A stretch of 64,000 bases of DNA. Source: Thermosediminibacter oceani DSM 16646 (lineage in GTDB: Bacteria; Bacillota; Thermosediminibacteria; Thermosediminibacterales; Thermosediminibacteraceae). Under the pieces are notes generated by a model that saw only the letters and a list, made by a program, of their open reading frames with translations, had not been told where the DNA came from and did no database searches. The translations under genes were made by a program, and so were the position numbers. This document shows, piece by piece, positions 1 to 64,000 of this stretch (its first letter is position 1; every line of letters begins with the position of its first letter). Where the stretch lies: NCBI RefSeq assembly GCF_000144645.1, contig NC_014377.1:744001-808000 (forward strand). Reading direction: 5' to 3'.

Positions 1-747
1 GCCTGTGACCGGAACAACTTTGTCCTTGGTGTCAAAATAGCACCTGGAAATGTTCATGACAGCCAGGTATTCTCCGATTTATTTCAAGAAGTAAACGATA
101 AATTTTCTAAAATAGAGGCGGTAGTGGTTGATGCAGGCTACAAAACCCCCGGGATATGCAGAGAAATCATTGAGGCAGGAGCGCTTCCCGTTATGCCCTA
201 CAAGAGGCCGATGACCAAAGATGGTTACTTTAAAAAACGCGAATACGTCTATGACGAATATTATGATTGTTACATATGCCCCAACAACCAAATATTAGAA
301 TACAGCACCACCAACCGGGCGGGATACCGGGAATATAGGAGCAACCCCCAAATATGCTGTAAATGTCCCATGCGCCTACAGTGCACCAAAAGTAAAAATT
401 ACACAAAAATCATAACTCGGCATATATGGGAGCATTACATAGAAATAGCGGAAGATATAAGACACACCCAATGGGGTAAAGAACTATACAAAATGCGCGG
501 CCAGACCATCGAGCGGGTATTTGCCGATGCGAAGGAAAAGCATGGCATGCGCTATACAAATCTACGAGGCTTGAGGAAAGTTGGACATTACCTCACGCTT
601 CTTTTCGCATGCATGAATTTAAAAAAGCTGGCTTTATGGAAGAAAAGACGGGGAACGTTTCCGCCAACAGTCCCCGCTTTACATTCGTTTTTCTTAAAAA
701 TTTTCTTCGCCTTCAACAAAAAGCCGCTTTTAGGTTATGCATCCTAA
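1..747 (+). CDS. IS1182-like transposase, 3' part (cut by window start)
   Basis: This is the last 248 codons of a DDE transposase; the open frame runs back through base 1, so the 5' part lies outside the window. It matches the complete copy at 28592-30067 at a constant offset of 29320. The only difference I noticed is a silent T/C change at 224. Visible parts are the DDE region with an Asp in VVVDAGYKTPG, a Cys-rich insertion (CPNNQ, CCKCPMRLQC) and the Glu-containing GQTIERVFADAKEKHGMRY motif. Near-identity to the second copy implies recent transposition or gene conversion. Whether the outside part is intact cannot be seen. Confidence 0.9.
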   Translation, partial: ACDRNNFVLGVKIAPGNVHDSQVFSDLFQEVNDKFSKIEAVVVDAGYKTPGICREIIEAGALPVMPYKRPMTKDGYFKKREYVYDEYYDCYICPNNQILEYSTTNRAGYREYRSNPQICCKCPMRLQCTKSKNYTKIITRHIWEHYIEIAEDIRHTQWGKELYKMRGQTIERVFADAKEKHGMRYTNLRGLRKVGHYLTLLFACMNLKKLALWKKRRGTFPPTVPALHSFFLKIFFAFNKKPLLGYAS

Positions 748-757
748 AAGCGGCTTT
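720..757 (+). terminator. Terminator inside IS copy 1
   Basis: Perfect 15-bp stem AAAGCCGCTTTTAGG / CCTAAAAGCGGCTTT with an 8-nt loop. It overlaps the transposase stop codon and lies just inside the right end. The same structure is in copy 2 at 30040-30077. Confidence 0.75.
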
Positions 758-769
758 GTCTACAAGCTG

Positions 770-794
770 AAAGCCGTGCAAAAAGCACGGCTTT
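770..794 (-). terminator. Hairpin abutting IS copy 1, likely the terminator of the minus-strand operon
   Basis: Perfect 10-bp stem AAAGCCGTGC / GCACGGCTTT with a five-A loop. It overlaps the stop of the minus-strand gene ending at 793. On the minus strand the IS end follows the stem at once, so the original T-tract has been displaced by the insertion. Confidence 0.6.
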
Positions 795-1173
795 AAGTAT
801 GTTTTGCTTTTTCATCACCACTTTTACCGCCTTTGGCCTCCGAAGGTGAACCTTCGCCGGAAGAAAAGGTTTTAACCAGGTTTAACAGCGTTGCAGGATT
901 TATCTTCTTATCGGAGGAGCCTCCGAGCGCTCCCAGGAGGCTTGCTGCCAGTTCTTTAATGTCCGAGGACCCCAATTTAGAGGGGGAAGAGACTTTTATA
1001 TCGTTTTTTAATTCCTGCGAATTCAGATACGTAATTATCCCCAGGATATTGCTCAAAGCGAGAAGGCTGATGAGTTCGTTGAAATTATTTCCCCGCCTCC
1101 CCTGGATTACATCTACTACCATTTCCATCAAACCAAAGTCAGGCCTGCCGTTGTTTCCGTCAGACAATTGCAC
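793..1173 (-). CDS. Hypothetical protein, 126 aa
   Basis: I do not recognise this protein. The N-terminal two-thirds looks helical (around MVVDVIQGRRGNNFNELISL and LASLLGALGG). The last 25 residues are Gly/Ser/Lys-rich and probably disordered. It is the last of three small genes read leftwards (1842 to 793), each with a short folded part and a low-complexity part. They are divergent from the germination genes sleB-ypeB, so a spore-related role is possible but only inferred from position. Confidence 0.6.
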   Translation of the reverse strand: MQLSDGNNGRPDFGLMEMVVDVIQGRRGNNFNELISLLALSNILGIITYLNSQELKNDIKVSSPSKLGSSDIKELAASLLGALGGSSDKKINPATLLNLVKTFSSGEGSPSEAKGGKSGDEKAKHT

Positions 1174-1297
1174 CGCCTCCTTTAGAACTTCCGGATAATC
1201 ACCAGCTGTTTTCGTTAATTTAATATATGCTCGTGAGAAGTAAAAAAGAATAAAAAACAGGGCCTTTCAGCCCCGTTGCTCATCAGGTGACTCTCTT

Positions 1298-1636
1298 TTA
1301 AGCGTCTTTTTCCTTATCGGCCAGTATGTTTAAAAGATTTTCCAGCTCCTGAGATTTGTCGGGCATTGTTGAGCTGTTTTCCTGTTCGGTTTTATCCTCT
1401 TCGGTATTATCCTTTTCGCTTTCGCTTTCGTTCTTTTCAGTTTCCTGCGGTTCGGCGACTATTGAAAGCAGCGTGCTCAGCGCTTCGATATTAATTTTTT
1501 GTTCCGGGTCCTGCGGGCGAAAAACATCGACGACCGTTGAGAAAAGTTCTACTATTTCCTGCCCTCTTATGCTCAGGAAGGGTTTCAACGCGTTTAAAAG
1601 TCTTAAATCGTTGTCGGATACTGAAAGCAGTCTCAC
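1298..1636 (-). CDS. Hypothetical protein with acidic tail, 112 aa
   Basis: Unrecognised. Residues 1-65 look helical (NDLRLLNALKPFLSIRGQEI, then FSTVVDVF and IEALSTLLSIV). Residues about 66-92 are a Glu/Lys/Asn/Ser-rich acidic stretch, and a short helix follows (ELENLLNILADKE). The start overlaps the end of the gene at 1633-1842 by 4 bp, so the two are translationally coupled. The first domain's wording (a few short hydrophobic helices ending in STLLSIV) resembles that of its neighbour at 793-1173 (LLNLVKTF), which may mean the two are distant paralogues; this needs a profile comparison. Confidence 0.6.
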   Translation of the reverse strand: MRLLSVSDNDLRLLNALKPFLSIRGQEIVELFSTVVDVFRPQDPEQKINIEALSTLLSIVAEPQETEKNESESEKDNTEEDKTEQENSSTMPDKSQELENLLNILADKEKDA

Positions 1637-1842
1637 GATGCCTCCCTCCCGTTGCTCTTTTTTCTAGATAATGCCGACGCTTCAGAGGACTTGATGAGTA
1701 AAATTAATATAAGGAAAAGTGTAAAGGGGTTAAAGGAGGTTCTTCTGACGTCATTTTTTTTGTTTTCATTCTTTTTGTTTTCATTCTTTTTGTTTTCATT
1801 TTCTTTGTTATCGTGTTTTTTGTTGTCGTCATAGCCGGTCAT
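1633..1842 (-). CDS. Small membrane protein with ENKKN repeats, 69 aa
   Basis: First gene of the three-gene minus-strand operon. The N-terminus is very hydrophilic with three tandem ENKKN pentapeptides encoded by a 15-bp DNA repeat. One hydrophobic helix follows (FNPFTLFLILILLIKSS), then a basic tail. This is a single-pass protein with a charged repeat tail. No family is recognised. The repeat could vary in number between strains by slippage. Confidence 0.55.
   Translation of the reverse strand: MTGYDDNKKHDNKENENKKNENKKNENKKNDVRRTSFNPFTLFLILILLIKSSEASALSRKKSNGREAS
1758..1802. repeat. Three tandem 15-bp repeats
   Basis: Unit TTTTTGTTTTCATTC occurs three times head to tail (the last base of the third unit differs). 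On the minus strand it encodes ENKKN in the small membrane protein. It is in frame, so copy-number change would not shift the reading frame. Confidence 0.85.
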
Positions 1843-1974
1843 TGTCCATCACCCTGCTTTTCATAAATTTTTCTAGATTATTATATGACTCATCTCTTCC
1901 GGGAGTGCAGGAATAAGGTGTATGAAAATCAGTAAAACTAAAAATGATCAATAAATGTAAAAGGTGGTGGTGCT

Positions 1975-2469
1975 GTGGACAGATTTGTTAGAAACGTACG
2001 GCTGGTAACGGCTCTGGTACTGGTAATGATCCTTGCTGCTGGAATTGCTTTTGGTCGGCAGCACCGTGCTGCAGAAGCCCGCGCAGAAGCGGGGGCTTAT
2101 GCCGTTTCGGCGCGGAGCAATGACTATGTCCTGCTTGCCCGGATTGTAGCCGGCGAGGCAGCCGGAGAACCCTATGTCGGCCAGGTGGCCGTTGCGGCGG
2201 TGATTTTGAACCGGGTGAAAAGCCCAAAATTTCCCAATACGATTGCCGAGGTCATTTATCAGCCCGGAGCCTTTGAATCGGTGAGCAACGGCCAGATATG
2301 GGCCCGCTATCCCAGCAGGACTAATTTTAAAGCAGCCCAGGACGCACTCAACGGGTGGGACCCCACATACGGCAGCCTTTTCTTCTGGAATCCCTCAAAA
2401 AGGGTGAATCCCTGGATATGGACCCGCAGGATAATTACCCAGATTGGGGACCATGTCTTCGGCAAGTAA
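1975..2469 (+). CDS. sleB: Spore cortex-lytic enzyme SleB-type hydrolase
   Basis: Cell-wall hydrolase of the Hydrolase_2 (SleB/CwlJ) family, 164 aa. It acts on spore cortex peptidoglycan, where SleB is a lytic transglycosylase. A hydrophobic N-terminal segment (residues about 7-27, LVTALVLVMILAAGIAFG) is a signal or anchor. The catalytic domain starts at LLARIVAGEAAGE with the conserved Glu, followed by QVAVAAVILNRV and the conserved FFWNPSK region. The peptidoglycan-binding repeat found in Bacillus SleB is absent, so this is the short form. GTG start after GGTGGTG. The ypeB gene follows directly, as in most spore formers, which favours SleB over CwlJ. Confidence 0.88.
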   Translation: MDRFVRNVRLVTALVLVMILAAGIAFGRQHRAAEARAEAGAYAVSARSNDYVLLARIVAGEAAGEPYVGQVAVAAVILNRVKSPKFPNTIAEVIYQPGAFESVSNGQIWARYPSRTNFKAAQDALNGWDPTYGSLFFWNPSKRVNPWIWTRRIITQIGDHVFGK

Positions 2470-2482
2470 TGGAAAAGGAGTG

Positions 2483-3841
2483 ATGTTTTTGAGAAACAGG
2501 TATGTCACATGGGGTCTGGGTGTACTTACTATAGTTTTAATCGCTCTGGCTTTATGGTCCATGGGCAGCAGGGCGTATTCGGCCGAAAACCTCCTGGAAG
2601 CCAATTACCAGAAGGGTTTTTTCAACCTTGTCGATGATGTGAACACCCTAAATATACTTCTGTCAAAAAGCCTTGTAACATCATCGGACAGCCAGCGGAT
2701 AATAATTTTGACAAGCATATGGCATGAAGCCGAAAACGCCCGGTCAAACCTGGCCTCCCTGCCGCTGGGCAGTAGGGATATGACCAACCTGCAGAAATTC
2801 TTCGCACAGATGGGAGATTTTTCCCACACCCTAGCTAAAAAAGTTTCTCTGGGTGAGCAGATTTCCGATAAAGAATGGGACACGCTGGAGCAGTTCAAAA
2901 AAAATACCCAGAATCTCAGCAGGAGATTGAGGGAACTGCAGGACAGCGTAGCCACGGGCAGGATAAGGTGGGAAAGCGGTTCTTTTGCTCCGGGTCTTAG
3001 CAAAAGGATTGAGCCCGGTTTGGCGGACAGATTCGCCGCTATCGACCAGAGGCTAAAAGAAGAAGCGCCGAGTATTACCTATGACGGGCCTTTCTCTGAC
3101 CATGTGGAAGAAATAACGCCGAAAGCGATTACCGGCTCCGCCGTCAACGAACAGCAGGCTATTGAAAAAGGCAAGAAATTTATAGATAACCCGGCAAATG
3201 TTCGCTACGATGTTTCGGTTTACAGCCGCACCCGGGGGACGGTAAACGCATATTCTCTAAAATTTACAAGGCCCGGAGCAGATGGGGCTGAGATCGTGAT
3301 GGACGTAAGCCGTCAGGGAGGCCATGTCATCTGGTTTTTAAACACCAGGGACATCGGAGAGCAAAAAATTGACATAAAGACGGCCGTTGACAAAGCCAGA
3401 AAATTCCTGGAAGCCAGGGGATACGCGAATATGGAGCCTACCGGGTCCCTGAGGGAAGACAATTCCTTGACGGTCACCTTCGCGTATAAACAGGGGGACG
3501 TCCTGGTGTATCCGGATTTTGTAAAAGTAGAGGTGGCTCTTGACGACGGGCAGGTGGTAGGTTTCGATGCCATGGGCTATCTTACACACCATACGATGAG
3601 GAAAATCCCCTCACCCGGTATAAGCGAAAAACATGTCCGGGATAGCTTGAACAAAAGCTTAGAGGTCAGGAGAATACGCAAGGTGATTATCCCCGATCCG
3701 GCATTGAAGGAAAGGTTCTGCTATGAAGTAGACGCAAATCTGGACGATGAACGCTACCTCATCTATATCAACGCCCAGAACGGCAGAGAGGAGCAGATAC
3801 TGAAAGTAGTGGAGACCGAAAACGGGACCATGACCATGTAG
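2483..3841 (+). CDS. ypeB: Germination protein YpeB
   Basis: YpeB (about 452 aa) is required for localisation and stability of SleB in the spore inner membrane. One N-terminal membrane helix (YVTWGLGVLTIVLIALALW) is followed by a helical region and C-terminal PepSY-like repeats (for example NEQQAIEKGKKFIDNPANV). AAAGGAG ends at 2480. That leaves only 2 nt to ATG 2483 but 8 nt to TTG 2489 (MRNRYV...), so TTG 2489 may be the true start. The coding part begins 13 bp after sleB, so the pair is one operon. Confidence 0.88.
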   Translation: MFLRNRYVTWGLGVLTIVLIALALWSMGSRAYSAENLLEANYQKGFFNLVDDVNTLNILLSKSLVTSSDSQRIIILTSIWHEAENARSNLASLPLGSRDMTNLQKFFAQMGDFSHTLAKKVSLGEQISDKEWDTLEQFKKNTQNLSRRLRELQDSVATGRIRWESGSFAPGLSKRIEPGLADRFAAIDQRLKEEAPSITYDGPFSDHVEEITPKAITGSAVNEQQAIEKGKKFIDNPANVRYDVSVYSRTRGTVNAYSLKFTRPGADGAEIVMDVSRQGGHVIWFLNTRDIGEQKIDIKTAVDKARKFLEARGYANMEPTGSLREDNSLTVTFAYKQGDVLVYPDFVKVEVALDDGQVVGFDAMGYLTHHTMRKIPSPGISEKHVRDSLNKSLEVRRIRKVIIPDPALKERFCYEVDANLDDERYLIYINAQNGREEQILKVVETENGTMTM

Positions 3842-3918
3842 CCGGTAAAAGAACAAATTGTACTTGAATTGAATAGCCTATTATTAGAAACTTAAGGGGC
3901 TGGAAGGAGGGGGTCTTT

Positions 3919-3996
3919 TTGGTTCTGTCCCACGAGACCAAAAGGGATGCTTTTATAGTTTTTCTGGTATTGATACTGTTGCTCCTGGCAGATTAA
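3919..3996 (+). CDS. Small hydrophobic protein, 25 aa
   Basis: This short ORF starts at TTG 3919, 8 nt after a strong AAGGAGG (3904-3910). It encodes a charged N-terminus (LSHETKRD) and one hydrophobic helix (AFIVFLVLILLLLAD). A good terminator begins at its stop codon. Ribosome site, single-pass helix and terminator together argue that it is a real gene. Very short membrane proteins with this pattern (YjcZ type) are common in spore formers; membership here is a guess. Confidence 0.55.
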   Translation: MVLSHETKRDAFIVFLVLILLLLAD

Positions 3997-4027
3997 GCGG
4001 GGTACCCCCCGCTTACTAAATTTTTTT
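3995..4027 (+). terminator. Rho-independent terminator after the ypeB region
   Basis: Stem AAGCGGGG / CCCCGCTT with loop TACC, then seven T from 4021. Confidence 0.8.
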
Positions 4028-4095
4028 GTAAAAGCACATAAGCAGGCAAAGGTGAATATTATATAAAAAGATTAACTTTTTTGGGGGGATCTTTT

Positions 4096-4443
4096 GTGTC
4101 TTTTACCCGGGACCTTGTCGACGGCCTATACCGGCAGGATAAGTATTCTCTAGTCTATCTTTTGCTTATGACGAACGTGCTGAGCCTTGCGGTTTTTTTG
4201 TCCAAAGATGCTGGCTTAAAATCCGTGTCGGATGAGTTTAACGCCGGTGAAAGGGAAAAGCCTGCTATTTCGAACAATCCTCCGGTTGAACAGCCCTTGG
4301 AAAGAGCCGTGGCGGCTGCCGCAAGCGGCGGTATCGAAGTGCCCGTCCCGGAAAAACCGGCCGAGAAGCCCCAAAAAGACAAAGTGATAGATCTTGAAAA
4401 AGTCCGGTCAAAACCGCTGGTGTGGCGCTTCCCCAATAATTGA
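4096..4443 (+). CDS. Hypothetical single-pass membrane protein, 115 aa
   Basis: Unrecognised. The GTG at 4096 follows GGGGGGAT (4083-4090) at proper spacing, so it is preferred to upstream TTG 4081. One membrane helix (residues about 19-37, YSLVYLLLMTNVLSLAVFL) is followed by a Pro/Glu/Lys/Ala-rich tail (EVPVPEKPAEKPQ) that is probably disordered. It stands alone between a terminator and a gene on the opposite strand. Confidence 0.5.
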   Translation: MSFTRDLVDGLYRQDKYSLVYLLLMTNVLSLAVFLSKDAGLKSVSDEFNAGEREKPAISNNPPVEQPLERAVAAAASGGIEVPVPEKPAEKPQKDKVIDLEKVRSKPLVWRFPNN

Positions 4444-4608
4444 ATTGGGTCCGGCCGGATCTGGCTCCAATCCATGTCCGTTCAAAACCTCGCCGGAAGG
4501 TTGGTACCCTATCTACCTTAATCGTCTTCTTAATGAGTTCTGAGTGCTCAAAATAACGCTGTCCTACTGTCTGCAAGAGGTATTTCCTTTCGGACAAGCA
4601 AAGAAGAG

Positions 4609-5244
4609 TTATACCGAATGTTTAGCGCTAATAAGCAAATCCCTAATCAAGCCGCACAGTGCAACAATGTCTTCTATGTGCATGTGACAGGAAATACTGG
4701 TATCAAAAAGAATTTGGCATGACGGAGGTATAACGTCTTCACCTTCCCAAAATTGTATTTTGATTGGTATCCTGGGGGTGAAAAGCCCTTCGGCAGATAA
4801 GTCGGCTTTGTTTTTTTCAGGGTTGAAGCCTAAATGCACCAATCTCCCGTAAAGTCGATCTTTATCGCAAACAGCATAATACTTGCTTAAGACATCTAAA
4901 ACATAGGTTTTAATCGACGGAAAAAATACGTTGCCATCGGGTAATTCTCTATAACTTACCCATTTTTTACTAAGAGGTATATCTTTTGCCCCGGAAAGGT
5001 AATTGAGCAATATCAGCCTCCATTCCAGCGGCGGCCTATTGCCGGAGTCCAAAAAGAAAATATCACCCTCCGGATACGATATCTGAAAGCTATGGTTAAA
5101 GCTTTTCAAGTAAAAACACATCCTGGAACCATCGTATTCACAAAGAGCCGATCTTGCAATATCTTGAGGAGCAAGGCGTGCAAGCTTATCCCTGCTTTTT
5201 GAAAAAGCGGAAAAATATGCTCCTTCGTTTTTTTTATTATCCAT
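4609..5244 (-). CDS. DUF3786 domain protein
   Basis: 211 aa. It carries the DUF3786 signature region: PLEWRLILLNYLSGAKDIPL followed by KKWVSYRELPDGNVFF, with a C-terminal stretch ending in CQILFDTSISCHMHIEDI. DUF3786 has no assigned function and, to my knowledge, occurs mostly in strict anaerobes using C1 or corrinoid/Fe-S chemistry. Here it is divergent from a stand-alone CO dehydrogenase gene (5568), with a 323-bp gap. A maturation or accessory role in CODH or corrinoid metabolism is inference only. Confidence 0.75.
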   Translation of the reverse strand: MDNKKNEGAYFSAFSKSRDKLARLAPQDIARSALCEYDGSRMCFYLKSFNHSFQISYPEGDIFFLDSGNRPPLEWRLILLNYLSGAKDIPLSKKWVSYRELPDGNVFFPSIKTYVLDVLSKYYAVCDKDRLYGRLVHLGFNPEKNKADLSAEGLFTPRIPIKIQFWEGEDVIPPSCQILFDTSISCHMHIEDIVALCGLIRDLLISAKHSV

Positions 5245-5567
5245 AAGAATACACCCCCCCGGTTAAAGCCGTAATCCGGCTTTAGTTTTAGCGGCAGAAA
5301 TTCTCAAGGCCAAGATGGAAAAGAGCCTTCACGGCCACAAAAAACTAATACATAAAGAAATGAGAGGTCTAATATGTATATATTCGATACATAATTGGAG
5401 CAGACCTTCTTTTAGTCAAGGGTTACCTTCTAAAGTGATTCCTAAATGCTGAAGTATTTTGTAATGGTATTACGACACGAAATCAATTATCCGGCACCTC
5501 TTGCATATAAACCAAAATTTATGAACAAACTTGATATAGCATAAAAAGTTCCCGAGGAGGTTAGCCC
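5245..5567. other. Intergenic, divergent DUF3786 / cooS
   Basis: A 323-bp AT-rich spacer that should hold promoters for both flanking genes. I found no good -35/-10 pair, clear operator or RNA motif. The cooS ribosome site GAGGAGG lies directly before 5568. Confidence 0.4.
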
Positions 5568-7481
5568 ATGGCTGAAACCATTCTGGAAAAATCCGAAGGA
5601 CGCGTAAGCTACCACGATTCGGTTGAAGAAATGTTAAAGCGAATTCGGGAAGACGGGCTTACGAATGTCTTTGACCGCTGGGCCTTGCAGGAAAAGGCAA
5701 GGTGCAAGTTCTGCCTTCAGGGATTGAGCTGCCAGCTTTGTTCTCAGGGCCCCTGCCGCATCAACGACAAAGCCGGAATGACCCGCGGCGTCTGCGGCAT
5801 TGATGCCGATGCCATGGCCATAAGGAAGTTCTTACTTCAAAATGCTATGGGGGCCGCCACTTACGCCCATCATGCCTATCAGGCATTCAAAACCCTCAAA
5901 GCTACCGGAGAGGGTAAAACGCCTTTTACCATCTCCGATGTCGACAAGTTAAAGTGGATGTGCGAAAAGGTGGGCATAAACACCAATCAGGATATCAATA
6001 GCATGGCCGTTGAGCTTGCCGATTTTTTACAGGCCGAGATGGAAAGAAGCGATGAAAATCCCAGCATAATGGTAGAAGTTTTTGCTCCGAAGAAGAGGAA
6101 GGAAGTCTGGAGAAAGCTCGCCATTTACCCGACAGGGGTGATGAGCGAAATCAGGGACGCCGTTGCAAGCTGCCTTACCAACGTGGACGGCGATTATATT
6201 TCACTGGCAAAGAAAGCCTTGAGACTCGGGCTTGCTACAATTTACACCGCCCAAATCGGCCTTGAAATAGCCCAGGACATACTGTACGGGACGCCGAAAC
6301 CACACGAGGTCGATGTGGATCTCGGCATTATGGACCCGGACTACGTGAATATCGTATTTAACGGCCACCAGCCTTTTGTCGGTGTGGCAACCCTTTTAAA
6401 AGCTAGGACTCCGGAGGTCCAGAAGAAGGCAAAAGCCGCCGGCGCGAAAGGGCTTAGGGTTGTGGGCTGTATTGAAACGGGACAGGAGCTTATACAGAGA
6501 TTTAACACGGATGACGTCTTTGTGGGATTGACCGGGAACTGGCTCGCCATAGAACCGCTTTTGGCCACCGGAACCGTCGATGTGTTTGCGATGGAGGAAA
6601 ACTGCTCTCCCCCGGCTCTGGGACCTTATGCCGATGAGTATCAGGTGACTCTGGTCAGTATCAACGATATCGTCCGGTTGCCTGATTTGCAGTACATTTT
6701 CGACTACAAGCCGCCCGAGGCGAGCTTCATCGCCGACAAATTAATCGAGCTCGGTATAGAAAACTTCAAAAAAAGAAGGGGCAAGGTAACGCCGAAAGTT
6801 CCGCCTTTTAAAACGAAGGCGATTGTCGGTTTTTCCACAGAGGCTGTCCTGGAAGCACTTGGAAACAATCTGGATTCACTGGTCCGGGTGATAGCCGACG
6901 GAAAGATAAAGGGTATAGCGGCACTGGCGAGCTGCTCTACTCTGAGAAATGGCCCGCAGGACTGGATGACGGTCAACTTAACGAAGGAACTTATCGGAAG
7001 GGATATCCTGGTAGTAAGCGCTGGCTGCGGCAACCACGGCTTGGAAGTAGCGGGTCTTTGCAATATGGATGCCGTCGAGCTAGCCGGCGAAGGACTAAAA
7101 GAGGTGTGCAGAGCACTTAACATTCCTCCGGTCCTGAGCTTCGGCACCTGTACCGATACCGGAAGAATATCGATGCTGGTGACTGCATTGGCGGACCACA
7201 TGGACCTGGATATACCCGACCTTCCCATTGCGATTACCGCTCCCGAGTGGATGGAGCAGAAAGCCACCATCGATGGAGTATTCGCGCTGGCATACGGCGC
7301 TCTTACCCACATTTCCCCGGTTCCGTTTATATCGGGAGCCGAAAGGCTTGTAAAACTTCTTACGGAGGATCTGGAGGAACTTACCGGCGGTAAGGTAGCC
7401 CTTGGGGATGACCCGAAAGAAGCAGCCGATAAAATTGAATCCCACATTATGGAAAAGAGAAAAGCTTTGGGCCTGAAATGA
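5568..7481 (+). CDS. cooS: Anaerobic carbon monoxide dehydrogenase, catalytic subunit (stand-alone)
   Basis: Ni-Fe-S CODH, 637 aa, catalysing CO + H2O = CO2 + 2 electrons. The N-terminal cluster ligands are visible in RCKFCLQGLSCQLCSQGPCR. Later Cys-bearing regions (GCIETGQE, MEENCSPPALG, ASCSTLRNG, SAGCGNHGLEVAGLC, FGTCTDTGR) match the active-site ligand regions. It differs clearly from the acsA-type CODH at 49201 and has no acetyl-CoA synthase, cooF or cooC gene beside it. It may supply electrons from CO or work with a distant partner. ATG at 5568 follows GAGGAGG. Confidence 0.95.
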   Translation: MAETILEKSEGRVSYHDSVEEMLKRIREDGLTNVFDRWALQEKARCKFCLQGLSCQLCSQGPCRINDKAGMTRGVCGIDADAMAIRKFLLQNAMGAATYAHHAYQAFKTLKATGEGKTPFTISDVDKLKWMCEKVGINTNQDINSMAVELADFLQAEMERSDENPSIMVEVFAPKKRKEVWRKLAIYPTGVMSEIRDAVASCLTNVDGDYISLAKKALRLGLATIYTAQIGLEIAQDILYGTPKPHEVDVDLGIMDPDYVNIVFNGHQPFVGVATLLKARTPEVQKKAKAAGAKGLRVVGCIETGQELIQRFNTDDVFVGLTGNWLAIEPLLATGTVDVFAMEENCSPPALGPYADEYQVTLVSINDIVRLPDLQYIFDYKPPEASFIADKLIELGIENFKKRRGKVTPKVPPFKTKAIVGFSTEAVLEALGNNLDSLVRVIADGKIKGIAALASCSTLRNGPQDWMTVNLTKELIGRDILVVSAGCGNHGLEVAGLCNMDAVELAGEGLKEVCRALNIPPVLSFGTCTDTGRISMLVTALADHMDLDIPDLPIAITAPEWMEQKATIDGVFALAYGALTHISPVPFISGAERLVKLLTEDLEELTGGKVALGDDPKEAADKIESHIMEKRKALGLK

Positions 7482-7506
7482 AAAAGCTCAAAGCAGTAAA
7501 ATACTT

Positions 7507-7560
7507 GGGTGGGTTCCCTACTTCCGGAGTTTTGATACTCCATATCAGGGATACCCACCC
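7507..7560 (+). terminator. Imperfect long hairpin after cooS
   Basis: GGGTGGGT pairs with ACCCACCC, then CCCT with AGGG, with an inner GGAGT / ACTCC hairpin. Only a short T run follows, so termination is plausible but not certain. Confidence 0.4.
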
Positions 7561-7660
7561 TTTGCAATGCATTTTTTTAAAAAAGGCTGAATTAAGTCTT
7601 ACTCATCTACTAAAAAAGTAATCTTATTCTGACAAATAAAATTAAGGAAGGGTGTTTTTG

Positions 7661-7819
7661 ATGGATTAAAACAAAACAATAAACAACGAAAAAAGTCGGG
7701 AGGAAGCTGTAGCCACTGCCGGTGGCATAGAAGAAGTCTCTAAGAGTGAGCTGAATCGCATAAAAAATGTGATAGCAATAATGAGCGGGAAGGGCAAAGA
7801 CGCAGGATTCGCTTGGTAG
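7661..7819 (+). pseudogene. Remnant of an Mrp/NBP35-type P-loop ATPase
   Basis: From ATG 7661 the third codon is TAA. The same frame then continues as a fragment containing ELNRIKNVIAIMSGKGK, which closely resembles the start of the Mrp/ApbC ATPase domain (IKKVIAVMSGKGGVGKS). The P-loop is broken after SGKG and the frame ends at TAG 7817. An AAGGAAGGGTG ribosome site still precedes the ATG. I read it as a decayed fragment; the family call rests on about 16 residues. Confidence 0.45.
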
Positions 7820-7834
7820 AAGTAGCTTAGTTGG

Positions 7835-8000
7835 TTACTCTCCGGAGGAATTAGGCAATTTAGCTACCTCTAAGGCGTTAGATACTTCATCTCCCACTAA
7901 AATTTTACAGCCATTTATGTTAAACCTACCCACGCGGTGTTTGATGGTGTCAGCGGCGAAGGCTATTTTTATACGGCCAATCTTATGATCGCAAATGTCG
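7835..8000 (-). pseudogene. Unidentified minus-strand coding fragment
   Basis: An open minus-strand frame of about 55 codons without a clear start encodes a protein-like sequence (KIGRIKIAFAADTIKHRVGR, then FNINGCKILVGDEVSNALE), ending at TAA (7835-7837). No family is assigned. Position between the Mrp-like remnant and the NUDIX gene suggests a decayed stretch. The rest of 7561-8137 shows nothing I recognise. Confidence 0.3.
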
Positions 8001-8137
8001 AATGAAAAATTGACTTATGAAATAAAATTGGTAAATTAGATATAGAAATTAATATTTGAATAATGATAATTTTGATTATAAGATGAGGATGACATGGGTT
8101 AAAATTGGGTTAAATAAATGAAGCGGGAGGGGCTCTT

Positions 8138-8566
8138 ATGTATCCAAATTATCGGATTTCTGTTGAAATCATATTATTGCATGAAGGAAAGATCCTTTTA
8201 ACCAAACGTGCGCCACATTGCAAGGTCGCTCCGAATGTCTGGAATGTCCCCGCAGGAAAGATAAAATATGATGAAATTCCCGTTCAAGGCTTGTATCGAG
8301 AAGCAAAAGAGGAAATCAATTTAGATGTGGAATTGTTGGAAGAGCTGTCAGTTAGGAATTTAAAAAGTAAAAGTGGAGATGAAGATATATACCGGGTCGT
8401 GTTTACGTATCTTGTTAAACCTAAAGACGGTGATATTTCTTCGCTCAAACTTAATGACGAACATTCCGAGTTGGCCTGGATTACCAAAGAAGATCTCAAT
8501 AACCCAAAATATGAAACGCTTCACGATGATATACGAAACATCCTTTTGACGAAGGTGTTTAAGTAG
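8138..8566 (+). CDS. NUDIX hydrolase
   Basis: 142 aa, single NUDIX domain that hydrolyses nucleoside diphosphates linked to another group. The box GX5EX7REUXEE is visible at about residues 38-57 (GKIKYDEIPVQGLYREAKEE). The N-terminus RISVEIILLHEGKILLTKR fits the first strands of the fold. Substrate cannot be told from sequence. It stands alone; GGGAGGGG precedes the ATG. Confidence 0.88.
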   Translation: MYPNYRISVEIILLHEGKILLTKRAPHCKVAPNVWNVPAGKIKYDEIPVQGLYREAKEEINLDVELLEELSVRNLKSKSGDEDIYRVVFTYLVKPKDGDISSLKLNDEHSELAWITKEDLNNPKYETLHDDIRNILLTKVFK

Positions 8567-8592
8567 AGATGTCCAGGCAAAGCAGCGGGAAG

Positions 8593-8622
8593 TTGACAGA
8601 GCTTCGGACTTTGTGCTAAAAT
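8593..8622 (+). promoter_or_regulatory. Sigma-A promoter for rplU-prp-rpmA
   Basis: TTGACA (8593-8598), 18-nt spacer, TAAAAT (8617-8622), with an extended -10 TG at 8614-8615. Confidence 0.75.
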
Positions 8623-8627
8623 AAACT

Positions 8628-8699
8628 ACGTGGTTTTGCGCCGGCCACCGCACGGGACGGGTTGAAAAATTATTACCTGGATCTCGGCGAGAAGTAAGG
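8628..8699 (+). promoter_or_regulatory. Probable L21 leader (autoregulatory 5' UTR)
   Basis: About 80 nt of GC-rich leader, including GCGCCGGCCACCGCACGGG, lies between the promoter and the rplU ribosome site. Firmicute rplU operons often carry a structured L21 leader here. Assignment is by position and length; I did not verify the Rfam consensus. Confidence 0.4.
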
Positions 8700-8711
8700 A
8701 GGATGATAGGG

Positions 8712-9026
8712 ATGTATGCTGTTATAGAGACCGGCGGAAAACAGTATAGGGTTTCTCAAGGCGACGTGATTCGCGTCGAGAAATTGAATGCTGCTGAAGG
8801 GGAGACGATCGAGCTCGATCGGGTGCTGGCCGTATCCGACGGTGACAAGCTGCTGGTCGGACAGCCGGTGCTGGAAAATGCCAAGGTCACCGCAACGGTG
8901 CTGAAGCATGGCAAGGGCAAGAAAATCATCGTCTTCAAGTACAAGCCCAAGAAGAATTATCGCAGGAAAAAGGGACACCGTCAGCCCTATACTGAGATAA
9001 GGATTGAAAGCATCTTGCTGTCATGA
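8712..9026 (+). CDS. rplU: Ribosomal protein bL21
   Basis: 104 aa. Starts [14 protein letters not shown], the hallmark of bL21, and ends with [20 protein letters not shown], the basic rRNA-binding tail. ATG 8712 is chosen over ATG 8703 because AAGGAGG ends at 8702, giving 9 nt to 8712 but none to 8703. First gene of rplU-prp-rpmA; the stop overlaps the prp start by 4 bp. Confidence 0.97.
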
Positions 9027-9361
9027 TTAAGGCTACCGTTGTCCTGGATGCCCGCGGACGAGTGCGGGAACTTTTGATCAGAGGGCATGCGGGATATGCC
9101 GAATACGGCAAAGATATAGTATGTGCGGCGGTTTCGGCCTTGGCCGAGACCGCGGTTCTCGGCATTGAAGAAGTTGCCGGGGTAAATGTTTCACCGGTTA
9201 AGAGGGAAGGTTATTTTCATTTAACTATCCCCGAGGATGAGAGTGAAGATAAATTGGCGAGGGTCGGTATTATACTGGATACCATAGTTATAGGTCTGAA
9301 GGATATCGCGAAGACCTACCCGTCGCATATAAAGGTCGAAACGAAAAGAGGAGGTGTGTAG
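9023..9361 (+). CDS. prp: Ribosomal-processing cysteine protease Prp
   Basis: 112 aa, YsxB/Prp family. In Firmicutes Prp cleaves the N-terminal extension of L27 before ribosome assembly. The catalytic His and Cys are in [20 protein letters not shown] (His about residue 22, Cys about 34). The gene sits between rplU and rpmA. The L27 encoded next carries the cleavable extension, so enzyme and substrate are adjacent. Confidence 0.95.
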
Positions 9362-9362
9362 G

Positions 9363-9647
9363 ATGAATCTTCAGCTTTTTGCACACAAAAAGGGAGTAGG
9401 CAGCACCAGGAACGGCAGGGACAGCGAGTCGAAGCGCCTGGGAGTCAAGAGGTTTGACGGTCAGTTCGTGAGCGCCGGAAGCATCCTTGTGCGCCAGCGC
9501 GGCACCAGAATCTACCCTGGCAAGAACGTAGGAATGGGAGTGGACCACACCCTTTTTGCCAAGATCGACGGTTTTGTGAAGTTCGAGCAAAAGGGTAAGG
9601 ATAAAAAACTCGTGAGCGTTTACCCCGAAATGCAGCTCCTCGGATAA
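9363..9647 (+). CDS. rpmA: Ribosomal protein bL27 with cleavable N-terminus
   Basis: 95 aa. Begins [20 protein letters not shown]; the Prp site falls between Phe6 and Ala7, leaving the AHKKG N-terminus that reaches the peptidyl-transferase centre. Conserved [12 protein letters not shown] and [15 protein letters not shown] are present. ATG 9363 follows GAGGAGGTG; the stop is 2 bp upstream of that ATG in prp. Confidence 0.97.
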
Positions 9648-9662
9648 GCGAGGAGCTTTTTT
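9634..9662 (+). terminator. Terminator of rplU-prp-rpmA
   Basis: Stem AGCTCCTCG / CGAGGAGCT with a six-nt loop and a six-T tract from 9657. The upstream arm overlaps the rpmA stop region. Confidence 0.85.
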
Positions 9663-9725
9663 AATAATGCAGGAAATCCAGCAATACGTGAAGAATATTA
9701 ACGGTTGTTAATATTCCGGAAGGGT

Positions 9726-10355
9726 ATGATGGTGTTGAAAAGGCGCGAGCTTATCTATTTGACCTCAGGCGGCCAACTTATCGTTTGCCTTATCCTCTTA
9801 GGTATGTTGATCGCAGAAACCCATTACACGGGTATAGCCGCATTATCGGCGACCTTTTGCGCGGTGCTTTTTTTAAGCACTGTTTTCCTGGTACGGGGTT
9901 TTTTTGAATATGTACCTAAAAAGGACTGGGACAGCATCTTCCTTTGCTGGAGGCTTCAGCGCCACGATTTCAACAACCACCTTCAGATAATCTACACCAT
10001 GATCCAGCTGGGTAAGCACGAAAAAGCGCTGGAATACATGAATAATGTAAAAAGGGACAATGAGGTTTTTTCCGCCGTGTGCAGGCTAGAAGACCCGCGG
10101 ATCATAAGTGAGGTTTCTGACATCATTCTCTCCGCAAGACAGGAGGGTATCAGTATTATCCTTGATATACCCGGCGATTTCAGCCCAGAAAATATAAGTC
10201 AAAATACCATAAAATCTTTGAGTGAACGCACAAGGACCCTTATGGCAGAATTGAAGGGCGTTTCCGGGAAGCGGGATTTGAATATAAGCTTTGCGGAGCC
10301 GGGTAAGGTTAAGATATCTTCAAACGCCCTTGAAGGCAGAACTATCGTAATCTGA
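9726..10355 (+). CDS. Spo0B-like phosphotransferase / sensor helix protein
   Basis: About 209 aa. Two N-terminal membrane helices (LIYLTSGGQLIVCLILLGML and GIAALSATFCAVLFLSTVFL) precede the Spo0B-type four-helix-bundle segment CWRLQRHDFNNHLQIIYTMI with the phospho-acceptor His (RHDFNNH), then LGKHEKALEYMNNV. The C-terminal part is short and shows no ATP-binding G-boxes. Position directly before obg matches the Bacillus spo0B-obg pair, so a sporulation phosphorelay role is likely. Bacillus Spo0B has no membrane helices, so this is a membrane-bound variant. Starts at 9726, 9729 or 9732 are all possible after GGAAGGG. Confidence 0.75.
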   Translation: MMVLKRRELIYLTSGGQLIVCLILLGMLIAETHYTGIAALSATFCAVLFLSTVFLVRGFFEYVPKKDWDSIFLCWRLQRHDFNNHLQIIYTMIQLGKHEKALEYMNNVKRDNEVFSAVCRLEDPRIISEVSDIILSARQEGISIILDIPGDFSPENISQNTIKSLSERTRTLMAELKGVSGKRDLNISFAEPGKVKISSNALEGRTIVI

Positions 10356-10366
10356 ACTCCATGTAG

Positions 10367-10378
10367 AAATGATATAAT
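10367..10378 (+). promoter_or_regulatory. Extended -10 promoter for obg
   Basis: TGATATAAT (10370-10378) is a full -10 with extended TG. No good -35 is seen at the usual distance. Confidence 0.45.
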
Positions 10379-10413
10379 TAAAACTAAAAGGGAATGCAAA
10401 AAGGTGATGAAAT

Positions 10414-11682
10414 ATGTTTGTGGACAGGGCGAAAATCTACGTTAAAGCAGGCGACGGAGGCAACGGGGTCGTTGCCTTTAGAAGGGAAAAATACGTCCCC
10501 CGGGGTGGTCCCAGCGGGGGCGACGGCGGTAAGGGCGGGGACGTGGTGCTCATGGTCGACTCCAATCTTTCCACCTTGCAGGATTTCAAATACAGAGCGC
10601 ACTACAAAGCCCAGCGCGGCCAGAACGGCCAGGGCTCCAACAAGATAGGTAAGAGCGGCGAGGACCTGGTTATAAAGGTGCCTCCCGGAACAGTGGTAAA
10701 GGATGCCGAAACCGGGGAAATACTGGCGGACCTGGTTAAACCCGGCCAGACCTTCATTGCGGCCAGAGGAGGAAGGGGAGGCAGGGGGAATGCGCGCTTC
10801 GTGTCACCGGTAAACCAGGCTCCCGATTTTGCCGAGAAGGGAGAACCTGGAGAGGAACGCTGGATACTGTTAGAATTAAAGCTGCTGGCTGACGTAGGCC
10901 TGATAGGTTTTCCGAACGCGGGTAAGTCCACCCTCCTTTCCCGTATGACGGCGGCGAGGCCAAAGATAGCCGATTACCCCTTTACCACCCTTACGCCCAA
11001 CCTTGGGGTCGTAGATATGGGTCCTACAGGTAGGAGCTTCGTGGTCGCCGACATACCCGGCCTTATAGAGGGGGCCCACGAGGGCCTGGGGCTGGGGCAT
11101 GAGTTTCTAAGGCACGTGGAGAGAACCAGGGTACTGGTTCACATAATAGATGCGGCAGGCCTGGAGAACGATCCTGTGGAGGGTTTTTATATTATAAACA
11201 GGGAATTGGCAGCCTTTAGCGAAAAGCTCGCTCAAAAACCCCAGATAGTGGCGGCCAATAAGATGGACCTTCCCCAGGCCAGGGAAAACCTGGATAGGAT
11301 AAAATCCCAGCTGGAACCCCGAGGCTATGAGGTAGTCCCTATATCGGCGGCCACAGGGGAGGGCGTAAAGGAACTGATATATAAGATAATCCAGTATCTG
11401 GACAAAGTAGGAGACGCAGCGCTCGAAACTGTCGAGGTGAAAAAATACACCATTAAGGAAGAGGATGAAATCAGAGTGGAGCGGGTCGGTGATGTTTTCC
11501 AGGTAAAGGGGAAAGTCATTGAGCGCTTGGTGGTGATGACCGACCTGGATAACGAATCGGCGGTTAAGAGGTTGCAGCAGGCGTTTAAACGCATGGGTAT
11601 TGACGAACTTCTCAAAGAAAAAGGAATCAAAGAAGGGGATACGGTGAGGATCGGTAATGCAGAGTTTTACTATACCGAGTAA
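10414..11682 (+). CDS. obg: GTPase Obg (CgtA)
   Basis: 422 aa, full Obg. The N-terminal Gly-rich Obg fold (residues 1-158; GDGGNGVVAFRREKYVPRGG) is followed by the GTPase domain with G1 GFPNAGKST, switch TTLTPNLGVV, DIPGLIEGA and NKMD. A C-terminal OCT domain (from about residue 345) follows, as in most Firmicutes. Obg is involved in 50S assembly and the stress/sporulation response. It lies just after a Spo0B-like gene as in Bacillus. Confidence 0.97.
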   Translation: MFVDRAKIYVKAGDGGNGVVAFRREKYVPRGGPSGGDGGKGGDVVLMVDSNLSTLQDFKYRAHYKAQRGQNGQGSNKIGKSGEDLVIKVPPGTVVKDAETGEILADLVKPGQTFIAARGGRGGRGNARFVSPVNQAPDFAEKGEPGEERWILLELKLLADVGLIGFPNAGKSTLLSRMTAARPKIADYPFTTLTPNLGVVDMGPTGRSFVVADIPGLIEGAHEGLGLGHEFLRHVERTRVLVHIIDAAGLENDPVEGFYIINRELAAFSEKLAQKPQIVAANKMDLPQARENLDRIKSQLEPRGYEVVPISAATGEGVKELIYKIIQYLDKVGDAALETVEVKKYTIKEEDEIRVERVGDVFQVKGKVIERLVVMTDLDNESAVKRLQQAFKRMGIDELLKEKGIKEGDTVRIGNAEFYYTE

Positions 11683-11711
11683 TTGAAAACAACATCGTAA
11701 AATGATATAAT
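11683..11711 (+). promoter_or_regulatory. Sigma-A promoter for nadD operon
   Basis: TTGAAA (11683-11688), 17-nt spacer, TATAAT (11706-11711) with TG at 11703-11704. It begins at the obg stop codon. Confidence 0.75.
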
Positions 11712-11741
11712 CAGACCATTAAAGGGTGGAGGGGAGATCTA

Positions 11742-12356
11742 TTGGAGAAGCCGAATAGGGTGGGGATAATGGGGGGGACTTTCGATCCTATTCATTTCGG
11801 CCACCTGGTAACGGCGGAGGAGGCCAGGATTAACTTTAAGCTGGACAAGGTCGTCTTCGTCCCTGCGGGAAATCCTCCCCACAAAAAGAATTATAAAGTC
11901 AGCGACGCAGAGCACAGGTATCTTATGACAGCTCTTGCAATAAACAGCAACCCTTATTTTGAAGTTTCGAGGATTGAAATAGAAAGATCGGGCTACACCT
12001 ATACGGTGGACACCCTGCGCCAGTTTGTCGACATTTACGGCCGGGACACCTCCTTGTTTTTTATTACGGGTGCTGATGCGGTGCTGGACATCCTGACATG
12101 GAAGGATGTAAAGGACGTGCTCAGCTACTGTAACTTTATCGCCGCTACAAGGCCCGGGTATCCGGTAAACCGGCTTAAAGAGAAACTGGCGGAAATTAAG
12201 GAGCTTTACGGCACGCATGTTTATCTTCTCGAAGTGACGGCAATGGCCATATCGTCGACGGAAATAAGAAGGCGCATTAAGGAAGGTATTTCTATAAAAT
12301 ACCTCATTCCCGAGAATGTTGAAGCGTATATTATAAAAAACGGCCTTTACAGGTGA
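11742..12356 (+). CDS. nadD: Nicotinate-nucleotide adenylyltransferase
   Basis: 204 aa. Makes deamido-NAD from nicotinate mononucleotide and ATP. The nucleotidyltransferase signature [12 protein letters not shown] is at about residues 11-22, and the second motif [10 protein letters not shown] is near the C-terminus. TTG start at 11742 after GGAGGGGAG. Head of nadD-yqeK-LCP-rsfS, a common Firmicute order. Confidence 0.95.
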
Positions 12357-12362
12357 TTATGC

Positions 12363-12950
12363 GTGATTTCTAAAAAATTAATACTAGAAGATTTGAAAAA
12401 AAACCTGACGGAAAAGAGGTTTCTTCATTCCCTCGGTGTGATGGAGACGGCGGTTGCCCTCGCGAGAAGGTACGGGGTTGATGAGCAAAAAGCTGAGCTT
12501 GCCGGCCTGATCCACGACTGCGCCAAGGACATCCCGGCAGACCGGCAGTTGAATTTGGCCATTGAGTTTGGTATACTTTTAGATGAAATTTCCAGGGTAG
12601 AGACAGCGCTGATCCACGGTCCGCTTGGGGCAGTGCTGGCGAGAAAAAAATACAGCGTGGAAGATCCGGAAATACTTAGGGCGGTAAGCATTCATACCAC
12701 GGGAGATATAAAGATGAGCGCGCTGGACAAGGTGATTTTTCTGGCGGATTATATAGAACCGGGCAGGGATTTTCCCGGCGTTGAAAAACTGCGAAAAGTA
12801 TCCTTTGAGGATCTGGATGAGGCTGTGATAATGGCTTTTGATTCGACCATCAGGTACGTGCTGGATAATAGAGGGTTACTGCATCCGAGGACGGTCGACG
12901 CGAGAAATTATCTTCTCATGCAGAGAGGAAAAAGGGGAGAAGGTCGATGA
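12363..12950 (+). CDS. yqeK: HD-domain hydrolase YqeK (Ap4A hydrolase)
   Basis: 195 aa. HD superfamily signature with H in RFLHSLGVMETAVALA, HD in LAGLIHDCAKD and later DKVIFLADYIEPGR. YqeK proteins hydrolyse diadenosine tetraphosphate symmetrically to ADP. GTG start 6 bp after nadD. The end overlaps the LCP gene by 4 bp. Confidence 0.93.
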   Translation: MISKKLILEDLKKNLTEKRFLHSLGVMETAVALARRYGVDEQKAELAGLIHDCAKDIPADRQLNLAIEFGILLDEISRVETALIHGPLGAVLARKKYSVEDPEILRAVSIHTTGDIKMSALDKVIFLADYIEPGRDFPGVEKLRKVSFEDLDEAVIMAFDSTIRYVLDNRGLLHPRTVDARNYLLMQRGKRGEGR

Positions 12951-14125
12951 GAAGAGTAATTAAATATGCGCTTATTGCCATGCTTTTCGTTGCATTGGCT
13001 TTTGGAAGCGGTTTTTATTTAACCCTCCTCAGACTGAATAGAGGCAGCGAAAATACATTGCCAGATAATTCTAAAACTGATGAGTATCCGGGCGAGCGGA
13101 TGAACATACTGTTGCTGGGGCTGGATGCAGGTACAATAGGTGCCGATGAGGAGCACAACCGCTACAGGTCCGACACGATGATGGTCTTCAGCGTAGACCC
13201 CAAGGAAAAAAAGGTTAACGTACTTTCAATTCCCCGAGACACCAGGGTTAGGATTTCGGGAGTAGGTTTCCAGAAAATCAACGCCGCCATGGCTTACGGA
13301 GGGCCGGAGCTTGCCGTCAGAACCGTAGAGGACTTTCTCGGTATTCCCATACACCATTATGTAACTGTTAATTACAGTGGATTTCGCAAGATAGTCGACG
13401 CCATGGGCGGCATCGAGATAAACATAGAAAAGAGGCTGAAATACGACGACAACGCCGGCGGGCTTCATATAGACTTGCAGCCGGGCCTTCAGGTGCTGGA
13501 CGGCGAAAAGGCGGAGCAGTTTGTCAGATTCCGCCACTATCCGGAGGGTGACCTGGGTAGGATGAAGGCCCAGCAAAAGTTTATAGAAGCGGCACTCAAG
13601 ACCCTCCTGAAGCCTTCTACGCTGCTGAGGCTCCCGCAGATAGCGCAGGCCGTCCAGGAAAGTGTTAAGACCGATATAGAACCGATGCAGATGATGAAAC
13701 TGGCCAATTTGGCCAGGCAGATACAGCAAGACAACGTAAAGATGTACATCCTTCCGGGTGAGGGCCGGTATATAGGCGGGATCAGCTATTTCATTCCCTA
13801 TGAGTCCGAGATGGCCGAAGTCGTAAAAGAAGTGTTTTACGGCGAAAACGCAAATGTAAAGGTGGCGGTGCTGAACGGCAGCGGTTATGCGGGCATCGCT
13901 CGAAAGGTGGCTGAGCAGCTGGAGGCGATGGGATTTACCGTAGTCAGGGTGGCCAACGCTGACAGCTTCGATTACGATACCACTACAATTATATACCCGA
14001 GGGAAAAGCGCGAAGATGCCGAAAAAATCGCAAAAGTTTTCGCAAACGCCCAGATGAAGGAAGAAGAATCCCCGGAAGAAAATCTAACCACAATAATTGT
14101 GGGTAAAGATGCTCAAAGTGATTAA
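12947..14125 (+). CDS. LytR-CpsA-Psr (LCP) family cell-wall glycopolymer ligase
   Basis: 392 aa. One N-terminal membrane helix (ALIAMLFVALAFGSGFYLTL), then the LCP domain (LLLGLDAG, YRSDTMMVFSVDP, VLSIPRDTRV, FVRFRHYPEGDLGRMKAQQ with the conserved Arg/Asp residues). A LytR_C domain follows at about residues 300-385 (NVKVAVLNGSGYAGIARKVA). LCP enzymes attach teichoic-acid-like polymers to peptidoglycan. ATGA overlap with yqeK. Confidence 0.93.
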   Translation: MRRVIKYALIAMLFVALAFGSGFYLTLLRLNRGSENTLPDNSKTDEYPGERMNILLLGLDAGTIGADEEHNRYRSDTMMVFSVDPKEKKVNVLSIPRDTRVRISGVGFQKINAAMAYGGPELAVRTVEDFLGIPIHHYVTVNYSGFRKIVDAMGGIEINIEKRLKYDDNAGGLHIDLQPGLQVLDGEKAEQFVRFRHYPEGDLGRMKAQQKFIEAALKTLLKPSTLLRLPQIAQAVQESVKTDIEPMQMMKLANLARQIQQDNVKMYILPGEGRYIGGISYFIPYESEMAEVVKEVFYGENANVKVAVLNGSGYAGIARKVAEQLEAMGFTVVRVANADSFDYDTTTIIYPREKREDAEKIAKVFANAQMKEEESPEENLTTIIVGKDAQSD

Positions 14126-14139
14126 TGGAGGGGAAATGG

Positions 14140-14517
14140 ATGATAAAAAACCCCAAGGATGTGGCTTTACTTACAGCAAAAATTCTTTCCGACAAAAAGG
14201 CTGAAGACATAGTTGTACTCGATATAAGTTCCATTTCGGTTATCGCCGATTACTTTGTAGTAGCAACGGGAAGATCTTCAATTCACGTCAAGGCTCTGGC
14301 CGACGAAGTGGAAGAAAAGCTCTCTGAAAAAGGATTCAAAATAATGGGCAAAGAAGGTTACGAGGAAGCCAGGTGGATTTTGCTCGACTTCGCCGATGTG
14401 GTCGTGCACATTTTCGATGAAGAGGCAAGGGAGTATTACGACCTTGAAAGGCTCTGGGCCGATGCCGTAAAGGTGGATATTGACAGTGATATGGATTTTG
14501 CGTATAATAAACAATAA
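14140..14517 (+). CDS. rsfS: Ribosome silencing factor RsfS
   Basis: 125 aa, Iojap/RsfS family. Binds uL14 and blocks subunit joining under starvation. Core motifs: DIVVLDISSISVIADYFVVA, GRSSIHVKALADEV and WILLDFADVVVHIF. ATG 14140 is preferred to ATG 14125 because GGAGGGG (14127-14133) precedes it by 6 nt. Last gene of the nadD operon; its 3' end contains the leuS promoter. Confidence 0.95.
   Translation: MIKNPKDVALLTAKILSDKKAEDIVVLDISSISVIADYFVVATGRSSIHVKALADEVEEKLSEKGFKIMGKEGYEEARWILLDFADVVVHIFDEEAREYYDLERLWADAVKVDIDSDMDFAYNKQ
14480..14508 (+). promoter_or_regulatory. Consensus sigma-A promoter for the leuS T-box transcript
   Basis: Perfect TTGACA (14480-14485), 17-nt spacer and perfect TATAAT (14503-14508). 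It lies inside the 3' end of rsfS coding sequence. Confidence 0.85.
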
Positions 14518-14730
14518 ATTAATAGAGGGCATCAAGGAGTAGTAGGGGAGGTAGTCCTTTCAGAGACCGGAGGCTTGGTGGGAATCCGGAGGACGAAACC
14601 TCGAACTCGCCTTGGTAACCTTGCCGGCAGGCGTTAAAATGCGAAGAGCGGGCATTCTGCCAATTAGGGTGGTACCGCGAGAAAGAGGCTTCTCGTCCCT
14701 AAATCGACGAGAGGCCTTTTATTTTTATAA
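14516..14730 (+). promoter_or_regulatory. T-box riboswitch (tRNA-Leu sensing) before leuS
   Basis: The T-box sequence AGGGTGGTACCGCG is at 14666-14679. It is followed by terminator arms (GAGGCTTCTCGTC / GACGAGAGGCC) and a T-rich tract around 14717-14726. The upstream part has the purine-rich Stem I elements (AGTAGTAGGGGAGG). A CTC Leu codon at 14606-14608 within GAACTCGCC is the likely specifier, inferred from the downstream gene. Uncharged tRNA-Leu would favour antitermination and leuS expression. Confidence 0.92.
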
Positions 14731-14754
14731 TTTTAACGAAAGGAGGCATTGGGC

Positions 14755-17208
14755 ATGAGTCATTACGATTTTAAGACTGTAGAACTCAAATGGCAGAAAA
14801 GGTGGGAAGAACAGAAGCTCTATAAGGTCAACGAAGACGACAAAAAGCCCAAATACTATTGCCTGGAAATGTTCCCCTATCCTTCCGGTAAACTCCACAT
14901 GGGCCACGTAAGGAACTATTCCATAGGCGATGTGGTGGCCCGGTTCAAGAGGATGAAGGGGTACAACGTGCTTCATCCAATGGGCTGGGATGCTTTCGGC
15001 CTTCCTGCGGAAAATGCGGCCATAAAGCACGGTGTTCACCCGGCCAGGTGGACCTGGGACAATATAGCCAACATGAGGAAACAGCTCAAACAGCTCGGTC
15101 TAAGTTACGACTGGGACAGGGAAATCGCCACGTGCCATCCCGGTTATTACAAGTGGACCCAGTGGTTTTTCTTAAAGCTGTACGAGATGGGGCTGGCGTA
15201 CCGCAAAAAATCCTTCGTTAACTGGTGCCCGTCCTGCGCTACGGTTCTTGCCAACGAGCAGGTGGTCGATGGGCGCTGCGAGCGCTGCGGTGCCGAAGTG
15301 GGCAAAAAAAATCTGGAGCAGTGGTTCTTTAAAATAACCGAATATGCCGATCAGCTCCTGGAGGACCTTAAAAAGCTGCCGGGCTGGCCCGAGAAGGTAA
15401 AGGTGATGCAGGAAAACTGGATAGGGCGCAGCGAAGGGGTAGAAGTTTATTTTACTGCGGAAAAGACCGGAGAGAAAATCCCGGTGTTTACAACGAGGCC
15501 GGATACGATTTTTGGGGTGACCTATTTAGTTCTGGCCCCGGAACATCCCATGGTCGACAAACTCGCTTCCGGTACGCCTTATGAGAATGAAGTCCGGGAA
15601 TTTCAGAAAAAAATGGAGAAACTGAACGAAATAACGCGCACTTCGACGGAAACGGAAAAAGAAGGCGTATTTATCGGGGCCTATGCCGTAAACCCCGTGA
15701 CCAATGAGAGGATCCCCGTATGGATTGCAAATTACGTGCTCCCGGATTACGGTACCGGCGCCGTGATGGGAGTCCCGGCCCATGATCAGAGGGATTTCGA
15801 GTTCGCAAGAAAATACGGTCTGCCGTTGAAGGTGGTAATAAACCCGCTGGGAGAGTCGCTTTGCCCCGAAAATATGACTCAGGCTTATGTGGACGAGGGT
15901 ATCCTCGTGAATTCAGGTATGTTTGACGGCATGAAAAACACAGATGCCATTCAAGCCATAGGCAGGTATATGGAGGAGAAGGGAATAGGAAAAATCAGGG
16001 TAAATTATAAGCTCAGGGACTGGCTCATATCGAGACAGCGCTACTGGGGCGCCCCTATTCCCATTGTTTACTGTGACAAATGCGGCATAGTGCCGGTGCC
16101 TGAAGACCAGCTGCCGGTTATGCTGCCCGACGACGTGGAATTCAACCCGAAGGGCACTTCTCCGCTGCTTGAGTGCGAGGAATTTTTGAACACCACCTGT
16201 CCGAAGTGCGGCGGGCCCGCCCGGCGCGAGACAGACACCATGGACACCTTCATGTGCTCATCCTGGTATTACTACAGGTACACCGACCCGAGAAACGAAG
16301 AGAAACCTTTCGACAGGGAAAAGCTGGAATACTGGATGCCCGTTGATCAGTATATAGGCGGCGTGGAGCACGCCATACTCCACCTGATGTATTCGCGGTT
16401 CTTTAACAAGGTCATGAGGGATGCAGGGCTTGTTTATGTAGATGAGCCCTTCGCAAACCTGCTTACCCAGGGCATGGTGCTGAAGGACGGCGCCAAGATG
16501 TCCAAATCCAAAGGCAACATAGTCAGTCCGGAAGAGATCATCGAGAAGTACGGAGCCGATACGGCTAGGCTCTTCATCCTGTTCGCCTCACCGCCGGAAA
16601 AAGACCTGGAGTGGAGCGACCAGGGAGTTGAGGGATGCCACAGGTTCCTCCAGAGGGTGTGGAGGCTTGTGGAGGAACTGGGGCCCAGGGTGAAAGACCC
16701 CGTCGCCGACGAAAGGCTCGACAGGGAAGTAAGGCGTCTTGTGCATAAAACTATTAAAAAAGTGACCGAGGACATCGAAGAGAGATTCAACTTCAATACT
16801 GCAATAAGCGCTATTATGGAGATGGTAAACGCCCTCAATTCCCGCAAAGAGGAATCGATTTCCGGGCCTGTGATAAAGGAAGCTCTGGAAAACCTGCTTG
16901 TGATGCTGGCTCCCTTTGCTCCCCACATTACCGAAGAGCTCTGGGAGCGGCTGGGCAATAAGCAAAGCATTCACCTGATGCCATGGCCTGAGGTTGATGA
17001 AGAAGCTATGGCGGAAGAAGTGGTAGAAGTGGTCATACAGGTGAACGGCAAGGTTAGAGGGAAACTAATGCTGCCGGCCGGTGTAACCGAAGAGGAAATG
17101 AAAGAGGCCGCTTTAAGCCATGATAGGGTTTTACCGCTACTTGAGGGAAAAAACGTGGTTAAAGTGGTAACGGTGCCCAAAAAGCTCGTAAATATAGTTG
17201 TAAAATAA
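14755..17208 (+). CDS. leuS: Leucyl-tRNA synthetase
   Basis: 817 aa class Ia synthetase. HIGH-type motif [17 protein letters not shown], a zinc-site-like [21 protein letters not shown], editing (CP1) domain ([19 protein letters not shown]), KMSKS motif ([14 protein letters not shown]) and C-terminal anticodon domain ([13 protein letters not shown]). ATG 14755 is chosen over TTG 14749 because AAAGGAGG ends at 14746, leaving 8 nt. Expressed as a single gene from its T-box leader. Confidence 0.98.
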
Positions 17209-17234
17209 ACGGTCCCCGCGACCGTTTATTTTTT
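17203..17234 (+). terminator. leuS terminator
   Basis: 12-bp stem AAATAAACGGTC / GACCGTTTATTT, loop CCCGC, then T-run. Overlaps the leuS stop. Confidence 0.85.
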
Positions 17235-17332
17235 CTGGAATTTAATATAAAATAAATGTGGATCGAAAAGTTATTGGGGCCGGCCAACTTGCCTAAATAG
17301 GCCCCGGACCCCATCGCGGGGAGATGAATTGT

Positions 17333-17968
17333 ATGCCTGAATTTACAAAAAGAGAAAAGATACTCCTTATGCTCTTAGCAGCGGTGAGTGTTTTTGCCGC
17401 CGTGTCCGCCTACTGGGCTTTTTTTGCGAAAAGTCCCGATGTAGCCTTCAGGCTTGAGAACGGGCCGGCCGTGACGGTTTTCCAGCCTGCCGGGGATACG
17501 CTGCAGGACCCGGCTCAGCCCGCGAAAATCGTCGTTCACGTGGCGGGAGCTGTGAAAAGGCCCGGAGTTTACGAGCTCGACGAAGGCCGGAGGGTGATCG
17601 ATGCCATAGAAGCCGCCGGCGGATGTCTTTCCGAAGCTGACCTGGCGAGTCTCAATCTGGCCAGGAAGCTGCGCGATGAAGACAAGCTTTACGTTCCCCG
17701 GATCGGAGAGTTTCCCGTTACAGGTTCTGCCGGTTCGGCCGGGGCGAATGGCGGCGCAAGTTCCGCAGCGGATGGGAGGATAAATATAAACACAGCAGGG
17801 CTTGAAGAACTGGACAAACTGCCGGGAATCGGTCCTGCTTTAGCCCAGAGAATCATCGATTACAGAAACCAGCACGGACCTTTTAAATCCGTCGAGGAGC
17901 TTAAAAACGTCTCGGGGATAGGTGAAAAGAAATTTGAGGAACTGAAAGATCTCGTAAAGGTAAATTAG
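17333..17968 (+). CDS. comEA: ComEA-type DNA-binding competence protein
   Basis: About 211 aa. N-terminal membrane helix (ILLMLLAAVSVFAAVSAYWA), SLBB domain (VVHVAGAVKRPGVYELDEG), Gly/Ser/Ala linker (about 138-152), and a C-terminal double helix-hairpin-helix domain (ININTAGLEELDKLPGIGPA, FKSVEELKNVSGIGEKKFEE) that binds double-stranded DNA during uptake. ATG 17333 is preferred; GGGGAG ends right before ATG 17324. No comEB or comEC is beside it. Confidence 0.92.
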   Translation: MPEFTKREKILLMLLAAVSVFAAVSAYWAFFAKSPDVAFRLENGPAVTVFQPAGDTLQDPAQPAKIVVHVAGAVKRPGVYELDEGRRVIDAIEAAGGCLSEADLASLNLARKLRDEDKLYVPRIGEFPVTGSAGSAGANGGASSAADGRININTAGLEELDKLPGIGPALAQRIIDYRNQHGPFKSVEELKNVSGIGEKKFEELKDLVKVN

Positions 17969-17987
17969 TTTTAAGGAGGTTTGATTT

Positions 17988-19394
17988 TTGGAAAAAAATC
18001 AGGTTTTAAGAAAACTGCCCAAAGTCGGCGATCTCCTGGATGAAACTCCAATCAAAGATTTGATGGAAAAGTACGGCAAGTGGGCCGTGGTAAATGCCGT
18101 AAGGCGAAGTATAGATGAAATCAGGCGCTCGCTGGAAGAGTCCCTGGAAAGGGGCTTTGTCGATGTTGTAGAGGAAGAAGGCATGAAAAAAATAGCGGTA
18201 GAGCGGGCGCTCAGGCTCGTCGACGAGTACCGGTCCTATAACCTTAAAAAGGTTATCAACGCCACCGGGGTAGTGCTGCATACAAATCTAGGTAGAGCAC
18301 CGCTTCCGGAAGAGGCCCTGAAAAATATACTGGATGTGGCTTCGGGTTACTCCAATCTTGAATACGACCTGATGGAAGGTTCCAGGGGTGAGCGCTACGC
18401 CCACATAAGAGAACTTTTATGCGAAATAACCGGTGCTGAAGACACCATGGTTGTCAACAACAACGCCGGAGCGGTTTTACTTACGCTCTCTGCTTTGGCC
18501 GCAGGCAGGGAAGTGATAATCTCTAGAGGCCAGCTGGTGGAGATAGGGGGCAGTTTCAGGGTACCTGACGTAATGGCCCAGAGCGGTGCGAGGCTGGTGG
18601 AGGTGGGCACCACCAATAAAACTCATGTTGAGGACTACGAGAGGGCCATCAACGAAAACACCGCCCTTCTTTTGAAGGTCCACACCAGCAACTTCAGGTT
18701 TGTGGGATTCTGGTCTGAAGTGGCAATCGAACAGCTAAAAGCACTGGGGTTAAAATACGGTATACCAGTTATGGAAGATCTGGGTAGCGGAGTCCTGGTA
18801 GATGTAAGAAAATTTGGGCTTCCCCCGGAGCCTACAGTGCAGGAATCGATTCGGGCAGGGGCGGATATTGTTACTTTCAGCGGGGACAAACTGCTGGGCG
18901 GTCCCCAGGCAGGTATAATAGTGGGAAGGAAGGAGCTTCTCGAAAGGATCAAGCGACACCCTCTCACCCGGGCCCTACGCATAGACAAGCTTACCCTGAG
19001 CGCCCTGGAAGCGGTGCTGAAGCTTTATAGAAGCGAAAGTCTTGACCGGATTCCGGTGATAAAAATGCTTTCGAAGTCTCAGGAAGATATGGAAAAGGAT
19101 GCACGGCAGCTTGCAGCGGAGCTCCAAAAGGTGGTCCGGGAGCGCGGAACGGTGGAAATTATAGACGATGTATCCCAGGTGGGTGGAGGATCGCTGCCGG
19201 GAGCGGAACTTCCAACTAAAGCCGTAGCCCTGAGCCTTCGGGAAACGGGACCGGAAGAGCTGGCCGAAAGGTTGAGAAAGGCCCGGATTCCCGTAATAGG
19301 GAGGATAAAGAAGGATAGATTCCTGCTTGACGTGAGGACAATGTCGGAAGAAGACCTGAAGACAGCTGTAGAGATGGTGGGGAGCGTGTTATGA
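17988..19394 (+). CDS. selA: L-seryl-tRNA(Sec) selenium transferase
   Basis: 468 aa PLP enzyme converting Ser-tRNA(Sec) to Sec-tRNA(Sec) with selenophosphate. Conserved NATGVVLHTNLGRAPL, PLP-binding Lys region TFSGDKLLGGPQAGIIVG and GSGVLVD are present. TTG start after AAGGAGG. The end overlaps selB by 4 bp. With selB, tRNA-Sec and a UGA-containing fdhF in the same window the Sec route is functional by context; selD is not in this window. Confidence 0.96.
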   Translation: MEKNQVLRKLPKVGDLLDETPIKDLMEKYGKWAVVNAVRRSIDEIRRSLEESLERGFVDVVEEEGMKKIAVERALRLVDEYRSYNLKKVINATGVVLHTNLGRAPLPEEALKNILDVASGYSNLEYDLMEGSRGERYAHIRELLCEITGAEDTMVVNNNAGAVLLTLSALAAGREVIISRGQLVEIGGSFRVPDVMAQSGARLVEVGTTNKTHVEDYERAINENTALLLKVHTSNFRFVGFWSEVAIEQLKALGLKYGIPVMEDLGSGVLVDVRKFGLPPEPTVQESIRAGADIVTFSGDKLLGGPQAGIIVGRKELLERIKRHPLTRALRIDKLTLSALEAVLKLYRSESLDRIPVIKMLSKSQEDMEKDARQLAAELQKVVRERGTVEIIDDVSQVGGGSLPGAELPTKAVALSLRETGPEELAERLRKARIPVIGRIKKDRFLLDVRTMSEEDLKTAVEMVGSVL

Positions 19395-21310
19395 GCAACG
19401 TAATCGTAGGTACCGCAGGTCATATAGACCACGGGAAAACCACTCTAATAAAGGCCATGACCGGCGTAAATACCGACCGGCTGAAAGAGGAACAGGAACG
19501 GGGTATCACCATCGACCTCGGTTTTGCCCATCTTTTACTCCCAAGCGGCCGCAGAGTCGGTATAGTCGATGTGCCCGGGCACGAGAAATTTGTAAAAAAT
19601 ATGCTGGCGGGGGCCGGCGGTATAGATCTGGTACTGCTGGTGGTAGCCGCCGATGAGGGCATAATGCCCCAAACGAGGGAGCATCTGAACATCCTCCAAT
19701 TACTTAACGTAAAAAGGGGTATCGTAGTCATAACCAAAAAAGACCTGGTAGACGAAGAATGGTTGGAGATGGTAAAGGAAGATATCGGCGAAGAGCTAAA
19801 GGGTACCTTTCTGGAAAAATCGCCCATCATACCCGTATCATCCGTTACCGGGGAGGGAATAAAGGAACTGGTTGAAATGATAGACCGCATGACGGAAGAA
19901 ACCTTTGAGAGGGATCTGGACTCACCGTTTCGCCTCCCCATCGACAGGGTGTTTTCCCTCCCGGGTATAGGCACCGTGGTCACCGGTAGCCTTCTCTGCG
20001 GTTTGGTAAGCGTTGGGGAAAATGTAGAAATCTTCCCCAAAGGCTTGATGTGCAAGGTGAGGTCCATCCAAATCCACGGTGAAAGCAGGCAGACGGCCAT
20101 GGCGGGTCAGAGAACGGCGATAAACCTCAGCGATGTAAAGCCCGAAGATATATCAAGGGGGGACGTGGTCTCCCGGGTAGAGGCCATGCTGCCTGTGAGC
20201 AGGGCTCTTGGCTCGTTCAGGCTCCTGAAGGATGCGCCGAGGCCTCTCAAAAACCGGGATAGGATCAGGTTTCATGCCGGTACGGGAGAAGTAATGGCAA
20301 GGGTAACTCTCATCGATGTGGATGAACTCGCGCCGGGGGAGGAGGCCTTTGTGAGCATAGATTTCGAAGAACCCGTGGCCGTTTCGTATAAAGACTATTA
20401 CGTGGTGAGAAGCTATTCACCCATAACCACCATAGGCGGCGGACAAATTCTCTTCGTAAACCCTGGTAGATTCAAGCGCAGCATGAGGGATAGGGTGGTG
20501 GATGCTCTTCGAAGGGCAAAAGAAGGGGATCTGGGCGAGTTTATCCTCGGATTTGTGTCGGTTTTCGGCCGGGCGCATATTCCCCTAAGGAGTCTTGTTC
20601 CGTATACTTCAAGGAGCCTTGACAGGATCAGGGTCGCTGCCGAAAACCTTTCTGCTAAAGGAGAAGCTCTGGTGCTCCGGGTCGGGCCGGAAGACGAGGT
20701 GTTTGACAAAAGGTTTTACGAGGATAAGAGTGCCGAAGTAAGGGATATACTTGAAAACTACCACAGGAAATTCCCGCTGAGCGAAGGAATGGCAAAGGAG
20801 GAATTGCGGAGCCGGCTCAACTTGGACGGTAAAGTTTTTGAAGCCATGCTGGAAAGATGGGTGGCCGGAGGGCTGCTGGAAAGCAGAGGCAAAACCGTTA
20901 ACCTGAAAGGGTTTACCGTAAAGGTGAGCGAAAAGCAGCGGGAGACTATTGAAAAGTTGCTCCGGGAGTTCAGGGAAAAAGGATGGACTCCTCCAACCCT
21001 CAATGAGCTGATGGCATCCTTTTCGGAGGAAGCCAAAGACGTGAAAGAAGTATTAAACTGGCTGGTTTCCAGAGGAGATATAATAAAAATTAACGAGGAA
21101 ATATATATGGCCAGGGAGTGGGTTGAGAAAGCCCGGCACCTTCTGCAGGAGTTTTTCGCAAAAAACAGCGAGCTCACGGTGGCCCAGTTCAGGGATATGC
21201 TGGGGACCACCCGCAAGTACGCGTTGCCCCTCTTGGAATATATGGACGGGATAAAGGTTACAAGGCGCTTAAAGGAAACCAGGGCCGCCGGTATTAAGTT
21301 ATATGAATAA
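19391..21310 (+). CDS. selB: Selenocysteine-specific elongation factor
   Basis: 639 aa. EF-Tu-like GTPase (G1 GTAGHIDHGKTTL, DVPGHEKF, TKKD), beta-barrel domains II/III, then C-terminal winged-helix repeats (from about residue 370) that bind the SECIS hairpin of fdhF mRNA. Overlaps selA by 4 bp; tRNA-Sec follows within 90 bp. Confidence 0.96.
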   Translation: MSNVIVGTAGHIDHGKTTLIKAMTGVNTDRLKEEQERGITIDLGFAHLLLPSGRRVGIVDVPGHEKFVKNMLAGAGGIDLVLLVVAADEGIMPQTREHLNILQLLNVKRGIVVITKKDLVDEEWLEMVKEDIGEELKGTFLEKSPIIPVSSVTGEGIKELVEMIDRMTEETFERDLDSPFRLPIDRVFSLPGIGTVVTGSLLCGLVSVGENVEIFPKGLMCKVRSIQIHGESRQTAMAGQRTAINLSDVKPEDISRGDVVSRVEAMLPVSRALGSFRLLKDAPRPLKNRDRIRFHAGTGEVMARVTLIDVDELAPGEEAFVSIDFEEPVAVSYKDYYVVRSYSPITTIGGGQILFVNPGRFKRSMRDRVVDALRRAKEGDLGEFILGFVSVFGRAHIPLRSLVPYTSRSLDRIRVAAENLSAKGEALVLRVGPEDEVFDKRFYEDKSAEVRDILENYHRKFPLSEGMAKEELRSRLNLDGKVFEAMLERWVAGGLLESRGKTVNLKGFTVKVSEKQRETIEKLLREFREKGWTPPTLNELMASFSEEAKDVKEVLNWLVSRGDIIKINEEIYMAREWVEKARHLLQEFFAKNSELTVAQFRDMLGTTRKYALPLLEYMDGIKVTRRLKETRAAGIKLYE

Positions 21311-21356
21311 AAAAGATGCTCAACCATGCGGATTGTCGATTATCTGACGATCACTG

Positions 21357-21385
21357 TTGAAAAAAGTAATATTTTCTGCTATCAT
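21357..21385 (+). promoter_or_regulatory. Promoter of tRNA-Sec
   Basis: TTGAAA (21357-21362), 17-nt spacer, TATCAT (21380-21385), 12 nt before the tRNA. Confidence 0.6.
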
Positions 21386-21397
21386 AATCTTATGTAC

Positions 21398-21492
21398 GGG
21401 AGTAGATAGGCCCTGGTGGGCCTTCTGGTCTTCAAAACCAGCATCGGGGGCAAAACCTCCGAGGTGGGTTCGATTCCCACATACTCCCGCCA
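21398..21492 (+). tRNA. selC: tRNA-Sec (anticodon TCA)
   Basis: 95 nt including encoded CCA (21490-21492). Acceptor GGGAGTA pairs with TACTCCC. The anticodon arm CTGGTCTTCAAAACCAG shows TCA in a CTTCAAA loop. There is a long variable arm (TCGGGGG...CCTCCGA) and T arm GTGGGTTCGATTCCCAC. Long extra arm and UCA anticodon identify tRNA-Sec. The eighth acceptor position of the bacterial form would be a G-A mismatch here. It lies just after selAB. Confidence 0.95.
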
Positions 21493-21509
21493 GTTAGAGA
21501 AAATCCAGG

Positions 21510-21541
21510 GCTTTCAGGGTTTTACCTGAAAGCTATTTTTA
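21510..21541 (+). terminator. Terminator of tRNA-Sec
   Basis: Stem GCTTTCAGG / CCTGAAAGC followed by TATTTTTA. Confidence 0.75.
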
Positions 21542-21568
21542 TACTTCAAATAGTTTTCGGGGGAGTTT

Positions 21569-22924
21569 ATGAAACAGGCATCCCAAGCTGGAAATCGTTA
21601 CTTATTGCGCAAACGGATTATGAGCCTTGCATGGCCCGCCATACTGGAAATGATATCGGGCACGATCGTCTGGACTGTCGATACTGCCATGGTCGGGCGT
21701 TTGAGCGCCGGAGCCCTGAGTGCGGTAGGTTTGGGAGCACAGCTGGCCTTTACCGTAACTTTCGTTTTCGGCGCCCTGGGGGTAGGAACTTCAGCTATGG
21801 TGGCAAGGTCCGTGGGTGCCGGTGAAAACAAGCGGGCGGATTACATAGCCGGGCAGGCTTTGCTGATATCCTTGGTTCTGGGCGCAATACTGGGGTTACT
21901 ATATAATCTGGGGGCGGTTCCCATTTTCCGTGCCCTCACTAGGGATCCGGTGGTAGCTTCCCTCGGCGCCGATTATTTAAAAATTGTGGCTGTGGGGGTG
22001 GCGTTCATGGTGCCGACCCTTGTTATGAATTCGGCCCTCAGGGGAGCGGGAAACACCACCATTCCGATGATTTCGGCCGCGACGGGCAATATACTCAACA
22101 TTATAGGGGATTATGCCCTGATATTCGGAAATCTGGGGTTCCCGAGGCTTGAAGTCAAGGGGGCGGCCATAGCCACGACCTTTGCCCAGATCGTCGCAGC
22201 GGCTGTCACATTCGGTTATGTAAGCTCGGGATTCGGCCCTATAAAACTCGATTTTAGAAAACTTTCCCGTATCGATTTGAAACTGATGGGCCGCATTGTC
22301 TCCTTGAGCCTACCGGCTTCCATGGAAGAACTTTCCTATAGCGCTAGCAGGTTGATTTCTGCTATATGGATCAACCGCCTTGGTACCACCGCTTTTGCTG
22401 CCCATCAGGTGGCGGTGAGTGCTGAATCCATGTCCTTCATGCCGGGGTACGGTTTTTCCGTGGCGGCCTCCACGATGGTGGGGCAGAACCTCGGGGCGAG
22501 GGATGAGAAAACGGCGGAATTGGCTGCCTGGGAAGCCGCCAGGCTCTCCGTTTTCCTCATGAGCACTGTCGGAGCGGTGTTCTTTCTAATACCGGGGCAA
22601 ATCACTGGCCTTTTCACCAATATACCTGAGGTTGGAGATCTTGCGGCCCGATGTTTGAGGATAGGCGCCTTTGAGCAAGCCACCATAGCGGTGGCGATGA
22701 CTTTTGGTGGAGTACTGAGAGGGGCTGGGGATACGAAGGGCCCGTTTACAGTTACCTTTGTAACTTTATGGCTGGTAAGGCTTCCTCTGATTTTTACCGT
22801 CGTGTTTATATTGAGGGCCGGACTTGAATACGTATGGGTAGCAACGGTTATACAGTATTTTGTGGAGGCCCTTTTAATGGCGCACAAGTTTAAAAAGGGC
22901 TACTGGAAAAAAATAGAGCTGTGA
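21569..22924 (+). CDS. MATE family efflux transporter
   Basis: 451 aa, 12 predicted membrane helices in two repeats. The N-terminus RIMSLAWPAILEMISGTIVW and the substrate-path segment VDTAMVGRLSAGALSAVGLG are typical of NorM/DinF MATE proteins. Symmetric signatures recur at ALRGAGNTTIPM and VLRGAGDTKGPF. Cation-coupled export of drugs or metabolites; substrate unknown. It follows the tRNA-Sec terminator as its own transcript and ends in a strong terminator. Confidence 0.93.
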   Translation: MKQASQAGNRYLLRKRIMSLAWPAILEMISGTIVWTVDTAMVGRLSAGALSAVGLGAQLAFTVTFVFGALGVGTSAMVARSVGAGENKRADYIAGQALLISLVLGAILGLLYNLGAVPIFRALTRDPVVASLGADYLKIVAVGVAFMVPTLVMNSALRGAGNTTIPMISAATGNILNIIGDYALIFGNLGFPRLEVKGAAIATTFAQIVAAAVTFGYVSSGFGPIKLDFRKLSRIDLKLMGRIVSLSLPASMEELSYSASRLISAIWINRLGTTAFAAHQVAVSAESMSFMPGYGFSVAASTMVGQNLGARDEKTAELAAWEAARLSVFLMSTVGAVFFLIPGQITGLFTNIPEVGDLAARCLRIGAFEQATIAVAMTFGGVLRGAGDTKGPFTVTFVTLWLVRLPLIFTVVFILRAGLEYVWVATVIQYFVEALLMAHKFKKGYWKKIEL

Positions 22925-22977
22925 TTTCCCGCCTAAACCTACAGAGTCTAAGCGATTGTTTTAGATATCAATTGATG

Positions 22978-23060
22978 TTCCTTCCAATAGGAGTGCACCT
23001 TAAAATGCTTCTACAAAGAAGTACTTTTACTTTGTACCTCCTATTGGAAGGAATTTTTTT
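22978..23060 (+). terminator. Strong terminator with branched loop
   Basis: Perfect 16-bp stem TTCCTTCCAATAGGAG / CTCCTATTGGAAGGAA, an inner TACAAAG / CTTTGTA hairpin, and a seven-T tract (23054-23060). Confidence 0.85.
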
Positions 23061-23080
23061 ACCAAAAAGTATTGTAAAAA

Positions 23081-23109
23081 TTGACAAACTACAGAAAGTA
23101 TAGTATAGT
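23081..23109 (+). promoter_or_regulatory. Sigma-A promoter of the formate channel gene
   Basis: TTGACA (23081-23086), 17-nt spacer, TATAGT (23104-23109). Confidence 0.8.
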
Positions 23110-23164
23110 ACAAAATAAAATGCGTATTTATGGTATTATATAACACAATAGAAAGGGGTTTGCG

Positions 23165-23968
23165 GTGGAGAAAAGATTTTTATCACCACAAGAGACTATC
23201 GATCTAACCATATCCAATGGAGTTAAAAAAGCAGCATTATCTTTTGAACAGATGTTGTTTTTGGGTATTTTGGCGGGAGTTTATATAGGATTTGGGGGAT
23301 TTGCCAGTATTATCATTATGCAGACTATGAAGAACATTGATGCAGGGTTAATGAAATTTGTTGGAGCAATGGTATTTCCCGTAGGACTAATGCTTGTTAT
23401 GGTTTGCGGCGCGGAACTTTTTACGGGCAACAACTTGATGGTGTTTGCAGTGCTGAGGAGGAAAATCACGGTAAATGCTCTCTTTAGAAATTGGGCTACC
23501 GTGTATCTTGCGAATTTTTTAGGGTCGGTAATTCTTGCGTTTTTAGTTTATAAAAGCGGCCTGCTGCAAGGAAATGTGTTATATTTAACTTTTTCAATTG
23601 CACAAAATAAAATTTTTCAAGATCTTATAGCACCTTTTATAAGAGGTATTCTATGCAATATATTGGTGGTTTTAGCAGTGTTCATGGCAACGGCGTCTCT
23701 GGATATAACTTCGAAGATATTCTCGTGTTGGTTTCCTATAATGCTCTTTGTGCTGTCGGGTTACGAACACAGCGTAGCCAATATGTTTTTCCTATCTTTA
23801 GCTAAATTCGGTGGAATGGATATAAACTGGGCGCAGATTTTCTTAAACAATCTTATTCCCGTTACTTTGGGGAATATCGTCGGCGGAGCTATTATCATAC
23901 CTTTTATGTATTTCCATGCTTACTTTGCTGAGGAGAAAAAGGATTATAAAATAAGATTAAATGGATAA
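23165..23968 (+). CDS. focA: Formate/nitrite transporter family channel
   Basis: 267 aa, six membrane helices, FNT family. Key pieces: AGVYIGFGGFASII (first re-entrant region), VCGAELFTGNNLMVF, RGILCNILVVLAVFMA and SGYEHSVANMF with the conserved central His (about residue 199). Likely moves formate, fitting the formate dehydrogenase 6 kb away; hydrosulfide or nitrite are alternatives. GTG start after AAAGGGG; single gene with own promoter and terminator. Confidence 0.9.
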   Translation: MEKRFLSPQETIDLTISNGVKKAALSFEQMLFLGILAGVYIGFGGFASIIIMQTMKNIDAGLMKFVGAMVFPVGLMLVMVCGAELFTGNNLMVFAVLRRKITVNALFRNWATVYLANFLGSVILAFLVYKSGLLQGNVLYLTFSIAQNKIFQDLIAPFIRGILCNILVVLAVFMATASLDITSKIFSCWFPIMLFVLSGYEHSVANMFFLSLAKFGGMDINWAQIFLNNLIPVTLGNIVGGAIIIPFMYFHAYFAEEKKDYKIRLNG

Positions 23969-24029
23969 ATGAGATGATCTAGCAGCTGAGAAGCCTGCTG
24001 GATAGTATTGTAAAATGCAATGCACATTA

Positions 24030-24075
24030 AAATTTCTACAACAAGTTCTTTGTAACTTGTTGTAGAAATTTTTTT
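24030..24075 (+). terminator. Terminator of the formate channel gene
   Basis: 18-bp perfect stem AAATTTCTACAACAAGTT / AACTTGTTGTAGAAATTT, loop CTTTG, T-run to 24075. Confidence 0.85.
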
Positions 24076-24129
24076 CGTAAAATGCAATATTAAATGCGAC
24101 ACATTTTTTGGAAACCCGAATGATGTTGG

Positions 24130-24615
24130 GTTTTTCAATCATGAATGCTGAAGTTCGTAAGTTAGTCGCTCTATTTCCCGGAAAAAGAGTTCTGCTGGTT
24201 GCCGGTAGCCCAGGATTTTTCGGGGTAGGGTATTACACCAATTCTGCACCCGTTCAATTTGTGAAAACGATAATTCCGTGGACATTCAAATTAGCAAACT
24301 CGCTACCGTTATCCGCAGTAATGCTTTTAAACACTCGGGAAAAGATAGAGCCATACTGAGTTTTTAGGCGTTTTAACGCTTCATCCACTGCCTCATCAGT
24401 TTTGTTTGCCAATGGGAGAAGCAGATGATAGCGAGTTTTTCTTTCCGTTAGGGTCAGCAGAACATTATCACTAGAGCGTTTTCCAAGGACAGTATCGATT
24501 TCCCAGTGGCCGAATTCCTCGCGCTTTTCGATGCTGTCAGGCCGCTCGCTAATGCTCTTGCCGTAAAGACGCTTGTGATTTCGAGAATTTTTTATTGTCG
24601 CATTTAATTTTACAA
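24130..24615 (-). pseudogene. IS30-family transposase remnant
   Basis: The minus strand holds the catalytic core of an IS30 transposase (KREEFGHWEIDTVLGKRSSD, LTERKTRYHLLLPL, SITADNGSEFANL). The N-terminal DNA-binding half is missing. Past about 24254 the tail continues in another frame (NTLPRKILGYRQPAELFF), so it is truncated and frameshifted. Its upstream end has been replaced by the leader of the 24726 gene. No inverted repeats found. Confidence 0.85.
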
Positions 24616-24725
24616 TTAACCCCAAAAATTTATATCGCAATTTCGGAAATTGTATGTGGCTTGACACATATTATATAATATAAAAAGGGGTTTTTTTAAA
24701 ATTACGTTCTAAAGGAGGAGTTTTA

Positions 24726-25685
24726 TTGCTAAAAAGATCTCCATGGGCTATAATGATCCTGGTTGTCGCTGCAGGAATTGCGGCAGCCCTGTGGGGATAC
24801 TATAACAGGGAAAAAAGTGTAAGTATTATAGATGGCGGGAAAAAAATCGAAGTTAAGACCTTCAGCACTACAGTAAAAGATCTTTTAGATGAAAAGAATA
24901 TATCCGTTTCAGCCCAGGACGTGGTAACGCCGGATATTTCGTCAAAGCTTAGTGACGGCAGTATAATATACATAAAACGGGCCTTTGAGGTAAAAGTAAT
25001 CGCCGACGGCAGAGAAGTCACCGTGAAGACACAGCCGGATACAGTGGAGAACATAGTAAAAAAAGCCGGTATAAAACTTAAAGAAAAAGACAAAATCCAA
25101 CCTTCCAGGACTGCATACATAGAAAGGCCCGCGGATATAAAGGTTATCAGGATCGAAGAAAAAGTCGTAGAAGAAATCAAGAAAATTCCCTTTAAAACGG
25201 TTACAAGGGTGGACTATAACCTTCCCCTGGGGCAAAAAAAGCTGGTCCAGAAAGGTGAAGAGGGACAGGAAAAACTCATAACCAGGATTAGGTTGGAAGA
25301 CGGAAAGGTTGTCGAAAAGACCACCGAGAGTGTGGTAGTGAAACCTGCCAAACCGGAGATTGTGTTAAAAGGAGGACTGACGGTCGCTTCCCGCGGCGGG
25401 GTTAAATTCGCCTACACGAAAAAACTGAGAATGCTAGCTACGGCCTACACGCATACCGGCAGCCCTACTGCGCTGGGTACGAAACCGCGAGTCGGCGTAG
25501 TTGCCGTCGATCCGAAAGTTATACCTCTTGGAACAGAGCTCTACATCGACGACTACGGTTTTGCCCGGGCGGAAGACACCGGCGGATCCATAAAGGGAGA
25601 TAAAATCGACCTCTTCTTTGATACCGAAGCTGCAGCCCGACGGTTCGGAAGGCGCTGGGTGACCGTGTATATTTTAAAGAAATAG
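24726..25685 (+). CDS. YabE-like DUF348/G5/3D domain protein
   Basis: 319 aa exported wall protein. N-terminal membrane segment (WAIMILVVAAGIAAALWGYY), two DUF348 ubiquitin-like repeats (about 35-145), a G5 domain (about 146-225), and a C-terminal 3D domain (about 235-318) with the three catalytic-type Asp in VVAVDPKVIPLGTELYIDDY, RAEDTGG and KGDKIDLF. Resembles Bacillus YabE and resuscitation-promoting-factor-like proteins that cleave or bind peptidoglycan. TTG start 5 nt after AAAGGAGGAG. Single gene. Confidence 0.9.
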   Translation: MLKRSPWAIMILVVAAGIAAALWGYYNREKSVSIIDGGKKIEVKTFSTTVKDLLDEKNISVSAQDVVTPDISSKLSDGSIIYIKRAFEVKVIADGREVTVKTQPDTVENIVKKAGIKLKEKDKIQPSRTAYIERPADIKVIRIEEKVVEEIKKIPFKTVTRVDYNLPLGQKKLVQKGEEGQEKLITRIRLEDGKVVEKTTESVVVKPAKPEIVLKGGLTVASRGGVKFAYTKKLRMLATAYTHTGSPTALGTKPRVGVVAVDPKVIPLGTELYIDDYGFARAEDTGGSIKGDKIDLFFDTEAAARRFGRRWVTVYILKK

Positions 25686-25690
25686 TAATA

Positions 25691-25720
25691 AAGACCGCAT
25701 TTTGGTGCGGTCTTTTTTTT
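25691..25720 (+). terminator. Terminator between convergent genes
   Basis: Stem AAGACCGCA / TGCGGTCTT and eight T. It serves the 3D-domain gene; the minus side has only a weak T-tract. Confidence 0.8.
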
Positions 25721-25721
25721 G

Positions 25722-26957
25722 CTACCACCTTTTTCTCCTTTGTTTATAATAGTAAAGATAATTGGCTCTCTGTTTGTGTCTTTTATATCTTTTTATCCCC
25801 ACGGAGATCCTGAAGGGAACATAAGTCAGCATTATTAAAGCCGAGGTCCAGAACCACCACCTGGTGTAAATTTTGCGGGGAACATCGGTGGCGGCGACAA
25901 GAGCTACACTTCCGATTTTCGAGCCGCCTTGGTAAAAATCTAGGTTCCCCAGCACCTGCCCCTTTACAACAGGCGCCTTTACGCCGGGATATATATTTTT
26001 CTTTACATCTATGGGACCGCTTCCTTTTTCTACAACCGCAGTAAAGTCCGACGCGGCTAACAGGTCCACTGGAGTGCCGTATTTTACGTCGATCTTATCG
26101 ATGATCTGACCTTTATTTATCACATCTTTCTTTTCGAAGTTGTCAAACCCGTAGTCCAGCAGTGCTTGAGCGTCGCTGTAAATATTTCTGCCCTGGGATT
26201 TAAGTACTACTGCAAGAAGCTGCCACCCGTTTCTGGTTGCCGATGCGACGAAAGTCTGCCCGGCTGAACGGGTATACCCGGTTTTTACCCCGTCGGTTCC
26301 CTCATACCTCCACAGCATTTTATTGTGATTTATCAGGAGCCTGTCCCATTCCTTGCCCTGCCAAGGTATTTTGAAGGTTTTGGTGGATACTATTTTCCTG
26401 AATTCGGGGTGATTCAGCAGGGCGTATCGAGATATGAGAGCCAGGTCGTAGGCCGTCGTGTAATGGTTTTTGTCGGGGAGACCGCTGGGGTTTACAAAAT
26501 TGGTGTTCTTGGCCCCTATTTCTCTCGCCTTCTCGTTCATTAGCTTTGCAAATTCGGGGACGCTGCCGGCTATATGCTCGGCTATGGCTACTGCAGCGTC
26601 GTTGCCGGAGTTCAACATCATGCCGTAGAGCATCTGCTCCAGTGTGAGTTTTTCTCCTTCCTCCAGATAAATTCGAGTTCCATCGGCCAGAGTCGGCTCC
26701 CTGCCGGTGACAACCGTGTCTGAAAGCTTACCTTTTTCAAGAGCGATAACTGTGGTCATTATTTTGGTGGTACTGGCGGGTTCAAGCTTTAGGTGGGCGT
26801 TTTTCTCATAGAGCACCTTGCCGGTTTTGACGTCCATGAGAATCCCGGCAGTGCCAACAATAGAAGGCGGGGAAGGTGCTGCGGTGACTTTACTGGTTGA
26901 AGCTATTAATAGGATCAGGATAAGAATCAGTTTACAGCATATTAACCGTTTCATCAT
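25722..26957 (-). CDS. dacF: D-alanyl-D-alanine carboxypeptidase (DacF type)
   Basis: 411 aa low-molecular-weight PBP. Signal peptide (LILILILLIASTSKVTAA), transpeptidase motifs SxxK (STTKIM, Ser about 62), SGN (LNSGNDAAVAI) and KTG (GVKTGYTRSAG), then a C-terminal PBP5_C beta domain (about 290-360). A membrane helix and a strongly basic tail follow (KRYKRHKQR). It trims pentapeptides in the wall, in sporulating bacteria often in the forespore. Related to DacF/DacB/DacA; the exact paralogue is uncertain. Confidence 0.9.
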   Translation of the reverse strand: MMKRLICCKLILILILLIASTSKVTAAPSPPSIVGTAGILMDVKTGKVLYEKNAHLKLEPASTTKIMTTVIALEKGKLSDTVVTGREPTLADGTRIYLEEGEKLTLEQMLYGMMLNSGNDAAVAIAEHIAGSVPEFAKLMNEKAREIGAKNTNFVNPSGLPDKNHYTTAYDLALISRYALLNHPEFRKIVSTKTFKIPWQGKEWDRLLINHNKMLWRYEGTDGVKTGYTRSAGQTFVASATRNGWQLLAVVLKSQGRNIYSDAQALLDYGFDNFEKKDVINKGQIIDKIDVKYGTPVDLLAASDFTAVVEKGSGPIDVKKNIYPGVKAPVVKGQVLGNLDFYQGGSKIGSVALVAATDVPRKIYTRWWFWTSALIMLTYVPFRISVGIKRYKRHKQRANYLYYYKQRRKRW

Positions 26958-27095
26958 ACACCTCTTGGTCCCGAGAATATAAACCTTTTTTTAGTATAGC
27001 AAAAATAGTCGAAAAAGCAAAGTCCATGTCCTGAATAAAAACCGTTAAAATCCTGAAAAATAAAAGAGATAGGAAATCGAGTCGGAGGGCGCGTT

Positions 27096-27512
27096 ATGGG
27101 AAGAACGTGTGTCAAAACCGCAGGCGATATCATGAACTTGCAAGCCCAAATGGAAGCGTTGTTGAACGAGTTGAAAGCTCTTGAAACGGACCTCGACGAA
27201 ACCCTGCAGCAGCTTTTGGTCAAATCGTCCGGTCATATCGAGCTGAGCAAAAAACTGGGCGAAATGGAATTGATAGCGGAATTTCTCAAGGAATACGGCA
27301 GGGGTGAGGATGCGGTAAGGGTAAAAAATCTAATACGGGCTTTAAGGCAGAGGGTTTACGAGAGCATAGGGCTTGTGGTCTTCCAGGTCCAAAAGAGCAC
27401 CTTGAAGGCAGTGGAAGCCCTAAATGATGCCGGAAACGGGCTTTTGATGATCGGCAAATTCGGCGCTTTCCTTAAAAATCTACAAGAATTGGAAAGGACG
27501 ATTCAGGAATGA
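27096..27512 (+). CDS. Hypothetical coiled-coil protein, 138 aa
   Basis: Unrecognised. Almost all helix, with heptad-like stretches (MNLQAQMEALLNELKALETD, KSTLKAVEALNDAGNGLLMI). No signal or membrane segment. ATG 27096 follows GGAGGG at 6 nt. It overlaps the YetF-like gene by 4 bp (ATGA), so the two are translationally coupled and probably act together, perhaps at the membrane. Confidence 0.6.
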   Translation: MGRTCVKTAGDIMNLQAQMEALLNELKALETDLDETLQQLLVKSSGHIELSKKLGEMELIAEFLKEYGRGEDAVRVKNLIRALRQRVYESIGLVVFQVQKSTLKAVEALNDAGNGLLMIGKFGAFLKNLQELERTIQE

Positions 27513-28450
27513 ATGCCCTGCTGAAGGAATTTATGCTTCTTGCTTACCGATCGGTGATACTTTTTACCACCAGCCTCGTGCTCGTCAGAATAATGGGTAA
27601 AAGAACCATAGCGCAGCTTTCTCCTTTTGATCTCATTCTCATAATCATAATGGGTTCCGCTATTGCTATACCGCTAGAGGATTTTCAGATTCCTTTGAGT
27701 TTCGGCATCATACCTGTAATCGTGATATCCGTACTGAATTATCTTTTGGCAATACTTATAATGAAAAACAGGAAATTAGAAAACTTACTCCAGGGCACGT
27801 CCACCGTACTTGTCAAGGACGGAGAAGTCATAGTACAAAATCTTAAAAAAGAGCGCATAACCATCGCCGACCTATTGATTCTGTTGAGGGAAAAAAATGT
27901 GACCGACATAAATGAAGTTCAAGAGGCCACCATCGAGCCCAACGGCAAGCTGAGCATATTGAAGAAAAAGGACAGGGAGCCCGTTACCCCAAAAGATCTG
28001 GGACTAGAGCCGTCCCAGGGTATTTTCCCCACGGTGGTGGTCCATCAGGGCCAAGTTGAACAAAACAACCTCGATACCCTCGGTGTGGGTATAGACCGTC
28101 TGCTGGTGGAATTGAAGAAAAAGGGGATCAATCGCCTGTCGGAGATTAAGGCGGCCTGGGTCGACGAAGAGGGCAAGCTCGAAATCGACAGGTTCGATCA
28201 AGGTCAGAGCAGAAGGGCAAAAAAGCACGACGGGTTTTACAGCAAATTGGGCGTCAGCACCGATGAAGTAAAAAGGGAGTTCGGCATTGACCCCTACTTA
28301 TTTCTCGACGCTGTTTCTCTGGGGTTAAAGGATGAAGAAATATCAGAGCTTCTCGGTTACGAGCTCGAAAAGGTAAAAGCGCTGAGGGAGCGCCTGGGAA
28401 ACGTGGGCAGCGAAATCGGCCTTTATTACAAAAAAGACCTGCCCGTATAG
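27509..28450 (+). CDS. YetF-like DUF421 membrane protein with C-terminal extension
   Basis: 313 aa. Three N-terminal membrane helices (RSVILFTTSLVLVRIMGKRT, DLILIIIMGSAIAIPL, FGIIPVIVISVLNYLLAILI), then the DUF421 cytosolic domain (VLVKDGEVIVQNLKKERI, EATIEPNGKLSILKK), with a second DUF421-like piece at about 165-225 (AAWVDEEGKLEI). Typical YetF proteins are about 220-230 aa. Here residues about 235-313 add a helical extension with a possible helix-turn-helix (LGLKDEEISELLGYELEKV). YetF homologues are linked to spore germination and membrane processes. The following terminator carries an IS1182-like insertion. Confidence 0.8.
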   Translation: MNALLKEFMLLAYRSVILFTTSLVLVRIMGKRTIAQLSPFDLILIIIMGSAIAIPLEDFQIPLSFGIIPVIVISVLNYLLAILIMKNRKLENLLQGTSTVLVKDGEVIVQNLKKERITIADLLILLREKNVTDINEVQEATIEPNGKLSILKKKDREPVTPKDLGLEPSQGIFPTVVVHQGQVEQNNLDTLGVGIDRLLVELKKKGINRLSEIKAAWVDEEGKLEIDRFDQGQSRRAKKHDGFYSKLGVSTDEVKREFGIDPYLFLDAVSLGLKDEEISELLGYELEKVKALRERLGNVGSEIGLYYKKDLPV

Positions 28451-28471
28451 TTGTTTTTGATGTTTAATTAC

Positions 28472-28494
28472 GGCATGAAGTACTGCTTCATGCT
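28472..28494 (+). repeat. Left 23-bp target-site duplication (a terminator hairpin)
   Basis: The 23 bp before the IS, including stem GCATGAAG / CTTCATGC, recur at 30090-30112 after it. This is the terminator stem of the YetF-like gene, duplicated by insertion. Long palindromic duplications fit IS1182-type elements. Confidence 0.8.
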
Positions 28495-28495
28495 C

Positions 28496-28532
28496 AGACT
28501 GTCGACAAAGTAACTGTCGACAGTCTTTTTTT
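28496..28532 (+). terminator. Inward-facing terminator at the IS left end
   Basis: Perfect 12-bp stem AGACTGTCGACA / TGTCGACAGTCT followed by seven T. It overlaps the terminal inverted repeat and would stop transcription entering from the YetF side. Confidence 0.8.
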
Positions 28533-28591
28533 GCAAAAGGTAGTACAAAAATCATCAGCTTTTTAGTAAAATTAAAGAAGATACAAAAATA

Positions 28592-30067
28592 TTGTGGGGC
28601 GATGAAATGTTAACGAAGAAAAATAGAGAAATAATAAAGCAAGTAGAATTAGTAAGCATCGATAGCCTGGTGCCTCAAGACCATCTCCTTAGAGCTGTAG
28701 AAGAAAGCATCGACTTTAGTTTCATATATGAAGAAGTAAAAGACCTATATAGCGAAAATACAGGAAGACCTAGTATTGACCCGGTAGTGTTAATTAAGCT
28801 ACTCATGCTCCAAGCATTGTATGGAATCCGCTCCATGCGCCAAACCATCAGAGAAGTAGAAGTCAATGTAGCTTACCGTTGGTTTTTAGGCTATGGATTA
28901 CAAGAAAAAATACCTCACTTTTCAACTTTTGGAAAAAACTATGAACGGCGGTTTAAGGAAAGTGATCTATTTGAAAAGATATTCGAGCGGGTGTTGATGG
29001 AAGCAATAGAATGCGGGTTTGTTAAAACAGATGCAGTATTTATCGATGCTACTCACATAAAAGCCAGTGCCAATAAGAATAAATATATCGAGAAAGTCGC
29101 TAAGCAACGGACTCAAAAATATAAGGAAGAACTTTTAAAAGAAATCAACGCCGAACGGGAAGCAAACGGTAAAAAGCCCTTTGAAGAAGAAGATGATGAT
29201 GACGATAACAACAAAGGAGAAAATAGCTCTAAAAAAGTCAGGGTAAGCACCACAGATCCTGAAAGTGGGATGTTTCAAAAAGGGGAAAAAGAGCGCTGCT
29301 TTGCCTACACAGCTTCTGTAGCCTGTGACCGGAACAACTTTGTCCTTGGTGTCAAAATAGCACCTGGAAATGTTCATGACAGCCAGGTATTCTCCGATTT
29401 ATTTCAAGAAGTAAACGATAAATTTTCTAAAATAGAGGCGGTAGTGGTTGATGCAGGCTACAAAACCCCCGGGATATGCAGAGAAATCATTGAGGCAGGA
29501 GCGCTTCCCGTTATGCCCTACAAGAGGCCGATGACCAAAGATGGCTACTTTAAAAAACGCGAATACGTCTATGACGAATATTATGATTGTTACATATGCC
29601 CCAACAACCAAATATTAGAATACAGCACCACCAACCGGGCGGGATACCGGGAATATAGGAGCAACCCCCAAATATGCTGTAAATGTCCCATGCGCCTACA
29701 GTGCACCAAAAGTAAAAATTACACAAAAATCATAACTCGGCATATATGGGAGCATTACATAGAAATAGCGGAAGATATAAGACACACCCAATGGGGTAAA
29801 GAACTATACAAAATGCGCGGCCAGACCATCGAGCGGGTATTTGCCGATGCGAAGGAAAAGCATGGCATGCGCTATACAAATCTACGAGGCTTGAGGAAAG
29901 TTGGACATTACCTCACGCTTCTTTTCGCATGCATGAATTTAAAAAAGCTGGCTTTATGGAAGAAAAGACGGGGAACGTTTCCGCCAACAGTCCCCGCTTT
30001 ACATTCGTTTTTCTTAAAAATTTTCTTCGCCTTCAACAAAAAGCCGCTTTTAGGTTATGCATCCTAA
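28592..30067 (+). CDS. IS1182-like DDE transposase
   Basis: 491 aa, intact. N-terminal DUF772 region (SFIYEEVKDLYSENTGRPSI, ALYGIRSMRQTIREVEVNVA, STFGKNYERRF). Catalytic part: first Asp in KTDAVFIDATHIKASANK, second in VVVDAGYKTPG, Glu in GQTIERVFADAKEKHGMRY. An acidic Glu/Asp-rich insertion sits at about 190-205 and a Cys-rich stretch at about 325-370 (CPNNQ, CCKCPMRLQC). The upstream ATG at 28607 (MLTKKNREIIKQ) could also be the start. Essentially identical to the partial copy at 1-747, so the element is probably active. Confidence 0.93.
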   Translation: MWGDEMLTKKNREIIKQVELVSIDSLVPQDHLLRAVEESIDFSFIYEEVKDLYSENTGRPSIDPVVLIKLLMLQALYGIRSMRQTIREVEVNVAYRWFLGYGLQEKIPHFSTFGKNYERRFKESDLFEKIFERVLMEAIECGFVKTDAVFIDATHIKASANKNKYIEKVAKQRTQKYKEELLKEINAEREANGKKPFEEEDDDDDNNKGENSSKKVRVSTTDPESGMFQKGEKERCFAYTASVACDRNNFVLGVKIAPGNVHDSQVFSDLFQEVNDKFSKIEAVVVDAGYKTPGICREIIEAGALPVMPYKRPMTKDGYFKKREYVYDEYYDCYICPNNQILEYSTTNRAGYREYRSNPQICCKCPMRLQCTKSKNYTKIITRHIWEHYIEIAEDIRHTQWGKELYKMRGQTIERVFADAKEKHGMRYTNLRGLRKVGHYLTLLFACMNLKKLALWKKRRGTFPPTVPALHSFFLKIFFAFNKKPLLGYAS

Positions 30068-30077
30068 AAGCGGCTTT
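30040..30077 (+). terminator. Terminator at the IS right end (copy 2)
   Basis: Same 15-bp stem as 720-757, overlapping the transposase stop codon. Confidence 0.75.
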
Positions 30078-30089
30078 GTCTACAAGCTG

Positions 30090-30121
30090 GGCATGAAGTA
30101 CTGCTTCATGCTTTTTTTATT
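30090..30121 (+). terminator. Right target-site copy with T-tract (original YetF terminator)
   Basis: Stem GCATGAAG / CTTCATGC followed by TTTTTTTATTTTT. The first 23 bp repeat 28472-28494. This copy kept the T-tract. Confidence 0.75.
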
Positions 30122-30172
30122 TTTCTTAACCTAAAAATTCTGAAATATTATCACTTTTCAATTAACGATGTA

Positions 30173-30202
30173 TTGACAAAAAATATAACAAAGGGATAAA
30201 AT
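30173..30202 (+). promoter_or_regulatory. Promoter of the formate dehydrogenase/hydrogenase operon
   Basis: TTGACA (30173-30178), 18-nt spacer, TAAAAT (30197-30202). Start of ferredoxin gene 42 bp downstream. Confidence 0.7.
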
Positions 30203-30243
30203 TGTGAATGTAATAAACAAACTTAAAACGGGGGGTCGGGTTA

Positions 30244-30459
30244 TTGTTTGTAATAGACAAGACCGAATGTATCGGCTGCGGTACGTGTTACAAGCTGTGC
30301 CCCTTCGATGCCATAGGGGAAAAGGAGGGCGGAGAAAAGCAGGTATATGAGATCAACGATGAGATGTGCATGGAATGTTCGCTGTGCTATAAAGCCTGCC
30401 CGCTTAGAGCGATAAATTGGGAAGAAGGTGTTTTAAAAGGCGGTGGTGCTATTGTTTAA
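30244..30459 (+). CDS. Two-[4Fe-4S] ferredoxin subunit (HycB-like)
   Basis: 71 aa with two Cys motifs, CIGCGTCYKLC and CMECSLCYKACP, each for a [4Fe-4S] cluster. TTG start. It overlaps fdhF by 17 bp and is followed by an [FeFe]-hydrogenase gene, so it is probably the electron-relay subunit between the two. It is much shorter than the four-cluster HycB proteins of known hydrogen-dependent CO2 reductases. Confidence 0.88.
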   Translation: MFVIDKTECIGCGTCYKLCPFDAIGEKEGGEKQVYEINDEMCMECSLCYKACPLRAINWEEGVLKGGGAIV

Positions 30460-32503
30460 ATATGTTAAAACAGTTTGCCCTTACTGCGGATGCGGTTGCG
30501 GGATAAACCTTCACGTGAAAAACGGCAAGATTGTCCGGACATCTCCGGCGGTCAAAGACTCAATAAACAAGGGGACGCTTTGCATTAAGGGAATGCTGGC
30601 CCATGAATTCGTGCATTCCCCTGAAAGGCTGAAAACTCCGCTTATCAAAGAAAACGGTGATTTCAGAGAAGCGACCTGGGATGAAGCCCTGGACATTGTC
30701 GCCAATAGATTCCGCAAGATAAAGGAAGAAAGCGGCGGTAACGCTATTGGCGTTTTAAGCTCGGCAAGAGCCACATGTGAAGAAAATTATCTGATGTCAA
30801 AATTTGCGAGAGCCGTTCTGGCTACCAACAACATAGACCACTGTGCCCGCCTCTGACACGCCCCCACTGTGGCCGGTCTGGCCAAGACAATGGGTGCTGG
30901 AGCGATGACAAACTCGATAGAAGAGATAACAGAAACCCAGGTTTTATTTGTGATAGGCTCGAATACTACGGAACAGCATCCGTTAATAGGTTCCCGCATA
31001 ATTGAAGCCGTAAAGAACGGAGCAAAGTTAATAGTGGCAGATCCAAGGAGGACGTACCTTGCCGAGAGGGCCTATGTTCACCTTTGCCTTTCGCCCGGTA
31101 CCGATACGGTTCTAATAAATGCCATGATGAATGTGATAATAGAAGACGGGCTTTTTGATGAAAATTTCATTGAAAAACGAACCGAAGGCTTTGAAGAGCT
31201 GAAACAGGATGTCCTGCAGTGGACGCCCGAAAGGGCAGAAAAGGTAACGGGTGTAAAGGCGGAAGATATACGGCGGGCTGCTCGCATTTACGCCGGGGCG
31301 GAAAGGGCTATGATTCTCTACTGCATGGGAATAACACAGCATAACTGCAGCACCGACAACGTAATCGCCCTGTCAAATCTGGTGTTGCTCACGGGCAATG
31401 TGGGAAGGCGCGGGACGGGTCTTTGCCCCTTGAGGGGCCAGAATAATGTCCAGGGAGCCTGCGATATGGGTGCGCTCCCCGATGTCCTCACCGGTTACCA
31501 GAAAGTGACAGACCCGAAGGTCCGCGAAAAATTTTCGAGAGCCTGGGGTGTTGAAATTCCGGATACTCCGGGATTGACTGTGCCTGAAATGTTTAAAGCC
31601 GCAGAAGAAGGAATAATCAAGGCTATGTATATAATAGGCGAAAACCCTGCAGTGAGTGAATCCAATCTCTCTCATGCAGAAAAAGCGCTTGCAGGCCTTG
31701 AATTCCTGGTGGTTCAGGACATATTCTTAACGGAAACTGCAAAATTTGCCGATGTGGTGCTCCCGGCCTGTTCCTTCGCAGAAAAGGATGGGACTTTCAC
31801 AACGACCGATCGCAGGGTCCAGAGACTGCGGAAGGCCATTGAACCCTTGGGAAATTCCAAACCGGACTGGCAGATCATAGTAGAGCTCGCTGCACGCATG
31901 GGTTATAACATGAATTACAAACATCCTTCCGAAATAATGGATGAAATCGCAAGCCTGACCCCATCTTACGGAGGAATATCCTATGACAGGTTGGAGGGCC
32001 CGGGCATTCAGGTACCATGTCCTGATAAGAATCATCCGGGGACACCTTACCTTCATAAGGACTCCTTTGCAAGAGGAAAGGGAAAATTCATCCCGGTAAA
32101 GTACACGCCCCCTGCTGAAAAGACCGATGAAGAATATCCGCTCGTGCTTACAACCGGGCGAGTGCTTTATCACTATCATACGGGCACTATGACGAGAAAA
32201 ATCGATTTCCTCAACCAAAAATGTCCCGGGCCTTTTGTTGAGATAAATCCTGTGGATGCGCAAAAGTTTGGGATTTCCAACGGCGATATGGTTTATATAA
32301 AGTCAAGAAGAGGAAGGATAAAAGCCCCCGCCAGGGTTACTGAAAAAATAAAACAGGGTGTCGTATTTGTACCCTTCCACTTCGCTGAAGCTGCTGCCAA
32401 TTATTTGACTATCGATGTACTGGATCCCGAAGCCAAGACGCCTCAATTAAAGGCTTGTGCTGTGAATATCTCCGCCGGGGGTGAAAAACATGGCGATAAT
32501 TGA
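30443..32503 (+). CDS. fdhF: Selenocysteine formate dehydrogenase, catalytic subunit
   Basis: 686 aa when the in-frame UGA at 30854-30856 is read as Sec; reading it as stop would split the gene at residue 137. The active-site context is DHCARL-Sec-HAPTVAG, the hallmark of Sec/Cys formate dehydrogenases, and a SECIS hairpin follows. N-terminal [4Fe-4S] ligands: CPYCGCGCGINLHVKNGKIV plus LCIKG. Molybdopterin (Mo/W) domains follow (LFVIGSNTTEQHPLIGSRII, LTGNVGRRGTGLCPLRGQNN, molydopterin-binding C-terminal domain from about 565). Reduces CO2 to formate or the reverse. Clustered with ferredoxin and [FeFe]-hydrogenase genes as in hydrogen-dependent CO2 reductase. Confidence 0.95.
30854..30890 (+). 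promoter_or_regulatory. UGA(Sec) codon and SECIS hairpin in fdhF
   Basis: UGA at 30854-30856. Thirteen nt downstream TGGCC (30870-30874) pairs with GGCCA (30880-30884) around loop GGTCT, the same loop sequence as the E. coli fdhF SECIS. It recruits SelB with Sec-tRNA. Confidence 0.9.
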
Positions 32504-33770
32504 AATAAATCAGGAACTTTGCAAGGGATGTACGTTATGTTCACAGGTTTGCAGCGTGGAGGCCTGTTCCGGCGAACCTTTAATACCGCATGGGATTGAC
32601 GAACGCCGCTGCGTTAACTGCGGTCAGTGTGTAGTAACCTGCCCCGCCGGCGCAGCAAGAGATCGGTCAGATCTGGAAAGGGTTAAAGAGGCCCTTGAGG
32701 ATGACAGTATAATTAAAGTCGTCCAGAGCGCTCCCGCTATGAGAGTAACCCTGGGTGAAGAGTTCGGCATGGAACCCGGTACGATAGTTCCGGGCCGGAT
32801 GGCTTCAGCCTTCAGGAAGATGGGTTTTGACAGGGTGTACGATACGTGCTTTGCTGCAGACCTCACCGTTATGGAAGAGGGGCATGAATTTCTGGAACGA
32901 ATGGAAAAGGGCGGACCATTTCCAATGTTTACGTCATGTTGCCCGGCATGGGTATTCTTTATGGAAAAAAACTATCCCGATCTTGTGCATCACCTCTCTT
33001 CCTGCAAATCGCCCCAGCAGATGTTTGGAGCCGTGGTAAAGGCTTATATGGCGGAAAAAGAGGGTATAGATCCGGCGAGGATCTTTATGCTTTCGGCTAT
33101 GCCGTGTACTGCCAAAAAATTCGAGGCTGCAAGGTCCGAGATGAATTCGTCCGGGGCAAGAGACGTGGATGCGGTATTGACTACGAGAGAGCTGGCGCAA
33201 TTGATCAAAGACAGGCAGTTGGAGCTAGCTGACTTGCCGGAGGAGGATTTTGACATTCCCTTTGGAGAGTACACCGGTGCCGGAGCGCTGTTTGGAACCA
33301 GTGGAGGCGTGATGGAAGCAGCCCTGAGGACCGTGGCAAAGAAACTCACCGGCAAACCCTTGAAAAGCATTGCCTTTGAGCCGTTAAGGAAAGGCGGAGC
33401 GTTCAGAGAAGCCGTTATAGATATCGGGAATAAGAAGGTAAAAATCGCGGTGGTCCACGGCCTTAAGAACATAATACCGGTCCTGGAAGAGATCAGAAAA
33501 GGAAATTCGGATTATCATTTTATAGAAGTGATGACATGTCCGGACGGTTGTATCGGCGGAGGAGGCCAGCCGCGAATTCCAAAAAGGTCTTTGAGGCAAA
33601 AAACGGTGAGAAAAAGAAAGGAGGCATTATACTTCTACGAACTGGGCCTGCCCAAAATAGAGGCCGGAGATAACCCCTCCATTAAGGCTTTATATGCGGA
33701 ATTTTTGGGCAGACCCCTTTCCGAGAAGTCGCATGAGCTCCTGCATGTGGTACATTCTGGTAAAGGTTAA
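32490..33770 (+). CDS. [FeFe]-hydrogenase (HydA2-like)
   Basis: 426 aa. Two N-terminal [4Fe-4S] motifs (CKGCTLCSQVCSVEAC, CVNCGQCVVTCP), then the H-cluster domain with L1 TSCCPAW, L2 MPCTAKK and L3 TCPDGCIGGGGQP. A C-terminal small-subunit domain is fused (FYELGLPKIEAGDNPSIKAL, LSEKSHELLH). L3 has Asp where Gly is usual (CPGGC). ATG 32490 follows GGGGGTG and overlaps fdhF by 14 bp. Likely oxidises H2 to feed electrons to FdhF within one complex. Confidence 0.92.
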   Translation: MAIIEINQELCKGCTLCSQVCSVEACSGEPLIPHGIDERRCVNCGQCVVTCPAGAARDRSDLERVKEALEDDSIIKVVQSAPAMRVTLGEEFGMEPGTIVPGRMASAFRKMGFDRVYDTCFAADLTVMEEGHEFLERMEKGGPFPMFTSCCPAWVFFMEKNYPDLVHHLSSCKSPQQMFGAVVKAYMAEKEGIDPARIFMLSAMPCTAKKFEAARSEMNSSGARDVDAVLTTRELAQLIKDRQLELADLPEEDFDIPFGEYTGAGALFGTSGGVMEAALRTVAKKLTGKPLKSIAFEPLRKGGAFREAVIDIGNKKVKIAVVHGLKNIIPVLEEIRKGNSDYHFIEVMTCPDGCIGGGGQPRIPKRSLRQKTVRKRKEALYFYELGLPKIEAGDNPSIKALYAEFLGRPLSEKSHELLHVVHSGKG

Positions 33771-33790
33771 TTCCGGAAGGAGGATATAAA

Positions 33791-34324
33791 ATGAATTATT
33801 TTAAATCGAGAAAAATCACCTATATTGCCATGTTCATCGTGCTCAACATAGTGCTTACGAGGATAGGTAGTATACGGATAGGCTTTGGAGGAGTGGAGTT
33901 TGGAAGGTTTGGATTTGGAGGATTTCCTACTATATTTGCGAGCATTGCAATGGGACCGGTTGCGGGTGGTATAGTGGGTGCCGTGGGGGATTTGATCGGT
34001 TACTGGATAAACCCCATGGGGGCTTATATGCCGCATTTTACGTTAACAGCAGCATTAGACGGTATAATACCCGCGCTGGTACTACGAATTTTTAAAACTA
34101 AACAACCCGCTTTTTGGCAGCTGTTTTTAGCTATTGCAACAACGCAGATAATAACATCGATTATACTCGTCCCGTATTTCCTCTATAAACTGTTCGGTGT
34201 TCCGCTAGTCTACAAAATTCCCTCAGCAATTATAGGCCAGGCTTTTCATATACCTATATATACAGCATTTGCTAGAATTCTTTTAAAGAGAGTAAATTTT
34301 AATCCGGTACTTTCAAAAAATTAA
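33791..34324 (+). CDS. folT: ECF transporter substrate-binding (S) component, FolT-like
   Basis: 177 aa, five to six membrane helices. The segments RIGSIRIGFGGVEFGRFGFG, PVAGGIVGAVGDLIGYWINP and AYMPHFTLTAALDGIIPALV match the folate-family S components. It would bind folate and use shared EcfAAT energising proteins encoded elsewhere. It begins 20 bp after the hydrogenase gene in the same operon, fitting demand for tetrahydrofolate in formate assimilation. Other vitamins are possible. Confidence 0.85.
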   Translation: MNYFKSRKITYIAMFIVLNIVLTRIGSIRIGFGGVEFGRFGFGGFPTIFASIAMGPVAGGIVGAVGDLIGYWINPMGAYMPHFTLTAALDGIIPALVLRIFKTKQPAFWQLFLAIATTQIITSIILVPYFLYKLFGVPLVYKIPSAIIGQAFHIPIYTAFARILLKRVNFNPVLSKN

Positions 34325-34358
34325 AGGGAAGCTATTTCCTAGGAAATGAAAAGGAAAA

Positions 34359-34384
34359 CGGGGGAGGAATAGCTACCTCCCCCG
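34359..34384 (-). terminator. Terminator-like hairpin between folT and the DUF1638 gene
   Basis: Stem GGGGGAGG / CCTCCCCC plus one C-G pair. On the minus strand GTTTTCCTTTT follows, so it best suits the DUF1638 gene. A near copy is at 45210-45235. Confidence 0.6.
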
Positions 34385-34417
34385 GGGTTGACATTGGCTC
34401 CGTTTCAGGTAGAAGCC

Positions 34418-35110
34418 TTAATGAGAAAGCCTCAATGTTTGGTAGTTGGTTTGCGCATTGTAATTATATCCTAGATGCGCGATATTCACTTTTTCTCCTC
34501 GATTGACAATGCAAAAATTATCATCGTAAGGGCCTGTTAACATTTTTTTAAGCAACCACAAATCACCCTTTTCTATGATTAGCTCTAACCCGGCAATTTC
34601 GGCAATTTTTTGAGCTTCATTCAAACAATCTGCCACGTTGTACGCTCCTGTATCTATAAGTATAAGTTTATTATAATTCTTTAGCATGTACCGGAAAATT
34701 TTTATGGCCTTTTCTTCCCCATAACGCTCTAAAGCATACTTGTAGTCCATCATGAAGCTTCTGGGACTATTTATCCAGCCTCTGGTAAGATAATAAGCAT
34801 CTTTTGAACGTTTAAGCTCTCCCGGTTTACTCAATAATAGGGAAATACAATCATCGGTTTTCGGAAAAATCAAATTTGCGGTAGAGGCTGTCAAACCCAA
34901 TATTGCATTGCCGCAAAAACCATATGCCAATATTATGTTGTCGACGTTTTTTTGAGAGTCGATTTCCTGCTGAAGCTTTGACCTCAAACGATCGGGGTCT
35001 AAATGGTATTCCGAGTCCAACCAGATGACGGGATATTCACAGCGCGTTTCCTTAATTGCCAGGTTTAATTCATCGTATATCGTCTGACAAGCTAGGACGA
35101 CAGTTTTCAC
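34418..35110 (-). CDS. DUF1638 family protein
   Basis: 230 aa, GTG start 10 nt after AGGAGTGAG. DUF1638 features: N-terminal VVLACQTIYDELNLA, then IILAYGFCGNAILGLTA, CISLLL, YYLTRGWI, LILIDTGAYN and a C-terminal GDLWLLKKMLTGPYDDNF. The function is unknown; the family is found near corrinoid methyltransferase genes in methanogens and acetogens. It lies at the edge of such an island here, and an internally deleted copy survives at about 45280-45350. A role in methyl-group or corrinoid handling is inference. Confidence 0.8.
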   Translation of the reverse strand: MKTVVLACQTIYDELNLAIKETRCEYPVIWLDSEYHLDPDRLRSKLQQEIDSQKNVDNIILAYGFCGNAILGLTASTANLIFPKTDDCISLLLSKPGELKRSKDAYYLTRGWINSPRSFMMDYKYALERYGEEKAIKIFRYMLKNYNKLILIDTGAYNVADCLNEAQKIAEIAGLELIIEKGDLWLLKKMLTGPYDDNFCIVNRGEKVNIAHLGYNYNAQTNYQTLRLSH

Positions 35111-35245
35111 CGGTTTCTCACTCCTTAAATTCTTAGGTTATCCTGCTCTTTACACGGCTGTTCTCGCAATTATTTACGACGGAGGCACTTACGATGATAA
35201 ATGGTATCTCCTTCAATAAAAGTCTTGCTCTTACATTTTTTGGGC

Positions 35246-35325
35246 GAGCCATATTCTCCCCGTTGTGAAAGGTCTTGTTGGGAGGTTGGCTCTTTAATTT
35301 TTACTTAACTTTTTTTTTACACATT
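35246..35325 (+). repeat. Hairpin repeat R1
   Basis: GAGCCA (35246-35251) pairs with TGGCTC (35287-35292) and CTCCC with GGGAG inside, then a T-rich tract. The same design occurs at 40503-40570 (R2) and 45365-45440 (R3). R1 and R2 share loop GGTCTTGTT and a TTTTTACACA tail. R2 sits where a plus-strand terminator is expected. Confidence 0.55.
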
Positions 35326-35454
35326 ATACTATCCTGATACTATTATAACTAAAAAAATATTAAAATTAAAGAAATAAATATATTTAAAAATTATGTCAGA
35401 TGCCTATATATTTCAAGCTTAGCAGCGCCAGATATGGGGCATGCTTTCGCCACA

Positions 35455-35690
35455 CTAAAAATAGCAATAAAATATATTTTTGTATTCTTCAATCAAAAAT
35501 AATGATAAATTAAAATTCAAAAACACTTGACAATTCAGTCGAACTCGTATATACTAGTATTAAAACATGTATATACATCTTTTTAAGAATTTTTACTAAA
35601 AGTCTCCGCAAAGGGGGCGATAGTGTACATTAGGATCGACAAGACAATTTTAAAGTTGGAAAGTATTACGTACTACAAAGCCGCTCCAGA
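35455..35690 (+). repeat. Duplicated methyltransferase-operon leader, copy 1
   Basis: Diverged direct copy of about 36845-37085: both contain a TTGACA/TTGATA promoter, GTCGAAC in the spacer, an ATGTATATACAT palindrome and an AGGGGGCGATAGT segment. Copy 1 now leads into the IS110 remnant, not a gene. Confidence 0.7.
35527..35578 (+). promoter_or_regulatory. Promoter P1 with candidate operator
   Basis: TTGACA (35527-35532), 17-nt spacer, TATACT (35550-35555); the perfect palindrome ATGTATATACAT at 35567-35578 covers the start region. No intact gene follows. Confidence 0.65.
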
Positions 35691-35822
35691 CAGACTGGGG
35701 CGGACAATTTGCTGGCGGAATGGAGAATTAAAAGCCGCTCTATTTCCTTAACAACAAGCAAAGTAGGATAAGAAAAAAGCACGAGGCTAGTCAGAAAATA
35801 TTCTTTAAGCAAGAAATCAAGC

Positions 35823-36534
35823 GGTTAATATCCGTTCTGCTCAGTTCCGCCAAAATATGAACATCCAACGGGTCGCTTTTTGCGTCGGAAGGCTTGCGTC
35901 GCTGGCCAACAAGCGGTCAGTCAATACCAGCACTCTTTCATGCTGGTGCTTGGTTACCTCTTGATACTTAGTCTGATAATAAGCTCTATATTCCTCGTTG
36001 TGCACCGGCAACGAGTTAGCAGCCAGGACCAAGTATGTTAGAGAACCTCAAAGCAAGAAGATTCAGAGCTCGATTTTTCTCCTCCACTATAAGGTGGACA
36101 AGGCGCACTCTAAGCCGGGTGAGCTGACGCAGGGGTTCTGTAACAGAAGGCTCATGACTGTAACGTAAGATGCCCGAAGCGTATCTTTTCTGGATTATGT
36201 AAGCGTCAATAAATGTCTTAAGGAACTTTGATCCAAATGCTCTTTTAAGCCGGCTACGAGAGAAGGATTAATTTCAAAAACCTCGACCGAATAAGGCTTC
36301 AAATGAGGAGAATCCATTAAGAAGTACACCATAAACTGAAGTAGCTTCCAGACCTATATTGATCTTAGTGACATTATTAGCGATGGAATCCAATGCCTGA
36401 ACTAAGGTGTTGACACCCTCGAGATTATTGGGAAGGGATCTGGAAGAAGAAAGTTGAATACCCTGTTCATCAATGCATACTAAATCCAGCTTAGAAGCGC
36501 TGACATCGATACACGCAAAGATAACCTAAGCCAA
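35823..36534 (-). pseudogene. Scrambled IS110-family transposase
   Basis: On the minus strand a TTG start (36534) preceded by GGAGG is followed by GCT and a TAG stop. The frame then continues with FACIDVSASKLDLVCIDEQG, the N-terminus of an IS110 (DEDD) transposase, and GLEATSVYG. Later parts are in other frames: PYSVEVFEINPSLVAGLKEH, EPLRQLTRLRVRLVHLIVEE, and the C-terminal YQTKYQEVTKHQHERVLVLT. The internal piece SDPLDVHILAELSRTDINRL lies out of order, beyond the C-terminal part. This shows deletions and rearrangement, not simple point decay. Confidence 0.8.
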
Positions 36535-36547
36535 GGTAGATACCTCC

Positions 36548-36760
36548 TTAAGTTGCCCAGGATTAGGGGCGTGCCCTGCGAGTGCAACACCTAACAACCA
36601 CGCGGCGCGATAAGAGCTTGACAGGGCAACTGTGGGTGCACCCCTGGCCTGCTGATCCCAGGGGCCGGAAGGCCTGTTGGCTCAGCTCATGCGTAAGAAA
36701 TCAGTGCTGCACCGCAGGGGTCTTACTCTTTTCTGAGTAGTCACCAGTTTTCACGGGCTA
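36548..36760 (-). ncRNA. Structured IS110 non-coding end, candidate bridge RNA remnant
   Basis: About 210 bp of GC-rich, strongly self-complementary DNA lies directly upstream of the IS110 transposase. AGTTGCCC (36551-36558) pairs with GGGCAACT (36624-36631), and CCCCTGG (36641-36647) with CCAGGGG (36658-36664); GGCC-GGAA-GGCC is an alternative hairpin. IS110-group elements encode their bridge RNA in this end. Assignment is by position and fold potential; target and donor loops were not resolved. Confidence 0.45.
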
Positions 36761-36775
36761 CAGGAGGTGATAAGA

Positions 36776-36841
36776 GTGACCCTAGACCAACCCAATTTAA
36801 AATTTTCGCCAAGGCACGGAACATGTTTTCATGGCACCTGA
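36776..36841 (+). other. 21-codon ORF behind a near-perfect ribosome site
   Basis: AGGAGGTGAT (36762-36771), an unusually full anti-16S match, precedes GTG 36776; the ORF (TLDQPNLKFSPRHGTC...) stops at 36839. It may be the broken start of another transposase or gene, cut by the duplicated leader. Not recognised. Confidence 0.3.
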
Positions 36842-36844
36842 AAT

Positions 36845-37085
36845 AGATATAATAGGCAATTTTGATTCTTCAAATAAAAATAATAATAAATCAAATACTG
36901 AAAATACTTGATAATCCGGTCGAACTAGTATATGCTTAAGATATGTATATACATCTTTTTTCTGAAGTTTTAATAACGGGGCCTTGAAGGGGGCGATAGT
37001 AGTACATAGGTCGGTAAAAGCGAATATAAAGTTGAAGGGCATTATGTATTTATGAGGATTAAAAAAATACAGTAATTGTGAAATT
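36845..37085 (+). repeat. Duplicated methyltransferase-operon leader, copy 2
   Basis: Diverged direct copy of about 35455-35690 (see there). This copy leads into the intact corrinoid-protein gene at 37120. Confidence 0.7.
36908..36954 (+). promoter_or_regulatory. Promoter P2 with candidate operator
   Basis: TTGATA (36908-36913), 17-nt spacer, TATGCT (36931-36936), and palindrome ATGTATATACAT (36943-36954). Drives the methyltransferase operon starting at 37120. Confidence 0.7.
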
Positions 37086-37119
37086 AGCATTTTGCAGTCT
37101 TAACGAGGAGGAATAAATC

Positions 37120-37758
37120 ATGATAAATTTAGATGAGTTAAAAAAGGCAGTCGGCGAATTGGATGAGGAAAAGGTAAAGCAAATGCTTACGGAGTTCGTT
37201 GAATCAAATCCCACCGAAGAGGAAGCACAGAAAATAGTTGTCGCATGTCAGGAAGGAATGGGAATAGTAGGAGACCTGTTCGAAAAAGGCGAATACTTTG
37301 TGGGTGACCTTATTTTCGCCGGAGAACTGCTTACGGAAGCCATCAATGTCCTAAAATCTGTCATAGGTGGTAAAAGTGCGCAGAAGGTAGGCACAATAGT
37401 ACTGGGCACGGTTCACGGCGATTTGCACGACATCGGCAAAAATATATTCCGCAGTATGGCCGAGGCTGCTGGATTTGAGGTGTACGATTTGGGGATCGAC
37501 CAGCCGGTGAGCGCCTTTGTGGAAAAGGTAAAGGAAGTCAAACCGGATATAGTGGGAATGAGCGGGGTTCTCACGCTCGCCATAGAATCCATGAAGGCCA
37601 CGGTGGAAGGGCTAAAGCAAGCCGGTTTGAGAGATAAAGTCAAGATTATAATCGGGGGCAATCCCGTGACAAAAGAAGCCTGCGAATACGTAGGAGCCGA
37701 TGCCTTTACGACCAACGCCGCGGAAGGCGTTAAAATATGTCAGGGGTGGGTGAAATAA
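37120..37758 (+). CDS. Corrinoid (B12-binding) methyl-carrier protein
   Basis: 212 aa. N-terminal helical B12-binding-2 cap (about 1-85), then the cobalamin-binding Rossmann domain with the base-off/His-on motif GTVHGDLHDIGKNI (His ligand in DLHDIG, about residue 105), SGVLTLAIESM and IIGGNPVTKEACEYVGADAF. Related to MtbC/MttC/MtvC carriers. It overlaps nothing; the UroD-type methyltransferase gene starts immediately after its stop, so it is the likely methyl acceptor. GAGGAGG precedes the ATG. Confidence 0.93.
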   Translation: MINLDELKKAVGELDEEKVKQMLTEFVESNPTEEEAQKIVVACQEGMGIVGDLFEKGEYFVGDLIFAGELLTEAINVLKSVIGGKSAQKVGTIVLGTVHGDLHDIGKNIFRSMAEAAGFEVYDLGIDQPVSAFVEKVKEVKPDIVGMSGVLTLAIESMKATVEGLKQAGLRDKVKIIIGGNPVTKEACEYVGADAFTTNAAEGVKICQGWVK

Positions 37759-39114
37759 ATGACAGATGTGAAAGCATTGCAGCAGGAAAGAATAAGCATA
37801 TATCAAGATGTCTACAACGATAAAATTCCAAAGAGAGTGCCTGTAAATATAGGCCTTCCATTTGAGGTTATAGCCCAGTTCGGCGGTCTGGACCTTTGTG
37901 AAGCCCAGTGGAATCCGGCCATTGTTGAAGAAGCCGTTGACAAAATATGCCAGACGGTATACTCGGACATATGCGTCTTTATGGGATCTATGAGATATCC
38001 TTCTTTCTATGAAATACTAAAGTCCCAGTCCTTTCGAATGGCTTCAAACGGATTTATCCAGCATCCCGAAGTAACGGGTATGTTTCCGGAAGACTATGAC
38101 TATCTAATTGAAAATCCTTATGACTGCCTTCTCGAAAGGGTTATTCCGAGACAGTACAAAGCGTTTAATCCGGAAGATCCCATAAATTGCGCAATTAATT
38201 TAGCTAAAAGTATATTGGCGTACAACGACGATTTTATGCAATCGGGAATAATCATAAAGAAAATGGAAGAAAAATACGGATATTATCCCGGGGGATTATT
38301 TTCGGGCGGTTTTACGGAAGCTCCATTTGATTTTTTGTCAGATCAACTAAGGGGTTTCAAAGGAATCAGCATGGATATAAGGAGAATGCCCGATAAAGTG
38401 GCGGCAGCCTGCGACGCTCTCTATCCGATAGTATTCAAAATGGGCTTACCACCGGCAAATTCAAACCAGATATTTATCCCCTTGCACATGCCGCCATTTA
38501 TGAGGGAAAAGGATTTTGAAAAATTATACTGGCCGAGTTTCAAGAGGCTGCTGGATGAATATGCATCAATGGGTATTCACTGCATCTTATTCTGTGAGCA
38601 CGATTGGACGAGATACCTTGATTATCTTTATGAACTTCCGACCGATACGATTCTATGGTTCGAATACGGTGATCCGAAGGTTATAAAAGAAAAGCTGGGC
38701 AAGAAGCACATAATTACGGGTCTTTATCCAGTAATGAATCTTAAGACCAAAACGAAGGAAGAATGCGTAGAGGAAGTCAAGAGGTACATCGATATCCTTG
38801 CTCCGGGCGGCAAATATATATTTAACTTCGATAAGACTCCTCTGCTGTATGGTGATATTAAATTAGAATGCCTGTGTGCGGTGGCCGAAACCGTAAGGGA
38901 TTACGCCGTTTACAGCAATGCGGGTGAAACTGCCGGTATGGTATTTAATAAAGAAGATTATAAAGTGGAACCTTCAAGAAAATTCGAAAGCAAATACTAT
39001 AAGACCTGGGAGCAATACAAGGCGTTGAACCCAGAAGTTTCGGATTTCGGCAGGCCGAAACTTGAGAACCTTGAAGAAACTATTTTCCATTATTTGATGT
39101 TCCTTCTCGTATAA
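37759..39114 (+). CDS. UroD-family methyltransferase (substrate:corrinoid, MT1-like)
   Basis: 451 aa, COG0407-type uroporphyrinogen-decarboxylase-like barrel. Segments: RVPVNIGLPFEVIAQFGGLD (N-terminus), YGYYPGGLFSGGFTEAPFDF, IPLHMPPFMREKDFEKLYWP, MGIHCILFCEHDWTRYLDYL (where zinc-type His/Cys ligands may lie) and ILAPGGKYIFNFDKTPL. Size and gene order beside a corrinoid protein and an MFS carrier resemble methoxyaromatic O-demethylases (MtvB/VdmB/MtoB type). The substrate cannot be set from sequence; methylated amines, thiols or glycols remain possible. Confidence 0.85.
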   Translation: MTDVKALQQERISIYQDVYNDKIPKRVPVNIGLPFEVIAQFGGLDLCEAQWNPAIVEEAVDKICQTVYSDICVFMGSMRYPSFYEILKSQSFRMASNGFIQHPEVTGMFPEDYDYLIENPYDCLLERVIPRQYKAFNPEDPINCAINLAKSILAYNDDFMQSGIIIKKMEEKYGYYPGGLFSGGFTEAPFDFLSDQLRGFKGISMDIRRMPDKVAAACDALYPIVFKMGLPPANSNQIFIPLHMPPFMREKDFEKLYWPSFKRLLDEYASMGIHCILFCEHDWTRYLDYLYELPTDTILWFEYGDPKVIKEKLGKKHIITGLYPVMNLKTKTKEECVEEVKRYIDILAPGGKYIFNFDKTPLLYGDIKLECLCAVAETVRDYAVYSNAGETAGMVFNKEDYKVEPSRKFESKYYKTWEQYKALNPEVSDFGRPKLENLEETIFHYLMFLLV

Positions 39115-39261
39115 AAGCGATTTACGGCGGTACTTTGCGGCTTGAGATAGAAAAATACATAACCAAAGAATAGGAGTGCCATCACGCTCGGTGCATGAGC
39201 GTGATGGTATTTTATTCCTTTGATTTCACAAACAAAATTCTCAGAAAGGGGTATGTGGTTG

Positions 39262-40491
39262 ATGGGTGATAATATAAAGCCGCACTCTTCGTACCGGTGG
39301 GTCATTCTCGCCATTACGTGTTTGGCGACATTTATCGGATGCTATGCCCAGTTTCAGATCCCGTCCCTTGCGTATAAACTTATCCCCGACCTCAATCTAA
39401 CACCTTCCCAGTACGCCAGCATCCTGTCGGCGCCCATGCTGCCGTCTATCTTCTTTAGTATTGCTGTCGGGGCATTGGCTGACCGATTCGGAGTGAAAAG
39501 GGTCGTTACCGTAGGTTTTCTCTTCGCGATAGTGGGGATCACCTTTCGCTTTACAGCGAAAAACTACTGGCAGATGTTAATCCTGATGGCTATGGCCGGG
39601 TGCAGCTCGGCTTTCCTGAACGCCAATATCTCAAAACTGCTGGGAGCATGGTTTCCTCCGGAGAAAATCGGCAGCGCTATGGGAGTGGTATTGGCTTCCG
39701 CTACTGGCGCAATGGCCATCGGTACAGCTACATCGGCGATGTTCCCGTCCATGAAGAGCGCATTCATTACCGCTGGTGTGATATGTGCGGTAATCGCTGC
39801 CCTCTGGGTGTTGTTCATGAAGGATAAGCCCGAAGGAGCACCGGATTTGCCGGCCATGCCGGTGATCAATTACCTGGGTGTCGCTGTTAGAAGCAGGAGT
39901 ATATGGCTGGTGGGTTTTGCCATGATGTTCATAATGGGTGCCATGATGGCCTTTTCAGGTTTTCTCCCCAATGCGCTTTACGCCGTAAGGGGGATAGATC
40001 CCGTTAAGGCCGGTTTTATAGCTTCCCTTGGAACCATAGGGGGATTTGCGGGCAGTATACTCGGCCCCGTTATTTGCGACCGCCTGGGCTATATGAAGCC
40101 TTTCCTGATCACAGCGGCCCTTTTATCGGCTGCGGGCATGTTCTACGCCTGGCAGACGCCTCTGGGCGCCATCATGTGGGTGCTGTTCATTATTAATGGT
40201 TTTATGAACGCATCTATATCACCGATGCTGATGTCCTTTCCCATGCTGCTTCCCGAAATAGGTCCGGTTTACGCCGGCAGTGCCGGTGGACTCATTGCCA
40301 CCATGCAGCTGATTGGGGCTTTTTGCATCCCGACATTTGTCATCGCTCCACTGGCGGGTACAAATTTTAAACTTATGTTCGGTTTGGCTGCTATGTGCTA
40401 TTTATTGGCTGCAGTTGTATTTTTGTTCCTTCCTGAACTCGGTATAAAGGCCCGCTGCAAAACCGCTGCCGGTTCCTCTCGCACTGCTTAA
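39262..40491 (+). CDS. MFS transporter
   Basis: About 409 aa, 12 membrane helices. The loop 2-3 signature is GALADRFGVKRVVTV, with a second-half counterpart at LGPVICDRLGYMKPFL. GGGG ends at 39251; the ATG at 39262 (10 nt) or TTG 39259 (7 nt) is a better start than ATG 39253 or 39220. It sits between the UroD methyltransferase and a second corrinoid protein, so it likely imports the methylated substrate or exports the demethylated product. Substrate unknown. Confidence 0.88.
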   Translation: MGDNIKPHSSYRWVILAITCLATFIGCYAQFQIPSLAYKLIPDLNLTPSQYASILSAPMLPSIFFSIAVGALADRFGVKRVVTVGFLFAIVGITFRFTAKNYWQMLILMAMAGCSSAFLNANISKLLGAWFPPEKIGSAMGVVLASATGAMAIGTATSAMFPSMKSAFITAGVICAVIAALWVLFMKDKPEGAPDLPAMPVINYLGVAVRSRSIWLVGFAMMFIMGAMMAFSGFLPNALYAVRGIDPVKAGFIASLGTIGGFAGSILGPVICDRLGYMKPFLITAALLSAAGMFYAWQTPLGAIMWVLFIINGFMNASISPMLMSFPMLLPEIGPVYAGSAGGLIATMQLIGAFCIPTFVIAPLAGTNFKLMFGLAAMCYLLAAVVFLFLPELGIKARCKTAAGSSRTA

Positions 40492-40502
40492 GTATATATA
40501 AA

Positions 40503-40570
40503 GAGCCATTTCTCATCCCTCCGGTTAGGTCTTGTTTCTGGTAGAGGGTGGGGAGTGGCTCAATTTTATT
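40503..40570 (+). terminator. Hairpin repeat R2, terminator after the MFS gene
   Basis: GAGCCA (40503-40508) pairs with TGGCTC (40556-40561), with inner CTC/GAG and CCC/GGG pairing, then AATTTTATT. It lies 11 bp after the MFS stop. Same family as R1 and R3. Confidence 0.65.
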
Positions 40571-40665
40571 AAAATTTCCTTTTTACACAATTATACGCAC
40601 TTAATTCTCCAGCGGAATTGAAGAACATAAATTAAAAGTATATAATTGTACAGGGAGGGGACTTT

Positions 40666-41319
40666 ATGAAGAATCTAATAAGTGTAGAAGAATCGATAAT
40701 AAAGGCGGTAGAAGAATTGAATGAAACGAAAGTTATTAGGTTGGCGAGCAAAGCGCTGAATGCAGGCATGGATCCGCTGTTCTTGCTAGATTTAATAAAA
40801 GAAGGCGTAAAAAGAGTGGGGAAATTATATGAGGATCAAAAATATTTTATAGCTGATTTAATTATGGCCGGTCTTATTTTTAAAGAGGTTTTGGAATTGG
40901 AAAAAATGAAATTAAAATTCCAGAGAAAGAGTAATGAGATATTGGGAAGGGTGATAGTGGGAACGGTCAAGGGTGATTTGCATGATATTGGGAAAGAAAT
41001 TTTTGAAGGCCTGATGAAGGCGAACGGGTTTGAAGCCATTGACCTGGGGGTAGATGTATCGAAAGAGGTGTTCACTAAAAGCGTCATTAAGTACAAACCC
41101 GATATTGTAGCATTAAGCGGTGTTCTAACGTCCACTATAGACTCGATGAAGGAGATTGTAGATGCATTGGTTGAAGCTGGAGTAAGAAACGATGTTAAGA
41201 TTATTTTGGGTGGAAGTCATTTAACGAAGGAAGCCTGCGATTATATAGGTGCTGATTTTTACACAAATGATGCTTCTGAAGGTGTCAGACTGTGTAAACA
41301 AATGCTTGGGAAAATATGA
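40666..41319 (+). CDS. Second corrinoid methyl-carrier protein
   Basis: 217 aa. Same architecture as 37120: helical cap (1-85), B12-binding motif GTVKGDLHDIGKEIFEGL, SGVLTSTIDSM and ILGGSHLTKEACDYIGADFY. Clearly paralogous but diverged from the first. No dedicated substrate methyltransferase is beside it; the next gene is the GntR regulator, starting 19 bp downstream. It may serve a methyltransferase encoded elsewhere or share the local one. Confidence 0.92.
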   Translation: MKNLISVEESIIKAVEELNETKVIRLASKALNAGMDPLFLLDLIKEGVKRVGKLYEDQKYFIADLIMAGLIFKEVLELEKMKLKFQRKSNEILGRVIVGTVKGDLHDIGKEIFEGLMKANGFEAIDLGVDVSKEVFTKSVIKYKPDIVALSGVLTSTIDSMKEIVDALVEAGVRNDVKIILGGSHLTKEACDYIGADFYTNDASEGVRLCKQMLGKI

Positions 41320-41338
41320 TGGGGTGCGGTGGGATAAT

Positions 41339-42085
41339 ATGCGGTTGCCTATCTATCTTAAAATTGCCAAAGATATTAAAGAAAAAATAAAAAACGGCGA
41401 ACTTAAGCCGGGAGACGCTATCTATTCCGAAAATACTTTATGTAAGACATATAAAGCCAGCCGTATGACGGTCAGGAGAGGGCTGGCATTGCTTGCCAAT
41501 GAAGGTTATATATATTCTATTCCCGGGAAAGGAAATTTTGTTCGAGAGCCGGATAATAATATCTATACACTGTATTACGATGAAATGAAAAATTTTATCA
41601 GCAGTGTTGATAAAACAAAACTTTTGGAAGTCAATATAATTTTGCCTAACTATAAATTAATGAATAGTTTACAGATCACAAAGAATAAGAAAGTAGTTGT
41701 AATCAGGAGGCTCTTTTTTACTGAGGGAGAACCTGTAGCTTACGATGTAAAATACCTGCCTTATTGTAAGGGGTTGCCGATTGTCGAAAAAGAAATACGG
41801 TATGCAACTTTTCCAGAGATGGTTGCAAAAAACACCTCGCTTTTTGCGATAAAAAAAGAGCTTATAATTTACGCTCAAATTCCTGACGAGGAAACGAAAA
41901 AGTATCTCAATATATATAACGAGTTACCTTTAATGGTGGTGGAGCAGAAACTCTATAATAGAGAAGGAAAGCCGATCGGGTTGGGAATAACGTATTTCAG
42001 GGGGGATTACTGCAAGCTGTATGCCGAATCGTATTTTTCTGAAAGCAAAATAAGTGAAAAATACAAAAACCAGGCTGAAACTTGA
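41339..42085 (+). CDS. GntR/HutC-family transcription regulator with UTRA domain
   Basis: About 248 aa. N-terminal winged helix (LPIYLKIAKDIKEKIKNGEL, SENTLCKTYKASRMTVRRGL, IPGKGNFVRE), then a UTRA ligand-binding domain (about 85-240; VVVIRRLFFTEGEPVAYDVK, LMVVEQKLYNREGKPIGLGI). ATG 41339 (MRLPIYLK) is chosen since it starts the domain. HutC-type regulators usually repress until a small ligand binds. Candidate sites are the ATGTATATAC palindromes at 35567, 36943 and 44189; the ligand may be the methyl donor. Confidence 0.9.
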   Translation: MRLPIYLKIAKDIKEKIKNGELKPGDAIYSENTLCKTYKASRMTVRRGLALLANEGYIYSIPGKGNFVREPDNNIYTLYYDEMKNFISSVDKTKLLEVNIILPNYKLMNSLQITKNKKVVVIRRLFFTEGEPVAYDVKYLPYCKGLPIVEKEIRYATFPEMVAKNTSLFAIKKELIIYAQIPDEETKKYLNIYNELPLMVVEQKLYNREGKPIGLGITYFRGDYCKLYAESYFSESKISEKYKNQAET

Positions 42086-42107
42086 TAAAATTGGATAAAA
42101 AATAGTT

Positions 42108-43928
42108 TTAACGGTATGAATTATTACACTTTGAGAAATTCAAATTTTTAAGGTACTCCTTCTGGAAATATGGATTTGTAGCTAACTCTATATGCGTTAC
42201 CTTTCTTTGAATATCGTAGGTTTTTTCGCGAATTTCTTTAGACAACATGAAAAGTTGTACTCCAGCCCCTGCTGCATTGCCTATGGAACGGGTCGGAACG
42301 CCCCAAGAAGGCAAAAGGCCAATATATTGCCCCTTTTCAATGTCGATATAATTGCCGAAAGCTCCGGCAATGAGAATTTCCTTGAGCTGTTCCGGTTTAA
42401 TTCCATATTCCTGAACTAAAAGGTTACACCCGGTGTATATGGCTGATTTTGCCAGCTGAACAGCCCGAATATCTTTTTGAGTGATATATATCTTTTGGCC
42501 GTTTTGAGACTGTTCTTCGGTAGCGAGAATGAAGCAATTTATACCGTCTATTGTTTCCAACCGGTCTGCCAGTCCTCTGTATTCCGGAGGGCATGTATTG
42601 AGATATTCTTCTTTTTTCAGCAGTTTTCCAGTCTCCGTAATAATACCAACCCTCAGCATTTCCGCCACTGCGTCGATTAATCCGGAACCACAGATACCGG
42701 TGGGCTTACCACCGCCTATTACTTTAATGGCAATGTTTCCGTTTTGAAGATTTACCCTCTCTATAGCCCCGGTGGTTCCCCGCATACCGAACTGTATCCC
42801 GCCTCCCTCTAGAGCCGGTCCTGCAGCCGTTGAAGCGGCGAGCATTCTGTCTTTGTTTCCGATGACGATTTCGCCATTTGTTCCCAAATCTATTATCAAT
42901 CGATATCCGAGATGATCGGTTTCGGGGAGAGAAAGTAATACTGCTAAAGTATCAGCGCCTACAAAACCTCCGATCAGGGGCAAGAAGTATACGATTGCGT
43001 TAGGATTTATGTTTATATTAAGCTGTTTTGCTTTCGTAACGACACCGCTCGTTGTGGTGCTGGTAAACGGGGATTTACCAAGAAACTCGGGATTTAAACC
43101 CAAAAACAAGTGCTGCATCGTAGAGTTTCCGCAGAGAGCAACGTAATAAATATCACCGTTATCGATATGGTGTTCGTTCACGGCCTGTTCGACTAATTGA
43201 TTGATCGTGTCTAAGATTTTCTCCTGAAGTTTTGCCAGGCCACCGGGATTATTTATGCAAGCGAGGATTCTTGTAATTACATCGGCACCTTCGGAAACCT
43301 GACCGTTTAATGCCGAATAAATACCCATCCTTTCTCCCGTGTGAAGATTGTATAAATATGCTACTACCGTTGTGGTGCCAACGTCTATGGCAAAACCGTA
43401 TAAGTCTTTTTCGGTGTTGTTTACGTCCAGGTCTAGCAGCTCGTTGTGCCAATAAGTGAGTGTGATACCGCTTATATCCTGCTTGTGCAAAATATTTGAT
43501 AATTTTTGAAGCAATTCCAGTGAAGGAGTTTTTATATCGACATTCAATAAATTATTTATGTTTTCCCAATCACCCGAACAGGGAGGGGTTTTGAGGGATT
43601 CTTTTTCTATATAAACTTTTTTTACGGCAGGGTCAAATTCGACAGGTATAAGATCGCCTTCTGTCAGAATATTGACCTTTTTATTTATCTGATCTCTCTT
43701 CAACAGTATTATTAGCTCATCGCTCACTTTTTCCTGGCATGCTAGAACCTCTTTTGTTTCCCCGTTTTTGACAATTTCCACTTTGCATTTTCCGCAGGTC
43801 CCCCTGCCTCCGCAAACCTGATCCAGTGGAAAACCTGCAAAGGCGCAAGCGGATGCAATTGTTTCGCTTTCGCCAATCATAATTGTTTTGTTTAGATTTG
43901 GGAAATGGACCCTGACCTTTTTAGCCAG
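42108..43928 (-). CDS. Reductive activator of corrinoid proteins, copy 1 (RACo)
   Basis: About 606 aa. N-terminal [2Fe-2S] ferredoxin domain with ligands Cys39, 45, 48 and 64 (VCGGRGTCGKC, LACQ), a linker, then an ASKHA-type ATPase domain (GFAIDVGTTTVVAYLYNLHT, LIIDLGTNGEIVIGN, AAGPALEGGGIQFGMRG, ILIAGAFGNYIDIEKGQYIG), the DUF4445 family. RACo uses ATP to re-reduce inactive Co(II) corrinoid. The true start is probably CTG 43928: AGGGGAG (43935-43941) precedes it by 6 nt and it restores the first beta strand (KKVRVHFPNL). The first ATG (43880) would cut that strand. Copy 2 is 45427-47235. Confidence 0.93.
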   Translation of the reverse strand: MAKKVRVHFPNLNKTIMIGESETIASACAFAGFPLDQVCGGRGTCGKCKVEIVKNGETKEVLACQEKVSDELIILLKRDQINKKVNILTEGDLIPVEFDPAVKKVYIEKESLKTPPCSGDWENINNLLNVDIKTPSLELLQKLSNILHKQDISGITLTYWHNELLDLDVNNTEKDLYGFAIDVGTTTVVAYLYNLHTGERMGIYSALNGQVSEGADVITRILACINNPGGLAKLQEKILDTINQLVEQAVNEHHIDNGDIYYVALCGNSTMQHLFLGLNPEFLGKSPFTSTTTSGVVTKAKQLNININPNAIVYFLPLIGGFVGADTLAVLLSLPETDHLGYRLIIDLGTNGEIVIGNKDRMLAASTAAGPALEGGGIQFGMRGTTGAIERVNLQNGNIAIKVIGGGKPTGICGSGLIDAVAEMLRVGIITETGKLLKKEEYLNTCPPEYRGLADRLETIDGINCFILATEEQSQNGQKIYITQKDIRAVQLAKSAIYTGCNLLVQEYGIKPEQLKEILIAGAFGNYIDIEKGQYIGLLPSWGVPTRSIGNAAGAGVQLFMLSKEIREKTYDIQRKVTHIELATNPYFQKEYLKNLNFSKCNNSYR

Positions 43929-44021
43929 AAGAATCTCCCCTTTCGGACAGATACTTTTTATTTTTACAATCTTACTCTAATATTATCAAATTTCAGCCGA
44001 AAGTCAAAATTATTATTTTTT
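42164..44021. repeat. 1.86-kb direct repeat, copy A (RACo block)
   Basis: Matches 45471-47328 at a fixed offset of 3307. The encoded proteins are identical through ATNPYFQ and the non-coding leader also matches. Sequences diverge sharply outside. Confidence 0.9.
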
Positions 44022-44145
44022 GCTTTTCCAGAAAGATAATTAAAAAGTGCTTAAAATCCGTTAGTGCAATGTAGAAAAAATTTCGGACCCTTCATTTAAT
44101 CTAGAACATTATAGCAGAATAATTACAATTTCAAAATGAATTACA

Positions 44146-44204
44146 TTGACAAATATTAAAAAATGTGTTAACTTAAATCAAAGAATATACATGTATATAC
44201 TAGT
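44146..44204 (+). promoter_or_regulatory. Promoter P3 with candidate operator
   Basis: TTGACA (44146-44151), 17-nt spacer, TAACTT (44169-44174); palindrome ATATACATGTATAT at 44185-44198 with CATGTATATAC shared with P1. Drives the pterin methyltransferase gene. Confidence 0.6.
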
Positions 44205-44344
44205 TTGGTTTATTTTCTATCAGGGTGCATTTTGCGCAGGTCTGGCGGATAAATCTTCTGGCTGTAATATGTAAGGTGCCCGGAGGGGACCGTTCTGAAA
44301 ACAGCAAATTATAAAAATTTAATATAAAAAGGGGGAGAACAAAC

Positions 44345-45160
44345 ATGATTATAATTGGAGAAAAAATCAACGGTACAATTCCGCGTGTCAAAAAGGCTAT
44401 AGAAGAAAGAGATGAAGCTTTTATTCGCGATCTTGCCGTTAAACAGGCAGAAGCAGGCGCCGATTACATCGATGTGTGTGCGGGGACAGCCCCGGAGGTA
44501 GAGGAAGAAACTTTAAAATGGCTGATGGAAATTGTCCAGGATGCGGTTGACAAACCTCTATGTATTGACAGCCCAAATCCTAAAACCATAGAGCATGTAT
44601 TAAAATATGCGCAGCAGCCCGGAATAATAAATTCGGTATCCGAAGAAAGGAATAAATGCGAAATTATATACCCCCTGATAAAAGGTACCCAATGGCAGGT
44701 CATCGGGCTTACTTGTGATAATAGAGGAATTCCTTCGGACGTCCAGACAAGGATAGATATAGCAAAAATACTTGTTGAAAAGGCCCAAAAATATGATATT
44801 AGCCCCGAGCGGATACATATAGATCCCCTGGTCATGGCACTAGCGACTGATAACCAATCGGTGCAGAAGTTTGTCGAAACATTGGTCAGTATAAAAAAGA
44901 TCTTTCCAAACGTCAAGGTCACTTCGGGATTAAGCAATGTTTCTTTCGGCATGCCCTTGAGAAAAGTGATCAATCAAGCCTTCTTAACTGTAGCGATCTT
45001 TGCAGGAATGGATTCAGCCATCATGGATCCGTGCAATAGAGAAATGATGACAACGCTGCTGGCGGCCGAAGCAATAGCAGGCCAGGATAGACATTGCAGA
45101 AAATTCTCTAATGCGTATCGAAAAGGATTGATTGGTCCTAATAAAGACGCTGCACGCTGA
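44345..45160 (+). CDS. Pterin-binding methyltransferase (corrinoid:THF, MT2-like)
   Basis: 271 aa TIM barrel of the MeTr/MtrH/DHPS class. IIIGEKINGTIPRVKKAI at the N-terminus, GADYIDVCAGTAPEVEEE (pterin-site Asp), PLCIDSPNPKTIEH, IINSVSEERNKCE and VTSGLSNVSFGMPLRKVINQ (Asn in the GLSNVS motif). It is homologous to AcsE (62328) but distinct. It would pass methyl from a corrinoid carrier to tetrahydrofolate. It has its own promoter with the island operator; a deleted copy is at 47473-47620. Confidence 0.9.
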   Translation: MIIIGEKINGTIPRVKKAIEERDEAFIRDLAVKQAEAGADYIDVCAGTAPEVEEETLKWLMEIVQDAVDKPLCIDSPNPKTIEHVLKYAQQPGIINSVSEERNKCEIIYPLIKGTQWQVIGLTCDNRGIPSDVQTRIDIAKILVEKAQKYDISPERIHIDPLVMALATDNQSVQKFVETLVSIKKIFPNVKVTSGLSNVSFGMPLRKVINQAFLTVAIFAGMDSAIMDPCNREMMTTLLAAEAIAGQDRHCRKFSNAYRKGLIGPNKDAAR

Positions 45161-45209
45161 TGTAAATTAAAAGCAAGGTATGTGTAATCGAAAAGGATTA
45201 TTAAAGAAA

Positions 45210-45235
45210 CGGGGGAGGAATAGCTGCCTCCCCCG
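45210..45235. terminator. Hairpin after MT2, copy of 34359-34384
   Basis: Stem GGGGGAGG / CCTCCCCC with loop AATAGCTG. It and the following 100 bp repeat the 3' flank of the DUF1638 gene. Confidence 0.6.
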
Positions 45236-45279
45236 GGGCTGACTCCTTGGCTCCATTAAAGGGTAGAACCCTTAAAGAG

Positions 45280-45350
45280 AGAGCTTTAGTGTATGGTAGT
45301 TGGTTTGCTCATATTGTAAGTTTTCACCGGTTTCTCACTCCTGTAACTTT
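45280..45350 (-). pseudogene. Internally deleted DUF1638 gene
   Basis: On the minus strand the ribosome site, GTG start and first codons (AGGAG, then GTGAAAACT) match 35108-35128. They join directly to the last codons of the gene (TACAAT...CAAACCAACTACC, matching about 34435-34460). About 600 bp is missing, leaving a roughly 12-codon ORF. The 3' and 5' flanks are still recognisable. Confidence 0.75.
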
Positions 45351-45364
45351 ATTAAGATATCCGG

Positions 45365-45440
45365 TAGCGAGCCATATTCTCCCCGCTGTGTAATATTATG
45401 GGGAGGATGGCTCGCTAAGTTTTTATTTAACTTTTTCTTG
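45365..45440 (+). repeat. Hairpin repeat R3
   Basis: TAGCGAGCCAT (45365-45375) pairs with ATGGCTCGCTA (45407-45417), with inner CTCCCC / GGGGAG, then TTTTTATTTAACTTTTT. Same family as R1 and R2; a plus-strand terminator by its T-tract. Confidence 0.6.
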
Positions 45441-47235
45441 AGAATTTCATATTTCTAACGAATTCATTTTGGAAATATGGATTTGTAGCTAACTCTATAT
45501 GCGTTACCTTTCTTTGAATATCGTAGGTTTTTTCGCGAATTTCTTTAGACAACATGAAAAGTTGTACTCCAGCCCCTGCTGCATTGCCTATGGAACGGGT
45601 CGGAACGCCCCAAGAAGGCAAAAGGCCAATATATTGCCCCTTTTCAATGTCGATATAATTGCCGAAAGCTCCGGCAATGAGAATTTCCTTGAGCTGTTCC
45701 GGTTTAATTCCATATTCCTGAACTAAAAGGTTACACCCGGTGTATATGGCTGATTTTGCCAGCTGAACAGCCCGAATATCTTTTTGAGTGATATATATCT
45801 TTTGGCCGTTTTGAGACTGTTCTTCGGTAGCGAGAATGAAGCAATTTATACCGTCTATTGTTTCCAACCGGTCTGCCAGTCCTCTGTATTCCGGAGGGCA
45901 TGTATTGAGATATTCTTCTTTTTTCAGCAGTTTTCCAGTCTCCGTAATAATACCAACCCTCAGCATTTCCGCCACTGCGTCGATTAATCCGGAACCACAG
46001 ATACCGGTGGGCTTACCACCGCCTATTACTTTAATGGCAATGTTTCCGTTTTGAAGATTTACCCTCTCTATAGCCCCGGTGGTTCCCCGCATACCGAACT
46101 GTATCCCGCCTCCCTCTAGAGCCGGTCCTGCAGCCGTTGAAGCGGCGAGCATTCTGTCTTTGTTTCCGATGACGATTTCGCCATTTGTTCCCAAATCTAT
46201 TATCAATCGATATCCGAGATGATCGGTTTCGGGGAGAGAAAGTAATACTGCTAAAGTATCAGCGCCTACAAAACCTCCGATCAGGGGCAAGAAGTATACG
46301 ATTGCGTTAGGATTTATGTTTATATTAAGCTGTTTTGCTTTCGTAACGACACCGCTCGTTGTGGTGCTGGTAAACGGGGATTTACCAAGAAACTCGGGAT
46401 TTAAACCCAAAAACAAGTGCTGCATCGTAGAGTTTCCGCAGAGAGCAACGTAATAAATATCACCGTTATCGATATGGTGTTCGTTCACGGCCTGTTCGAC
46501 TAATTGATTGATCGTGTCTAAGATTTTCTCCTGAAGTTTTGCCAGGCCACCGGGATTATTTATGCAAGCGAGGATTCTTGTAATTACATCGGCACCTTCG
46601 GAAACCTGACCGTTTAATGCCGAATAAATACCCATCCTTTCTCCCGTGTGAAGATTGTATAAATATGCTACTACCGTTGTGGTGCCAACGTCTATGGCAA
46701 AACCGTATAAGTCTTTTTCGGTGTTGTTTACGTCCAGGTCTAGCAGCTCGTTGTGCCAATAAGTGAGTGTGATACCGCTTATATCCTGCTTGTGCAAAAT
46801 ATTTGATAATTTTTGAAGCAATTCCAGTGAAGGAGTTTTTATATCGACATTCAATAAATTATTTATGTTTTCCCAATCACCCGAACAGGGAGGGGTTTTG
46901 AGGGATTCTTTTTCTATATAAACTTTTTTTACGGCAGGGTCAAATTCGACAGGTATAAGATCGCCTTCTGTCAGAATATTGACCTTTTTATTTATCTGAT
47001 CTCTCTTCAACAGTATTATTAGCTCATCGCTCACTTTTTCCTGGCATGCTAGAACCTCTTTTGTTTCCCCGTTTTTGACAATTTCCACTTTGCATTTTCC
47101 GCAGGTCCCCCTGCCTCCGCAAACCTGATCCAGTGGAAAACCTGCAAAGGCGCAAGCGGATGCAATTGTTTCGCTTTCGCCAATCATAATTGTTTTGTTT
47201 AGATTTGGGAAATGGACCCTGACCTTTTTAGCCAG
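45427..47235 (-). CDS. Reductive activator of corrinoid proteins, copy 2 (RACo)
   Basis: About 602 aa from the CTG start at 47235 (AGGGGAG 6 nt upstream), which corresponds to 43928 in copy 1. It is identical to copy 1 through ATNPYFQ, including the four [2Fe-2S] Cys and all ATPase motifs. Only the last 13 or so residues differ (NEFVRNMKFSRKS against KEYLKNLNFSKCNNSYR), where the repeat ends. Both copies look functional. Duplication may raise dosage or let the C-termini diverge towards different carriers. Confidence 0.92.
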   Translation of the reverse strand: MAKKVRVHFPNLNKTIMIGESETIASACAFAGFPLDQVCGGRGTCGKCKVEIVKNGETKEVLACQEKVSDELIILLKRDQINKKVNILTEGDLIPVEFDPAVKKVYIEKESLKTPPCSGDWENINNLLNVDIKTPSLELLQKLSNILHKQDISGITLTYWHNELLDLDVNNTEKDLYGFAIDVGTTTVVAYLYNLHTGERMGIYSALNGQVSEGADVITRILACINNPGGLAKLQEKILDTINQLVEQAVNEHHIDNGDIYYVALCGNSTMQHLFLGLNPEFLGKSPFTSTTTSGVVTKAKQLNININPNAIVYFLPLIGGFVGADTLAVLLSLPETDHLGYRLIIDLGTNGEIVIGNKDRMLAASTAAGPALEGGGIQFGMRGTTGAIERVNLQNGNIAIKVIGGGKPTGICGSGLIDAVAEMLRVGIITETGKLLKKEEYLNTCPPEYRGLADRLETIDGINCFILATEEQSQNGQKIYITQKDIRAVQLAKSAIYTGCNLLVQEYGIKPEQLKEILIAGAFGNYIDIEKGQYIGLLPSWGVPTRSIGNAAGAGVQLFMLSKEIREKTYDIQRKVTHIELATNPYFQNEFVRNMKFSRKS

Positions 47236-47328
47236 AAGAATCTCCCCTTTCGGACAGATACTTTTTATTTTTACAATCTTACTCTAATATTATCAAATTT
47301 CAGCCGAAAGTCAAAATTATTATTTTTT
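45471..47328. repeat. 1.86-kb direct repeat, copy B (RACo block)
   Basis: Partner of 42164-44021. Orientation is the same, separated by 1.45 kb holding MT2, so recombination between copies would delete MT2. Confidence 0.9.
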
Positions 47329-47399
47329 CATTATAGAGTGATCCGGCATTTTTTGCTGAAAACTATCGCAGAATAGTTTCGATTTAAAAATGAAGAACA

Positions 47400-47428
47400 T
47401 TGACAAATATTTAAAAATGTGTTAACTT
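47400..47428 (+). promoter_or_regulatory. Promoter P4 (copy of P3 without the operator)
   Basis: TTGACA (47400-47405), 17-nt spacer, TAACTT (47423-47428). Same promoter as P3, but the palindrome is replaced by unrelated sequence. It now reads into a decayed MT2 and the amidohydrolase gene. Confidence 0.6.
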
Positions 47429-47472
47429 AAAAATGAATGAATGATATGGATCTATTATAAACTTTATGTATT

Positions 47473-47620
47473 CACACCCAAATCTTAAAACCATATAGCA
47501 GTTATAGTAAAAGGTACCTAATGGCAGTCATTGGGCTTACTTGTGATAATAGGGCTTTTAAGGCAATAGCAGGGGAGAAAAACAAGCGGAAGATGCATAT
47601 CGAAGGGGTTTGATCGGTTC
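47473..47620 (+). pseudogene. Collapsed remnant of the MT2 gene
   Basis: Four separated pieces of the 44345-45160 gene are joined in order: CCCAAATCTTAAAACCATA (like 44574-44592), AAAAGGTACC...GGGCTTACTTGTGATAATAG (44680-44730), GGCAATAGCAGG (about 45068-45080) and GCATATCGAAGGGGTTTGAT (about 45114-45133). At least three internal deletions. It abuts the amidohydrolase start. Confidence 0.8.
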
Positions 47621-47625
47621 TAAAT

Positions 47626-48543
47626 ATGCGGGATGATATAGTGTTTATAGATTCTCACATACATATATCTTTAAACGGCATCAATTCAAAAGATTGGCGC
47701 AGAGTATTGGTAGAAGGTAGCTTTAAGCCAATAATCGAAATATTAGATTTATACAAAAGCAAAAACATCCTGATACTTCGCGATGGCGGTGACAATCTTG
47801 GAGCATCATTAGCCGCTAGGGAAATGGCCAGGCAAATGGGTATCATTTATAAAACTCCCGGATGGGCGATTTACAAAGAAGGAAGGTATGGAAGTTTCAT
47901 AGGCAGACCGGTAGCCGATATTAGCGATTTCAAAAATATGTTCGATGAACTATTGAAAGTTAAGCCCGACCACCTTAAGGTTGTATTAACGGGAATTGTG
48001 GATTTTGATTCGTACGGACAATTTGGCGGAGTCTCTTTTTCTTATGAAGAATTGTATTACATTGTTCAATGGGCGAAAGATAAGGAATTACCCGTAATGG
48101 TACATGCGAACTCATCTGCGGCGGTCAAAATGGCCATCGAAGCTGGAGCCGATACGATAGAGCACGGGTATTTCATCACCGATGAAGAGCTGCACATGAT
48201 GGCTGAAAGAGATGTAATATGGGTGCCGACACTGTCACCTCTGGGTAATATTATTGAAAACGAGGATTTGGGATATCGATATCCTAATCAGATTCAAAAC
48301 ATTAGAAGGATCTATAATGAACATTTACAAGCTGTCAAAAAAGCGATTGATCTAGGGGTGAAAATTGCTATCGGAAGTGATTCGGGCTCATTCGGTGTGT
48401 ATCATTCTCAGGGTTTTTTCGATGAAGTAAAACATATAAAAAAGTGCGGAATTCCTGAGAATCAAGTATTGAAGATGGCCTTTGTAAATGGAATAAAAGC
48501 TTTGGGTATAAAGCACTCTGAACTAAAATTGTTGGAAAACTGA
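47626..48543 (+). CDS. Metal-dependent amidohydrolase
   Basis: 305 aa. Amidohydrolase barrel with HxH (FIDSHIHIS), His in LPVMVHANSS, EHGY (DTIEHGYFITDEELHMM) and Asp in IAIGSDSGSFG. It begins directly at the first barrel strand; most relatives have 50-60 more residues forming a beta-sandwich. It starts in the wreck of MT2 with a weak ribosome site, so the N-terminus may have been lost in the rearrangement. Expression could come from P4. Substrate unknown; imidazolonepropionase- or prolidase-like enzymes are nearest in motif style. Confidence 0.8.
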   Translation: MRDDIVFIDSHIHISLNGINSKDWRRVLVEGSFKPIIEILDLYKSKNILILRDGGDNLGASLAAREMARQMGIIYKTPGWAIYKEGRYGSFIGRPVADISDFKNMFDELLKVKPDHLKVVLTGIVDFDSYGQFGGVSFSYEELYYIVQWAKDKELPVMVHANSSAAVKMAIEAGADTIEHGYFITDEELHMMAERDVIWVPTLSPLGNIIENEDLGYRYPNQIQNIRRIYNEHLQAVKKAIDLGVKIAIGSDSGSFGVYHSQGFFDEVKHIKKCGIPENQVLKMAFVNGIKALGIKHSELKLLEN

Positions 48544-48771
48544 TAATACTTTGTGAACTATTCGGTTTTCCGCGATCTACAAAATGTCCATGGCATACCT
48601 CTTCTAGGTTCAAACACGCCTACTATTTTCAGTACCAATACGAAAGATAGCTGTAACTTTTCTACATATTGTTATTACTCGGTAAAAATTGATAATATTT
48701 TAACAAAATATTTTTATAAAAATAGCAAGCTTGTGAAAATATTAACAAATTTGTGCGAGAGGAGAAATGAT

Positions 48772-49188
48772 ATGGTTAAAATCCTTTTCGAGAAGGATAA
48801 ATGCCTGGGCTGCAAGACGTGTGAACTTGCCTGTGCTGCTGCCCATTCAAAGGCCGGAACTTTGCTGGGTGCTATAAAAGAAAAAGCGGTTTCCCGAATT
48901 AGAATAAAGGTCAAAAACGGTAAGCTTAGAGTAGAGCAATGTTCCCTTTGCAGTAACCCCAAGTGTATTAGTGCCTGCCCGGCCGGTGCCCTGAGCAGGA
49001 GTGAAGCCGGTATCATCAAAGTAGATACCCCCTCATGCAATAAGTGCGGTATGTGTCAGGATGCGTGCCCCTTCGGTGCCATCGCCTTAACCGATTATCC
49101 CACCGTTTGCGATCGCTGTGTAGAACTGGATGAACCCTCCTGTGTAAAAGCATGCCCAACGAGGGCGCTAAAGATAAAAGCTGTCTAG
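48772..49188 (+). CDS. cooF: CooF-like four-cluster ferredoxin
   Basis: 138 aa. Cys motifs for four [4Fe-4S] clusters: CLGCKTCELAC, CSLCSNPKCISACP, CNKCGMCQDACP and CDRCVELDEPSCVKACP, the HycB/CooF pattern. ATG 48772 follows GAGAGGAG at 7 nt; upstream in-frame ATGs lack ribosome sites and protein-like sequence. It precedes the CODH gene by 12 bp and is the likely electron acceptor. The 228 bp upstream (48544-48771) hold no feature I recognise. Confidence 0.93.
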   Translation: MVKILFEKDKCLGCKTCELACAAAHSKAGTLLGAIKEKAVSRIRIKVKNGKLRVEQCSLCSNPKCISACPAGALSRSEAGIIKVDTPSCNKCGMCQDACPFGAIALTDYPTVCDRCVELDEPSCVKACPTRALKIKAV

Positions 49189-49200
49189 GGAGGTATATTT

Positions 49201-51087
49201 ATGGAAAACTGTGGGTGCATCACATGCGATGCAGCGACAAAAGAGTTGTACGAAAAGGCTAAGAATGAGGGAATAGAGACGGTATGGGACCGCGCTCGCG
49301 CTATGCAACCCCAATGCGGCTTCGGAGAGATGGGACTATGCTGCACCAACTGTGGCATGGGGCCATGCAGGATCGTAAAGGTTTCGAAGGATGGCCCCCA
49401 AGCGGGAATATGCGGGGCAACCGAGGACACCATTGTAGCGAGAAACTTTGCTAGATCGGTTGCTGCAGGTGCTGCGGCCCATTCCGATCATGGAAGGGAT
49501 ATTGCCCTAGCCCTTTACCACGTCGATGATAAAGCCCGGATAAAGGATGAAGAAAAGCTATTTAAATTAGCCGATGAGTGGGGGATTACGGTAGAAGGGA
49601 AAGATACCGTACAGGTCGCTAAAGAAGTCGCTGAAAAGGCTCTTGGAGAGTTCGGCAAAGTATTTGGAAACCTGCTATTTTTAAAGAGGGCTCCTGAAAA
49701 GAGAATTAAATTATGGGAAGAAACAGGGGTAGCTTCCGAGGCTATAGATAAAGAAATAGTAAGGGTCCTGCACTCTACTCATATGGGGTGTGATGCGGAC
49801 TACAGGAATATTATCAGGCAAGCTATAAGGGCCGCCATGACTGACGGATGGGGAGGCTCCATGATCGGCACGGAGTTGAGCGACATTCTGTTCGGTACTC
49901 CCATGCCGAAGAAAGTAGAGGCCAACCTGGGCGTTTTAAAGAAGGAATATGTGAACATAGTGGTACATGGCCACGAGCCGACGCTGTCCGAGGCAATCGT
50001 AGTGGCGGCTAGAGACCCGGAACTCGTGGAACTTGCGAAAAAACAGGGAGCAGAAGGTATAAACGTAGCGGGTATGTGCTGCACGGGCAACGAGATTGCC
50101 ATGAGGCACGGAATCCCGATGGCAGGTAATTTCTTCCAGCAAGAACTGGCGATTATGACCGGCGCCGTTGAGGCTATGATAGTTGATGTGCAGTGCATAA
50201 TGCCCTCCCTAGCCACAATAACTAAATGCTACCATACGAAGTTGATTACTACCTCTCCGAAGGCAAAGATCCCGGGAGCAACACATATAGAATTCGACGA
50301 ACAAAAAAGTTTTGAGATTGCTAAGAGAATCGTAAAAGAAGCGGTAATGAATTTCAAAAACAGAAAAGGAGAAGTTCATATTCCCGATGAAAAAAGCGAG
50401 GGGAGAATAGGATACAGCCTTGAGGCGATAATCAAAACCCTCGATCGGGTAACGAATACACACGCCCATCCTTCCGGAACGGTAAAACCCCTCGTAGATG
50501 CGATAAAATCGGGTGTACTCAGGGGTGCGGTAGCGATAGTAGGCTGCAATAACCACAAGCAGCCACACGATTCGTGCCACGTCACCCTTGCAAAGGAGCT
50601 TCTTAAGCGGGACATACTTGTTGTGACGACGGGGTGCGGTGCCCATGCCTGCGTTAAAGCGGGCCTAATGAGCGATGATGCTAGAAAATATTGTGGAAAA
50701 GGACTCGCCACAGTGTGCGAACTACTCGACATACCTCCCGTGCTCCACATGGGATCCTGTGTAGATATAAGTCGTATTTTGGTACTGCTATCTGAAGTTG
50801 CGAAATATATAGGAGGGGACATCAGCGATCTACCGGTAGCTGCGGCGGCTCCAGAATGGATGTCGGAGAAGGCTCAGGCTATAGGGCTTTATGCTGTAGC
50901 CTCCGGTGTGTACGTTTTACTGGGTGTGGCACCTGCTGTAACCGGTTCGGAGAACGTTGCAACCTACCTGACTAAAGACATTGAGAGCGTTTTTGGTGGT
51001 AGGTTCGAAATAGAGAGTGATCCAGTCAAAGCTGCAGAAAAAATTGCAGCTCACATCGAAAACAAACGGAAAAGGCTTGGAATATAA
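49201..51087 (+). CDS. acsA: CO dehydrogenase subunit of CODH/ACS
   Basis: 628 aa Ni-Fe-S CODH. N-terminal cluster ligands CGCITC and CGFGEMGLCCTNCGMGPCR. Active-site regions GMCCTGNEIAMRHG, VDVQCIMPSLA, VGCNNHKQPHDSCH, TTGCGAHACVKAGL and HMGSCVDISR. It reduces CO2 to CO, which travels to acetyl-CoA synthase. First large gene of the Wood-Ljungdahl cluster; cooC follows. Only moderately similar to the stand-alone CooS at 5568. Confidence 0.95.
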   Translation: MENCGCITCDAATKELYEKAKNEGIETVWDRARAMQPQCGFGEMGLCCTNCGMGPCRIVKVSKDGPQAGICGATEDTIVARNFARSVAAGAAAHSDHGRDIALALYHVDDKARIKDEEKLFKLADEWGITVEGKDTVQVAKEVAEKALGEFGKVFGNLLFLKRAPEKRIKLWEETGVASEAIDKEIVRVLHSTHMGCDADYRNIIRQAIRAAMTDGWGGSMIGTELSDILFGTPMPKKVEANLGVLKKEYVNIVVHGHEPTLSEAIVVAARDPELVELAKKQGAEGINVAGMCCTGNEIAMRHGIPMAGNFFQQELAIMTGAVEAMIVDVQCIMPSLATITKCYHTKLITTSPKAKIPGATHIEFDEQKSFEIAKRIVKEAVMNFKNRKGEVHIPDEKSEGRIGYSLEAIIKTLDRVTNTHAHPSGTVKPLVDAIKSGVLRGAVAIVGCNNHKQPHDSCHVTLAKELLKRDILVVTTGCGAHACVKAGLMSDDARKYCGKGLATVCELLDIPPVLHMGSCVDISRILVLLSEVAKYIGGDISDLPVAAAAPEWMSEKAQAIGLYAVASGVYVLLGVAPAVTGSENVATYLTKDIESVFGGRFEIESDPVKAAEKIAAHIENKRKRLGI

Positions 51088-51102
51088 GTGAGGTTAAGAG
51101 GT

Positions 51103-51885
51103 ATGAAGATAGCTGTGACCGGCAAGGGCGGGGTCGGCAAAACCACCCTTGCCGGTGTCCTCGCTAAAATTTATGCTGCAGAAGGCTACAGGGTTATGGC
51201 TGTGGATGCGGATCCGGATGCTAACCTGGCAGCTGCGCTAGGATTCCCGGAGGATAAGCTGAATAAAATTTTACCTCTTTCTGAGATGAGAGATCTCATA
51301 GCGGAAAGGACCGGAGCTCAGCCCGGTCTTATGGGCCAGATGTTTACACTGAATCCGAAAGTGGAAGATATACCTGAAAGATTTTGCGCCGAGCATGAGG
51401 GCGTGAGACTGCTGGTAATGGGCGGTATAAAAAAGGGTGGTTCGGGTTGTGCCTGCCCGGAACACACCTTTTTACGGGCTATAATGCGCCACCTGCTACT
51501 TGAGAGCAAAGATGTACTGATAGTGGACATGGAAGCAGGGATCGAACATTTGGGGAGAGCCACGGCGGATGCGGTTGATGCCTTCATAGTCGTGGTCGAA
51601 CCCGGTTTGAGGAGTATCAATACCTATCACTCGATAAAAAAACTTGCCGCAGATATAGGTATACCTCGGGTGCTGGTGGTAGGAAACAAGATAGGAAACA
51701 TCGATGATGAAAAGTTCATAAAAAGCAGCGTGGGGGAAGAAAAACTCCTTGGTATGATAAAATATGACCCACGAATTGCTGAAGCCGACCGGAATGGTCT
51801 TTCACCCTATTACACCAGCGAGGAAGTGAGGCAAGCTGTTGCCGCTATCAAGGACGAAATTGACAAATTGGTATGTGCCGGTTAA
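51103..51885 (+). CDS. cooC: CODH nickel-insertion ATPase CooC
   Basis: 260 aa P-loop (MinD/ArsA class) ATPase. Deviant Walker A with signature Lys GKGGVGKTTLAGV, AVDADPDANLAAALG, then GSGCACPEH with the CxC motif that binds metal in the CooC dimer. Loads Ni into CODH. ATG 51103 is preferred to GTG 51088: GAGG (51090-51093) precedes it by 9 nt. Directly after acsA. Confidence 0.93.
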   Translation: MKIAVTGKGGVGKTTLAGVLAKIYAAEGYRVMAVDADPDANLAAALGFPEDKLNKILPLSEMRDLIAERTGAQPGLMGQMFTLNPKVEDIPERFCAEHEGVRLLVMGGIKKGGSGCACPEHTFLRAIMRHLLLESKDVLIVDMEAGIEHLGRATADAVDAFIVVVEPGLRSINTYHSIKKLAADIGIPRVLVVGNKIGNIDDEKFIKSSVGEEKLLGMIKYDPRIAEADRNGLSPYYTSEEVRQAVAAIKDEIDKLVCAG

Positions 51886-52071
51886 TTCGAGAAAAGTCAC
51901 CCGGGTCGGAGCAGCGGATTTTATGACAAAGCTCGGCTTTGCCCCGGGGCTTAAAACAGTTTCTCTATCCGCTCTCTGAACCGCCATGGATTAAGGTGTT
52001 TTTATAGTTCGTAGGATTAAAATATTTGAAATTTAATATAAAATTAAAAAAGAAGAAAGGAGTGTCAAATT

Positions 52072-53751
52072 ATGTCATTCAAAAGCGATATTGAAATAGC
52101 TCAAGAGGCAAAGCTCGAGCCCATTAGGGACATTGCTGCTAGGATTGGTCTATCCGAAGACGACATCGAATACTATGGGAAGTACAAGGCGAAAGTTGAT
52201 TACAACATAATGAAGCGGTTGGAAAACAAAAAGGACGCAAAGCTGATACTAACCACGGCCATAAACCCCACGCCTGCGGGCGAAGGTAAGACCACCACCA
52301 CCGTTGGATTGGGCGATGCCCTGAGGAAATTGGGTAAGAACGCCGTCATCGCTCTCCGGGAGCCCTCGCTGGGGCCGGTCTTCGGTGTAAAAGGCGGAGC
52401 AGCCGGTGGCGGTTACGCACAGGTAGTACCCATGGAAGATATAAACCTGCATTTTACCGGAGACCTGCATGCAATAACTGCAGCCAATAACCTGCTGGCG
52501 GCAATGGTTGATAACCACATATACCAGGGAAATGAACTGGGTATTGATCCGCGACGCGTCGTATGGAAGCGTTGTATAGACATGAACGACAGGCAGCTGC
52601 GGTTTGTCGTGGACGGCCTGGGAGGAAAGGCTAACGGGGTTCCGAGGGAAGACGGCTTCGATATAACGGTCGCTTCCGAAATCATGGCCGTTTTCTGCCT
52701 GGCTACCGATCTGGAAGACCTGAAGAATCGTCTTTCCAGAATAGTGGTTGCATATACTTATGATGGGAAACCGGTTACCGCCGGCGACCTGAAAGCCCAA
52801 GGTGCCATGACCGCTCTCTTGAAGGACGCCTTTAAACCCAACCTGGTCCAGACCCTTGAAGGTACTCCTGCCTTCGTCCACGGAGGTCCTTTTGCAAATA
52901 TAGCTCACGGCTGCAACAGCATTATAGCCACTAAAATGGCGATGAAGCTGGCCGATTATGTAGTAACCGAGGCGGGATTCGGTGCCGACCTCGGTGCCGA
53001 AAAGTTCCTGGACATAAAGTGCAGATTTGCGGGCATAAGACCCAATGCGGTGGTAATCGTAGCCACGATCAGGGCTCTGAAATACAACGGAGGCGTACCT
53101 AAGGAAAAGCTGAATGAAGAAAATCTGGAAGCCCTCCGGAAGGGTCTACCGAACCTTCTGAAACATGTGGAAAACATAACGGTTAAATTCGGACTGCCGG
53201 CTGTGGTTGCTATTAACCGCTTCCCCACCGATACTCAGGCGGAGCTGGACCTGGTAAAAGAAGAATGCAAGGCTTTGGGAGTAAATGCGGTTCTTTCTGA
53301 AGTATGGGCAAAAGGCGGTGAGGGTGGTATTGATCTGGCCAAAGAAGTGCTCCGCATCATAGACGAGGGCAAGAACAATTACAAACCCATTTACCCGCTG
53401 GAAATGGGTATTGCAGAGAAGATCGAGACCATAGCGAGAGAGATTTACGGCGCGGATGGTGTTGAATTCACCGCAGCCGCTAAGAGGGAGATAGAGACGA
53501 TCGAAAAAATCGGTTTCAGAAATGTACCGGTTTGCATAGCAAAGACGCAGTACTCCCTGAGTGACAATCCTGCTTTGTTGGGAAGACCCACCGGATTTAA
53601 GATAACGGTAAGAAATGTGCGCATTTCCGCGGGCGCTGGGTTTGCCGTGGCCCTGACCGGTGAGATAATGACAATGCCGGGACTGCCCAAACGGCCCGCT
53701 GCGGAAAACATAGATGTTGATGAAAACGGAAGGATAAGCGGCCTGTTCTAA
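52072..53751 (+). CDS. fhs: Formate-tetrahydrofolate ligase
   Basis: 559 aa. ATP-dependent formation of 10-formyl-THF, the entry of formate into the methyl branch. P-loop-like [49 protein letters not shown] and [15 protein letters not shown] are typical. Full family length. A 186-bp gap separates it from cooC, so it may have its own promoter, though none is clear. Confidence 0.97.
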
Positions 53752-53801
53752 TGAGAGAAGCTACTAACGGACTTTGATCGGGGGAGAAGGGGCAGTAATC
53801 G

Positions 53802-54635
53802 ATGAAGGAGAAATTTAGAATCTTAATAGCTTCGGGGGCGGATGAACCCGCCGCCCCCGGGCCCTTTCAGGTAAAATACAGCGGTGAGTACGTACTGCGC
53901 CGATTGCTGCCGCATCTGACGGACTATAAAAGCGGCAAGGGTATAGTTGATAAAAGATGTCTAGAGTATAGAAGAAGATTTGATCTTGATAATTCCAAGT
54001 ATATTGCCGGCCTAATAGTTTTTCCGGGGATCATGCCGCAGATTGTGGACGAACCGGGTGAATATATACCTCCTGAAATACCGGAACACAATATTCTAAT
54101 AGCTGCAGGAGTTCACCCCGATCTGATGATCGAGCTTATTAAAAAGGCTGCGGATAGCGGTTGCCGGGCACTTATAGCTCCCAGAGAACACCCGAGCTGG
54201 ATCGATTCGGTACTTGAAAAAGAGATCAGAGCGTTATGTGCAGGTCTCGGGATCGAATGCGTTTTTCCCCGCCCCTTCTGCGCCCTCCAGAAAAGCGGGC
54301 TTGCCTTTATTGATGAATTTCTCGAAGCTTTTGGTATCGGAAAGCCCGAATATGAGATTATATTGAACAAAAACGGGATTATTCAGGATGTTTCGGTCAG
54401 GTATTCCTCACCATGCGGCGCCACGTATTATGTGGCGGCAGGTCTTATCGGAATGAAAAAACAAGAGGCTGTAGAAACGGCGAATAAGCTCTGGCACTGT
54501 CATGCGTGCCTTGCAAGCAGCATAATAGATCCGGACCTCGGTGATTCGATAATGCACATTGCAGCCCGGATTAATTTGGTCGTTGCCAAAAGAGCGGTTG
54601 AAAATGCGAATCAGGAGGGTATGATGTGCTGGTAA
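53802..54635 (+). CDS. DUF166 family protein
   Basis: 277 aa. The C-terminal motifs SSPCGATYYVAAGLIGMKKQ and HCHACLASSIIDPDLGDSIM match the DUF166 pattern (PCG...A, then CLAS...D..LGD..MH). The N-terminal half has alternating strands and helices (AGLIVFPGIMPQ, HNILIAAGVHPDLMIELIKK). Families of this type are often labelled thymidylate-synthase-like without proof. It sits between fhs and fchA, overlapping fchA by 10 bp, so co-translation is likely. A role in folate or C1 chemistry is inference. Confidence 0.75.
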   Translation: MKEKFRILIASGADEPAAPGPFQVKYSGEYVLRRLLPHLTDYKSGKGIVDKRCLEYRRRFDLDNSKYIAGLIVFPGIMPQIVDEPGEYIPPEIPEHNILIAAGVHPDLMIELIKKAADSGCRALIAPREHPSWIDSVLEKEIRALCAGLGIECVFPRPFCALQKSGLAFIDEFLEAFGIGKPEYEIILNKNGIIQDVSVRYSSPCGATYYVAAGLIGMKKQEAVETANKLWHCHACLASSIIDPDLGDSIMHIAARINLVVAKRAVENANQEGMMCW

Positions 54636-55258
54636 AAAAGAGTGTTCACGAATTCGTTGAGGTGCTGGCCTCCAAGGAACCCGTACCGGGAGGAGGAGGA
54701 GCAGCCGCCCTGATCGGTGCCATAGGTATGGCGCTGGGCAGCATGGTTGGAAATCTCACGGTTGGTAAAGAAAAGTATAAAGATGTGGAAGCAGAGATAA
54801 TCGGGATACTGGAGAGCGCAGGAAACCTGCAGGCTAAACTGCTGGATCTTGTTGATGAAGACGCCAGGGTATTCGGCAAAGTTGCTGAAGTATACAAAAT
54901 GCCGAAAGCTACAGAGGAAGAAAAGAGAAAGAGAAATGAGGCGATGCAGAAGGCTCTGAAGGAAGCATGTGGAGTGCCGCTTAAAATCATAGAACTATCC
55001 TATGACGCTATAAAACTCCACAGGAGATTGGCGGATATCGGTTCGAGACTTGCTATAAGTGACGTAGGCGTCGGTGTGTTGTGCCTGAAAGCCGCACTAT
55101 TGAGCGGTCGAATGAATGTGCTCATAAACCTGAACAGCATCACCGATGAGGAATTTGTAAAAAATACCGCCGATTATATGGAAAGAATTTGCACTGAAGC
55201 CTTATCAATCGCCGACGAGACCTACGAAAAAGTTGAAAGGATTTTAAAAAATAAATAA
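54626..55258 (+). CDS. fchA: Methenyl-THF cyclohydrolase (FTCD_C type)
   Basis: 210 aa, formiminotransferase-cyclodeaminase C-terminal family. EVLASKEPVPGGGGAAALIG, GMALGSMVGNLTVGKEKY and the acidic helix LDLVDEDARVFGKV. Converts 10-formyl-THF to methenyl-THF. GTG start at 54626 with AGGAGGG (54613-54619) 6 nt upstream, inside the end of the DUF166 gene. FolD downstream often has cyclohydrolase activity too, so the step may be doubly encoded. Confidence 0.92.
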   Translation: MLVKKSVHEFVEVLASKEPVPGGGGAAALIGAIGMALGSMVGNLTVGKEKYKDVEAEIIGILESAGNLQAKLLDLVDEDARVFGKVAEVYKMPKATEEEKRKRNEAMQKALKEACGVPLKIIELSYDAIKLHRRLADIGSRLAISDVGVGVLCLKAALLSGRMNVLINLNSITDEEFVKNTADYMERICTEALSIADETYEKVERILKNK

Positions 55259-55327
55259 AACCGGCGGGCGAAGGCTGCTGCCACCTGTAAATATGTAAAT
55301 ATAAATAAATATTGGAGGCGTGGGTAG

Positions 55328-56188
55328 ATGGCAGATATTTTGAGTGGTAAGGAAGTAGCACAGGCTTTAGGGGAAAAACTCAAAGGGGAGGTTGACCAGT
55401 TAAAGTCCAGGGGAATTGTTCCCGGGCTTGCAATAGTCATTGTCGGAGACAGGCCCGATTCAATGTCTTATATAAAAGGCGCACAAAAAAAGTGCAGCGA
55501 AATAGGCATCGACTGCAGGCTGGTTCAACTGCCGGAGGATCTATCGGAAAAAGAATTTGTATCGAAAATCCACCAACTCAATGAAGACAGGAACGTACAC
55601 GGAATACTCGTCATGAGGCCGCTTCCCGCACATATATCCGAAGACAGGGTAAAATACGAGATTTCGCCGCTGAAAGATGTGGACTGTTTCAACCCGGCGA
55701 ATATAGCCAAAGTTATGAGCGGTGAAGAAGGAGGCTTTGCTCCTTGTACACCGTCAGCCGTCATGGAAATCCTGGATCATTACGGCATCGAACTCGGCGG
55801 GAAAAGGGCCGTGATCGTCGGCCGCAGTATGGTGGTCGGAAGGCCGCTAGCCATGATGATGTTAAGGCGAAATGCCACTTTAACCATTTGCCATACAAAA
55901 ACCGTTGACCTGGCGAAGGAGACCTCCAGAGCTGAGATCCTGGTGGCTGCAGCTGGCAAAGCACGAATGATAAAAAAGGATATGGTGGGCTCCGGAGCGG
56001 TGGTTATAGACGTTGGAATCAATTTTGACGAAAACGGCAAGATGTGCGGAGACGTGGATTTTGAAGCCGTAAAGGACGTGGCAGGTAAAATAACCCCGGT
56101 CCCAGGGGGAGTAGGTTCCGTCACGTCGACGGTGCTGGCAAAACACGTTATCCGCGCTTGCCGGATGCTGATAGATTCGGAGGCTTAA
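55328..56188 (+). CDS. folD: Methylene-THF dehydrogenase / cyclohydrolase FolD
   Basis: 286 aa. Active-site Lys in SMSYIKGAQKKCSEIGI, LVMRPLPAHISEDRV, the GRSMVVGRPLAMMM nucleotide motif and PVPGGVGSVTSTVLAKH. Interconverts methenyl- and methylene-THF with NAD(P). 69 bp after fchA; metV follows 2 bp after its stop. Confidence 0.96.
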   Translation: MADILSGKEVAQALGEKLKGEVDQLKSRGIVPGLAIVIVGDRPDSMSYIKGAQKKCSEIGIDCRLVQLPEDLSEKEFVSKIHQLNEDRNVHGILVMRPLPAHISEDRVKYEISPLKDVDCFNPANIAKVMSGEEGGFAPCTPSAVMEILDHYGIELGGKRAVIVGRSMVVGRPLAMMMLRRNATLTICHTKTVDLAKETSRAEILVAAAGKARMIKKDMVGSGAVVIDVGINFDENGKMCGDVDFEAVKDVAGKITPVPGGVGSVTSTVLAKHVIRACRMLIDSEA

Positions 56189-56190
56189 AA

Positions 56191-56853
56191 ATGATTATCA
56201 TGCAGGGCAAGCCCTTTGAGAAAATTCTAGAAATGCTAAAAGATGTAGGTAAGGTATTCATCACCGGGTGCAGTCTTTGTGCCACATTCTGTATGGCCGG
56301 TGGAGAACAGCAGATTATAGAAATGAAAGAAAGGCTTGAAAATGAAGGTAAGGAAGTTACAGGCTTTGTAGTGTTTGAAGCATCTTGCAACAGGCTTCAG
56401 GTGAGATCGGCGCTGAAAAAGAAAAAGGAAGAACTGGGGAAAGCTCAGGCCGTCCTTTGTATGGCATGTGGAGATGGGGCCCAGACCGTAGCTGGAGTCC
56501 TGGAAGATATTCCCGTATACCCCGCCAATGACACTTTATTTATAGGCGAGGTTGAGCGCATAGGTCATTTCTCCGAGATGTGCAGGGCCTGCGGGGAGTG
56601 CGAACTGGGGTGGACAGCCGGCATTTGTCCTGTGACGCGGTGCGCTAAAGGGCTTTTAAATGGTCCCTGCGGCGGTTCGAGAGACGGGAAGTGCGAATTG
56701 GACAGGGAAAATGAATGTGCATGGGTGCTCATATATGATAGACTGAAGAAAATGGGCCGGCTGGAAAATATTAAGGAGATAAGAGCTCCCAAGGATTACA
56801 GCAGGGCTTATAATCCTAGGAAGATTGTACTCGCCCGCAGGAAGGAGGGATAA
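56191..56853 (+). CDS. metV: Methylene-THF reductase partner subunit MetV
   Basis: 220 aa. MTHFR_C-type Cys-rich protein that pairs with MetF. N-terminal CSLCATFCMAGG, middle CMACGDGAQTVAG, and C-terminal CRACGECELGWTAGICP plus CAKGLLNGPCGG, which bind metal or Fe-S clusters. ATG 56191 with CGGAGG (56178-56183) at 7 nt is chosen over the upstream frame. Overlapping ribosome site with metF. Confidence 0.93.
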   Translation: MIIMQGKPFEKILEMLKDVGKVFITGCSLCATFCMAGGEQQIIEMKERLENEGKEVTGFVVFEASCNRLQVRSALKKKKEELGKAQAVLCMACGDGAQTVAGVLEDIPVYPANDTLFIGEVERIGHFSEMCRACGECELGWTAGICPVTRCAKGLLNGPCGGSRDGKCELDRENECAWVLIYDRLKKMGRLENIKEIRAPKDYSRAYNPRKIVLARRKEG

Positions 56854-56854
56854 T

Positions 56855-57727
56855 GTGGGACTCAGGGAAAAGCTGGAGAGCGGCGGATTCGCGCTAACCG
56901 CCGAGATGGCGCCACCCAAAGGGGTAAATACATCCAGATTCAGAGAATGCGCCAGGGGAGTAAAGGGCCGGGTGGATGCAGTTAACGTCACGGATTTCCA
57001 GAGTGCTGTAGTGAGAATATCCTCACTGGGAGCCGCAATAATATTGCTGGAAGAAGGAATCGAGCCGGTAATGCAGTTGACCGGCAGGGACAGGAACCGC
57101 ATAGCAATCCAGGGAGAACTGCTGGCCGCGGGAGCGCTGGGCATAAAGAATATCCTGGCGCTCACCGGTGACCATCCGGTATTCGGTGACAACAAGCAGG
57201 CAAAGCCTGTATTCGAATTGGATTCGGTCAATATCCTCCAGGTCGCAACGCACCTCATGGAAGGGAAGGATCTGGCGGGCAACCCCCTCGATGGTGCCCC
57301 GGACTTTTATCTGGGAGCCAGCGTAACACCGCTTTTTGATCCGCTGGAGCTACAGGTGCTGAAAATGGAAAAGAAAATAGAAGCCGGGGCCAAATTCTTT
57401 CAAACTCAGGCGGTATACGATATCGAAGTGCTGAAAAGGTTCCGGGAGAAGACGGCCCACCTCGATGCAAAGGTGCTGGTAGGTGTAATTCCATTAAAAT
57501 CACCTGGGATGGCCAATTACATGAACAAAAATGTGCCCGGCATATTCGTGCCTGAGGTTGTCATAGAAAGGCTCAGGAATTCAGAAGACAAGGTAAAGGA
57601 AGGGCTAAAGATCGCAGCGGAATTTATAATGCAGGCAAAAGAGGAGAAGCTTTGTGATGGAGTTCACATAATGGCAATAGGTGCTGAAGAAAATGTACCA
57701 GTACTTTTGGATATGTGTGGATTTTAG
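56855..57727 (+). CDS. metF: Methylene-THF reductase MetF
   Basis: 290 aa flavin TIM barrel reducing methylene-THF to methyl-THF. EMAPPKGVNTSRF, LTGRDRNRIAIQGEL, ILALTGDHPVFGD and the FFQTQAVYDIEVLKRF segment are family features. GTG start at 56855, 6 nt after AAGGAGG. The metV-metF pairing is the acetogen form, where an electron source other than NADH may be used. Confidence 0.95.
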   Translation: MGLREKLESGGFALTAEMAPPKGVNTSRFRECARGVKGRVDAVNVTDFQSAVVRISSLGAAIILLEEGIEPVMQLTGRDRNRIAIQGELLAAGALGIKNILALTGDHPVFGDNKQAKPVFELDSVNILQVATHLMEGKDLAGNPLDGAPDFYLGASVTPLFDPLELQVLKMEKKIEAGAKFFQTQAVYDIEVLKRFREKTAHLDAKVLVGVIPLKSPGMANYMNKNVPGIFVPEVVIERLRNSEDKVKEGLKIAAEFIMQAKEEKLCDGVHIMAIGAEENVPVLLDMCGF

Positions 57728-57772
57728 GTGTTGCTGCTGGTGGACGAAATAAGTATTGGGGGAGGAAGGGAA

Positions 57773-59155
57773 GTGTCAAAGCGAATTGTCGTAATTGGAG
57801 CAGGTCCTGGCGGATATGTAGCTGCCCTGAAAGCTGCAAAGCTGGGTGCTCAGGTGACGGTCGTAGAAAAGGACAAAGTAGGGGGAACCTGTCTGAACAG
57901 GGGATGCATTCCCACGAAAGCCCTTCTGGCCTCAGCGGAAGTACTCACCGCCATAAAGGAGGCGGAGGAATACGGGATCAGGGTTGAAGGCAAAATTACA
58001 CCCGATATGGGGCTCATAATCGCCAGAAAAAACAAAGTGGTCGAAAGGCTGAATAAAGGAATAGAATTTTTATTCGAAAAAAATAATGTCAGGCTGGTGA
58101 AAGGCAAGGGAACGCTGGTTGGCAATAAAGCGGTAAAGGTTGAACTGGAGGAGGGCGGCTGCGAGACACTGGAAGCTGATAATATTATAATCGCTACCGG
58201 TTCATCGCCGGCAAAAATCCCGGTGTTTCCCTTCGATGGGAAAAGAGTGCTCACCAGCGATGAAATCCTGGATTTAGACTACGTGCCCTCAAGCATAATC
58301 ATAGTCGGCGCCGGCGTTATAGGATGCGAGTTTGGCACCTTCTTCAGCGCGGTGGGAAGCGCGGTAACCATGGTTGAAATGATGGAACGGGTTCTCCCCA
58401 CCGAAGATTCCGATCTGGGCAAAGAAATGGAAAAGGTGCTGAAGAGGAAGAAGATAAAGCTGCACCTCAAATCCCGAATAGAAAAGGTTGAAATTAAAGA
58501 GAACGGTGTTAAAGCCGTGCTGGACAGCGGTAAAGAACTGGAAGCCGAAATAATGCTGGTGGCGACAGGTCGAAGAGCCGAGATTAATGACCTGGGCTTA
58601 GAGACTGTAGGTGTAAAGACGGATAAGGGCCGGATAATCGTCGACGATCGCATGGAGACTAGCGTAAAGGGGATTTATGCCATAGGGGATATCGTGCCCG
58701 GACTGCAGTTAGCCCATGTGGCTTCTTTTGAAGGTATTTGTGCCGCAGAAAACATAATGGGGATTGAAAGCCGCATGGACTATAGCGCGGTACCCAGAGG
58801 GATATTCACAGACCCAGAAGTTGGAGCGGTGGGAATGACAGAAGAAGAAGCTCTAAATGCAGGATTCAGGATCAGGACGGGCAGGTTCTATTTCAGGGGA
58901 TTGGGAAGAGCCCAGGCTGCCGGGAAAATTATAGGTTTCGCCAAGATAATCGCCGAAGAAGGTACGGACAAAATACTCGGCGCCTCAATAATTGGACCGA
59001 ACGCCACAGACCTGGTCCACGAGATCGTACCGGCCATAAAGTGCGCCATTACCGTAAAGGATATGAGCAAGTTAATCCACTCGCATCCGACATTCAGCGA
59101 GGCGGTTATGGAAGCGCTGCACGATGTGCACGGCCAATCAATACATAATGCGTAA
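57773..59155 (+). CDS. lpdA: Dihydrolipoyl dehydrogenase
   Basis: 460 aa. FAD motif VIGAGPGGYVAALKAAKLGA, redox disulfide GGTCLNRGCIPTKAL, NAD-binding GAGVIGCEFGTFFSAVG, and C-terminal His-Glu dyad in HSHPTFSEAVMEAL. GTG 57773 with GGAGG upstream is preferred to GTG 57728, which would add a 15-residue tail. lpdA within acetyl-CoA pathway clusters is recurrent in Clostridia; it may link to the glycine cleavage system. Confidence 0.93.
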   Translation: MSKRIVVIGAGPGGYVAALKAAKLGAQVTVVEKDKVGGTCLNRGCIPTKALLASAEVLTAIKEAEEYGIRVEGKITPDMGLIIARKNKVVERLNKGIEFLFEKNNVRLVKGKGTLVGNKAVKVELEEGGCETLEADNIIIATGSSPAKIPVFPFDGKRVLTSDEILDLDYVPSSIIIVGAGVIGCEFGTFFSAVGSAVTMVEMMERVLPTEDSDLGKEMEKVLKRKKIKLHLKSRIEKVEIKENGVKAVLDSGKELEAEIMLVATGRRAEINDLGLETVGVKTDKGRIIVDDRMETSVKGIYAIGDIVPGLQLAHVASFEGICAAENIMGIESRMDYSAVPRGIFTDPEVGAVGMTEEEALNAGFRIRTGRFYFRGLGRAQAAGKIIGFAKIIAEEGTDKILGASIIGPNATDLVHEIVPAIKCAITVKDMSKLIHSHPTFSEAVMEALHDVHGQSIHNA

Positions 59156-59168
59156 CGGAGATGATGAT

Positions 59169-59963
59169 ATGGCATACACCATAGCATTTGCGGGCAAGGG
59201 AGGCACCGGCAAAACGACGCTGGCCGGTTTTACCGTAGATTACCTGGTGGAAAAAAAACTGGGAACGGTACTGGCGGTGGACGCCGACCCCAATTCCAAT
59301 CTCAACTCGGTTCTCGGCGTTGAAGTAGATTTTACGCTGGGTGAGATAAGAGAAGAAGTTAAGAACAATAAAGAGGGGGTTTTCCCCGGAGGCATGACCA
59401 AGGCCGAATACCTGAATTTCCGGCTGCAACAGTGTTTGGTAGAGGCGAAAGGCTATGATCTTTTAGTCATGGGAAGGCCGGAGGGTCAGGGATGTTACTG
59501 TTTTGCAAATGGTGTTTTAAGGGAAGCCACCGATAAACTTTCCGACTCCTATGACTTTATGGTGATAGATAATGAGGCTGGCTTGGAGCATCTGAGCAGA
59601 CGAACCACCAAAAAAGTCGACCTAATGTTTGCGGTCAGCGAGTGCTCCAAGAGGGGGATTGATGCCGCAAACAGAATTAAGGACCTCATAGGAGAACTTA
59701 AATTGGATGTGGGAGAACTTTTCCTGATAATAAACCGGGTCCCGGAGGGGGGGCTTACCGAGGAAATCTTGGACACAGTAAAAAAATACAAACTTACCCT
59801 TGCCGGCACCGTACCCCTCGATGAAGAGATTTATGATTACGATAACAGAGGGGTCCCCCTTGTGAAGGTTCCCCGGGAAAACAGAGCTCTGTCAGAATAC
59901 CGTAAAATACTTGACAATATTCTATTACCAAGAATTGAGATACATAACAAAAAAGGCCAATGA
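59169..59963 (+). CDS. acsF: ACS/CODH maturation ATPase (CooC family, AcsF)
   Basis: 264 aa. Deviant Walker A GKGGTGKTTLAGF, AVDADPNSNLNSVLG, RPEGQGCYCFANGVLR with CxC, and VIDNEAGLEHLSRRT. Paralogue of cooC at 51103; placement before acsDCEB suggests nickel handling for acetyl-CoA synthase. ATG 59169 with CGGAG 8 nt upstream. Confidence 0.9.
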   Translation: MAYTIAFAGKGGTGKTTLAGFTVDYLVEKKLGTVLAVDADPNSNLNSVLGVEVDFTLGEIREEVKNNKEGVFPGGMTKAEYLNFRLQQCLVEAKGYDLLVMGRPEGQGCYCFANGVLREATDKLSDSYDFMVIDNEAGLEHLSRRTTKKVDLMFAVSECSKRGIDAANRIKDLIGELKLDVGELFLIINRVPEGGLTEEILDTVKKYKLTLAGTVPLDEEIYDYDNRGVPLVKVPRENRALSEYRKILDNILLPRIEIHNKKGQ

Positions 59964-59988
59964 AAGGCCGAAAATGGAGGCGAAGGAT

Positions 59989-60924
59989 ATGACATACAAA
60001 AAACCGGTTCAGAAGTTTTCAGGAAAAATTAAAGAAATCACCCTTGGAGAAAACCTGAAACTAGGAGGTGAATCGGTACTTCCGTTCTACAGCTTCGACG
60101 GGGATACTGGCAATAAGCCCGCAATAGGATTAGAGATTTGGGACGTGTACCCCGAAGACTGGCCGACCACAATTATGGAAGAGCTGGGCGATAAGGCCAA
60201 GAAACCCGCTGAATGGGCAAAATTTTGTGAGGAAAAATACAAGCCCGATTTTATCTGCCTGCGGTTCGTAGGTGCGAATCAGGACATGGGGGATAGAACT
60301 CCGGAGGAATGCGCTCAAATTGCCAAAGAAGTAGCCGAAGCTGTAAAGCTTCCTTTGGTAATAGCTGGATGCGACTCTAACGAGAAAAACGGAAAGATCT
60401 TTACTAAAGTCGCAGAAGCGCTGGCAGATAAAAATTACGCTTTTCTGTCGGCGGTGGAGGCGAACTACAAGGAAGTCGGTGCAGCAGTAGGGCTTGCATA
60501 CGGTAACATAGTGGTAGCCGAATCTTCAGTGGACCTTAACCTGGCAAAGCAGCTGAATATACTTTTGACGCAGCTCGGCGTGAAGTGGGAAAAAATGCTG
60601 ATGAATCCCGGAACCTCGGCCGTAGGCTACGGCTTCGAGTACGTTATAACTACTATGGACAGAATAAGACTCGCCGCCCTGGACCAGAACGATACTACCC
60701 TTCAGTTGCCAATGGTTATGCCGATATCCTTTGATACCTGGAAGGTCAAAGAATCCGTGGCTACGGAGCAAGATGCACCCGAATGGGGAGACCGGGAAGA
60801 AAGAGGAATCGCAATGGAAATTTCTACAGCAGTAGGAGTTCTGGCAGCAGGGGCAAATGCCGTTGTATTAAGGCATCCCAGATCCCTGGAAGTTGTCAGG
60901 GAGTTTATAAATAACTTGATCTAG
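59989..60924 (+). CDS. acsD: Corrinoid iron-sulfur protein small subunit
   Basis: 311 aa TIM-barrel subunit of CFeSP. KPAIGLEIWDVYPEDWP, DFICLRFVGANQDMGDRTPE, PLVIAGCDSNEKNGKIF and MLMNPGTSAVGYGFEYVITT are typical. It forms the heterodimer with AcsC that carries the methyl group from AcsE to ACS. ATG 59989 with GGAGG 8 nt upstream. Confidence 0.95.
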   Translation: MTYKKPVQKFSGKIKEITLGENLKLGGESVLPFYSFDGDTGNKPAIGLEIWDVYPEDWPTTIMEELGDKAKKPAEWAKFCEEKYKPDFICLRFVGANQDMGDRTPEECAQIAKEVAEAVKLPLVIAGCDSNEKNGKIFTKVAEALADKNYAFLSAVEANYKEVGAAVGLAYGNIVVAESSVDLNLAKQLNILLTQLGVKWEKMLMNPGTSAVGYGFEYVITTMDRIRLAALDQNDTTLQLPMVMPISFDTWKVKESVATEQDAPEWGDREERGIAMEISTAVGVLAAGANAVVLRHPRSLEVVREFINNLI

Positions 60925-60947
60925 TAAATAGGGAAGGAGAGATAAAA

Positions 60948-62309
60948 ATGGCTTTGACCGGAATGGATATATACAAACTTTTACCCAAGAAAAATTGTAA
61001 GGAATGCGGTTTTCCCACCTGCCTGGCTTTTGCAATGAAGCTGGCCCAAGGAGGTGTGGAAGCGGAAAAATGCCCTTACATGTCTGAAGACGCTAAGACG
61101 CGGCTTTCCGAAGCAACAGCCCCACCGATGAGGACGGTCAAATTCGGTGCCGGAGACAGGTGCTATAGTCTTGGAGGAGAGACGGTCCTCTTCAGACACG
61201 AAAAAACCTTCGTCAACAGGACCAGGTTTGCGGTCGCATTTTCCGACACCATGAGCGATGAGGAAATTCAAAGCAAAATAGAGCACATGAATACGGTCGA
61301 TTATATAAGAATTAGCGAAGAAATGTATGTGGAAATTGCTGCAGTGGAGTGCAAGAGCGGCAATAAAGACACATTCCTATCCTTGATAAAGCGGGTAAAG
61401 GATGGTTGCAAGAAGGCCGTTCCCATGATCATAACTTCGGATCCCGAAATTGCAAAAGCAGCTGTTGAGGAATGCAAGGAGTTAGGTCCGATTCTCTTTG
61501 GGGCTAACGAACAAAATTACGAGGCTATGGTAAACCTGGCAAAGCAATACAACCTGCTGCTCGGTGTAACTGCACCCGACCAGGAAAAGCTTTACGAACT
61601 AGTCCAGAAAATCCAGAACCTGGGTTACAGGGAACTGCTGTTGAGCACGGAGAGCACGAGCCTTAAACAGGTATTTGACGATGTAGTCAATATAAGGAGG
61701 ACCGCTCTGGTTTCCCAGGACAGGACTTTCGGTTACCCCACGGTAGTTTTCGCCAACAAACTTGCAAAAGAAAAAATGATGCAGCTGGCTATAGCTACGC
61801 TCTTCGTAGAGAAATATGGATCGGTCATCGTACTGGATGATATAGACTATTCTCTAGCTTTACCGCTTTTCGCCCTGAGACAAAACATTTACACCGACCC
61901 GCAGAGGCCGATGAAGGTCGAGCAGGGCCTCTACAAGATAGGTTCTGCCGATGAAAATGCTCCTCTGCTTGTCACCGTTGATTTTGCGCTTACATACTTT
62001 ATTGTCTCCGGTGAAGTTGAAAGGTCAAAAGTACCGGCCTGGGTGCTCATTCCTGACGCCGGTGGATATTCGGTGCTTACCGCATGGGCAGCCGGCAAGT
62101 TATCCGGTAAGACCATAGCAAAAGCAGTAAAAGATTTTACCGTAGAAGAGAAACTGAAGACCAGGGAGATTATAATACCCGGAAAAGTGGCAGTGCTCAA
62201 AGCCGACATCGAAGATGAGCTACCCGGCTGGAAAGTCGTGGTGGGGCCTGAGGAAGCGGCTTTACTGCCCAAGTTCCTCAGAGATTATACGGACAAAAAA
62301 GTGTCCTAA
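60948..62309 (+). CDS. acsC: Corrinoid iron-sulfur protein large subunit
   Basis: 453 aa. N-terminal [4Fe-4S] motif NCKECGFPTCLAFAMKLA plus EKCPYM (ligands Cys17, 20, 25, 42 or so), central TIM barrel, C-terminal B12-binding domain (YFIVSGEVERSKVPAWVLIP, GGYSVLTAWAAGKLSGKTIA). Holds the cobamide that accepts methyl from methyl-THF. 23 bp after acsD. Confidence 0.96.
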   Translation: MALTGMDIYKLLPKKNCKECGFPTCLAFAMKLAQGGVEAEKCPYMSEDAKTRLSEATAPPMRTVKFGAGDRCYSLGGETVLFRHEKTFVNRTRFAVAFSDTMSDEEIQSKIEHMNTVDYIRISEEMYVEIAAVECKSGNKDTFLSLIKRVKDGCKKAVPMIITSDPEIAKAAVEECKELGPILFGANEQNYEAMVNLAKQYNLLLGVTAPDQEKLYELVQKIQNLGYRELLLSTESTSLKQVFDDVVNIRRTALVSQDRTFGYPTVVFANKLAKEKMMQLAIATLFVEKYGSVIVLDDIDYSLALPLFALRQNIYTDPQRPMKVEQGLYKIGSADENAPLLVTVDFALTYFIVSGEVERSKVPAWVLIPDAGGYSVLTAWAAGKLSGKTIAKAVKDFTVEEKLKTREIIIPGKVAVLKADIEDELPGWKVVVGPEEAALLPKFLRDYTDKKVS

Positions 62310-62327
62310 ATTAATGGAGGTGTAGGT

Positions 62328-63113
62328 ATGGCCAGATTTTTAACAATAGGTGAAAGAATTCATGTTATTTCCCCTGTGATTAGAAAAGCTCTCCAGGAGA
62401 GGGATCCCGCCCCCATCCTTGCAAGGGCTAAGGAACAGGTTGAAGCCGGAGCTCATTACCTCGATGTCAACATCGGACCTGCCGAACGGGACGGAGAAGA
62501 ACTAATGACCTGGGTGGTAAAACTCCTGCAAAGCGAATTTCCGAATACTCCCCTGTGCCTAGACACTACAAATATGAAGGCCATCGAGGCGGGGCTTAAG
62601 GTTTACGACCCGAAACCGGGCAAGGCAATCATAAATTCCGCCGACGCCGGTTCCAGGATAGGCTTGCTTGAGGTGGCTGCCGAATACGGGGCGATGGTTA
62701 TAGGGCTATGCGCTAAGGAAGGTATACCGAGGGATAATGAAGAGCGTATAGCTTACTGCACCGAAATCCTTGATAAAGCTGTTGCTGTGGGCTTGAACCC
62801 GGAAGATATTCTCTTCGATCCTATGTTCGTCGTGGTAAAGGGAATGCAGGAAAAACAGCAGGAAGTGCTTGAGGCTGTAAGGCAGATCTCCGAAATGGGC
62901 CTGAAGACCACCGGTGGCTTGAGCAATGTAGCCAACGGCTGCCCCAAAGAGGTAAGAGGCCTTATCGAGACAGTAATCTGTGCAATGGCGATTCAGTGCG
63001 GGTTAACCTCCGCCATCATTAATCCCCTCAACAAGCTACTGATGGATGTAATTAAGACGGCCGAAGTCATCAAGGGATGGACTCTATATTGTGATTCTTA
63101 TCTTGAATTATAG
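62328..63113 (+). CDS. acsE: Methyl-THF:CFeSP methyltransferase
   Basis: 261 aa pterin-binding barrel. GERIHVISPVIRKALQERDP, GAHYLDVNIGPAERDGEEL (Asp of the pterin site), PLCLDTTNMKAIEAGLKVY and TTGGLSNVANGCPKEVRGLI. Moves the methyl of methyl-THF onto AcsCD. Homologue of the island MT2 at 44345. Confidence 0.95.
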   Translation: MARFLTIGERIHVISPVIRKALQERDPAPILARAKEQVEAGAHYLDVNIGPAERDGEELMTWVVKLLQSEFPNTPLCLDTTNMKAIEAGLKVYDPKPGKAIINSADAGSRIGLLEVAAEYGAMVIGLCAKEGIPRDNEERIAYCTEILDKAVAVGLNPEDILFDPMFVVVKGMQEKQQEVLEAVRQISEMGLKTTGGLSNVANGCPKEVRGLIETVICAMAIQCGLTSAIINPLNKLLMDVIKTAEVIKGWTLYCDSYLEL

Positions 63114-63139
63114 TTGAGATATAAAAAGAAGGAGGAGCT

Positions 63140-64000
63140 ATGACTCTGTTTGACATTATTTTCACAGGGTCCAAACAGGCCCTCGAAGCCGCAAAGGCTG
63201 CTGTTGATTCAGCAATCGAGAAAAAGGGAAGCGACGCCAAGGTGGCATTTCCCGAGACCGCATACAGCCTTCCCACCATCTATGCGGCAACCGGGAAAAA
63301 GATTGGGAACTTGGGTGAACTCCGGGATGTCCTATCCATCGTTGAAAGCCTTATCGTGCCGGAACAAAACCTAGAAAAAGCTTTAAACGCAGGGCTTGCT
63401 ACCGCACTCTCAGCAGAAATAATAGAAGCATGCAAATATGCGGTTGAAGAAAAACCTTACAGCGAGCCATGCGCCGGGTTCATTTCCGATGCCGTAATCC
63501 GTTCCCTCGGCGTACCACTAGTTACCGGTGATATACCGGGTGTCGCGGTGGTGATCGGCGAGGCACCGTCGGTAGAGGAAGCAGCAAAAATTATCAAGAA
63601 TTACCAGAATAAAGGCCTTCTTGTCTGCCTGGTAGGAAAAATAATTGATCAGGCCATAGAAGGCAAAGTAAAGGTAGGGCTTGAACTCCGCGTTGTACCT
63701 CTGGGCTATGATGTAACTTCCGTAATCCACGTGGTGACGGTCGCTATAAGGGCAGCACTTATATTCGGCGCCGTACCTCCTGGCAATCTGGAAGAGCTGC
63801 TCAAGTACACAAGGGAAAGGGTGCCGGCTTTCGTAAACGCCCTTGGTCCGTTGAGCGAGCTGGTCGTATCCGCCGGAGCCGGTGCCATAGCCCTCGGATT
63901 CCCGGTAATAACCGATCAGGATGTACAGGAAGTACCTCACTTTCTGATCACCCAGAAGGACTACGACAAAATAGTGCCCACTTCCCTGGAAGCAAGGGGC
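63140..64000 (+). CDS. acsB: Acetyl-CoA synthase, N-terminal part (cut by window end)
   Basis: From ATG 63140 the frame stays open to base 64000 (287 codons). It encodes the N-terminal domain of acetyl-CoA synthase (TLFDIIFTGSKQALEAAKAA, PETAYSLPTIYAATGKKIG, VPLVTGDIPGVAVVIGEAPS, LGYDVTSVIHVVTVAIRAAL, FPVITDQDVQEVPHFLI). This part contacts CODH and forms the CO channel; the A-cluster ligands lie outside. AAGGAGG precedes it. It completes acsA...acsB. Confidence 0.95.
   Translation, partial: MTLFDIIFTGSKQALEAAKAAVDSAIEKKGSDAKVAFPETAYSLPTIYAATGKKIGNLGELRDVLSIVESLIVPEQNLEKALNAGLATALSAEIIEACKYAVEEKPYSEPCAGFISDAVIRSLGVPLVTGDIPGVAVVIGEAPSVEEAAKIIKNYQNKGLLVCLVGKIIDQAIEGKVKVGLELRVVPLGYDVTSVIHVVTVAIRAALIFGAVPPGNLEELLKYTRERVPAFVNALGPLSELVVSAGAGAIALGFPVITDQDVQEVPHFLITQKDYDKIVPTSLEARG

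Follow-up and report, generated by a model that had tools for sequence, protein, structure and literature searches.

Two old RACo paralogs in Thermosediminibacter oceani, probably homogenized recently by gene conversion

The mtrA-1 and mtrA-2 genes of methanogens are described as evolving in concert by gene conversion (PMC4632066), and another study lists 26 prokaryotic genes, including mtrA and the four methylamine genes mtmB, mtmC, mtbB, and mtbC, under long-lasting concerted evolution (PMC6053082). The window analyzed here, by which we mean the whole stretch of 64,000 nucleotides (nt) taken from the T. oceani DSM 16646 chromosome and to which all coordinates refer, contains two RACo genes, A and B. 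RACo-type proteins are ATP-dependent reductive activators of corrinoid cobalt, and T. oceani is a deep-sea thermophile. With a probability of roughly 0.85, A and B are old paralogs whose gene body and promoter were recently homogenized by gene conversion or equivalent recombination.

The two activator genes and their identical block

RACo gene A (42108 to 43880, minus strand) and RACo gene B (45427 to 47187, minus strand) encode 590 and 586 amino acids, respectively, from their listed ATG codons. Both contain the Pfam domains RACo_C_ter, Raco_middle, and RACo_linker, all of which score over the cut-off in copy A (PF14574, 268 bits; PF17651, 181; PF17650, 46), and the T. oceani genome contains four RACo C-terminal domains in total. 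The Fer2 profile falls under its cut-off (19.4 versus 21, in copy B only), and the N-terminal motifs VCGGRGTCGKC and LACQ align with the cysteines of 3zyy, a solved RACo-type corrinoid activating enzyme, as expected of a four-cysteine 2Fe-2S ferredoxin-like region. Copy A matches this structure, deposited as an iron-sulfur cluster binding protein, over nearly its full length (residues 2 to 577 aligned to 17 to 614; E = 5.5e-86) and, like it, has four cysteines and two glycine-rich ATPase motifs. Scores far below the NCBIfam cut-offs for AcsV (NF040756; 382.4 bits, cut-off 800) and RamA (129 bits, cut-off 500) place the two proteins in neither of these named subfamilies. Translation probably begins at a CTG that precedes the listed ATG by 16 codons (at 43928 in A and 47235 in B); the aligned codon is CTG in G003 (a genome from another genus of the same family), TTG in G022, G009, and G021, and ATG in G011.

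Judging from the family and the neighboring genes, both copies should make nearly the same ATP-dependent activator, converting Co(II) to Co(I) in the corrinoid proteins of adjacent methyltransferases, and two activators this similar likely amount to two doses of one activator. The neighboring corrinoid proteins fit the role of clients of the predicted activator.

The two genes share 1859 nt without a mismatch, from 42163 to 44021 in copy A and from 45470 to 47328 in copy B (both minus strand), which is the longest exact self-match run at the offset of 3307. When the block was searched against its own genome, a single contig of 2,280,035 bp, 100% matches occurred in exactly two places. A sequence-only reading of this DNA had proposed a match of constant offset from 42164 and 45471; this match is real, its true left edge lies one base further, and the count of nucleotide differences within the block that was called for gives 0 of 1859. 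In each copy, the block extends from the last shared codon of the minus-strand RACo gene to a point 141 nt before the listed ATG. The encoded proteins are the same through ATNPYFQ and then diverge abruptly, as had also been noticed, continuing as KEYLKNLNFSKCNNSYR in copy A and NEFVRNMKFSRKS in copy B. Just inside the block is a promoter-like site, TTGACT-16-TAATAT (43980 to 44007 in A and 47287 to 47314 in B, minus strand), which is a consensus match only, and promoter-like matches in the region are hardly in excess (17, versus a mean of 14.7 in shuffles).

Among the 743 polymorphic columns that distinguish the two T. oceani copies, G003, and G022, the run concordant between A and B spans 550, as opposed to at most 86 in shuffles (0 of 10,000 reached the observed length), which excludes chance. 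The 572 shared codons contain 392.7 silent sites and no changes, whereas 147 of 398 silent sites differ between T. oceani B and G003 (dS = 0.51). The 95% upper limit, about 3 changes in 393 silent sites, places the age of the identity at no more than roughly 1.5% of the distance to G003 at silent sites if a steady clock is assumed.

Tails, flanks, and gene order

Outside the block, each copy resembles a gene in a different genome. Over 40 nt of coding tail, copy A (tail at 42108 to 42162, minus strand) shows 2 differences from the decayed RACo of G001, a genome of the same genus, and copy B (tail at 45427 to 45469, minus strand) shows 3 differences from G003, as against 14 between A and B. All five tested tail trees that pair A with B were rejected (AU test, P = 0.0005 to 0.0007), and both trees that hold A and B apart were kept; these P values are inflated by non-coding columns past the stop, where contexts differ, and the 40-nt coding count is cleaner but short. 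That each tail has its own ortholog elsewhere indicates that the A and B paralogs split before the lineages of G001 and G003 did.

The in-register flanks just outside the block are also diverged: A and B agree at 151 of 254 nt upstream and, beyond the tail end of the block, at 82 of 156. Also upstream, the MT2 promoter region of A (44086 to 44177, plus strand) is 80% identical to its counterpart in the flank of copy B, a 92-nt piece at 47340 to 47431 (plus strand). The homogenized tract has diverged homologous flank on either side, and the tail trees conflict with the identity of the block, both of which serve as criteria for gene conversion. These comparisons support the view that the two RACo copies are old paralogs and that their sameness is recent.

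The left part of the T. oceani locus contains an intact DUF1638 gene (34418 to 35110, minus strand; PF07796, 161 bits), a trace of a third RACo with a B-type tail (35244 to 35317, minus strand; 82.7% identical to 45367 to 45439), a corrinoid protein (37120 to 37758, plus strand), a UroD-superfamily, MT1-like methyltransferase (37759 to 39114, plus strand), and an MFS transporter. By sequence, the sole and closest solved relative of the UroD-type protein is CdmB (E = 1.2e-21), which has been placed beside O-demethylases and haloalkane methyltransferases (PMC13222342). Onward from the transporter come a further corrinoid protein (40666 to 41319, plus strand; one likely client of the activator) and, beside RACo A, a GntR/UTRA regulator (41249 to 42085, plus strand); RACo A is followed by MT2, a DUF1638 remnant, RACo B, an MT2 remnant, and an amidohydrolase. 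The intact MT2, a pterin-binding methyltransferase (44345 to 45160, plus strand), lies between the two RACo genes and matches the methyltransferase in PDB entry 4o0q, deposited as a dihydropteroate synthase (E = 2.9e-125); upstream of it, the palindrome TATACATGTATA (44186 to 44197) is a candidate operator of the GntR-type regulator. The sequence-only reading was right that the flanking copies of MT2 and DUF1638 are decayed. The second MT2 survives at about 47424 to 47623 (plus strand) as three pieces matching 44509 to 44605, 44679 to 44724, and 45111 to 45141, and the DUF1638 remnant at 45207 to 45362 (minus strand), which matches the intact gene, retains both gene ends with the middle deleted.

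Relatives carry these genes in other arrangements. The order in G003 is DUF1638, RACo, amidohydrolase, and FTHFS, with MT2 absent between RACo and the amidohydrolase; G022, G009, and G021 have a single RACo between GntR and MT2, and then FTHFS. G001 contains the RACo remnant, GntR, both corrinoid proteins, the UroD gene, and DUF1638 on a contig that starts near the A locus; no B ortholog was found in this genome, in which the RACo next to the amidohydrolase is another one (42% to the query). These gene orders indicate that two once separate units, the cassette of A and the locus of B, were brought together. The DUF1638 gene and RACo tail may have been duplicated along with the units, after which one set decayed, an order of events that we infer from the arrangement of the genes. 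Hit lists inspected by eye (61 and 26 genomes, in overlapping sets) gave two close hits of this RACo type in T. oceani only. A contig search returned 80 loci with one close relative, L037 (89%, at the same coordinates as the G003 match), and the other 79, at 29 to 37%, were left out of the analysis.

Probable homogenization, its direction, and competing explanations

Copy A is part of a cassette of methyltransferase genes (corrinoid protein, GntR regulator, RACo, and MT2), and copy B of a DUF1638-RACo-amidohydrolase locus. Once the two had been brought into head-to-tail order at a distance of 3.3 kb, a recent homologous recombination event would have copied one gene body and its promoter onto the other, leaving the identical block while each copy retained its own last 13 to 17 codons and outer flank. 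The transfer is presumed to have been non-reciprocal; the same trace would remain if the array had briefly expanded and then contracted. Both copies are present in one genome only, which limits the evidence to a single strain.

The direction of transfer leans weakly toward B over A. In a core tree of 490 columns, T. oceani groups with G003 (86% ultrafast bootstrap; AU values of 0.09 for the two alternatives, neither of them rejected), the G001 copy being a short pseudogene of which 585 of 1859 core columns align and 490 were used. With distant outgroups, polarized sites split 8 versus 5 (P = 0.58), 7 versus 7 with G022 alone, and 4 versus 2 with a looser column set. Between G001 and G003, 13 of 40 tail positions differ, versus 76 of 490 core positions (Fisher exact test, P = 0.013, uncorrected), a hint of earlier rounds; pairs of the same type (A with G001, B with G003, and G009 with G021) show no excess of tail over core differences. 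The contrast between G001 and G003 may reflect an older homogenization or, instead, a shift in the constraint acting on the tail of B. A fuller scenario, in which conversion rescued a dying copy A (decaying in the genus, as in G001) by restoring its full frame from B and earlier rounds had maintained similar cores from a time preceding the split of the genera, seems doubtful.

If RACo had been duplicated in tandem only recently and its tails and flanks had changed later, this would account for the perfect identity and the close head-to-tail spacing, but the flanks differ at 35 to 47% of aligned sites and the block at none, and the tails have separate orthologs in other genomes, whereas a new duplicate would not have an old paralogous tail. 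This makes such an origin quite improbable. The sequence-only reading had offered recent duplication and ongoing gene conversion as alternatives: duplication is contradicted by the old tails and flanks, and conversion is supported.

The chance is slimmer still that the identity was produced by assembly, either through the merging of differing copies or because only a single copy exists. No single 454 or Illumina read is long enough to cover the block, and assembly relied on Newbler, Velvet, and phrap (PMC3035372). Finishing combined 454 and Illumina data with a Sanger 8-kb library at 5.3x, and repeats were treated with Dupfinisher (PMC3035372); 8-kb Sanger clones can span the 3.3-kb unit, and the clone ends can place both copies. 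There are four distinct flank junctions, and two related genomes carry the loci apart, such that both loci are expected. Merging, moreover, could hide small differences only, and A and B would even then resemble each other far more closely than their flanks do. A pure artifact is unlikely, but a few true differences between A and B could have been collapsed.

That strong purifying selection alone kept the genes the same is scarcely credible: RACo is constrained (dN/dS = 0.095, T. oceani B versus G003), but the identity also extends to the silent sites, which drift freely between species, and to the 5' non-coding portion of the block. The contrast between intact RACo genes and decayed neighbors had been attributed to selection or conversion acting on RACo, of which conversion is upheld and selection is not borne out, purifying selection being unable to account for the identical silent sites; nor is selection needed, because the block spans silent sites and the promoter and ends near the limit of homology, so that mechanism alone suffices.

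Comparison with known concerted evolution

Homogenization of the RACo genes by conversion would be an event of a kind already known in prokaryotes. Literature searches on corrinoid-activator conversion and RACo duplication yielded no report of RACo gene conversion among the titles of the matches listed, and neither table of PMC6053082 includes a corrinoid activator. As in the genes of that study, paralogs within a species are closer than orthologs between species; the study required five species (PMC6053082), whereas the RACo case involves one species, with one genome carrying two intact copies. A corrinoid activator would thereby join a short list of homogenized prokaryotic paralogs, several of which belong to corrinoid methyl-transfer pathways. 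Identical neighboring genes can be old and recently overwritten, and such identity is not to be read as recent duplication. The RACo direct repeat also predicts loss of the intervening MT2 by recombination.

The mtrA-1/mtrA-2 case differs from RACo in several respects: it has occurred repeatedly in two orders over a very long span of time, as opposed to one event in one genome; its C-termini are different membrane domains, as opposed to tails of 13 to 17 residues; and mtrA is a corrinoid carrier, as opposed to an activator (PMC4632066). Like RACo A and B, mtrA-1 and mtrA-2 are tandem paralogs of a corrinoid methyl-transfer pathway in which a shared domain is homogenized and the C-termini are different (PMC4632066).

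A palindrome upstream of the methyltransferase gene

The palindrome TATACATGTATA (44186-44197) occurs once within the window, upstream of MT2, the pterin-binding methyltransferase gene (44345-45160, plus strand). All four of the relatives' stretches that have an intact MT2 near RACo (L118, L119, L120 and L121) likewise carry a single copy, in every case upstream of MT2; in two other compared stretches, L117 and L122 (the latter the start of a contig from the same genus), the palindrome was looked for and is absent. Across the 2.28-Mb genome, the 15-mer GTATATACATGTATA matches exactly at one place. The palindrome is a good candidate for the operator of the neighboring GntR-type regulator (41249-42085, plus strand).

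Start codons and decay of the RACo genes

The true starts of the two minus-strand activator genes are probably the CTG codons at 43928 (RACo A) and 47235 (RACo B), each 16 codons ahead of the listed ATG. The start codon at the corresponding site is CTG in another genus of the family (G003), TTG in three further relatives (G022, G009 and G021), and ATG in one (G011). In the same-genus genome G001, RACo A has decayed to fragments (residues 338-468, 537-553, and 556-590; L122 1495-2037), beside which lies an ORF resembling, as judged by eye, the protein encoded at 23165-23968 of the window.

Other features of the window

Upstream of the window's first corrinoid protein gene lies a direct repeat of 73% identity (35459-35672 and 36841-37048), perhaps a duplicated promoter or leader, with matches upstream of relatives' corrinoid protein genes. 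A second repeat, of 769 nt and 99.87% identity (1-769 and 29321-30089), overlaps a transposase gene (28592-30067) and is an insertion sequence. A formate-dehydrogenase-like molybdopterin oxidoreductase gene (30443-32503) is broken into two adjoining ORFs; the window also contains genes for SelB (19391-21310) and tRNA-Sec (21398-21492), and these ORFs, as judged by eye, are probably one selenoprotein with TGA readthrough.
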